The translations under genes and the position numbers were made by a program. The notes below the pieces were generated by a model. That model ran no database searches. It was not told where the DNA came from and saw only the letters and a program-made list of their open reading frames with translations. A stretch of 34,370 bases of DNA from a bacterium (GTDB lineage: Bacteria; Patescibacteriota; Microgenomatia; UBA1400; PJMF01): the NCBI GenBank assembly GCA_027620445.1, contig JAQBYG010000006.1, forward strand, positions 1-34,370. Reading direction: 5' to 3'. Positions 1-34,370 of the stretch are shown one piece after another (position 1 is the stretch's first letter; every line of letters begins with the position of its first letter).

Positions 1-28
1 TACCCTATAGTGTGATAGAGTATTGTGT

Positions 29-2332
29 ATGATAAATATGCCATACAATTCAGCAGAAGCTTTTACTGGCGGCAATCCTCATGACGCAAGGCTCAAAGAA
101 AGACTTGACCGCAGGTCACAGCAGCAACCTGAAGCTAGGCCCGCGCTAACAGAAAAAGGCGAAGGTCTCAACTACGCAGAGTTGGTAAGTGTTACATTCA
201 GCAAGATTTCTGATCCAAAAGAACGTGCAAGAGCACAAGCTGCCCTTGCTTTACTACGTCCTACTAGAAGGACATCATCAACTGTACTTCCAGAGTTTCG
301 TAGGAAGCAGATTCAACAAGAAATAGCGAGGATGAATGCGCATGCTGCAGAGCTCCAGCAGCTTGGTTTTGCAGAAACTGACAGGGAGAGAGCAAGGCTA
401 GCTTTGGAGCAATTAGCTGACACACCTGACTTTTTGCTTCGTGGAGTATCTGGCAAAGAGTTTCTTTTTGGACCTAGAACTGAAGCGGTGCTTTGGCAAC
501 TTTATCGTACCGCTGGAGCACTTGTGCTGACGCTGGTACTTGCGTTGCTTGCAGGAACCGGGATTGCGGAGGCTCAAGAAGCAAAGCCTGTAAAGACGCC
601 AGTAGAAACAACTACGCCTGACACAAAGGATTCTGAGAAATCTCAAGCTGTTGCAATCGGCAATGGAGGTGGTACTAACCGAGCGATGAACCCATCTCAG
701 TCTCAAACGGATGCACGCCCAATTACTTCTACAGCAGCCATGAGAGAGACAGGATCTACGACTGAAACGCTCTCATTCGACCATCTGCCAGTTCAAGTAA
801 CCCTAAAGATAACTGGTACTTTATATGGTCCATCAGGGCAACGAGTGGGAACAATTCTTCCTGGGAGAGTGGTGACCGCTACTGAAGGCATAAGGGTTGA
901 TGAAAGTACTGGGAAGGTGACCATAGGACTAGAAAGAGGTAGCTATATTACTGCGACTGGTCAGATCTCCAATGCTTTGGGTGCGATTTCTTTAGGTCTA
1001 GGGGATTTGCCGGGAGTAGTTTTTGATGGCAGAGAAGTAAGAAATAAGGGTGAGGAGAGACTGGTTCAAGTTCGTGTAACCACACCATTAAATCTTCGCA
1101 GCACCCCAGAAATTGCAGCTGGTAATCTGATTACTGGTACCGACGGTAAGACCATTGCTGCGCAAGGCAGTTTTTCTGCCACGCTAGTAACCAAAGAAGA
1201 GACTGGAGACATTTGGGCACTCGTTTCCCTTCCCACCGGTGAACAGGGCTATGTAGCAGTTCGTGCAGATGGACAAGTATTTTCTCAAGTTGGGGGTGAA
1301 CAAGGCACAGGTGGACCGGAGTCTATAGATTGGGCAAGAATTATTGCTCGCATTGCGCAAGCGCTTCCAGAGCTAACGGGCCGGTTGAGGGTAGTTTTTG
1401 AACCTCCAAGCATAAACATTCCAACTGGAGCAGGATTGGAGTTGCCACCAGAACCGACTGCTATGATCGTTCAAACTCAACCGGATGACTCATCTGGACA
1501 GGTCATCATGGCTATACAACCAACTCCTGAAGGACTTGAGATTACTCAGTTAACTTCCTCTGAAGAGATTGCTGCGGCAACACGGCAGGCGTTGGAGGAG
1601 GTTGGGGGTGCACGAGAAATTGATTATGGCGACAAGAAAAATTATCCACTCAAGGTGGACGCAGAACCAACATTAGCATATCCAGGTGAGATCGTGGGTA
1701 GGTCAAAGGATGGCGACCAGGAATATGTGGAGCTTTACGGGATCTTGCATGGTCTTGAGCAAAAAGAGTTTGTTGATCCTGAAAGTGGCGAGTTATGGGT
1801 TGCACTTGGAATGAAAGTGGCAGTCCCTCAAGATGATGGATCCTGGACAACAGTTTTTCAGCCAATCTGGGAAAATCTTACAGATATCCCGAATGATCCC
1901 GATCCATTTGATGATATCGAAGCATATAATTTCTTCGCTTACTATACTACTACAGAGGCCTCCATTTCGCATGGTGGATCTCAGGCACCAGAACGTTTCA
2001 AGGCTGTTCCGCCTAAGATTCCAGGAGATGCTCAAGCAATAGCAGATAACAAAGCCACTCTTGCCGCACTGCATGCATTTTTACAAAAGAGCATAGGAAG
2101 TCCAATTGTTGTCAATGTGAAGATAGAACAGGTCGGAGAACCAAGCACGTCACCTGTGAGAGGTCAAGACGCTCGAAATAGATTTACAAATATGTTTTTA
2201 GAACAATCTACTGCTAAAAATCAGCTTGTAGAGGGCGAACTTGGGGAAAGAGATCGATTCGCATTCGATGGCGAAGGTTCCTCCACGCTCGGGATCTTGA
2301 GCGTTGCCACTTTTTTTAAAAGTCAGAGATAA
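29..2332 (+). CDS. Hypothetical SH3-like domain protein with one internal membrane segment
   Basis: No family name is recognised for the whole protein (about 767 residues). Residues 1-155 are charged, rich in Arg, Glu and Gln, and probably helical. A single hydrophobic stretch at about 160-180 (Ala/Leu/Val-rich, ending in an AxA-like site) should be a membrane anchor or an unusually internal signal. A low-complexity Thr/Pro/Gln linker follows. At about 344-418 a segment with VRVTTPLNLRSTPE, then WALVSL and GYVAVR, matches the bacterial SH3 (SH3_3) pattern, usually a wall or protein binding module. The remainder to the C-terminus has no motif I know. Start choice: TTG at 23, ATG at 29 and ATG at 38 are all in frame. 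ATG 29 is preferred because an extended -10-like TGATAGAGT (13-21) would put transcription start next to it. The SH3 call is moderate; location outside the membrane is inferred. Confidence 0.7.
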   Translation: MINMPYNSAEAFTGGNPHDARLKERLDRRSQQQPEARPALTEKGEGLNYAELVSVTFSKISDPKERARAQAALALLRPTRRTSSTVLPEFRRKQIQQEIARMNAHAAELQQLGFAETDRERARLALEQLADTPDFLLRGVSGKEFLFGPRTEAVLWQLYRTAGALVLTLVLALLAGTGIAEAQEAKPVKTPVETTTPDTKDSEKSQAVAIGNGGGTNRAMNPSQSQTDARPITSTAAMRETGSTTETLSFDHLPVQVTLKITGTLYGPSGQRVGTILPGRVVTATEGIRVDESTGKVTIGLERGSYITATGQISNALGAISLGLGDLPGVVFDGREVRNKGEERLVQVRVTTPLNLRSTPEIAAGNLITGTDGKTIAAQGSFSATLVTKEETGDIWALVSLPTGEQGYVAVRADGQVFSQVGGEQGTGGPESIDWARIIARIAQALPELTGRLRVVFEPPSINIPTGAGLELPPEPTAMIVQTQPDDSSGQVIMAIQPTPEGLEITQLTSSEEIAAATRQALEEVGGAREIDYGDKKNYPLKVDAEPTLAYPGEIVGRSKDGDQEYVELYGILHGLEQKEFVDPESGELWVALGMKVAVPQDDGSWTTVFQPIWENLTDIPNDPDPFDDIEAYNFFAYYTTTEASISHGGSQAPERFKAVPPKIPGDAQAIADNKATLAALHAFLQKSIGSPIVVNVKIEQVGEPSTSPVRGQDARNRFTNMFLEQSTAKNQLVEGELGERDRFAFDGEGSSTLGILSVATFFKSQR

Positions 2333-2349
2333 ATTGCTAACATTCCACT

Positions 2350-2378
2350 TTGCTTTGCACGCGTAATAATAATAGAAT
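2350..2378 (+). promoter_or_regulatory. Sigma70-type promoter ahead of the surface-protein operon
   Basis: TTGCTT (2350-2355) and TAGAAT (2373-2378) are separated by 17 bases. The predicted transcription start falls at or very near the ATG at 2385, so the message would be leaderless or nearly so; no Shine-Dalgarno sequence precedes that ATG. It would drive the genes at 2385, 3025 and 6644. Confidence 0.45.
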
Positions 2379-2384
2379 GAGTGA

Positions 2385-3023
2385 ATGCGGAGCGAGGCTT
2401 TTTTTATACCTGCGATAGTTGTTGCCATAGCAATTGTTTTGGGCGCGGCATATGTTGGTTTTAACTCAAGGTATAAAAACAACTTTCTCATTACTAAGAA
2501 CGAGAGCTTGTTAGATGATACGAACAAAGAAGTTGGTGATTTTGCCACTCCCTTCCAGACAACTACTCCTTTTTTATACTTAGTTATCTTGTCTCAAGGA
2601 AATATTGAGCTTGACCAAGAAAAAAATATTTACTTTGTTAGTGCAGCAGTAAGCCCAGTGAAACCGGAAGTGTTTAAATTAGTGATAGGAGACACAAATA
2701 ATAAGGTTTTCTTTGCCAAGAAAACCAAGTCAGACGCAAATCTACCACCTGAGTATAAGCACGTCGCTATCGAATCGTTGAGAGATTCTGGAGGGTTTGC
2801 CCAAAAGAAGTACCTAGTGGGAATTCCGCTTATGACTAGTCCGGCAGTAGTTGAGGATAAACCTTGCAACTCCTATTGTGTAAGCAACAGAAAAAAAATT
2901 GCTTTGTATAGTAAAGAATTTTCTTTGTTTGGCAATTCTGATGAAACTACTTCGTTATTTAGTAATTTTATTGAAAAAAAAGAGTTTGGTCCTGTGATGC
3001 AAGTTTTGGAGTTAGAAGACTGA
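2385..3023 (+). CDS. Small N-terminally anchored hypothetical protein of the surface operon
   Basis: This 212-residue protein is not recognised. It has one N-terminal hydrophobic helix (about residues 7-27, FIPAIVVAIAIVLGAAYVGF) and then a soluble region with no Cys cluster except a CNSYC motif near residue 161. The topology fits a short cytoplasmic tail with the bulk outside the membrane. It lacks a GFTLIE-type prepilin cleavage site, so it does not look like a pilin. The stop is one base from the ATG of the large Cys-rich gene, so the two are almost certainly co-transcribed and translationally coupled; it may be an anchor, chaperone or assembly partner of that protein (inference). Base composition is more AT-rich than the pilus genes downstream. 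Confidence 0.65.
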   Translation: MRSEAFFIPAIVVAIAIVLGAAYVGFNSRYKNNFLITKNESLLDDTNKEVGDFATPFQTTTPFLYLVILSQGNIELDQEKNIYFVSAAVSPVKPEVFKLVIGDTNNKVFFAKKTKSDANLPPEYKHVAIESLRDSGGFAQKKYLVGIPLMTSPAVVEDKPCNSYCVSNRKKIALYSKEFSLFGNSDETTSLFSNFIEKKEFGPVMQVLELED

Positions 3024-3024
3024 G

Positions 3025-6000
3025 ATGTTTAAACTAAACAAAAAAAACCTAGCACCCTATTTAGTGACCACTTTTGCTGTTTGCATTACCGCACTATTTG
3101 TTCCTCAACGAATTTTCGCAGGATACTGTTCTCCTGCAACTACCAGCGTTACTTCTCCTGACTGTCAACCAGATGGAGATACGGGTGCAGGAGTGTGTGT
3201 CGACAGATCAATAGCTTTAGGTTGCTACAATGTTTTCGGATCAGGATCTTGTATATCAGACCAGTACTACGTTCAGTGTACTGACGGCTGGGTTACAGAG
3301 GAAGGTGATCCAACTTGGTGCTCATTTGGTCAGACCGGTCACGAAATCTGCGGACCATACATAGAGAATACTCCCTCCGGCGGCTACGGCTGCGTTTCTG
3401 GCCAGTGTAAGTGGACCGCTACTGGCGGAGGCTGTTCTGCCTGCACAACTTCTGATCCGCCCGAGTGCGGGAATGGGGAGGTAGAAGTAGGAGAAGAATG
3501 CGACGCTGGTTCGGGTGGATCAGCAACATGTAGCTCAAGTTGTACAACTATACAGGGACCGACGTGTAATTGGTGTACAAACCAAGCATATTGTCAGTCT
3601 GTGGGTGGTAGTTGGGTCGGTCCATCAAATTACTGTGGCGTGGCTGGTGATGGTTGTTGTACCACTGGCACTAATCCGGGTGGCTGCGCTGCTACCGGTG
3701 CTATCTGTGGAACAGGTGCTGCTATACCTGGAGCTGGTGGCACGCATTGTAACTTAGAGATGATTTCGTATGTAAATGTTGCCGGACAGGTCGTACTTGA
3801 GGCACTAAAAACCGACGGCTCACCTTGTCCCAGAGTTTGGGGGGGCAGAGTTGATTGGGTTGGTGATACTTTCGGCGGTCTTGCGGTTTGGAAACAAGAA
3901 GGTTCTAACGTAGCTTCGGATGACCTCCTCAGACCGAACTACCCTAACTTAAATGCTAGTTTTCCAGCGCTGATAACTAAATCGATTCACGGTATTCTGC
4001 CGAATGATAATTATAAAGTTGCATTTAATGATCCTGTAAACGTTTCGCACACCTATCTCCTTAATCCTGCCTGTGCCACAAACGCCACATCATATTCGTA
4101 TCATGATGAGTATGTGTACAATCGCACAGAAGATAGAGATCAGAACGCTGCTGTTACATCAGAAGAGCGCTGGAAAGCTATGCGACAGTGTCACAGCAAA
4201 GTTGTCTACAAACCCATCGAATGCATCGTGACTACCGTCGACGGCACAGTTGTAGAAGGTGAAAACCTAAAAATAGAGCTCTATGCGGGTGAGAGAAAGC
4301 CAATAAGGATAGATGGGGCAGATAGATCACCCGGTTATACTGCCCGATTATTTCTTGGAAAACCTGACTATACCGAAATATCACCACTTCCTGCAAGCCT
4401 GGCGAATGCAACATATGCTTATGGTTCTTATGCTCTTACGTCAGCAAATTGTACTTTTAGTAGAGATACAGGAAAGTGCAGTAGTGAATTTAACATCTCT
4501 GATTTACCTGTTGGATCGTATAAATTCTACTGTGACATACCTGCAGCAGGTGCTTTTGAGCCACAAAACTGCACTGGTAATCCTTGGTGTAGCGTCAATG
4601 GTGGCAACCCGGCTGATGTCTGCGTCGGTTGGCTTTCTTGTTCTGCAGATGATTCATTAAACGTAGTTGTGGGTCCGGGAATTCCCCCCGCCCCAGAAAA
4701 TCTAACTTCAAGCTGCGTCTCTCCAGGAAACAAAATGACGCTTAGTTGGGATCTCGTGCCAGGGGCTGACAGTTACCTCGTTCGAGTGGATGACGGTATA
4801 CCGGGATTTGCCGCTGGCCAAGATAATGTAGAGTCTGTGTTGCATGTTGGAGCTGACACTTGTGGTGCAGGTTATGAACATTGGGATGTTTGTGTCCAAA
4901 CTACTACGACAAGTTTACAAGTCCAAGTCGACCCCGCCACCTTCGAATCTGCTATCTGGAGAATTTATCCGGTAAATGACGCTGGGCAGGGACCATATAC
5001 CGAGGAAACACTGTATAGCTGTCTCCCCGATTGTAGTTCCCTAGCTGGTCCTACAAGCATCATCCAAGGTCAAACGGGCCAATTTAGCGCAGACTTTACT
5101 TCAAATTATGGCTTTCTAGGAGCTGAGATTGATGCAGGAAGCGGCGGGTCTCTTGTGTGGGATGCAGCCAGCATAGACTGTGGTGACGCCACAACAAGTT
5201 GCAGTCAATCGTTCGATTGGGATACGACTGGAGTCACTCCAGGAGACTATGATGTGTTTTGCAGAGCCTGGAACGATAGCATAGCAGAGTGCATGGGTGA
5301 CGGATCTTATGTTGGTTCCCCTCCACAATATGCCTGCCCAAGCGAAGCTGAAAATGTCACCAAGATGTCTGTCGAGGTACTTCTCCCCAAATACACCATA
5401 TCCGGCAACGTGTACGAGGGTCTAAACACGAGCTCAACACCGTACTGTTCTGCTCCTTCACCAACCGCGTGGGGTGGTGGCGGAAGTATGTCAGTGACTG
5501 TCAGTGGTTTTTCTCCGGGACCGAGTCCAAATGCCACAACTTCGGTGAATGGCTCCAATGGCGTATGGTCGAGTGATCAGTTTGATTCGAGTGCAGGTAC
5601 AGCCACCCTCCAGCTCAATAATCTGCCGGCCGGTTATGATGTCATTTGTCCTGCGGGCGGACAGTACCTCGGAGTGCCGGCCAATGCCGATGCTACAGGC
5701 GTCAATTTCTTTATTTCGCAAATCAATGGCCCTTGGTGGCAGACGCGTAGCGGCTTAGCAGGCGGGACGAATATGATCTCAAGCCTACCGTATTCTTCTG
5801 GGGTGCTTAATCCCCTCTGCGATGGGGTAAATTGTATTCCATTTCTTAGTGCTAGTGCTCTTGTAGATGCCGATCCATTTACAACTGCGGGCATTCCTAC
5901 CGGTACTACCACTGGTACGAGTGGATACGACTCACAGCATTTAAATGCGAGTGATCTTTATTTTGAAGCTGCAGCGGGCCATGTGGATTCTAGTACCCTG

Positions 6001-6639
6001 TCAAAGGATACATACAGCTCACTCTCCCGCCGGTTTGATCTTTCGACAGCGACTAGTATTAATTCGCCGCTGTCTAGTGTGCCAAGTGGAGACGTAGGTC
6101 AAGGTAGCGACAGTACTGAGGTGTATACAAGAACTGGTGATCTAGAAATAACACCAAGTGCGACATGGAGCGTGACAGGCAAGAAAGTATTGTTTGTCAA
6201 AGGCAACGTCACTATCAGTGAGACGGTTACAGGGCCATCAATTACTGTTGCTCCTGGTAGCTTCTTTGCCGTCGTTGCGACTGGCAACATTACTTTTGAC
6301 CAGGATATCGGTACGACCATTTCTCATCCGGCTGGTGCGCCGAGTTTGACGCCACAAATAGAAGGTTTGTATGTAGCAGACGGTACGCTCACTGTTGCGG
6401 CGGCAAGTGATTCAACTGTAGTTGACAAAATGTTTGTCGGTGCGGGTACGTTTGTGGGTTGGGGTGGCGTGAGTCTGCCCAGAGATTTTGAAACAGACAA
6501 TGCTGCAACTGGCCTGCTCAACAACTATGTGCCAACAGACACCTTTATTTTCCGTCCCGACTTTATCCTGAATACACCAGAGCTGATGAAGCGATCATCT
6601 TTCAACTGGCGCGAGATAAACTCGATCACGCAGGAGTAA
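3025..6639 (+). CDS. Large secreted Cys-rich surface protein, possible pilus-associated adhesin
   Basis: A 1204-residue exported protein. Residues 1-32 form a signal peptide (Lys-rich start, hydrophobic core, cleavage near IFA-GYC). The mature N-terminal third is full of cysteines, including CGNGEVEVGEECDAG at about 148-162, the hallmark of the Myxococcus-type Cys-rich repeat (DUF4215-like). Around 554-665 a fibronectin-III-like segment is visible (PPAPENLTSSC, then LSWDLVPGADSYLVRV). The C-terminal about 170 residues contain short beta repeats such as VLFVKGNVTI and FFAVVATGNITF, suggesting a beta-solenoid. No sortase motif or C-terminal membrane helix is seen. It sits four bases before a PilW-like prepilin gene, whose Shine-Dalgarno (AGGAG, 6633-6637) overlaps its end. 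Role as a tip adhesin of the pilus (compare PilY1 by position, not by sequence) is inference. Many cysteines imply an oxidising extracellular folding route. Confidence 0.8.
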   Translation: MFKLNKKNLAPYLVTTFAVCITALFVPQRIFAGYCSPATTSVTSPDCQPDGDTGAGVCVDRSIALGCYNVFGSGSCISDQYYVQCTDGWVTEEGDPTWCSFGQTGHEICGPYIENTPSGGYGCVSGQCKWTATGGGCSACTTSDPPECGNGEVEVGEECDAGSGGSATCSSSCTTIQGPTCNWCTNQAYCQSVGGSWVGPSNYCGVAGDGCCTTGTNPGGCAATGAICGTGAAIPGAGGTHCNLEMISYVNVAGQVVLEALKTDGSPCPRVWGGRVDWVGDTFGGLAVWKQEGSNVASDDLLRPNYPNLNASFPALITKSIHGILPNDNYKVAFNDPVNVSHTYLLNPACATNATSYSYHDEYVYNRTEDRDQNAAVTSEERWKAMRQCHSKVVYKPIECIVTTVDGTVVEGENLKIELYAGERKPIRIDGADRSPGYTARLFLGKPDYTEISPLPASLANATYAYGSYALTSANCTFSRDTGKCSSEFNISDLPVGSYKFYCDIPAAGAFEPQNCTGNPWCSVNGGNPADVCVGWLSCSADDSLNVVVGPGIPPAPENLTSSCVSPGNKMTLSWDLVPGADSYLVRVDDGIPGFAAGQDNVESVLHVGADTCGAGYEHWDVCVQTTTTSLQVQVDPATFESAIWRIYPVNDAGQGPYTEETLYSCLPDCSSLAGPTSIIQGQTGQFSADFTSNYGFLGAEIDAGSGGSLVWDAASIDCGDATTSCSQSFDWDTTGVTPGDYDVFCRAWNDSIAECMGDGSYVGSPPQYACPSEAENVTKMSVEVLLPKYTISGNVYEGLNTSSTPYCSAPSPTAWGGGGSMSVTVSGFSPGPSPNATTSVNGSNGVWSSDQFDSSAGTATLQLNNLPAGYDVICPAGGQYLGVPANADATGVNFFISQINGPWWQTRSGLAGGTNMISSLPYSSGVLNPLCDGVNCIPFLSASALVDADPFTTAGIPTGTTTGTSGYDSQHLNASDLYFEAAAGHVDSSTLSKDTYSSLSRRFDLSTATSINSPLSSVPSGDVGQGSDSTEVYTRTGDLEITPSATWSVTGKKVLFVKGNVTISETVTGPSITVAPGSFFAVVATGNITFDQDIGTTISHPAGAPSLTPQIEGLYVADGTLTVAAASDSTVVDKMFVGAGTFVGWGGVSLPRDFETDNAATGLLNNYVPTDTFIFRPDFILNTPELMKRSSFNWREINSITQE

Positions 6640-6643
6640 GCAG

Positions 6644-7183
6644 ATGCAGAAGAATAGTGGTTTTACCCTGATAGAACTGATGAGCTCGACGGCGCTGCTC
6701 TCGATTTTACTTGTGGGTGCAGTCACGGTGTTTACCACGACACTCCTCTCACAATCCAAGGCACGGATACGCAGGGTGCTCAAGTTGGAGGGGGAACAGA
6801 TTGTGAGGACCATCGAGTTTGAGCTCAAGAATGCACAGTCAATTAGTCCTCCCTGTGATGGTGTAGAAACGAACTTGATACAATACACTCGCGCCGGAGA
6901 TGCAACTCAGCCAGCTCCAACCAGAGAAATTTCTCAGGCAGATGTCAACAGTCCGATCATGATGGGTCCCGTAGGTACTCTTGAGTCAATCATGTCCGAT
7001 AGGGTCAAGGCAAGTCCACAACTAACGTTTGTTTGCGAGCATAGTCCAGATACCAATGGGCGATATGTGACGGCGACGTTTTCACTCACTAATGCTCAAG
7101 ATGGAGAAATTCGTGCCGACGCAGGATCTATTGTCGAGTCATTTAGGACTGGGGTTTCGTTTCGTAACTTCAAAGCCAATTAG
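6644..7183 (+). CDS. Type IV prepilin-like minor pilin, PilW/PulJ type
   Basis: A 179-residue protein with a short leader ending in Gly6, then FTLIELM: the class III signal processed and N-methylated by prepilin peptidase, with the conserved Glu at +5. The hydrophobic helix covers about residues 8-29 and is followed by an amphipathic helix with QIVRTIEFELKNAQS, typical of PilW/PulJ minor pilins. The C-terminal half is a soluble pilin head with two cysteines. It is the last gene of the plus-strand operon, four bases after the Cys-rich protein. Its 3' end overlaps the converging PilV-like gene by 14 bases. The family is clear; the PilW/PulJ subtype is moderate. Confidence 0.85.
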   Translation: MQKNSGFTLIELMSSTALLSILLVGAVTVFTTTLLSQSKARIRRVLKLEGEQIVRTIEFELKNAQSISPPCDGVETNLIQYTRAGDATQPAPTREISQADVNSPIMMGPVGTLESIMSDRVKASPQLTFVCEHSPDTNGRYVTATFSLTNAQDGEIRADAGSIVESFRTGVSFRNFKAN

Positions 7184-7667
7184 TGAACTCTTGCTGGGTG
7201 ACGATCGTGTCGGTCGCGGTACCACCACCCCTGCCTGATTTCCAGGAGACGGTGACGGTGATACCAACTTTACTTAGATCGCTCGTATCCGCTTCAACCA
7301 GGCGTTGAAACAAGATGCCACTCACAGTTACTCCGGCACCTGCAGCACACTGAGTTGCAACTGGGACGAATGTTCCGGTTACATCAAAATCTTTTGCATC
7401 GCTGAGAACACAGTGATTGCCTGTACCTTCTGTCCGGAAGTCTTCCCAGGTAGAGAGCGTTCGTTCTCGATGATACAGCTCCACCACCTCTTGTGCTAAG
7501 CCATTGGCGATTTCCCGATACCGAGCGTTGGACGCAACCACCAGCGAGCGCGTCATGAGGACGGCAATACCAACAAGCACCATGCCCAGCAAAACGAGTG
7601 CGAAAAGGACTTCGAGCATGCTAAAACCGGCTTGGAGACGGAGCTGTTTAGAGATCGGTGATTGCAC
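7170..7667 (-). CDS. Type IV prepilin-like minor pilin, PilV/GspI type
   Basis: A 165-residue prepilin if started at the GTG at 7667. The leader ends at Gly14 before FSMLEVLFAL, and the next residues (helix, then ANGLAQEVVELYHRERT) resemble PilV/GspI minor pilins. No in-frame ATG or TTG lies closer to the cleavage site, and the GTG has a good AGGAG nine bases upstream; a longer reading from 7805 would put about 60 residues ahead of the cleavage site and is rejected. The start lies 20 bases inside the end of the GspH/FimT-like gene, so translation is coupled. The head domain carries two cysteines and ends FTNWL. Minor pilins of this kind prime pilus assembly with PilW-like and GspH-like partners, both of which are adjacent here. 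Confidence 0.85.
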   Translation of the reverse strand: MQSPISKQLRLQAGFSMLEVLFALVLLGMVLVGIAVLMTRSLVVASNARYREIANGLAQEVVELYHRERTLSTWEDFRTEGTGNHCVLSDAKDFDVTGTFVPVATQCAAGAGVTVSGILFQRLVEADTSDLSKVGITVTVSWKSGRGGGTATDTIVTQQEFTNWL

Positions 7668-8166
7668 TGCTGATGACTCCTGTACTTGAGATAGTAATGG
7701 TGTATCTGTTTTTTGTCGATGAGAGTGAGATTGAGCCAGCACCAATTTCTGGGTCGTGTTGCGATTGTGGGGTGAAAAAATCATATTGGGTGCTGCCACC
7801 TGCAAAAATCATCGTTGGAGTAAAAGAGTCAGTTATGGGGCCCATTTGAGTGTTGGAAGGACTCGCTGTAGCACCACAGAGCTCATGGGTATTTACCTCT
7901 CCCGTTGCCGAGATTGTGGTGCGAAAGCCTTGAAAATCATCGTTGACAACATCGGGATCATCATCGCACAGTTTTGTCGCCCGGATGCGCGCTTTATTTT
8001 GCGCCATTTTAATGCGATTTTCTAAAGTTCTGCCTTCTGTGACTAATGTCCGGTACTCATTGAACTGCACATATCCAGCGATAGAGCCACCGATAACGAC
8101 CATCATAATTGCTGCAACCACTAGGAGCTCGATGAGCGTGAAACCGGCTGCAGGCAGGTATTTCAT
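7648..8166 (-). CDS. Pseudopilin, GspH/FimT type
   Basis: A 172-residue protein with leader MKYLPAAG and cleavage before FTLIELLVVAAIMMVVIGG, Glu at +5 after processing. The segment after the helix (YRTLVTEGRTLENRIKMAQNKARI) followed by a beta-rich C-terminal half ending in YTITISSTG is characteristic of GspH/FimT minor pilins. Its ATG overlaps the stop of the preceding pseudopilin gene (ATGA at 8163-8166), and its own end overlaps the PilV-like gene by 20 bases, so the set is translated as a coupled block. It would be a tip or priming subunit of the pilus. Confidence 0.86.
   Translation of the reverse strand: MKYLPAAGFTLIELLVVAAIMMVVIGGSIAGYVQFNEYRTLVTEGRTLENRIKMAQNKARIRATKLCDDDPDVVNDDFQGFRTTISATGEVNTHELCGATASPSNTQMGPITDSFTPTMIFAGGSTQYDFFTPQSQHDPEIGAGSISLSSTKNRYTITISSTGVISSAITDL
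7677..7681 (-). promoter_or_regulatory. Shine-Dalgarno AGGAG fixing the GTG start of the PilV-like gene
   Basis: On the minus strand AGGAG lies nine bases before the GTG at 7667, inside the coding sequence of the preceding pseudopilin gene. It is the main reason for choosing this start. Confidence 0.6.
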
Positions 8167-8555
8167 GGGTTGGTGAATTCGAGAGTTGATCCGTCATTTT
8201 CTAAAGTCGCGCTTAGAGTAAATTCAGTTGTGGTGCATCCAGTGCAAGCATAGAAGTATGTGGCGTCATTTTTTGGATCTTCAATTGCGCCAGGGCTTAG
8301 GTATCTTGTGTCTTCATCCTGAAGAGTAGTAACAATGGTATCAAAATCTCCAGTTGGATAACCAACTCCTTCATTCACCTTATACTGCACCATCGCCTGT
8401 TGCACCATGGCCAGGTCTGCTCGTCTGCGAGAGTCGCGGGCAGATTGTCCTGCTTTGGCAAAACTGACTGCACCGATCACAGAGAGCACAATAATAATTG
8501 TTGCGGTGACGAGGAGTTCAATAAAAGTAAAGCCGGTTTTTTGTTGTTTTTGCAT
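8163..8555 (-). CDS. Type II/IV pseudopilin, PulG-like
   Basis: A 130-residue prepilin. The leader MQKQQKTG is followed by FTFIELLVTATIIIVLSVIG, with Glu at +5, a long hydrophobic helix, then AGQSARDSRRRADLAMVQQAMVQY, the typical PulG/PilE alpha1-C pattern. GYPTGDFD and a Cys pair (CTGC) lie in the small head. It follows the pilin at 8559-8969 by three bases and overlaps the GspH/FimT-like gene by four. Whether it is a major or minor subunit cannot be told from sequence alone. Confidence 0.86.
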   Translation of the reverse strand: MQKQQKTGFTFIELLVTATIIIVLSVIGAVSFAKAGQSARDSRRRADLAMVQQAMVQYKVNEGVGYPTGDFDTIVTTLQDEDTRYLSPGAIEDPKNDATYFYACTGCTTTEFTLSATLENDGSTLEFTNP

Positions 8556-8558
8556 AGG

Positions 8559-8969
8559 TTATTGCAGGTTTTTTACGCAGTAGAACAGTCCTGGAGTACC
8601 GGTCATTCCCCCGCAATCAGTGTTGGCGTTGGCTGAATTACCTGTTGTTACCTCGAGTGTTGCGCAAACACAGTAACTCGCTGTGTCAGGGCAGGTCTTA
8701 GCATAACTTGGAGCCTTAGGGGAAGTTGGTGCAGCACCTGAAAACATTGCATCCATTGTTGAGCAAGAAGCTGCATATGCGCTGTTAGTTGTAGAATAAT
8801 ACTGTTCATATGCTTTTTGGTAGGCTTTCATATCCCCAATTCGCGTCGCATCCCGCGCCTTCTTCTGCGCATTGGTAAATGCCGTCATGCCAATGGCAGA
8901 CAGAATGCCAATGATCGAGATAACGACCAAGAGTTCGATCAGAGTAAAACCAGCGACAAATTTTTTCAT
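8559..8969 (-). CDS. Type IV prepilin, PilE/PulG-like
   Basis: A 136-residue prepilin: leader MKKFVAG, cleavage before FTLIELLVVISIIGILSAIG, Glu at +5. The alpha1-C region (ARDATRIGDMKAYQKAYEQYY) and a small head with five or more cysteines (CSTM, CPDT, YCVC, DCGG, YCVK) indicate a disulphide-stabilised pilin. It begins 19 bases after the PKD protein gene ends, and the following pseudopilin starts only three bases after its stop. By its canonical form it is a candidate structural pilin, in competition with the separate prepilin at 14040-14645, which has its own promoter. Confidence 0.88.
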   Translation of the reverse strand: MKKFVAGFTLIELLVVISIIGILSAIGMTAFTNAQKKARDATRIGDMKAYQKAYEQYYSTTNSAYAASCSTMDAMFSGAAPTSPKAPSYAKTCPDTASYCVCATLEVTTGNSANANTDCGGMTGTPGLFYCVKNLQ

Positions 8970-8988
8970 AGATGCTTTCTATAGCTCA

Positions 8989-9951
8989 TCATACCCCGCT
9001 CGAGACGTTGACTGCAACCGTATCTAGTTTACCAGGCAGAGAGCTTACGCCCCATGCATCCTTCAGCTCTATCTGGGCTTTGTACTGACAGTTGCCTGCC
9101 GGGCACGAGTACACATGCTCGACGCTCCCAGTAGAGCCTTGCAGCTGTTCAGTTTTGCCATCCCCAAAGGAGATCATCACCTGTAGGTTGCTCGATTTGC
9201 CCGCATCAGCAACATAGTGAAAGGAAACAGTTCCGCCAGGAGCAATGGTTACGCTGCGTGTTTGGGGATTGAGGAACGGGGCAGTGGTAAAGGAGAGTAA
9301 GACTGGTCGAGTAATGCAGCTGCTAAAGCAAGTAGCGGGGCAGCTCTCTATGCCGCTAATGCTTTCACCAGCCCCCATTTGTGTTTGCGCATCACAGCAA
9401 ATATAGCCATAGCCCTCGCAGGAAGTGTTTGGTCCCACGCCGAGCTCTGCCGCATCGCCATCAGCCAGCACGACTCCGTCGGAGAGCACGACACTGCGTT
9501 CCCGCACAAAAAACTCGGGCACAGAGCCGATGTACTCGCGGATGAGCGCCAGCTCGGTCGCAAAAGCAGTTAGCCTCACCCCGCTCAGTGGTTCTTCTGG
9601 AAGGAGGCCAGAGCTACCAGGTACCTTAGAAACGAGCACAGGCAGATTTTTGCGTGTAATCAGGGTAGGTTCAGCGGCAACATCACACACAACCTCGAGT
9701 GCATACTCAGTGTGATTCAGAAACCGCAGCTGATACTTTGGATCTATTTTGCCAAACACATCGGTACCGATACTACGCTGACATTGTTGGGCAAACGTCC
9801 CCTTGGTTTCAGCCCTAGCAAGTTCTTGGACGGAGGATGCAAGTGAGCGGCTCGCCCACCACAATAGTGCCTCACGAGAGCCAAAAAAAGCTCCGACAGC
9901 AATCAGCAGAATGATGAAAAAACCAGTCAGTAAAGTCCGCAGTACGCGCAT
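8989..9951 (-). CDS. Membrane-anchored PKD-domain protein of the pilus operon
   Basis: A 320-residue protein with one N-terminal membrane helix (about residues 5-25, LLTGFFIILLIAVGAFFG). The middle part has a Cys-rich patch around 178-215 (CEGYGYICCD, then CPATCFSSC). The C-terminal 95 residues look like a PKD-type immunoglobulin fold: VTIAPGGTVSFHYV, ISFGDGKTE, VEHVYSCPAG and a final TVAVNV strand. Its ATG follows the pilD stop with no gap and the prepilins follow, so it belongs to the pilus operon. It has no prepilin cleavage site. A role in pilus assembly, anchoring or adhesion at the cell surface is inferred from position and domain type only. Confidence 0.75.
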   Translation of the reverse strand: MRVLRTLLTGFFIILLIAVGAFFGSREALLWWASRSLASSVQELARAETKGTFAQQCQRSIGTDVFGKIDPKYQLRFLNHTEYALEVVCDVAAEPTLITRKNLPVLVSKVPGSSGLLPEEPLSGVRLTAFATELALIREYIGSVPEFFVRERSVVLSDGVVLADGDAAELGVGPNTSCEGYGYICCDAQTQMGAGESISGIESCPATCFSSCITRPVLLSFTTAPFLNPQTRSVTIAPGGTVSFHYVADAGKSSNLQVMISFGDGKTEQLQGSTGSVEHVYSCPAGNCQYKAQIELKDAWGVSSLPGKLDTVAVNVSSGV

Positions 9952-10764
9952 CTATACCAGTGTAGCATACCAAGAGATCAGTGCGTCACCCCATACTAGT
10001 GCCAGCAGCGTACCGATGATGAGAAAGGGACCAAAGGGAATTGGTTTGCCAAATTTTGCTTTGCCAAGGGCGATGAGTAGTACGCCAATGATTGCACCAA
10101 CAACGGTAGCAAGCCAGAGGCCAATCCAGACAACTGGCCAACCCATGAGCAGACCGAGTGGAGCTGCTAGTTTGACGTCGCCAAAGCCGATTCCCTTACG
10201 TTTGGTAAGTAGCCAAATTGCATAGAAAAATCCGCTCGCAGCTACTGCTCCAAAGACAGTCCAAAAGAAATCTTCTGGCCGCATAATGCCCGCAACTACC
10301 AAAGCGATACGATAGAGCAGCGCCATGCTTGTCAGCGCTATAACCGTCCAGTCGGGGATGATGTAGTAGCGATAGTCATAGATGAAGATAAATAAAAGAA
10401 TCAGGCCGACAAAGAGCCAAAAGATCGGTTGCAGCATGACAAAGGGTTGCTGAGACAGCTGGAAGAAAAAGAAGCCAACCGCGTACCACCAGACAAAGAG
10501 TAAGCCAGTGAGCCCTTCAACCACTGGGTGAGATATCGAGAGAGGTTTGCGGCAGCGTCGACACTTACCAAACAGCAGCACAAACGAGAGCAGTGGGATG
10601 TTGTCGTACCAAGCTATTTGTTTTTTGCAGCTTTCGCAGACGGATCGACCCGCCAGCCAAGGCTGATTTTTTCTGGTGCGGTAGATCAGGACATTGAGGA
10701 AGCTACCGACCGAGGCGCCGAGGGCAAACAGGAAAAGGCCAATGATGACTGTGAGTTCGGACAT
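9952..10764 (-). CDS. pilD: Prepilin peptidase / N-methyltransferase PilD
   Basis: A 270-residue polytopic aspartic protease that removes prepilin leaders and methylates the new N-terminal residue. Seen in order: GASVGSFLNVLIYR in the first helix, two CxxC pairs (Cys43/46 and Cys68/71) forming the cytoplasmic zinc-binding domain, then the catalytic aspartates in IYDYRYYIIPD (about D130) and GFGDVKLA (about D196). Length and order agree with full-length PilD/GspO including the methyltransferase domain. It heads the minus-strand operon with the PKD protein and four prepilins, all or most of which should be its substrates, together with the prepilins at 6644 and 14040. The start is ATG at 10764; no Shine-Dalgarno is visible. 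Confidence 0.93.
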   Translation of the reverse strand: MSELTVIIGLFLFALGASVGSFLNVLIYRTRKNQPWLAGRSVCESCKKQIAWYDNIPLLSFVLLFGKCRRCRKPLSISHPVVEGLTGLLFVWWYAVGFFFFQLSQQPFVMLQPIFWLFVGLILLFIFIYDYRYYIIPDWTVIALTSMALLYRIALVVAGIMRPEDFFWTVFGAVAASGFFYAIWLLTKRKGIGFGDVKLAAPLGLLMGWPVVWIGLWLATVVGAIIGVLLIALGKAKFGKPIPFGPFLIIGTLLALVWGDALISWYATLV

Positions 10765-10829
10765 GGTATTAGCATACAGTAAGATGTAGTATATGTTCTA
10801 GTCGAAGCCTCCCAAGAGAAAACGTTACT

Positions 10830-12475
10830 ATGACGATAGCACTACTTGCTGCGGTACTTTTGCTGCAAACCATCACGTTCATAGGTTGGGGCTGTTGTTC
10901 AATAGGTTTTTGCAGTTGAGACTTGCGATTCCCGAGCTTGGTTTGCTTGGATTGCTGGCAGTTGGGTCGCTTTCTCTCTACTTGCACGTCTTCTTTCCAC
11001 TTTCACAATTGCTAGCCTACGGAATTTTCCTTGTTGGTCTCGTGATGGCTATTCCAAGACTGCCTAGAAGTGGGTGGCTTTGGTTACTCCTTTTGACACT
11101 CCTCTTTAGTTTTCCAACTTACATGGGTGGGCCGCAATACGATACTGGTTTGTATCATCTTACGAGCATACTTTGGAACACAGCACAACCTCTCACCTTT
11201 GGTTTGGCAAATCTATTTGTGAATCTCAGTTTTAACTCACTTTGGCATGTTATAGCGTCAGCCGTCTCACTACCTGGCAAAGAAAATCTTGGTGCTTTTT
11301 GTCTCAACAGTACGCTGGCTGTGCTTGTTTCATGGTTTGGTATCACGAAAAGTATGCAGAAGGAGCAGTCAGGATTTCTACAACATTTTTTGCTGTTTTT
11401 TTCTACTGCATATTTAGTACAACTGCTCTTTGCTCCAGTCATACAGCTCGAAACCAATCCCCTAACCTTCCCTCTTTCTGGTCCGAGCAATGATTTTCCC
11501 GCAAATAGTATCGGAATTGTTGCTGTTTATTTCTTGCTAAAGTCATTTGTGAATGGGAGTACGGATGTAACCCTGAGAAAGGCGGTATTGTTTTCATTTT
11601 TTGCGTCACTCATTAAACTCAGCATGCTTCCTTTGTTTCTTTCATCTTTCTTTTTACTTGTCTGGCACACTAGAGGAAAATATATTAGGTTGCACCGAAC
11701 AGAAGTAGGGTTGCTGTTCACAGTTGGGATTGCTTGGTTGGCTCATAGTATAGTGATGTCTGGTTGCGTGCTGCCAGTACTGCCAGTTACTTGTATAGAA
11801 GCTTTTCCATGGAGTGCGCACTCAATTGTAGAGAGTGGATCGCTTTGGGTGCGAAGTTGGGCTCGCAATCCATTTTCTTCACCTGATGAAGTGTTGCGTA
11901 ACTACGACTGGATTCAAGAGTATTGGTGGGCATATATCCAAAGAATACCAACGATCAACATCGGATTTTTGAGTTTGTTGTTTTTTCTTTTTTTACAGTT
12001 TCACCAATTGTTGAGACTTAAGACTGTTGGGATACTCAACATTGCTGCCTTTAAAATGCTGGGAGTGTTTTTTCTTTTTTTCTTGTTTTGGTTTTTTTCT
12101 GCGCCAGATTATCGGTTCGTTAGTGGCATGTTTCTTGCATTTGCAACATTGTTGACGGCAGCAGTTACGAGTCAGTTTCCAATCCAAATAAAACCAAGAC
12201 TTATTCAGTCGTTCTTTCTTGTCTTAATCGCGCTTTTCTTGGTTCGTATCGGATGGAATATGTTGCTGTACTATGATGGGATTTCTCTGCCTTGGCCAGA
12301 CTACCAGAAGGTTGAAACGGAGAAAACGACGGTCAGGGGTGGCGAGATATTGTTGCCAAAAAGTGGCGACCAATGTTTTGATGCTGGGTTATTTTGTACC
12401 CCACAACACTTAGACGACCTAGAGATTAATATGTATAAAAAGCAATACTACTTTACTCTTATTTCTCAGCTCTAA
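10830..12475 (+). CDS. Polytopic membrane protein, LIC_10190-like, with apparent 5' frameshift
   Basis: The long reading frame (10886-12475, 529 residues from a TTG) encodes about ten or more hydrophobic segments. The GPQYDTGLYH motif near residue 82 and a lumenal VLPVLPVTCIEAFPW segment resemble the LIC_10190 / DUF8201 family of putative GT-C-like envelope proteins; function unproven. The frame starts mid-helix with no Shine-Dalgarno. Just upstream an ATG at 10830 opens a hydrophobic stretch (MTIALLAAVLLLQTITFIGWG) in another frame. Adding one G to the GGGG run at 10888-10891 would join GWG directly to LLFNRF and give one continuous N-terminal helix. So the natural protein probably starts at 10830 and one base is missing, by mutation or sequencing error. 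The 3' end overlaps the converging glycosyltransferase gene by 17 bases. Likely role: envelope polysaccharide or glycan work (inference). Confidence 0.7.
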
Positions 12476-14030
12476 GTTTCTCGATCATGGCAATGTCCAA
12501 ATTTTCTCTATACAGTTGGTTTTCTGGCTCAAGTTCCACTGCCGCTGTGAGTAGCTGAACAGCTCTTTCATGGTCGCCAGATATGATGGTGAGGTAGCCC
12601 AATGCGTTGAGAGCTTTTGAGTGATTGGGAAGGAGTTCAATTGTTTTTCCAAAGTGGTATGTTGCGCCGGGAAAGTCCTGTTCACCTGCCAGCGCAAAGC
12701 CCAAGTTGTAGTGAGCTCTGGGTGAGAGTGGGAACTTATTCACCACGTCCTGCCAGATTAGAGCTTGTGTACTCCAAACCTTGTTTCGTTGCACTGTCAA
12801 AAAACTATAGCTGGCCAAGATAAGTGCAAGCAAGATTGTTCGCATGAGCCATGGTTTTGTAGTATTTGAAAATAATTTGCTCAGTAAGTGTGCCAGGACG
12901 AATACAAAACCTACCGATGGCAAATAAACCCTGTGCTCGAAGATGACATCTGCGATTGGGATAAAAGATGACTCTACAGCGAGGGTTATAAAAAACCAAA
13001 TAATGCCAAAGCTGATGACTTTATCTTTTTTATAAAAGAAGAGCGCAAGGTAGATTGTAAGAAGTAGAGTGGTCAGTGAGAGTAAGAACTTGATCGAGAA
13101 CACAGTGGTCACAACAGGAAAGTAGTAATCGATACTCAAGTCTGTTGGAAACACAAGTAGCTGTAAGTACTTTGGAATAACTTCTACCTGTGTAAGTAGG
13201 TAATTGTAGGCGGCAACTGTTTCTCCCAAGGGAGTTACTTTGGGCGAAAAAACTGAATCCAGGCCAAACCTTTGTATATAAATAAGAAAAACAACCAAAA
13301 AACTTGCTGTTAACCAAAGCGCAATCTTTTGTACTGATCTTTTTGTATCGAGAGTCGTTTGAATGGTCTCAAGCATAAGCCACAAAACTGGGAGCGAAAA
13401 AGCATTCTCTTTGCTAAAGAAAGCGAGCAGGGCGAGAAGACCTGCGATTGTACCAAAAATGAATCTTTTCATTTGTATTTTTGTGTCTCGAAATAGGAGA
13501 TAAAAGTATGTTGACCAGATATAAAACAGCCCTGCAAAGAGTGCTAATCGCTGAGAGATGTAGTTGACAGGCTGTGTCTGAATAGGATGAGTGGCAAACA
13601 GTAAGGCTGCAGCGACGGCAAAGTATGTCGAGTGACTGGCTGAGTGATTATTTTTGGCTAGTACAAGATATAGTCTTCTGGTGAGAAAAAATACCCCAAT
13701 ACTACTGATTGCGTGCGCAGCCATGTTGATGAGGTGGTAGCCAGGCAGCCAATCGCCATGCAGGGAGTAGCCGAGAACAAATGAGAGCAGAACAACTACT
13801 CGAGTTCCCCCTACCACTAGTATGTGTTGTAGGTCTTTTTGTAGCGACAGTGTTTTGGCAAAGGGAACCCAGCCAATAAAGTCATCGAGCTGGAAAGAGT
13901 TATGCAAACTATTTGCATACAAAACAAATGTCAACAGTGGCAGCAAACATACAAACAATATCGCCCACAGTGTTGGTGTGGGCGATTGTATTTTCTGTAA
14001 AAAAGTGTAAGAGTTGTGCTTGTCCATCAA
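12459..14030 (-). CDS. GT-C family glycosyltransferase with C-terminal TPR repeats (TMTC/PMT-like)
   Basis: A 523-residue membrane protein. After the first helix comes SFQLDDF with the Asp-Asp pair (D49/D50) expected in the first outer loop of GT-C enzymes that use lipid-linked sugars. HPIQTQPVNYISQRLALFAG and FFSKENAFSLPVLWLMLE are the sequence blocks seen in TMTC-like O-mannosyltransferases and bacterial relatives. About ten membrane helices follow, then two to three TPR units from about residue 436 (HYNLGFALAGEQDFPGA, ALNALGYLTIISGDHERA). Such proteins transfer a sugar from a polyprenyl-phosphate donor to protein. It starts nine bases after a prepilin gene and is in the pilB-pilT-pilC operon, which suggests the pilin as acceptor. 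Family is clear; donor sugar and acceptor are not. An ATG at 14027 is an equal start. Confidence 0.82.
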   Translation of the reverse strand: MMDKHNSYTFLQKIQSPTPTLWAILFVCLLPLLTFVLYANSLHNSFQLDDFIGWVPFAKTLSLQKDLQHILVVGGTRVVVLLSFVLGYSLHGDWLPGYHLINMAAHAISSIGVFFLTRRLYLVLAKNNHSASHSTYFAVAAALLFATHPIQTQPVNYISQRLALFAGLFYIWSTYFYLLFRDTKIQMKRFIFGTIAGLLALLAFFSKENAFSLPVLWLMLETIQTTLDTKRSVQKIALWLTASFLVVFLIYIQRFGLDSVFSPKVTPLGETVAAYNYLLTQVEVIPKYLQLLVFPTDLSIDYYFPVVTTVFSIKFLLSLTTLLLTIYLALFFYKKDKVISFGIIWFFITLAVESSFIPIADVIFEHRVYLPSVGFVFVLAHLLSKLFSNTTKPWLMRTILLALILASYSFLTVQRNKVWSTQALIWQDVVNKFPLSPRAHYNLGFALAGEQDFPGATYHFGKTIELLPNHSKALNALGYLTIISGDHERAVQLLTAAVELEPENQLYRENLDIAMIEKLRAEK

Positions 14031-14039
14031 ATACTCATA

Positions 14040-14645
14040 CTATGGGAGGCAGTAGTAGTCTACGGTACCACAGGCCGAAGCTGGAAAGTCAGGAGGCAAA
14101 TCTCCATAAGCAGCTGCCGCATCACATCTGTCACTAGCTTTAACCGTGAATGCATCTGACTGAGGCTCAAAACAGACATACGTAGTGCTCCCAGCATCTC
14201 CTTCGTTGTGTACAAACAGAGAATTGTAGCTGCCAGCAGTAATCCGAGCAGTAAACGATGATTTGATCTCATTTGAGTTTGTGCATCCAGCTGCAGTGGT
14301 AGCAGTACTACCCAAACGATCTAGGACATTGCAAGTTGCATCGCCATTTACCGTCCAAGCTGTACTACCGATTTCAGTCCAGCTAACCGCTGCAGTATCA
14401 CTCGGATCTTCTTGCCACGGATAGTATCCCTGGAACGCGTTGTATCTGTCTGCAGCACTAATCAGCTGCTCTGCATCCGACTGACTCCCGGTATCTCGAC
14501 CACGATTAATTTGCTCAATTGGATTGATCGCAGACAAAACAGCCACGGCAAGAATGCCGAGAATCGAGATAACAATCAAAAGCTCAATCATGGTAAAACC
14601 AGCGACTGAGGTTATTGGCTTGAGCAGAGCGCGAAATAATTTCAT
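14040..14645 (-). CDS. Type IV prepilin, candidate structural pilin
   Basis: A 201-residue prepilin with a 16-residue leader ending AG, then FTMIELLIVISILGILAVAVL with Glu at +5. The alpha1-C region (INPIEQINRGRDTGSQSDAEQLISAADRYNAFQGYYPW) matches the larger prepilins common in CPR pilus loci. The head contains six cysteines, the last near the C-terminus (YYCLP). A strong Shine-Dalgarno (AAAGGAAATCATATG) and a separate promoter (14688-14715) in the 91-base gap after pilC suggest high expression, as expected of a major pilin. Directly downstream is the GT-C glycosyltransferase, which may modify it. Ser/Thr-rich segments in the head (for example GSTATTAAGCTNSNE) could be glycosylation sites (inference). 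Confidence 0.87.
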   Translation of the reverse strand: MKLFRALLKPITSVAGFTMIELLIVISILGILAVAVLSAINPIEQINRGRDTGSQSDAEQLISAADRYNAFQGYYPWQEDPSDTAAVSWTEIGSTAWTVNGDATCNVLDRLGSTATTAAGCTNSNEIKSSFTARITAGSYNSLFVHNEGDAGSTTYVCFEPQSDAFTVKASDRCDAAAAYGDLPPDFPASACGTVDYYCLP

Positions 14646-14687
14646 ATGATTTCCTTTGTACCTGGGACCTTTCCCATCACTTACTAC

Positions 14688-14715
14688 TCTATAACAAATC
14701 GCAAACCCGATGCAA
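14688..14715 (-). promoter_or_regulatory. Promoter for the prepilin-glycosyltransferase pair
   Basis: On the minus strand TTGCAT (14710-14715) and extended -10 TGTTATAGA (TATAGA at 14688-14693) are separated by 16 bases. The expected transcript starts near 14681, leaving a leader of about 36 bases with the AAGGA ribosome site. It lies in the only sizeable gap of the pilB operon. Confidence 0.45.
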
Positions 14716-14736
14716 GGGGGAGTTGCCGCCTAGTCA

Positions 14737-15939
14737 CTAGAACTGGCTCGTCAGGTTGTAAATTGGCATGATGATCGCGATCACCATGGCACCCACACCG
14801 ACACCAAGCACCACCATGATCAGCGGTTCCATAGCCGCGGTGAGATTTTTGACTGCCTGCTCACTCTCTTGCTCAAAGTAATCGGATAGTTTTTTCAAGA
14901 TTTCATCTAATTTGCCTGTCTCTTCACCCACTGCAGTCATCTGAAACAGGATGGGTGGAAAGGCTTCGCCGCGCTCAAGCGCTTCGGACAGAGGCACACC
15001 TTTTTCTACCTCCTTGGTCGCAACATCTAGCGCATTGCGATATACTTGGTTTGAGACCCCTTTTGTGACAATTTCCAGGGCATTGAGGAGCGAGATACCT
15101 GCGCCAATGAGCAGGGAGGTTGTTCTGGCAAACTCGGTCAGGACTATTTTAGTGGTCAGCACGCCGATAATCGGAATGCGCAAGACTGTCCTATGCCACG
15201 AGAGACGACCGGTCTCTGTCTTGATCCAACGCTTAAATGCCAAGAAACCGCCAACACCACCGCCAATAATTACCCACCAGAAATTTTTCATAAAGCTCGA
15301 GAGGCCAATGAGTGCGCGAGTTGCCGCGGGGAGCTCGGCGCCGAAATCGGTGTACATAGCTGTGAGCTTGGGAATCACGAAAATCATCATGATAAAACCA
15401 ACTACCACCATGGCAAGCATGACAATAATTGGGTAGATCATGGCACCCTTGGTCTTGCTTCTGAATGCCTTGCTCTTTTCCATATTTTCTGCCAAGCGAG
15501 CGAGAATTTCATCAAGCACTCCACCGAGTTCACCCGCACGGACGAGTTGGGTATAGAGATTGTCAAATACATCCGGATGCTTCTCGAGTGCATCAGCAAA
15601 GGCAATACCACCTTCAACGTCCTCAAGGATTTGCGCTGTTAGCCGCGACATATCCGGCTTACTTTGTTGTACTAAAATGGCCAGCGACGAGGCGAGGGGA
15701 AGGCCGGCGGAGATCATCGTCGAGAGTTGGCGAGTGAAGTTGACCACGTCGTCAGTTTTGACGCCACCAAGCATGGCTCTGAGTGGTGCGAGGACATCAT
15801 CGGTTAGTGGTTTGAGCTGGATAACCAGTAACTTACGTTCTAAAAGCGCGCTTGAAGCCTGGTGAATATTGCGAGCTTCTACCTTGCCGCGGATACTTTC
15901 GCCAAACTCATTTTTTGCTGTGTAGGTAAAAAATGGCAT
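14737..15939 (-). CDS. pilC: Type IV pilus inner-membrane platform protein PilC
   Basis: A 400-residue protein of the GspF/PilC family. It begins MPFFTYTAKNEFGESIRGKVEA, the standard N-terminus, and has two repeats of the T2SSF domain: the first with FTRQLSTMISAGLPL and DALEKHPDVFDNLYTQLVRAGELGGVLDEIL, the second with FARTTSLLIGAGISLLNAL and FPPILFQMTAVGEETGKLDEIL. Membrane helices lie near residues 170-195, 215-235 and 372-395. It forms the cytoplasmic-membrane platform on which PilB and PilT act. The start is four bases past the pilT stop, so translation is coupled. Length is that of the family. Confidence 0.95.
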   Translation of the reverse strand: MPFFTYTAKNEFGESIRGKVEARNIHQASSALLERKLLVIQLKPLTDDVLAPLRAMLGGVKTDDVVNFTRQLSTMISAGLPLASSLAILVQQSKPDMSRLTAQILEDVEGGIAFADALEKHPDVFDNLYTQLVRAGELGGVLDEILARLAENMEKSKAFRSKTKGAMIYPIIVMLAMVVVGFIMMIFVIPKLTAMYTDFGAELPAATRALIGLSSFMKNFWWVIIGGGVGGFLAFKRWIKTETGRLSWHRTVLRIPIIGVLTTKIVLTEFARTTSLLIGAGISLLNALEIVTKGVSNQVYRNALDVATKEVEKGVPLSEALERGEAFPPILFQMTAVGEETGKLDEILKKLSDYFEQESEQAVKNLTAAMEPLIMVVLGVGVGAMVIAIIMPIYNLTSQF

Positions 15940-15942
15940 AGG

Positions 15943-16998
15943 TTATTTTTCGAGTAAGCGGGCCATTTCTGCAGGACGAAAGGCACGTTCTAGCGCTGTT
16001 TCTTTCGTGATTATTCCTTGTTGAATGAGCTGCATCAAGTGGGTTTCAAACAACATCATGCCAGAATCTGCCGAGGTTTGGATAACAGTATCGATCTGAA
16101 AGGCCTTTTCCTCACGAATAAGATTCCGGATTGCCGAGTTGGCAAACATGATCTCGAGGGCTGCTCGGCGACCACCACCCACGGCTGGAAGCAAGCGCTG
16201 TGACGCAACGGCTTTTACTGTAGCCGCGAGTTGTTGGCGGATTTGTCCTTGCTGTCCGGCAGGAAAAACGTCGATGATACGACTCATCGTTTCAGCGGCA
16301 GTTGCGGTGTGTAGTGTGGCGAAGACCAAGTGACCAGTTTCTGCAATAGTAATGGCAGAAGCGATCGTCTCGAAGTCGCGCATTTCACCAATGAGCACAA
16401 CATCTGGATCTTCACGCAGGACTGAGCGAAGCGCCACTTGCCAACTGTTGGTGTCGTGGCCGACTTCTCGTTGAGTCACAATACTCTTGGCTGCTCTATA
16501 CCGAAACTCAATTGGATCCTCGATGGTCACGATGTGTTCGGCGCGTTCCCTATTGATAGAATCAACGATGGCCGCCAGAGTTGTCGATTTTCCCTCACCA
16601 GTTGGGCCAGTCAGGAGCACTAGTCCCTGGTTGAAATGCGCGAACTGCGACATGACGGGGGGTAAGTTTAATTCTTCGAGAGGTTTCACCCGATCTGGGA
16701 TAAGACGCATCGCGGCACCGAGCGTACCCATGGCATGAAAGACATTAACACGAAAGCGCCCCTTATCCTGAAATTGGTACCCAAGATCGAGTTCTTTATT
16801 GACCCGGACGTAGTCTTTTTGCTCCTGAGTCAGGATGGGCATGATCAGTTTTTCGGACAGTTCCTGGGTCAGGACCGGAGCACCTTCGACGGCGGTCAAA
16901 ACGCCGCTTACCCGAAGCATGGGTGGTGTGCCGACATTGAGATGAATGTCAGAACCTTCTTTGTCGACCACCTGCTGCATGATGTCATGAATGTTCAT
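15943..16998 (-). CDS. pilT: Pilus retraction ATPase PilT
   Basis: A 351-residue hexameric ATPase that depolymerises the pilus. Seen in order: N-terminal GSDIHLNVGTPPMLRVSG, Walker A GPTGEGKSTT (about 131-140), Asp box IVTIEDPIEF, Walker B VVLIGEMRD, His box GHLVFATLHT, and a C-terminal SAIRNLIREEK that corresponds to the AIRNLIRE (AIRAGE) motif required for retraction. The Walker A has Glu where Ser is usual (GPTGSGKS); this still fits GxxxxGK[ST]. An AAGGAG ribosome site lies seven bases before the ATG. It is between pilB and pilC, and its presence predicts a retractile pilus capable of twitching or DNA uptake. Confidence 0.95.
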   Translation of the reverse strand: MNIHDIMQQVVDKEGSDIHLNVGTPPMLRVSGVLTAVEGAPVLTQELSEKLIMPILTQEQKDYVRVNKELDLGYQFQDKGRFRVNVFHAMGTLGAAMRLIPDRVKPLEELNLPPVMSQFAHFNQGLVLLTGPTGEGKSTTLAAIVDSINRERAEHIVTIEDPIEFRYRAAKSIVTQREVGHDTNSWQVALRSVLREDPDVVLIGEMRDFETIASAITIAETGHLVFATLHTATAAETMSRIIDVFPAGQQGQIRQQLAATVKAVASQRLLPAVGGGRRAALEIMFANSAIRNLIREEKAFQIDTVIQTSADSGMMLFETHLMQLIQQGIITKETALERAFRPAEMARLLEK

Positions 16999-17005
16999 AT
17001 GCTCC

Positions 17006-18772
17006 TTATATTTCCGCTACGCGCAAGACCTCTTCTAGTGTGGTGAGTCCCTCAAGTGCTTTGAGGTAACCATCTTGTTTCATTACGAGCGAGCCTTGTG
17101 TAAGTGCAATTTTTTCTACTTCACTTGCGGTTGCACGTTGCAGAATCAGTTTTTCGATCTCATCGGTAATGCGGATGACTTCGAAAATAGCGACGCGACC
17201 CTTGTACTCTAGCTGGTCTTCTGGTCGATCAGCACGAGAGCGATATAGTTGCATTTTGGCAGGATCGAGGCCTTTTTCTTTACAAAACTGTTCGTAGTGA
17301 GGGCCGAGTACTTTTTTGATATCTTCCACAACTTCGGGCTCTGGAGTGTAGGCTTCTTTAAAGTCCGGATTGAGGAGGCGAGCAACGCGTTGTCCGGCTA
17401 CTAGAGTCATCGATGAGGCCAATAAAAATGGTTCCGCACCCATGTCGAGCAGACGCGGTAGGGCACCAGCTGCGGACGAGGTGTGCAGGGTAGAAAACAC
17501 CAGATGTCCTGTCAGCGAAGCTTGGATCGCTAGCTCGGCTGTTTCAGCGTCGCGAATTTCTCCAACCATGATGATATTGGGATCTTGGCGCAAAAAGGAG
17601 CGCAGTCCAGAGGCAAAGGTGAGACCTGCCTGGGGGTTGATTTGCACTTGGTTAACGCCATTCATCTGGTACTCGACTGGATCTTCCAGCGTCATAATAT
17701 TTACTTTTTGTGTATTAATAGTATGTAGTACTGAGTAGAGGGTAGTGGTTTTGCCTGATCCTGTTGGTCCGGTGATGAGAATGATGCCGTGTGGCACTTT
17801 GATCGCATCTTGCATGTTGCGTAGTGCTAGGCGGGTCAAGCCCAGCTCAGGAAGTGGCGGGACCGCCTGATCTTTCTTGAGCAAACGCATGACGATTTTT
17901 TCTCCATGAATGGTTGGTAGTGTCGAGACACGTAGGTCAATTTGTTTACCTTGGCTCGCAAAAGTAAACCGTCCATCTTGCGGCACGCGCTTTTCGTCGA
18001 TCTTGAGGTTGCTCAAGATTTTGATACGAGAGACAACAGCATCGTGTACGCTTGCAGGTAGGATCAACTTTTCACTCAAAATACCGTCAATGCGATAGCG
18101 GATGCGCGTGCGATCTTCTTGCGGCTCGATGTGAACGTCAGATGCCCGTGCTTTCATAGCAAAGGCAAGGGTGGTCTCGACAATTTTGGTAATAGGAGCT
18201 TGCTTGATCGTTTTGCCAGAAAGCTCTGTGAAGTTTTGTCGTTTTTCATCGTCCTTGGAAACCTGCGTTGTTTGTTCCAGCGCGGCCGTGACTTCGCCGG
18301 TGAGGGTTTGCGAGTAGTACTCCGCAAGTTTTTGCTCAAGAATCAGGGGTGGAGCATAGTACGCCTCCACACGCATGCCGGTTTTTTGTTGGGCAAAATC
18401 GACCGCTGTCAGATCGAGCGGGTCGAGCATAGCAACTTTAATCAGGCCTCTTTCTTTTTCGAACGCGAACGGCAACATTTTGTAGTGCCGGGCAGAGCCT
18501 TCGGGCAGGAGGCTAATCGCTTGTGGCGACACACCGACTTCATTCAGATTGATGTAGGGAACGTTGTGAAAAATTGCTTTGGCTTGTGCAAAAGATTGTT
18601 CGTCTACTAGGTTCTTTTCGACGACGAGTGCTTCGAGCGTTTTGCCTGTGCTGATATTCTCGACCAGTAAGACGTTGGCCATTTCGGCGGTGAGTTGCCC
18701 CTTGCTCACCAACACGTCAAGAATGTTGTTATAATTTTCGGCGGGCGCTGGAGTCGGGGCAGACTGTTGCAT
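17006..18772 (-). CDS. pilB: Pilus extension ATPase PilB
   Basis: A GspE/PilB ATPase of 588 residues from the ATG at 18772. A GTG at 18808 would give 600, but would leave only five bases to the divergent gene at 18814; neither start has a clear ribosome site. The N-terminal MshEN/GspE-N domain (ILDVLVSKGQLTAEM, LPEGSARHYKMLPFAFEKE) precedes an ATPase core with ASDVHIEPQEDRTRIRYRIDG, Walker A GPTGSGKTTT, Asp box IMTLEDPVEY, Walker B IIMVGEIRD and His box GHLVFSTLHT. The four-cysteine zinc motif that many PilB/GspE proteins carry before the C-terminal end is absent; here the region reads RLLNPDFKEAYTPEPE with a single Cys nearby. It powers polymerisation of the pilins coded around it. Confidence 0.94.
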   Translation of the reverse strand: MQQSAPTPAPAENYNNILDVLVSKGQLTAEMANVLLVENISTGKTLEALVVEKNLVDEQSFAQAKAIFHNVPYINLNEVGVSPQAISLLPEGSARHYKMLPFAFEKERGLIKVAMLDPLDLTAVDFAQQKTGMRVEAYYAPPLILEQKLAEYYSQTLTGEVTAALEQTTQVSKDDEKRQNFTELSGKTIKQAPITKIVETTLAFAMKARASDVHIEPQEDRTRIRYRIDGILSEKLILPASVHDAVVSRIKILSNLKIDEKRVPQDGRFTFASQGKQIDLRVSTLPTIHGEKIVMRLLKKDQAVPPLPELGLTRLALRNMQDAIKVPHGIILITGPTGSGKTTTLYSVLHTINTQKVNIMTLEDPVEYQMNGVNQVQINPQAGLTFASGLRSFLRQDPNIIMVGEIRDAETAELAIQASLTGHLVFSTLHTSSAAGALPRLLDMGAEPFLLASSMTLVAGQRVARLLNPDFKEAYTPEPEVVEDIKKVLGPHYEQFCKEKGLDPAKMQLYRSRADRPEDQLEYKGRVAIFEVIRITDEIEKLILQRATASEVEKIALTQGSLVMKQDGYLKALEGLTTLEEVLRVAEI

Positions 18773-18813
18773 ACAAAAATAACCAGAGGTTAATTCACTA
18801 TCTTTCACTATAA

Positions 18814-19527
18814 ATGATCACAGCGACACAAGCAATTACCAGCCAGTATTTTTCGACACAGCTGTGGAGCGTGCCGTTTACTGGAGATCTGCAGGCAGTT
18901 GTTTCAGAGCACTCAGCAAGCGTGTTGGGGAAAGAACTTGGACCGTCGAGTCCCGAGGTAATCTGGTGTAATTTGGAAGGAGCTACGATCGGTATAGATC
19001 AGGTGCGGCAGCTGCAAGAGCAGCTCGGTTTTAGTTCTGGTAAGACGCGTTATGTCTTCATTTTATCTGCCGAACTACTCACGCTGCAGGCGCAACATGC
19101 GCTGTTGAAACTGCTCGAGGAACCACCCGCCAACACGCAGCTCGTGCTTGTTTCGAGTAAGCCACATGTGTTGTTATCCACCATTCGCTCTCGCTGTAGT
19201 GAACGTCGAGTGGGTGATGTGCCGTCTTCTTCGAGTACTGAGTTAGCCAAGCTCTACGCTACTTGGAAAGAACTTTCTATCAGCCAAGCAATCACTGTAG
19301 CAGCAGAGTATAAAAAGAAAGAGGTGGCGCTGCCTGTGTTGGAGTCACTGGTGCAGTATTTGAGGACCGCGGTTTTTCCGAGTACTGTCGAGGTGAAAGC
19401 GCTGCAGACTTTGTTGGCGGATACAGAGCTCTGCTTGCAGGCTCTCGAGCAGCTGAGCCACAATACCAACACCCAGCTTGTGATGGAATCACTGCTCTTT
19501 CGCCTCAACAAGCACGTGAGCGCATAA
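18814..19527 (+). CDS. holB: DNA polymerase III delta'-like AAA+ protein (short)
   Basis: A 237-residue clamp-loader-like protein. Recognisable blocks are GIDQVRQLQEQLGF, RYVFILSAELLTLQAQHALLKLLEEPPANTQLVLVS and LLSTIRSRCSERRV, the sensor-1 and SRC region of delta'/gamma subunits. The N-terminus lacks any P-loop (GxxGxGK) and zinc-finger cysteines, and the C-terminal collar domain is short, against about 330 residues for E. coli HolB. Delta' does not need ATP hydrolysis, so this fits a reduced stator subunit. It is divergent from pilB and upstream of gyrB in the same direction, 55 bases apart. ATG at 18814 has no ribosome site; a TATCTT at 18800-18805 may be a -10 of a leaderless message. Confidence 0.8.
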   Translation: MITATQAITSQYFSTQLWSVPFTGDLQAVVSEHSASVLGKELGPSSPEVIWCNLEGATIGIDQVRQLQEQLGFSSGKTRYVFILSAELLTLQAQHALLKLLEEPPANTQLVLVSSKPHVLLSTIRSRCSERRVGDVPSSSSTELAKLYATWKELSISQAITVAAEYKKKEVALPVLESLVQYLRTAVFPSTVEVKALQTLLADTELCLQALEQLSHNTNTQLVMESLLFRLNKHVSA

Positions 19528-19528
19528 C

Positions 19529-19557
19529 TGGACTCTGGTAGGTAGGTGTGATATACA
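19529..19557 (+). promoter_or_regulatory. Possible promoter of the gyrB-ppa-gyrA cluster
   Basis: TGGACT (19529-19534) and TATACA (19552-19557) are spaced by 17 bases, just after the delta'-like gene and 25 bases before the gyrB ATG. An alternative -10, TACAAT, overlaps at 19554-19559. The -35 match is modest. Confidence 0.35.
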
Positions 19558-19582
19558 ATAGGCCGTTATCACGGATCACATT

Positions 19583-21604
19583 ATGGCCGATACAGTAGCA
19601 TCAACGTACGAAGCTGAATCAATTAAGGTCCTCGAGGGACTTGAGCCGGTTCGTAAGCGCCCAGGTATGTATATCGGTTCTACCGATAGCAGAGGCCTCC
19701 ATCACTTAGCAAAAGAAATTTTGGACAATGCTGTCGACGAAGCTTTGGTGGGATTCGGCAAGGCAATTCAGCTTTTTCGCGACAACACGAATGAAACGGA
19801 GCGTAAACTGGCTGGCGATCGACCTCTGGGCGACGAAGCCATCACTGTCGTGGACAACGGCCGAGGTATTCCTGTTGACATGCACTCTTCTGGCGTCTCG
19901 GCTCTTGAGGTTGTGCTGACCAAGCTGCACGCAGGCGGCAAGTTTGAAGAAACTGCCTACAAAGCTTCGGGTGGACTGCACGGCGTTGGTTCATCTGCCG
20001 TCAACGCGCTTAGTAGTGTGCTGCAAGTCGTAGTCAAACGTGGTGGCAAGTATCACTATCAGTCATATAGCCGAGGCACGCCCCACAAGCCGGTCGCAAT
20101 TATTTCAGAAGCAACGGTTAAAGAGTTGTTTCCCATAGAACACGTCTCGTTTATTGGTTATGAAACTGGGACGATCTTGCGCTTTGTCCCTGATCCAGAA
20201 ATTTTTTCGGTCACACAGTTTTCCTATAAAACGTTGATCGATATCATCAAAGATCGTGCCTACCTTATGGCGGGTCTGTACTTCCAGTTCCGTGATGCTG
20301 TTGCACAGCAGGAGCACGACTATTACTTTGAGAACGGCATCAAGTCCTTGGTCGAACACATCAACATGAACAAAAAAACACTGCACCCAGTGATGTACTG
20401 CAGTGGTACCTGGAAGGATGAAAGTGGCAAGCTGGAGATCGGAGCCGAGATAGCACTCCAGTACAACGATTCCTACAACGAACGCCTCGAGTCGTATGTC
20501 AATGTTATCCGCACGGCCGATGGTGGGGCGCACGTCAATGGTTTTCGGATGGCGCTTGGCAAGATTGTGCGCGATTACGCCGACAAAAATAAGCTCATCA
20601 AAGAAAAAGAGTCATTTACTGCCGATGATTTGCGCGAAGGTCTGACGGCGGTAGTGTTCGTTAAGATGCCGTCGAACGACTTGCAGTTTGAGTCGCAAAC
20701 CAAGTCTAAGCTGAACAACACCGAGGCGCAGTCTGCGGTGTACCAAATTCTGCGAGATAATCTGACCGATTACCTCGAGGAAAATCCCCAGGCAGCTCGT
20801 GAAATTGTTGGCAAAGTGCTACTTTCTGCCCGGGCTCGGCTCGCAGCGAGAGCAGCCAAAGATGCTGTTATTCGCAAGGGTCTATTTGAGGGTAGCTCGC
20901 TCCCTGGCAAGCTCGCAGATTGTCAATCAAAAGTAGCGGCAGAGTCAGAAATTTACATCGTGGAGGGTGATTCAGCAGGTGGTACGGCCAAGCAAGGGAG
21001 AGATCGCAAATTTCAAGCCATTTTCCCCCTTCGTGGCAAGATCCTCAACACCGAGCGCGCCCGCCTTGACAAGATCGTTGCGTTTGAAGAGTTGAAGAAT
21101 CTTGTTATCGCACTTGGGGCAGGGATAGGAGATACGTTCAAGCCAGAAAAACTTCGCTACCACCGCATTATTCTCATGAACGATGCTGACGTTGATGGTG
21201 AGCACATTACCACTCTGGGCCTCACTTTCTTTTTCCGTCACTTGCCAGAAATTGTTAAAGGCGGGTACCTGTATGTAGCGATGCCGCCACTCTTTAAAAT
21301 TTCATCTGCCAAAGGTGATATTTATGCATACTCCGATGACGAACGCGATGCTCGCGTTAAAGAGATTCAGGTTGAGACACCAAGTGCCAAAATAACGATA
21401 CAGCGCTACAAAGGATTGGGAGAGATGAACGAGACGCAGTTGTGGGACACGACTATGAATCCCAAGACGCGTATGCTCAAGCGCATCTCAATCGAGGATG
21501 CTGATGCGGCAGATACTGTTTTCAGCACTCTGATGGGAGACGATGTCGCACCACGTAAGAAATTTATCCAGACACATGCCAAGCTAGCAGAGCTGGATAT
21601 ATAA
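19583..21604 (+). CDS. gyrB: DNA gyrase subunit B
   Basis: A 673-residue type IIA topoisomerase ATPase subunit. EGLEPVRKRPGMYIGST (about 19-35), EILDNAVDEAL with the Mg-binding Asn, VVDNGRGIPVD (about 90-100) and KASGGLHGVGSSAVNALS form the GHKL ATP site. The C-terminal TOPRIM part shows IVEGDSAGG (about 459-467), PLRGKILNTERA, MNDADVDGEHI (about 532-542) and QRYKGLGEMN. Between the GHKL motifs an extra 12-15 residues (around NETERKLAGDRPLGDEA) enlarge the loop before the DNGRG strand. PLRGKILN and the adjacent gyrA favour GyrB over ParE, though only one type II enzyme may exist here. With GyrA it introduces negative supercoils. Confidence 0.94.
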   Translation: MADTVASTYEAESIKVLEGLEPVRKRPGMYIGSTDSRGLHHLAKEILDNAVDEALVGFGKAIQLFRDNTNETERKLAGDRPLGDEAITVVDNGRGIPVDMHSSGVSALEVVLTKLHAGGKFEETAYKASGGLHGVGSSAVNALSSVLQVVVKRGGKYHYQSYSRGTPHKPVAIISEATVKELFPIEHVSFIGYETGTILRFVPDPEIFSVTQFSYKTLIDIIKDRAYLMAGLYFQFRDAVAQQEHDYYFENGIKSLVEHINMNKKTLHPVMYCSGTWKDESGKLEIGAEIALQYNDSYNERLESYVNVIRTADGGAHVNGFRMALGKIVRDYADKNKLIKEKESFTADDLREGLTAVVFVKMPSNDLQFESQTKSKLNNTEAQSAVYQILRDNLTDYLEENPQAAREIVGKVLLSARARLAARAAKDAVIRKGLFEGSSLPGKLADCQSKVAAESEIYIVEGDSAGGTAKQGRDRKFQAIFPLRGKILNTERARLDKIVAFEELKNLVIALGAGIGDTFKPEKLRYHRIILMNDADVDGEHITTLGLTFFFRHLPEIVKGGYLYVAMPPLFKISSAKGDIYAYSDDERDARVKEIQVETPSAKITIQRYKGLGEMNETQLWDTTMNPKTRMLKRISIEDADAADTVFSTLMGDDVAPRKKFIQTHAKLAELDI

Positions 21605-21616
21605 GAAAGGAATACT

Positions 21617-22111
21617 ATGGCAGACACAGTACAGGTTTTTATTGAAATTCCCGAAGGATCACGGGTTAAGTACGAACTCGACGAAGAGACACAACAACTC
21701 ATGGTGGATCGTTTGGTCCCTGTCGCCATGGATTATCCAGTCAACTATGGCTTGATCAAGGAAACCAAGGGAGAGGATGGCGATGCACTTGATGCATTGG
21801 TTTTTATTAGTGAGCGAGTGATTCCTGGCTCAACCATCAACTGCAAAATTATTGGTATGCTCGAGATGGAGGACGAAGAAGGCATCGATCACAAGTTGGT
21901 GTGTGTACCGGCAAAGACAAAAATCGACCCAATTTGTGGCGCTTGGGAGTCGCTTGCCGACATTCCCGAAGCAAAAAAACGCCAAATTCGTCACTTTTTT
22001 GAGCACTACAAAGATCTCGAAGAGGGAAAATGGGTAAAACTAAAGGATTGGCAAGACGCCAAGCAAGCCGTTTCTGTACTAGAAGCTGGTAAGAAACGAG
22101 CACAAGCCTAG
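21617..22111 (+). CDS. ppa: Inorganic pyrophosphatase (family I, soluble)
   Basis: A 164-residue Mg-dependent enzyme hydrolysing PPi to two phosphates, which pulls nucleic acid and protein synthesis forward. Active-site blocks are intact: IEIPEGSRVKYELD, VDR, DYPVNYGLI, EDGDALDALV (the three catalytic aspartates), EDEEGIDHKLVCV and HYKDLEEGKWVKL with the Tyr-Lys pair. A good ribosome site (AAAGGAA) precedes the ATG. It lies 12 bases after gyrB and six before gyrA, an unusual place for ppa, implying co-expression with gyrase. The C-terminal about 20 residues are Lys/Ala-rich without motif. Confidence 0.95.
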   Translation: MADTVQVFIEIPEGSRVKYELDEETQQLMVDRLVPVAMDYPVNYGLIKETKGEDGDALDALVFISERVIPGSTINCKIIGMLEMEDEEGIDHKLVCVPAKTKIDPICGAWESLADIPEAKKRQIRHFFEHYKDLEEGKWVKLKDWQDAKQAVSVLEAGKKRAQA

Positions 22112-22117
22112 GACAGT

Positions 22118-24760
22118 ATGATCGAAGAACAAGAAGAGCAGCTACCAGAAGCAATCGAAGAGCGGGACGAGGTCAAACTCGTGTACGGCTCGGTCGAGGA
22201 CTCCCGCTATGGCAAGTTGCGCGCTACTTCTATCGAGAGTGAGATGAAGCAGAGCTACCTCGATTACGCCATGAGCGTGATCGTTGCGCGAGCGCTGCCG
22301 GATGTACGTGACGGTATGAAGCCAGTGCATCGCAGGATTTTGTACTCGATGTACAAGAGTGGTATTCACCACAGCAGCAGTTATAAGAAATCGGCTCGTA
22401 TTGTTGGAGACGTGCTCGGTAAGTACCACCCGCATGGAGACGCTCCGGTGTATATGGCGCTCGTCCGGTTGGCGCAAAATTTTAGTATGCGTTATCAACT
22501 GATCGACGGTCAGGGAAACTTTGGCTCGGTCGACGGTGATAGTCCAGCTGCTATGCGGTACACCGAAGCTCGCCTGGCACGAATTAGTTCAGAAATGCTT
22601 GGCGACCTCGATAAAGAGACCGTTCCTATGGGCGATAACTTCGATGGCTCGCTCAAAGAACCAATGGTTCTACCAGCAAAATTGCCCAACTTACTCCTGA
22701 TGGGATCAGAAGGCATTGCGGTTGGTATGGCGACTAAAATTCCGCCGCATAACTTGACCGAAGTTTGTCAGGCGATTTTACTTTTGTTAAAAACAAGCAC
22801 TGCTAAGGTGGAAAAAGCAGCGGTCGATCCAAAACAAACCCAAGCAGAATTGATCGAAAAATTATCCCAATCCGATCCAAAAGAACTGTCTGGGGTTCTC
22901 AACAACGAGACCACCATCGACGAAATCATGCAGATCATCAAGGGTCCGGATTTTCCAACTGGTGGCATCATGTATGACTTTCAGGCGATTTCCGAAGGTT
23001 ATCGCACAGGTAAGGGTCGCGTCGTCACTCGGGCAAAAGCCGAAATTGTGGAGAATAACAAAGGCTTTCAAATTATCGTCACGGAGCTGCCGTACCAGGT
23101 GAATAAAGCACGCCTGCTCATGAAAATAGCCGATCTGGTTCGTGACAAAAAGATTGTTGGTATTCGGGATTTAAATGATGACTCTGACCGCAAGGGTATG
23201 CAGATCACGATCGAGCTCAAACGCGACGTAGTGCCAAAAGTAGTGCTCAACAAACTGTTTAAGTACTCAGAGCTGCAAACGAGTTTCCCGATGAACATGG
23301 TGGCGCTCAACAGTGAGGGCACGCCACAACTGATGAACATTCGCCAGATTTTGCTCGAGTACTTGGCACACCGTCAAGTGATTATTGTTCGCAGAACACA
23401 GTATGACTTGGTGGCTGCTGGCAAGCGCGCCCACATTCTCGAGGGTTTACTGATTGCCCTCAAAAATCTAGATGACGTTATCGATACGATTCGCAAGTCT
23501 CCCGATACCGAGGTTGCCAAAACGCAATTGATGAAGAAATTTGGCCTGAGCGAACTGCAGGCAGTGGCCATTCTCGAAATGCAACTTAAACGCTTGGCGG
23601 CACTCGAGCGACAGAAAATTGAAGACGAGTACAAGCAGATCCAAGAAGCGATCGGTAAGCTACTCGTGCTTTTGCAAGATCCTCAAGCAATTCTGAGCGT
23701 GATAGCTCAAGAAACAGAAGAGCTGATCTCGTTGTACGGTGATGAACGCAAGACAAAATTGGTCAAGGGCAAAATTGGTGAAATGAGCGAAGAAGACCTC
23801 ATTCCCAACGAGCCAACGGTGATTACTCTGACACAAACCGGCTACATCAAACGCCTCAACCCGACCTCCTTTCGTTCCCAATCGCGCGGTGGCAAAGGCA
23901 GCATTGGCGTCAAAATGAAAGATGAGGATGTTGTGCAGTCACTCATGACAGCCCAGACCCACGACACCTTGCTCATGTTCACCAACTTGGGACGAGTATT
24001 CAAGCTCAAGGCGCACGAGATTCCCGAGAGTCAGCGTCAGGCAAAAGGTACTGCGGTGGTTAACTTGCTTAGTCTCAAGGGCGAGGAAGTGGTTCGCTCG
24101 CTCCTGATTATTGACGAAGCCGCCGATGGCGACAAATTCATTTCCCTCGCTACCCGCAAGGGATTAATCAAAAAAACAGCGGTCAAGCTCTTTAGCAACA
24201 TCCGTCAAAACGGCATTATTGCGATTATGCTCAATGATGACGACCAACTTGTTTGGGGCAAACTTACCTCTGGCAAAGACGATATTTTGCTAATTACCCA
24301 TGAGGGCAAATGCATCAGGTTTGGCGAAGATCAGGTAAAGACGTCTCAGCGCGACACCAAAGGGGTGAAGGGCATTACGCTCAAGGCAAGCGACTACGTG
24401 GTTGATGTGGAGGCTATTACCGAGGCACTCGAAAAAACCGACCATCTCTTAGTTATCACCGAGAATGGTATGGGCAAGCGCACACCGCTTTCTCAATACC
24501 CCACCCAAAAACGATCCGGTCTGGGAGTAAAAGTTTCTGATATCACCAAACGAACGGGGGCAGTGGCCGCCGCTCTGCGAGTAGATGAGTCACACGAAGA
24601 AGTGGTGATTAGCACCAGAGAGGGACAGACAATCAAGTTGCCGCTCACCAAAAAATCAATTCCCGTTTTGACTAGACCAACTCAGGGGGTTATCTTGATG
24701 CGGCTCAAAGAAACTGACGGGGTGGTTGCGGTCGCGCTCACCATTATGGAAGCGGAGTAA
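22118..24760 (+). CDS. gyrA: DNA gyrase subunit A
   Basis: An 880-residue breakage-reunion subunit. [30 protein letters not shown] opens the winged-helix domain (read in two parts around residues 46-75). The catalytic Tyr is about residue 148 in [10 protein letters not shown]. The quinolone region reads [17 protein letters not shown], so the positions equal to E. coli Ser83, Ala84 and Asp87 are Ala109, Pro110 and Met113. The C-terminal beta-pinwheel has six blade-like repeats, and the GyrA box is QSRGGKG (about 588-594; consensus QRRGGKG). The box supports gyrase rather than topoisomerase IV. About 30 acidic residues precede the domain. It is last in gyrB-ppa-gyrA; the tRNA-Ala gene converges seven bases past the stop. 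Confidence 0.94.
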
Positions 24761-24767
24761 ATTTTTC

Positions 24768-24844
24768 TGGTGGACTCAGCGGGACTCGAACCCGCGGCCT
24801 CCTGCATGCCATGCAGGCGCTCTAGCCAACTGAGCTATGAGCCC
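24768..24844 (-). tRNA. tRNA-Ala (anticodon GGC)
   Basis: A 77-base cloverleaf. The acceptor stem is GGGCTCA/TGAGTCC with the G3:U70 wobble that identifies alanine tRNAs. The anticodon arm is CCTGC-ATGGCAT-GCAGG with anticodon GGC, and the T arm is GCGGG-TTCGAAC-CCGC. The 3' CCA is encoded. It is read from the minus strand, converging on gyrA. Confidence 0.96.
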
Positions 24845-24861
24845 ACGATTTTGACTTGGAT

Positions 24862-24870
24862 ATTGTAACA
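24862..24870 (-). promoter_or_regulatory. Extended -10 element for tRNA-Ala
   Basis: On the minus strand TGTTACAAT is an extended -10 (TGn plus TACAAT) placed 17 bases before the mature tRNA 5' end, allowing a short 5' leader for RNase P. No good -35 is seen. Confidence 0.35.
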
Positions 24871-24888
24871 TCTCATGGTGATTAGGTT

Positions 24889-25308
24889 ATGATGGGGAAT
24901 ATGGAGCAAAAGCAGCAAATTGGCGTTGGAGTGATCGTCATGCGCGAGGGGAAAGTATTACTCGGCAAACGAAAAGGAGCTCTTGGATCAGGAACCTGGA
25001 GTTCTCCAGGTGGTCACTTGGAATGGAATGAAAGCGTGGAAGACTGTGCGCGGCGCGAGGTGGCAGAGGAGACGGGTTTAACTGAACTGACAGATTTTCG
25101 CTTCGGTCCTTACACCAGAGATGTTTTTGAAAAAGAAGCTAGGCAGTACATTACCTTGTTTGTTGTTGCGCACTCAAATTCCGGTAACCCAAGTGTGCTT
25201 GAGCCAGATCGATGCGACGGTTGGCAGTGGTTTGCTTGGGATAAGCTGCCATCGCCATTGTTTCTTCCGGTTAAAAACTTGCTCAAATTGGGTTTTTCAC
25301 CGTTTTAG
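24889..25308 (+). CDS. Nudix hydrolase, MutT/NUDT15-like
   Basis: A 139-residue Nudix enzyme. It opens with a strand, IGVGVIVMREGKVLLGKRKG, then GTWSSPGGHLEWNES leading into the Nudix box, whose conserved residues read G-x5-E-x7-RE-x2-EE-x-G (GGHLEW to REVAEETGL). GxGTWxxPGGHLExxE is typical of the NUDT15/MutT-like branch that hydrolyses modified or normal NTPs; the exact substrate cannot be read from sequence. ATGs at 24889, 24892 and 24901 are in frame, and none has a strong ribosome site; the last gives MEQKQQIGVG and is equally likely. It stands alone between tRNA-Ala and a toxin-antitoxin remnant. Confidence 0.88.
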   Translation: MMGNMEQKQQIGVGVIVMREGKVLLGKRKGALGSGTWSSPGGHLEWNESVEDCARREVAEETGLTELTDFRFGPYTRDVFEKEARQYITLFVVAHSNSGNPSVLEPDRCDGWQWFAWDKLPSPLFLPVKNLLKLGFSPF

Positions 25309-25318
25309 TCCTTTATTA

Positions 25319-25346
25319 GGTACCAAGTAAGTACTATAATGGTACC
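25319..25346 (+). promoter_or_regulatory. Promoter and inverted-repeat operator of the RHH antitoxin gene
   Basis: GGTACCA (25319-25325) and TGGTACC (25340-25346) form a perfect 7-bp inverted repeat that brackets a consensus -10 TATAAT (25335-25340). The ATG follows at 25347, so transcription should start at or next to the start codon. This is a natural site for autorepression by the ribbon-helix-helix antitoxin. Confidence 0.55.
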
Positions 25347-25619
25347 ATGCAAAGAATTTCCGCAACACCATCTGTTCAGGTCAAAATCACGCTTCCTGCA
25401 CAGCTACAACACTTCGTGCAAGAAAAAGCTGATATATATGGTTTGACAGTAGCAACCTACATCAAACATCTTGTGTTGGATGACATTAAGGATTCAAGTA
25501 TGAAGACCTTTCCCATGAGCAGAAAGACAGAGCAAGTTGCTCTCCAAGCGATCAAAGATCACAAACAGGGAAAGACCCATGAGATCAGAGACGTTGATGA
25601 GTTTCTCAGCTCACTATGA
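25347..25619 (+). CDS. Ribbon-helix-helix antitoxin
   Basis: A 90-residue DNA-binding protein. The N-terminal strand SVQVKITLPAQ followed by two helices (LQHFVQEKADIYGLTVATYIKHLVLDD) is the RHH fold of RelB/DinJ/ParD-like antitoxins; the C-terminal tail (DHKQGKTHEIRDVDEFLSSL) is the usual toxin-wrapping segment. Its stop overlaps the ATG of the next frame (ATGA, 25616-25619), the classic toxin-antitoxin arrangement, but that toxin is broken. It should repress its own promoter through the inverted repeat. As an antitoxin without its toxin it may be a relic or neutralise a toxin coded elsewhere. Confidence 0.8.
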   Translation: MQRISATPSVQVKITLPAQLQHFVQEKADIYGLTVATYIKHLVLDDIKDSSMKTFPMSRKTEQVALQAIKDHKQGKTHEIRDVDEFLSSL

Positions 25620-25708
25620 AGCTTGTCTACTCGGATCATTTCAAGAAAAAGATAAGAAAGTAACTCAAGAAGAATCCGCGTTTTGACAGATGTGGTTACT
25701 CACGATGA
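25616..25708 (+). pseudogene. Degraded RelE/ParE-like toxin remnant
   Basis: The frame starting at the ATG overlapping the antitoxin stop reads MKLVYSDHFKKKIRK, then TAA (25661-25663), then LKKNPRFDR before it loses sense and stops at 25708. MKxxYSxxFKKxxKxLxKKNP is the usual N-terminus of RelE/ParE-superfamily toxins, and the reading resumes perfectly in frame after the TAA, so a Leu codon probably became a stop. The catalytic C-terminal half is missing. The toxin cannot be made in active form. Only about 25 codons are diagnostic, so the family call is moderate. Confidence 0.5.
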
Positions 25709-25811
25709 GTATTAGTAGTTTAGAATACAAAACACTTGCAGCCCTTCGTTTTGTCCCAAAAGAGCAACTTGAAGAAGAGGGGTATGGCGAGTATAAGTCT
25801 TTGTTTGAGTA

Positions 25812-25812
<1 letters not shown>
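25690..25812 (+). other. Possible 40-codon reading frame before tRNA-Ser, doubtful
   Basis: An ATG-initiated frame of 40 residues runs to a TAG whose last base is the first base of the tRNA. The peptide (ending EQLEEEGYGEYKSLFE) has protein-like composition, but its second half contains the promoter of the tRNA. It could be the tail of another decayed gene of the toxin-antitoxin patch or chance. No function assigned. Confidence 0.2.
25769..25797 (+). promoter_or_regulatory. Promoter for the class II tRNA
   Basis: TTGAAG (25769-25774) and TATAAG (25792-25797) are spaced by exactly 17 bases. The predicted start, near 25804, leaves about eight bases of 5' leader before the tRNA at 25812, which is typical for a monocistronic tRNA. 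Confidence 0.5.
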
Positions 25813-25899
<87 letters not shown>

Positions 25900-25946
25900 G
25901 TCCAAAATATGCAACTTAGTTTGTGACTATGTTGTATTGCTAACTT

Positions 25947-26519
25947 ATGAAATTTATAACGACTGATAAACCATTTTCAGTATTTTCTCTAGAAGCAGAT
26001 CGTGATTATATTCTGGCAAGACTCATTAACTTTTCTGGCATGGGGTTTGCGCCAAGGGCTGGCTATTTTGGTCAACAAGCTATAGAAAAATATTTAAAAG
26101 CTCTAATGGTGAGCCAAGATAAACATTACTTGAAGGAGCATGATTTAACTGTGCTAGCAAAATATTGCTCAAAATATGATTCAAAATTTAAACATCATGA
26201 CTTTCTTAAAAGAATTAAAATTTTCGATGATTTTAGAGAGGTTGGAAGATATGGCGGTGAATCATCATATGATCCACAGTCAAAAAAAGAAATGAATTTT
26301 ACAACTGCTGGTGCTTATGTCTGGATGGGACAAAACATAAAAATTCTTGACGAATTAGTCAGTTATATAAGAACAAAACTAAATTTTGATGAAATCGGTT
26401 TTAGTGATTCATTAACTGAAATTTCTAAAGATAGCAGAAGAGACTTTCTTGCAAATGAATGGAAACTACCAATCAAATTGAAAGACATACTCACAACAGA
26501 TAATAGTTTTTTTAATTAG
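25947..26519 (+). CDS. HEPN-domain protein
   Basis: A 190-residue, visibly AT-rich gene. The segment AGYFGQQAIEKYLKALMV (residues about 38-55) followed by HYLKEHDLTVLAKYC is the signature of HEPN helical domains (nucleotide-binding or RNase modules found in toxin-antitoxin and defence systems). A second helix pair follows with FDDFREVGRYGGE. The Rx4-6H motif of RNase-type HEPN domains is not evident. No MNT-type nucleotidyltransferase antitoxin lies next to it, so it is a solitary HEPN. The C-terminal about 55 residues are an extra helix-rich tail. It starts 48 bases after the ACT tRNA, and its composition differs from both neighbours, pointing to recent acquisition. Substrate unknown. Confidence 0.75.
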   Translation: MKFITTDKPFSVFSLEADRDYILARLINFSGMGFAPRAGYFGQQAIEKYLKALMVSQDKHYLKEHDLTVLAKYCSKYDSKFKHHDFLKRIKIFDDFREVGRYGGESSYDPQSKKEMNFTTAGAYVWMGQNIKILDELVSYIRTKLNFDEIGFSDSLTEISKDSRRDFLANEWKLPIKLKDILTTDNSFFN

Positions 26520-26596
26520 AGAAAGTTCTGGTTTCATCTAATGTTTCTCGCTAAAGTAATAGACTTTTCGGAGACAAGCACATTCTCGAAGAACGA

Positions 26597-26626
26597 TTGC
26601 TGCTCACTCTACTCTGACTGTATACT
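26597..26626 (+). promoter_or_regulatory. Promoter of the DUF1761 gene
   Basis: TTGCTG (26597-26602) and TATACT (26621-26626) are 18 bases apart. The ATG lies ten bases after the -10, so the transcript would have a leader of only a few bases with no ribosome site. Confidence 0.45.
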
Positions 26627-26635
26627 AGGACCCAT

Positions 26636-27051
26636 ATGCAAATAAATTATCTCGCGATTTTGGTATCAGCCATACTTTCTATGGTGGTTGGTTCTATCTG
26701 GTATGGACCTCTATTTGGCAAAAAGTGGGCAGAACTCATCGGCGCAGACCCAAACGACAAAAAGAAGATGAAGGAAATGCAAAAATCGGCGGGGCCGTTG
26801 TATATGGTTCAGTTTCTGTTGACTTGTTCCAAGTGCTCGTTTTGTCACACCTCATCGCTGACAGTCAACGAGCTGGCGGGTTAGAGCGATCACTGTGGAT
26901 TTGGGCGGCGTTTATTGTGCCGACTATTGCGGGCACCGTGATGTGGGGTAATTACTCCAAACAAATGGCGTGGTCGAGGATGCTGATTCAAGGCGGCTAT
27001 CAACTAGTCTTGTTCATCATTTTTGGACTGGTGCTGAGTAACTGGAAGTAG
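26636..27051 (+). pseudogene. DUF1761 family membrane protein, split by a frameshift
   Basis: The first frame (26636-26884) reads MQINYLAILVSAILSMVVGSIWYGPLFGKKW and continues to MVQFLLT before turning into nonsense and stopping. The +1 frame carries on at once with LFQVLVLSHLIADSQRAGG and ends GYQLVLFIIFGLVLSNWK at 27051. Together they make one continuous four-helix DUF1761 protein of about 138 residues; one base is missing near 26822-26824 (between AC and TTG). Each half alone has only two of the helices. DUF1761 proteins have no established function. The break may be a genuine mutation or a sequencing error; the otherwise intact downstream part suggests it is recent. Confidence 0.75.
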
Positions 27052-27065
27052 GTAATACTAGACAA

Positions 27066-27095
27066 GTATGTCGTTTTATGTTAAAAATGACATAC
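27066..27095 (+). promoter_or_regulatory. Inverted repeat (operator) before the AbrB-type antitoxin gene
   Basis: GTATGTC (27066-27072) and GACATAC (27089-27095) form a perfect 7-bp inverted repeat, with inner TTTT and AAAA also near-symmetrical. A possible -10, TATGTT (27077-27082), lies inside. The repeat ends two bases before the ATG at 27098, which supports that start over the ATG at 27068 inside the repeat. Likely bound by the encoded antitoxin. Confidence 0.5.
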
Positions 27096-27097
27096 AT

Positions 27098-27340
27098 ATG
27101 AGAATAGTTTCAATTGGAACCAAAAACCAGGTTGTTATCCCACTTGAGGTGAGAAAAAAGATCGCTGGTGTGCAGCCAGGTAAAAAGGTCTCAATCTATG
27201 CACTTGACGCTGACACAATTGCGATAAAAGCATCTCCCACAAGTTGGCTAGATCGAGCGAGTGGTGCAATGCAAGGTATTTGGGAGCAAGCTGTTGAGAA
27301 AAAGCTGGAGGATTCCAGAGAAGCGTGGGATGCTAGATAA
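27098..27340 (+). CDS. AbrB/MazE-type antitoxin (SpoVT-AbrB domain)
   Basis: An 80-residue protein from the ATG at 27098: MRIVSIGTKNQVVIPLEVRKKIAGVQPGKKVSIY. The swapped-hairpin pattern (xxxGxxxQVxIPxxxRxxxxxxxGxxV) is that of SpoVT/AbrB DNA-binding antitoxins paired with PIN toxins. The C-terminal helix (WLDRASGAMQGIWEQAVEKKLEDSREAWDAR) would bind the toxin. An in-frame ATG at 27068 would add ten residues but sits inside the inverted repeat. Its last codons overlap the PIN gene start by 11 bases. It should neutralise the PIN RNase and repress the operon. Confidence 0.85.
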   Translation: MRIVSIGTKNQVVIPLEVRKKIAGVQPGKKVSIYALDADTIAIKASPTSWLDRASGAMQGIWEQAVEKKLEDSREAWDAR

Positions 27341-27746
27341 GCAGCTACTTTTTTTAGACACAAACGTGTTTATCTACTTATTTCAAGGTAGTAAGCAGTA
27401 TGGCAAAGCAGTCACTAATATTTTTACGAAATTAGCTGCAGGAAAATCACGAGCAATTACCAGTGTTATAACACAGGCGGAATTGTTGTCATTTGCAGCA
27501 CCAGAAGACGAGGTGAATGGATTGCTACAGTTATTTTTGGAAACACCGAATCTGCAGGTTGTACAAATTGACGCTCACATTGCAACAACTGCCGCTCGAT
27601 TGCGAAGAAAATATGGCTTTCGTCTTCCAGATGCTCTACAGTTAGCTGCAGCGATAGAATGCAAGGCAGGTATTTTTGTGACTGCTGACAGCCGATTGAA
27701 GGCGTGTAGAGAAATCAGAACCACCGTCCTCAAGCCAGTAAAGTAA
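27330..27746 (+). CDS. PIN-domain toxin RNase, VapC-like
   Basis: A 138-residue PIN ribonuclease from the ATG at 27330. The acidic tetrad is intact: Asp10 in FLDTNVFIYLF, Glu51 in TQAELL, Asp101 in PDALQLAAA and Asp120 in TADSRL. These coordinate Mg for RNA cleavage, often of tRNA or rRNA. The reading frame extends upstream to 27261 but that part is the antitoxin gene in another frame; the overlap with the antitoxin end and the LDTN position near the N-terminus favour 27330. Length is typical for VapC. With the AbrB-type antitoxin it forms an apparently functional toxin-antitoxin pair. Confidence 0.88.
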   Translation: MLDKQLLFLDTNVFIYLFQGSKQYGKAVTNIFTKLAAGKSRAITSVITQAELLSFAAPEDEVNGLLQLFLETPNLQVVQIDAHIATTAARLRRKYGFRLPDALQLAAAIECKAGIFVTADSRLKACREIRTTVLKPVK

Positions 27747-27772
27747 AAAATGAGTAAGTACTGAGTTATTCT

Positions 27773-28723
27773 ATGCTTGATCGATTATTTTCCATTGGTT
27801 TTGTTGTGCTCAGTTTGAGCATGATTGCGGCAGGACTTGCTCACATTTTTCCAACGCCTTGGTGGTTGGAGTTGTTCACTCACTTTATTTCGATCTACGC
27901 GCTTGGTGCTGCGGTGCTCACTGTGTATTATTTTTGGCAGAAGCGGCGCGAAAGAGTGTTTATTTGTCTGACCTACTTCTCGCTGACACTTTCTATCATC
28001 GCGCCATATGCAGTGCCAAATTCGATCCTGCGAGCGAGATCAAATCAGCAAGAAATTACGGTCATTTTTGCAAACACGCATTACTCGAGCGTGTCGGTGG
28101 AGGCTTTGGTGTATCTTATTTTGCAAAGACAACCAAGCTTTGTTTTTTTTGCGGAACTGAAAGAAGCACAATTTGCAGAAGTTCGCGAGCAGCTCCCAGC
28201 GTATTCTGGGAATCTCATTCCTGGCGGACCTGATCCTTGGGCGCATGCTGTTTCGTACCTTTCGCTTGCAGAGCTAGGCGAGGTCGAAGAAGAGGTTGTG
28301 CGTTTTGACAACTTGTCACCGGGTTTGGTTGTGACGAACAAATCATTGCCCGACTTGCAGATGCAAGCGTTGCATATTTTCCCGCCACGTTCAGACCGAA
28401 CGATTAATTTAAGAGACATCGCGCTGGCAAACATCGCAAAGTATGCGAGTAAACAAGAAAACCTAGTTGTTCTGGGTGATCTGAATATCACTAACTTTAG
28501 TCCACCATTTGAACGAATGCTCGAAGATGGTGGGTTGCTAGACGCGAGAATTGGATCTGGGATGTTTGGCTCTTGGCCAAGCGTACTACCTACTTTTGCG
28601 ACGATCCCGATCGATCACGTGCTGTACAAAGGAGCTTGGCGTGTTTGCAAATTGGAGCGTGGCCCAAACATTGGCTCCGACCACTTTCCACTCATTGCTA
28701 CACTCTGCTACAATAAGTTGTAA
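27773..28723 (+). CDS. Membrane-anchored endonuclease/exonuclease/phosphatase-family protein (YafD-like)
   Basis: A 316-residue protein. Three hydrophobic helices in residues 5-78 precede a soluble EEP fold: VIFANTH (the N of the first motif), PSFVFFAEL (metal-binding Glu), LVVLGDLNIT (about 233-242, the DxN pair), IDHVLYKG and GSDHFPLIATL (about 301-311, catalytic SDH). All key residues of the Mg-dependent phosphodiesterase family are present. Members attack nucleic acid, inositol phosphate or sphingolipid bonds; membrane-anchored YafD-like forms have no settled substrate. It is 20 bases ahead of the DUF975-like gene, probably one operon. Confidence 0.85.
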   Translation: MLDRLFSIGFVVLSLSMIAAGLAHIFPTPWWLELFTHFISIYALGAAVLTVYYFWQKRRERVFICLTYFSLTLSIIAPYAVPNSILRARSNQQEITVIFANTHYSSVSVEALVYLILQRQPSFVFFAELKEAQFAEVREQLPAYSGNLIPGGPDPWAHAVSYLSLAELGEVEEEVVRFDNLSPGLVVTNKSLPDLQMQALHIFPPRSDRTINLRDIALANIAKYASKQENLVVLGDLNITNFSPPFERMLEDGGLLDARIGSGMFGSWPSVLPTFATIPIDHVLYKGAWRVCKLERGPNIGSDHFPLIATLCYNKL

Positions 28724-28742
28724 AGTTATAAGGAGCATTAAC

Positions 28743-29411
28743 ATGGAAGCCATCGCAAAAACTGAGAACTGGGTTGAGATCACAAAGACGTACACAGAGG
28801 CTTGGGAGTTTTTTAAGAAGCACTGGGTGGGTGTGTACAAAATTGGCATCATTGCGTTTTTGCTCATATTCGCGGTCAGCTTCACTTTGGGAATATTTGT
28901 TGCAATGGTAGGAGAAGAATCTCTGTTGGGAAGTATTTTAGAACTTGTTGCTCAGATTTGGTCGCAATTTGTGAGTATTGGAGCGACACTTGTCACCCTG
29001 AACTTTCTTCGTAATGATGGCGCAACTTTTTCGATCGAGGATTTCTTTGCTGGCAAAGAACGTTTTATTCAGTACATTTTTGCCAACATAGCATATGCTC
29101 TGGTTGTTTTACTCGGACTTGTGCTGCTGATTATTCCTGGAATTATCTGGGCTATAAAATATTCATACGTGCCTGTGCTGATTATAGATAAACCTGTTGG
29201 CATAAGAGAAGCATTTAGTGAAAGTGCGCGGATGACCGACGGCGTCAAGTGGAAGTTATTCTGGTTTGATATTTTTGGTCTCGTAGTTTTACTGGGTGGC
29301 TTATTGTTACTTGGGGTAGGTCTGTTTATCGCTGTTCCTGTGATATTTTTGGCCATGTACATGCTCTACAACAAATTACTAGCGCGCACGAAGTTGGGAA
29401 TTGCACAGTAA
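28743..29411 (+). CDS. Polytopic membrane protein, DUF975/YciC-like
   Basis: A 222-residue protein from an ATG with a strong AGGAG eight bases upstream; an open frame extends back to 28551 but only through the preceding gene. It has a soluble N-terminal helix (WVEITKTYTEAWEFFKKHW) and about four to five membrane helices, with IPGIIWAIKYSYVPVLIIDKPVGIREAFSESARMTDGVKWKLFWFDIFG in the middle (seen around residues 134-182). The PGI--Y--P-----A-S-------- pattern matches the DUF975/YciC group of small membrane proteins of unknown role. Its end overlaps the msrA start by 11 bases. Confidence 0.75.
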   Translation: MEAIAKTENWVEITKTYTEAWEFFKKHWVGVYKIGIIAFLLIFAVSFTLGIFVAMVGEESLLGSILELVAQIWSQFVSIGATLVTLNFLRNDGATFSIEDFFAGKERFIQYIFANIAYALVVLLGLVLLIIPGIIWAIKYSYVPVLIIDKPVGIREAFSESARMTDGVKWKLFWFDIFGLVVLLGGLLLLGVGLFIAVPVIFLAMYMLYNKLLARTKLGIAQ

Positions 29412-29928
29412 TTCGGTAGTCTTCGGTGGTGGCTGCTTTTGGTGTACCGAAGCAGTGTTTCAGAAGCTCGAGGGAGTAGAGCAAGTTATTCCCGGTTACG
29501 CAGGTGGCAAGCGAGAGAATCCGAGCTACGCCCAGGTCACGACGGGAGCCACTGGCCATGCAGAAGTTGTCAAAGTCACTTTTGATGCAAACAAAATCTC
29601 CTTCACCGATTTACTCCTCGTTTTTTTCGCAGTCCACGATGCGAGTTTGCTCAATAGACAGGACTACGATGTTGGCACAGAGTACCGTTCGCTGATCTAC
29701 TACACGACTACAGATCAGCAGAAAACAATTGAGGAGGTTATCGCTACGTTTCGAGAGAGTGGCAAAAAAATTGTGACAGAGGTCAAACCACTGGCTGCGT
29801 TTTATCCGGCTGAGTTGTATCATCACAGCTACTACAAGCTCAATAGTGAGCAGCCATACTGCCAACTCATTATTGTGCCAAAGTTAGAAAAGCTCCAAGC
29901 GCAATTTGCCCATTTGCTAAAGAGCTAA
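29401..29928 (+). CDS. msrA: Peptide-methionine (S)-S-oxide reductase MsrA
   Basis: A 175-residue repair enzyme that reduces methionine-S-sulfoxide in proteins. The catalytic Cys is in GGGCFWCTEAVF (Cys12), close to the N-terminus as usual. TGATGHAEVVKVTFD, LNRQDYDVGTEYRSLIYY and FYPAELYHHSYY are family blocks (HHSYY replaces the more common HQDYF). The start is a TTG at 29401, 11 bases inside the previous gene, and no later start would leave the catalytic motif intact. A resolving Cys is probably in PYCQ near residue 158. It is followed 15 bases later by a Nudix gene, giving a small repair cluster. Confidence 0.93.
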   Translation: MHSNSVVFGGGCFWCTEAVFQKLEGVEQVIPGYAGGKRENPSYAQVTTGATGHAEVVKVTFDANKISFTDLLLVFFAVHDASLLNRQDYDVGTEYRSLIYYTTTDQQKTIEEVIATFRESGKKIVTEVKPLAAFYPAELYHHSYYKLNSEQPYCQLIIVPKLEKLQAQFAHLLKS

Positions 29929-29943
29929 TAAGGATACTTTCAT

Positions 29944-30381
29944 ATGTCAAAAGATCGCTACAAACAAATTGTTGCCGTTCATTTAATCCTTCAACAGGAT
30001 GACAAGATTTTGTTTCAAGTTCGCAAAAACACTGGCTACGAGGACGGTTCATACTCGCTTCCCGGTGGACACGTTGAGGCAAATGAAACTGTTATCGCGG
30101 CACTACAGCGGGAAATGCGTGAAGAACTTTGTATTGAGTTTGCTGCCGATGACGCGGAGTTTGCGCACGTCTCACACCGCAAGGGAGATGACCACGAACG
30201 CATTGATTTTTTCTTTACTGTTAGAAAGTGGCAGGGTGAAGTTACCAACGGTGAGCCAAATAAGTGTGAGTCACTCGATTGGGCAACGCGAGATACAGTA
30301 CCTGGAAAGGTAGTAGAGTACATCGCAAATGCAGTAACCCACATTGCTGCAGGTAAGCAATATAGTCAGTTTTGGTGGTAA
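29944..30381 (+). CDS. Nudix hydrolase
   Basis: A 145-residue Nudix enzyme. After VAVHLILQQDDKILFQVRKNTGYEDGSYSLPGGH (start of the fold, residues about 10-43) the Nudix box continues EANET...REMREELCI, with all the G, E, RE and EE residues present. The NTGYEDGxYxLPGGHVE pattern is shared by a common group of bacterial nucleoside-diphosphate or NTP pyrophosphohydrolases. Ribosome site AAGGA precedes the ATG. It follows msrA by 15 bases and precedes the CAP-domain gene by three, so the three are likely co-transcribed. Specific substrate unknown. Confidence 0.9.
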   Translation: MSKDRYKQIVAVHLILQQDDKILFQVRKNTGYEDGSYSLPGGHVEANETVIAALQREMREELCIEFAADDAEFAHVSHRKGDDHERIDFFFTVRKWQGEVTNGEPNKCESLDWATRDTVPGKVVEYIANAVTHIAAGKQYSQFWW

Positions 30382-30384
30382 CAA

Positions 30385-31458
30385 ATGGTGAAGCGAAGAG
30401 TTATTTTACTCGGCTTTTTTTTAGGCTTACTGGTACTGTTGACTCCGTACTTTTTCTTGCAGAGTCGTGCTGCAATCCCGCCATTGCTATCACCAGCGGT
30501 TACTAAATTAGCTCAAATCCTAGAACTTCAGGGAGAAGTTGCAACGACTCCTGAGGGAATAAAATTGGTTGCGAGCCTCAAAGAAGAGGTAGCTGATCCA
30601 TTGTCAGCGGCTGCAGTATTGACGCAAATTGCAGAGTATCGAGAGCGATTGGCGCACGAGCGTTTAGATGAGAATGTGGATTTAACCATCGTTGCGCAAC
30701 AATTGGCCGACGCTATTTCAGAGAATATTGAAAACTACAATGATATGCCGTTCGAGACCCTCGTTGCCTCGTATGCCCATGACTCCAAAACGCCTTTGGC
30801 GGCCATTAGCCACATTAGCATTGTTGGCCCCACTAACTCACAAACTGCCTTTGCAGCCTTTGTGGGTGAGCAGTCACAAGCAGAAATATTGCTTGACGAT
30901 GAGGCGGAAATTATCGCGGTTGCGACTAGTTCCGCTGAGTACCAAAGGCAACCGGCAGGTATCACGGTCGTTACTTTGGCGCGGGTCGCGCCAAAAGTGA
31001 AGGCAGCTCCGGTCACGCCACAAAAACAGACTTTTCCAGAAATAAGTGACAACTCTATGTTAGTGGCGCTGAACGAGTATCGCAGAGCCCACGGCATTCC
31101 ACAGCTCATCGAACATCCGCTCCTGTGTCAGTATGCGCAGAAGCGCGTGGGGGATTTGGTTGCGTTTGGCGGGCTGGATGGCCACGCCGGCTTTCAAAAA
31201 GATTTTGCAGATCTTAGTAATTTGCCGGAAGCAATCAAGCAGTATCCGGGCGGCAAGATCGGTGAAAACTTGGCCTACCAAAACTGCCGCAACATGACGA
31301 CAGGTGACGGTTTTATTGCACAAACAGCTGCTGCAATCATTGAGTGGTGTTTTGATTCTTCAACTAAAGGTCATCGAGAGGCACAGCTCAACCCAAAATT
31401 TACAGCCGCTTGTGTGCGACATCAAGACGGATTATTTGCGGTGATTTTTGGTGAGTAG
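30385..31458 (+). CDS. Membrane-anchored CAP-domain (SCP/YkwD-like) protein
   Basis: A 357-residue exported protein with an N-terminal hydrophobic helix (about 5-25, VILLGFFLGLLVLLTPYFFL) as anchor or signal, a helical middle domain (about 40-140), and a C-terminal CAP domain (about 226-355). The CAP blocks are LNEYRRAHGIPQLIEHPLL, LDGHAGF, GGKIGENLA, STKGHREAQLNPKF and LFAVIFGE. Two His residues and a Glu of the CAP cavity are visible, though these proteins are rarely enzymes with a known reaction. Secreted CAP proteins in bacteria are linked with surface attachment or wall interaction. It overlaps the leader region of tRNA-Ser by position only, ending 39 bases before it. Confidence 0.88.
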   Translation: MVKRRVILLGFFLGLLVLLTPYFFLQSRAAIPPLLSPAVTKLAQILELQGEVATTPEGIKLVASLKEEVADPLSAAAVLTQIAEYRERLAHERLDENVDLTIVAQQLADAISENIENYNDMPFETLVASYAHDSKTPLAAISHISIVGPTNSQTAFAAFVGEQSQAEILLDDEAEIIAVATSSAEYQRQPAGITVVTLARVAPKVKAAPVTPQKQTFPEISDNSMLVALNEYRRAHGIPQLIEHPLLCQYAQKRVGDLVAFGGLDGHAGFQKDFADLSNLPEAIKQYPGGKIGENLAYQNCRNMTTGDGFIAQTAAAIIEWCFDSSTKGHREAQLNPKFTAACVRHQDGLFAVIFGE

Positions 31459-31475
31459 GGAAAGCTCACATCTCT

Positions 31476-31484
31476 TGGTATAAT
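31476..31484 (+). promoter_or_regulatory. Extended -10 promoter for tRNA-Ser(GCT)
   Basis: TGGTATAAT is a TGn-extended consensus -10 (TATAAT at 31479-31484), 13 bases before the mature tRNA. The -35 region is poor, as is usual with an extended -10. Confidence 0.55.
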
Positions 31485-31497
31485 AGCCTGCACGAGT

Positions 31498-31579
31498 GGA
31501 AGCGTCGCATAGTGGCTATTGCAGCGGGTTGCTAACTCGCGCCCTTCGGGGCTCGTGGGTTCGAATCCCACCGCTTCCG
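31498..31579 (+). tRNA. tRNA-Ser (anticodon GCT)
   Basis: An 82-base class II tRNA. The acceptor is GGAAGCG/CGCTTCC with discriminator G; the CCA is not fully encoded (the sequence continues CAA), so it must be added. The anticodon arm is GCGGG-TTGCTAA-CTCGC with GCT at 31531-31533. The variable arm is a GCCC/GGGC stem closed by TTCG. The T arm is GTGGG-TTCGAAT-CCCAC. It reads AGC/AGU serine codons. Confidence 0.95.
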
Positions 31580-31597
31580 CAACTGAGACAGTTTATT

Positions 31598-33061
31598 ATG
31601 GCAAATAACGAGACAATCATCCGATTTCAGGATGTTACCTATCACTACTCGCACGACAAAGTAATCCTCGAAGAGGTGAGTTTTTCTGTGAGGAGCGGCA
31701 CAAAAGTTGCCCTAATGGGTCAGAATGGTGCGGGCAAAAGTACTTTGTTCAAACTGATAACGAGAACTCTGCGACCAAACTCGGGTGAGGTAATTGTAAA
31801 TAAACAGATGAGTGTGGCTACTGCTTTTCAGGTTATGCCAATTGCGGATTTGTCACTCTCGATCTTGGAGTACTTTCAGCAGTACTGTCAGCAGGAACCA
31901 CATGTTGTCAAAAGTCGAATGGCAGCGGTGCTCGATGCAGTAAATCTAAAAGTGCCAAGCGACAAGTTGGTCAAAGATATGTCCGGTGGCCAGCAAGCCA
32001 GACTGTTGCTTGCCGCGGCACTTATTCAGGATCCTGATTTGCTACTTCTCGATGAACCGACTAATAATTTGGATGCAGCCGGCATCGCGCACCTGACCGT
32101 TTTTCTAATGGGTTACCCCAAAAGCGTGATGGTGATTTCGCATGATGCAGATTTTCTCAACGCGTTTACGGAAGGGGTGTTGTATCTTGATAGCCATACC
32201 AGGAAGATCGAGCAGTATGCAGGAAATTACCTGGACGTGGTCGAGCAAATTCAAGCGCGAATCGACAAGGAGAATCGGGCAAACGCGCAGCGCGCCAAGG
32301 GCATTCAAGAAAACAAAGACAAGGCCAATTTTTTCGCACACAAGGGTGGCAAGATGCGCAATGTTGCCAAAAAAATGCGAGAGAAAATTGATGTGCTCGA
32401 GAGTGAAAAAGTAGAGGTGCGGAAAGAAGACAAGACCATTCGTCCGTTTCAGATTCCGGTGCAAGCAAACTTCCCGCTGGATGTGCTGAAGATTACCTCA
32501 TTTGAGGCGATGGTTGACCATGAGCGAGTGACAAAACCTGCTGACATTATTTTGATGAAGGGCAGGCATTTGCAAATCATTGGTCCCAACGGTATAGGCA
32601 AGAGCACGCTCATAGAGCGAATGGCAACCGGCGAACTGCCCGGTCTTCGTTTGCCGGCAACGCTGCGCGTCGGCTACTATCGACAGGATTTCACGACACT
32701 CAATTTTGAAGAAACGGTGTATCAATCGCTGACCAACGCAATGTTGCAGTCCGGAACCAATATGAGCGAAGAGCACTTGCGCTCTGTAGCGTCTGGGTTC
32801 TTGCTCTCCAAAGATGCGCTCAAAGCAACCATCGGGAGTTTATCTGAAGGACAAAAGGGGTTGGTTGCATTTGCTCGCTTGGTGTTGTTGCAGCCAGGAT
32901 TATTGATTCTTGATGAACCAACTAATCACATCAACTTCCGTCACCTACCAGTGATTGCTTCCGCACTCGATTCATTTCAGGGAGCGATGATTTTGGTTTC
33001 ACACGTACCCGACTTTGTGGCTCAGGTGCGGATTGATGATGTGCTCGATTTAGAGAGATAA
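31598..33061 (+). CDS. ABC-F type ATP-binding protein (ribosome-associated)
   Basis: A 487-residue protein with two ABC ATPase domains and no membrane segment, as in the ABC-F translation factors. Domain 1: GQNGAGKST (41-49), MSGGQQAR (128-135), LLLLDEPTNNLD (about 148-159). A charged linker of about 80 residues (around 205-285, NRANAQRAKGIQENKDKANF and KMREKIDVLESEKVEVRK) is the P-site tRNA-interaction region. Domain 2: GPNGIGKST (329-337), LSEGQKGLV (about 415-423), LLILDEPTNHINF. The second signature has Glu for Gly (LSEGQ). At 487 residues it is shorter than most ABC-F proteins. The frame extends upstream to 31496 through the tRNA, but MANNET at 31598 is the real start. Which ABC-F subgroup, housekeeping or antibiotic protection, cannot be told. 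Confidence 0.9.
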   Translation: MANNETIIRFQDVTYHYSHDKVILEEVSFSVRSGTKVALMGQNGAGKSTLFKLITRTLRPNSGEVIVNKQMSVATAFQVMPIADLSLSILEYFQQYCQQEPHVVKSRMAAVLDAVNLKVPSDKLVKDMSGGQQARLLLAAALIQDPDLLLLDEPTNNLDAAGIAHLTVFLMGYPKSVMVISHDADFLNAFTEGVLYLDSHTRKIEQYAGNYLDVVEQIQARIDKENRANAQRAKGIQENKDKANFFAHKGGKMRNVAKKMREKIDVLESEKVEVRKEDKTIRPFQIPVQANFPLDVLKITSFEAMVDHERVTKPADIILMKGRHLQIIGPNGIGKSTLIERMATGELPGLRLPATLRVGYYRQDFTTLNFEETVYQSLTNAMLQSGTNMSEEHLRSVASGFLLSKDALKATIGSLSEGQKGLVAFARLVLLQPGLLILDEPTNHINFRHLPVIASALDSFQGAMILVSHVPDFVAQVRIDDVLDLER

Positions 33062-33075
33062 AGTGAGGAAACACC

Positions 33076-34370
33076 GTGTTAGAAATGATTGTCTCACAAC
33101 AGCATGAGATTCACCCTGATTTACTCAAGGCTGCAGCAGTTCTGAAACAGCAACAGATCCTGTGCGGGAGATTGCGGGAAGTTTCTGGGGACACACGTGT
33201 GTTACTCAATGACAATCCTTTTTATAAACTGCATATCGTTCCATTTGCAAGCAAACAGTCATTTTCAGGAAATTTTGAAATCTCAGGTAGACCAACAAAT
33301 GTTGTGTTTGAGCAGTTGAGCATTGCTCTTCGTGATGACTTATCAAATTTGATACCGTTTTCTGAAAGTTTTGCAGAATTAGACCGAAGGGCCGAAGCGA
33401 TATCTAAGGCATTGGAAGCTGCCATAGACAATGACCCTTTGCAGACCATTTCTCATTTGGCAAAATACGAGCACGACACGGAAATTCTTAAAGATGATGA
33501 GATAATTGCTGCGAAGCAAATGCTAAAAAAATTATCCCCAAAATTGCAAACAGAAATTGATGGCCTTTCGGCAGACGATCTACGCGCAACTTATGTCAGC
33601 ATGAGGGAGTCATGTAATAGTACAGAAGAAATACTTTTTTTTGCTGGGATATTAGATGAGGCAAAAAAATTGGTTACAGCGGTTGCTCCAAATTTATCAG
33701 ATATTGCAGAATCGGTTGCAAACGAAGTAATCCTGTCTCAACTTGAAACAAGTGTCTCGCAGAAAGTCTTTTCTAATCTTGGATCAGGGAGAAGTAGATC
33801 ACCGCTCTTAAGAACTCCTCAGCAGTCGCAGGGACAGTGGTCCTTTTTTCAAATTCCTGGAGGGCTTTTTATAACAGTTGAAGGGAGCAAAGATGAAAAG
33901 AAAAACATGTTTAGAGCCACATTATCTATGGCTCATGAATTGATGCATGCTATTACTTCCAAGTTGCTCGCACCTGATGAGAATGTTGAAGCAAATGGCA
34001 ACCCACAACCAGCGGCATCGTTGCTGAGGGCAATCGCTGAAGGAATTGCTATTGCATTTGAACATGAAGCGATTTTGTATCTACTGGCACATGATTACCT
34101 AACATCAGAGCAAGAGGCTGAGGTTATTGAGTACGGTACGGAACGACTCGCGGATACAAAGTCTTCAAATCGGTTTTTAATACCAAAAGTAAGACAGGAG
34201 TTAAGAGGAAATGATGAAGATTTAGAAATCCACCCAAGCTCAGTCATCAAGTTAGCTTTTTCCGAAGGAGCTCGCATAGCAATGAAATTAGGTAAGAACG
34301 GTTGGAAAATAAACGACCTAGATGAAATTCTCAGAAAAATTATGGAAATTGTTCAGAGCATAGTAGACAC
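33076..34370 (+). CDS. Putative zinc metallopeptidase, truncated by the window edge
   Basis: An open frame runs from GTG 33076 to the end of the window (431 complete codons, no stop). A good ribosome site (GAGGA, six bases upstream) precedes the GTG; ATG 33085 is an alternative. Residues 1-270 are soluble, helical and unfamiliar, with no signal peptide. MAHELMHAIT (His287, Glu288, His291) is an HExxH zinc-protease motif, and AIAEGIAIAFEHE about 31 residues later offers Glu322 as third ligand, the gluzincin-like spacing. I do not recognise the family. Lack of a signal suggests a cytoplasmic enzyme. It lies 14 bases behind the ABC-F gene, perhaps in one operon. Composition is more AT-rich than upstream. 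Confidence 0.7.
   Translation, partial: MLEMIVSQQHEIHPDLLKAAAVLKQQQILCGRLREVSGDTRVLLNDNPFYKLHIVPFASKQSFSGNFEISGRPTNVVFEQLSIALRDDLSNLIPFSESFAELDRRAEAISKALEAAIDNDPLQTISHLAKYEHDTEILKDDEIIAAKQMLKKLSPKLQTEIDGLSADDLRATYVSMRESCNSTEEILFFAGILDEAKKLVTAVAPNLSDIAESVANEVILSQLETSVSQKVFSNLGSGRSRSPLLRTPQQSQGQWSFFQIPGGLFITVEGSKDEKKNMFRATLSMAHELMHAITSKLLAPDENVEANGNPQPAASLLRAIAEGIAIAFEHEAILYLLAHDYLTSEQEAEVIEYGTERLADTKSSNRFLIPKVRQELRGNDEDLEIHPSSVIKLAFSEGARIAMKLGKNGWKINDLDEILRKIMEIVQSIVD

Follow-up and report, generated by a model that had tools for sequence, protein, structure and literature searches.

A 1204-residue protein encoded at positions 3025–6639 on the forward strand of a patescibacterial contig (34,370 nucleotides in all, hereafter the window) is probably a secreted, non-pilin adhesin located at the tip of a type IV pilus and held there by a carrier domain that had gone unrecognised. 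This reading bears on how Patescibacteria find and grip partner cells. The source bacterium is tiny and probably host-dependent, and attachment of this protein to host or partner cells is plausible by analogy with Saccharibacteria, as described in the available text of PMC12206443. In the literature searched, a candidate patescibacterial pilus adhesin was found only for that group, and a review, in the portion available, suggests that minor pilins predicted to sit at the patescibacterial pilus tip be put to the test (PMC11665869).

Domain organization of the secreted protein

The open reading frame and its AlphaFold2 model describe a modular protein with 51 Cys, in which a signal peptide is followed by a Cys-rich and beta-rich variable N-terminal part, a CnaB-like domain and a beta-solenoid carrier domain (CTD). 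The signal peptide (residues 1–32; 3025–3120, forward strand) was judged by eye to be cleavable and to end near ...RIFA/GYC, and it has no prepilin leader. The initial annotation of a Cys-rich, exported protein was borne out. The Cys-rich region, containing 25 Cys, spans residues 33–260 (3121–3804, forward strand). Within the fetched loci, residues 88–240 are shared only with a relative from the same genus (L031). Residues 787–901 (5383–5727, forward strand) were modelled as a CnaB/SdrD-B-like beta-sandwich, which was aligned by VIA-align with SdrD and SpaD at Z 10–11. The mature protein is strongly acidic, with a net charge of -74 and a pI of 4.2.

No Pfam family was matched by the protein at E<=1, so neither PF05567 nor N_methyl, in agreement with the earlier view that it is not PilY1-like. 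Two other assignments did not hold up: the "Myxococcus-type Cys-rich repeat" and the "FN3-like part" were both unreported by Pfam and NCBIfam at E<=1, and residues 787–901 take the CnaB/SdrD-B-like form in the model. One stretch (CGNG...GEECD, residues 148–160) is what we take, by eye, to be like the Myxococcus/DUF4215 repeat. A sub-threshold DUF4215 match was observed in another relative (L041).

The C-terminal carrier domain

The CTD comprises the last ~300 residues (about 903–1204; 5731–6636, forward strand) and defines a conserved family. The whole protein used as query in the genome-contig scan found no relative, and the CTD alignment (A2) found 40 named loci. Members of the family occur in 45 of the 53 related genomes and in 75 of 286 genomes sampled across the phylum; several genomes with PilC are without it. 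Six loci (L060, L066, L068, L098, L100 and L106) have no CTD gene in the ORF table and stand outside the counts. The domain closes with a conserved tail, W-[RQK]-E-[VIT], which reads WREI here (6607–6636, forward strand, just before the stop); a motif count placed the loose form within the last 28 residues of 49 of 65 members. Our own heuristic regular expressions served to call prepilins, signal peptides and TM segments, and a prepilin leader was found in none of the 62 members of 400 aa or more. The pI is below 5.5 in 59 of these 62.

In nine of ten pairs the CTD is better conserved than the N-terminal part, with a tie in the remaining one. The idea of a hypervariable N-terminal part was weakened, since within a genus this part is mostly almost as conserved as the CTD. 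N-termini vary among family members, and a few carry lectin-type modules. For instance, a pilus-linked relative (L039) has an F5/8-type-C module (1.1e-12) together with TSP1, and another (L114) a ConA-like lectin module (1.4e-18). Of 39 members scanned, only a few have lectin-type or TSP modules; most, including the 1204-aa protein, have no recognisable binding module.

The CTD was modelled by AlphaFold2 as a triangular beta-solenoid, supporting the beta-solenoid-like C-terminus proposed initially. Its best fold matches in VIA-align were the DUF3494 ice-binding protein 4nu2 (Z 13.4, 173 aligned, 2.7 A) and 6bg8 (Z 13.0), and the longest alignment was with ComZ (6qvi; Z 11.9, 218 residues, 4.2 A), Z values of 12–13 being at the edge of what repeats may reach through common arrangement. 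Foldseek alone gave no PDB match for the model at E<=0.001, and sequence searches against PDB matched neither ComZ nor any other chain. In the accessible text of the ComZ paper, 4NU2 is named as closest to the ComZ solenoid, this solenoid is described as lacking a positive patch, and ComZ is argued to sit at the pilus tip (PMC6561018). According to its model, the CTD is predicted to fold like ComZ, for which a role as tip pilin in Thermus has been proposed. A ComZ-type pilin domain with an inserted solenoid is absent, with no N_methyl match, no prepilin leader and the solenoid at the C-terminus. A catalytic or ice-binding role was also considered: no catalytic family was matched (Pfam, NCBIfam), and neither function was adopted because fold likeness by itself shows no function.

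Neighbouring genes and linkage to pilus genes

Upstream of the secreted protein, a 212-aa protein (2385–3023, forward strand) has a single N-terminal hydrophobic stretch as TM anchor, and its stop precedes the start codon at 3025 by 1 nt; this is the tightly linked, anchored small protein originally noted. This position is often conserved and the sequence is not: a small N-terminal-TM protein stands directly upstream of 28 of 58 CTD genes; these proteins have little sequence in common, and 15 of the 28 are singletons. Farther upstream, a 769-aa protein (23–2332, forward strand) with an internal TM segment and then an SH3b-like domain (SH3_3, E 0.011; 4.5e-07 in the equivalent from L031) is possibly part of the same operon. 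No ORF of the fetched loci was related in sequence to the 212-aa or the 769-aa protein.

The downstream pilin (6644–7183, forward strand) starts 4 nt after the large ORF, an operon-like spacing, and carries a prepilin leader (PF07963, E 3.7e-07). In VIA-align its model is most similar to Thermus TTHA1219 (5g24, Z 11.3), followed by EpsJ (Z 9.3). The curated GspJ sequence model was not reached and Foldseek gave nothing significant, so that the GspJ/PilW assignment rests on VIA-align; read in this way, the tightly linked PilW/PulJ minor pilin of the initial annotation is retained. TTHA1219 is GspJ-like and adjoins TTHA1220, a protein more than twice its size, according to the available part of PMC5131608; we infer TTHA1220 to be ComZ. 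Two downstream ORFs were left out of set A5, that of L130, which is not a pilin, and that of L147, which is GspG-like. The idea that the CTD tail completes the sheet of the neighbouring pilin by donor strand was not supported, the pilin model already having its own last strand.

On the reverse strand follow a PilV/GspI-like minor pilin (7170–7805, true start uncertain; TIGR02523, E 1.2e-9, below its cut-off), a FimU/GspH-like minor pilin (7648–8166; TIGR01708, E 6.8e-7, below its cut-off), two GspG-like pilins (8163–8969; NCBIfam), the PilD prepilin peptidase (9952–10764; PF06750 1.7e-27, PF01478 1.2e-12) and, at 14040–18808, a pilin, PilC (T2SSF), a PilT-like protein and PilB (T2SSE, MshEN). 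The contig has pilB, pilT, pilC and pilD in addition to a set of pilins; the gene for a PilX-like pilin lies outside it, on contig C5 of the genome (L178:6255–7007).

Among the fetched loci, a pilus gene lies <=3 kb from the CTD locus in 16 of 24 same-family genomes, against a background in which 1.5–3.7% of six genomes falls <=3 kb from a prepilin or PilC gene. The linkage is far above genomic background and clusters on the CTD tree. Homologues away from pilus genes, which the initial annotation had regarded as contrary evidence, were found as well: in 8 of the 24 the CTD genes occur only away from pilus genes, in some cases at the end of a contig, and at phylum level no pilus gene was found within 3 kb for 14 of the 20 CTD genes. 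Conservation of the trio 2385–3025–6644 was likewise partial, since the upstream small protein recurs as given above and the next gene downstream, in the same orientation, encodes a prepilin for 16 of 45 CTD genes at order level and for 0 of 20 at phylum level.

A proposed pilus-tip adhesin and its alternatives

It is likely that the protein is exported via its ordinary signal peptide, after which the CTD solenoid and its W-x-E-V/I tail would dock on minor pilins at the tip. The likeliest dock would be the GspJ/PilW-type pilin encoded 4 nt downstream, with the adjoining PilV- and FimU-like pilins and the PilX-like pilin. The long acidic, Cys-rich N-terminal part may form an exposed binding head, which different lineages could swap or reshape to suit different surfaces, plausibly those of partner cells. 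The PilY1-analogous tip adhesin first suggested for this locus is favoured by the linkage in 16 of 24 genomes, the ComZ fold, the GspJ/PilW-like neighbour and the lectin modules. The 8 unlinked genomes, the mostly unlinked phylum-level genes, the PilC-bearing genomes lacking the CTD and the scarcity of recognisable binding modules count against it, as do the negative Foldseek and sequence searches and Z values that repeats might reach.

Alternatively, the protein may be a surface adhesin or envelope protein off the pilus, whose CTD docks on the upstream small anchored protein, the proximity to pilus genes being a lineage-specific accident. The small N-TM proteins also occur at pilin-free loci, including L058 with three CTD proteins, N-TM proteins and no pilins, and CTD genes are unlinked in 8 of 24 same-family genomes. 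Nevertheless, we consider this unlikely in view of the linkage far above background and clustered on the CTD tree, the little common sequence of the small TM proteins, and the ComZ-like fold with a GspJ-like neighbour.

The protein might instead be a receptor for DNA in natural transformation, the role proposed for ComZ, with a pilus-capping solenoid that binds DNA. This would suit the predicted fold class and the GspI/GspJ-type neighbours, as in Thermus. The acidity of the mature protein and of most members argues against it, but the ComZ solenoid is also described as without a positive patch (PMC6561018, available text) and charge is therefore not decisive; the long non-solenoid N-terminal part and the lectin-type modules of some relatives would be unexpected in a DNA receptor, which leaves this role improbable. 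It is more doubtful still that the protein is a cargo or assembly factor without adhesive role, released by, or only priming, a pseudopilus-like machine. The minor pilins are closest to pseudopilin types, and in Myxococcus PilY1 and minor pilins prime pilus assembly, as far as the available text goes (PMC7541494); however, the machinery has a PilT-like ATPase, some relatives carry binding modules, and priming and adhesion can coexist.

If the tip-adhesin reading is true, the conserved carriers that serve for presentation at the tip have at least two unrelated folds. A recognisable carrier, as found in the 75 of 286 phylum genomes, would make it possible to list candidate adhesins from genome sequence alone and to set their variable N-terminal modules against partner range. 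More tentatively, the CTD might represent a "split ComZ", a tip-capping solenoid that left its pilin and now serves secreted proteins as a docking module at their C-terminus, and so a third class of tip carrier in addition to the pilin domain and the propeller of PilY1. In that case, Patescibacteria could present very large exchangeable partner-recognition heads on an otherwise standard pilus.

Comparison with known systems

Like PilY1/PilC (PF05567), the 1204-aa protein is secreted, is not itself a pilin and has PilV/PilW/FimU-type minor pilins encoded next to it; linkage to pilus genes holds at its own locus and in 16 of 24 same-family genomes, not family-wide; members are without a prepilin leader (0 of 62), and a variable N-terminus is combined with a conserved C-terminal carrier in both. 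This combination has precedents in PilY1 and modular pilins (PMC8179133, available portion). Unlike PilY1/PilC, the protein has no PF05567, its carrier is a beta-solenoid and the PilX-like pilin is encoded elsewhere; PF05567 had no match in 53 genomes, a search whose control matched nowhere either.

ComZ of Thermus thermophilus (6QVI) shares the predicted carrier fold and the adjoining GspI- and GspJ-type pilins, whereas its solenoid is inserted into its own pilin domain, between the last strands. The protein studied here has no pilin domain, its solenoid forms the C-terminus, and no sequence similarity to ComZ was detected. Saccharibacteria PilX1/PilX2 (TM7x), according to the available text (PMC12206443), are also proteins of a patescibacterial pilus locus; their C-terminal domains are expanded, they lack a PilD signal, and PilX2 affects host binding. 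They are likened here by description; PilX2 has a beta-propeller, and both are called minor pilins.

DUF7305 (PF23981) is named by no paper in the literature searched, and it was not matched at E<=1 in the 1204-aa protein or found in its own genome. Sub-threshold matches were obtained in 9 of 40 CTD family members (best 2.3e-5), below the gathering score of 27 bits where scored. The DUF3494 ice-binding proteins (4NU2, 6BG8; Z 13.0–13.4) come closest in fold; the CTD differs from them in having no Pfam sequence match and in its context of pilus genes.

Conserved C-terminal domain

The secreted protein proposed as a pilus-tip adhesin (3025-6639, + strand; 1204 aa, 51 Cys, of which 25 fall within residues 33-260) starts 1 nt after the gene (2385-3023, +) for a 212-aa protein that is hydrophobic near its N-terminus, and ends 4 nt before a prepilin gene (6644-7183, +). 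Pfam returned nothing at E<=1, and the single NCBIfam match was weak and uninformative. When the whole protein was used as query, matches were obtained in 37 of 53 related genomes, nearly all confined to residues 645-1204; it is the C-terminus that is conserved. Forty such C-terminal domains (CTD, about residues 903-1204 in the window protein) were aligned, and the alignment found matches in 45/53 relatives and in 75 of 286 genomes of a phylum-wide sample, and the distant and nearer sets are clearly homologous (hhalign probability 100). Named relatives come from MAGs labelled Pacebacteria/Paceibacterota, Microgenomates, Woesebacteria, Collierbacteria and Beckwithbacteria, with a few odd labels. 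The CTD is marked by WWQT at its start, GNLTI-type solenoid repeats, GTFVGWxGVxLxR and RPDF, and a loosely defined W-x-E-V/I lies a few residues before the stop in 49/65 members. No prepilin-type leader was detected in members of at least 400 aa (0/62), and no paper on the family was found in the open-licence literature searched.

The N-terminal part was less conserved than the CTD in 9/10 pairs, often by a slight margin. Among 39 full-length members scanned, a few carried recognised N-terminal modules and most, the window protein included, had none. One locus (L039), whose CTD gene abuts a GspJ-type pilin, encodes F5/8 type C (1.1e-12) and TSP1 modules, the latter also present in one more member; another (L114) encodes a ConA-like lectin (1.4e-18) with SdrD_B, and L041 gave a sub-threshold DUF4215 match. 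In a CTD protein at L108:7106-9151, residues 62-175, soon after the signal peptide, match a Hint module (PF01079, 1.7e-8).

Predicted structures

For residues 776-1204, AlphaFold2 with 44 sequences gave a model with a mean pLDDT of 81.8 and pTM of 0.81; pLDDT was >90 in most solenoid blocks. Foldseek against PDB gave nothing at E<=0.001. Among candidates supplied by Foldseek, VIA-align ranked DUF3494 ice-binding proteins highest (4nu2, Z 13.4, 173 residues aligned, 2.7 A; 6bg8, Z 13.0), while ComZ, the proposed tip pilin of Thermus (6qvi), gave the longest alignment (218 residues, Z 11.9, 4.2 A). The predicted likeness to DUF3494 and ComZ is thus good but not conclusive, because VIA-align itself cautions that repeat proteins can reach Z values of about 13 for generic reasons; it is strengthened by the ComZ paper (PMC6561018), whose authors name 4NU2 as the structure nearest to that protein's solenoid. 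The segment 787-901 resembles CnaB/SdrD-B domains, with Z 10-11.

Prepilins 3' of CTD genes form one family (20 sequences aligned), and the model of the window member shows a full pilin fold (pLDDT 79.2), best matched by TTHA1219 (Z 11.3, 10.9) and EpsJ (9.3, 9.0), and further by a chain from the XcpGHIJK pseudopilus model (Z 8.9). According to PMC5131608, Thermus TTHA1219 is GspJ-like, and its neighbours are a GspI-like pilin and TTHA1220, a much larger protein. TTHA1220 presumably corresponds to ComZ; if so, a solenoid protein adjoins GspI- and GspJ-type pilins in both organisms.

Gene context across genomes

The opposite strand of the window carries PilV/GspI-, FimU/GspH- and GspG-like pilins with PilD and, farther off, one pilin, PilC, a PilT-like ATPase and PilB; another contig of the same genome holds a PilX-like pilin before genes resembling pilM, pilN and pilO. 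Sixty loci were examined (the window, 39 order-level and 20 phylum-level), with 65 CTD genes in the ORF tables of 54. At order level, a prepilin lies directly downstream on the same strand of 16/45 CTD genes, and a pilus gene within 3 kb of 21/45 and within 8 kb of 25/45. The corresponding phylum-level counts are 0/20, 6/20 and 8/20, the near ones mostly beside PilM/N/O. In the same family, CTD loci were fetched for 24 genomes, and 16 of these show pilus linkage, whereas the share of sequence no more than 3 kb from a prepilin or PilC is 1.5-3.7% in six genomes; at an assumed 6% background the chance of 16 in 24 would be ~1e-14, an illustration, the genomes being related. On the CTD tree (40 sequences) linkage requires 8 changes, against 13.6 with shuffled labels. 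In 20 further stretches, GspJ-type pilins away from CTD genes usually stand in the order GspG-GspG-GspH-PilV-GspJ-PilX-PilM-N-O (named by likeness). PilC was found in 51/53 relatives, several genomes having PilC and no CTD match; in a same-genus genome (93% complete) neither T2SSF/PilC nor the CTD family is present, possibly through loss of the pilus.

Other arrangements were also observed. L058:7159-17548 encodes three CTD proteins alternating with N-terminally membrane-spanning (N-TM) proteins, with no pilins nearby, and four ~650-aa CTD proteins (L096, L097, L099, L101) all have cysS/recR-like genes as neighbours and are not near pilus genes. A 320-aa N-TM protein of the window (8989-9951, -; 10 Cys, weak PKD match) sits between pilD and the minor pilins, and 10-Cys equivalents occupy the same place in many other pilus loci. 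The 769-aa protein at 23-2332 (+) has an internal TM segment and an SH3b-like domain; elsewhere, too, large proteins are encoded two positions ahead of the CTD gene.

Comparison with known tip proteins

In PilY1 proteins, as described in PMC8179133 and PMC7541494, varied N-termini are attached to a C-terminal carrier that is conserved and docks on the minor pilins of the tip. The window protein follows the same logic with a different carrier, and is therefore PilY1-like in position, yet not a PilY1 member; by analogy, it is probably PilY1-like in function as well. Its carrier has a predicted ComZ-like fold, but it is not a ComZ member because it has no pilin domain. The main rival to a place at the pilus tip is a surface role via the small anchored protein; a small N-TM protein is encoded directly upstream of 28/58 CTD genes. 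For a tip adhesin, a role in partner recognition is plausible by analogy with Saccharibacteria PilX2, a pilus protein that affects host binding and for which no PilD signal is predicted (PMC12206443). A function in DNA uptake is less likely because the protein is acidic (pI 4.2), as are most CTD members (pI <5.5 in 59/62).
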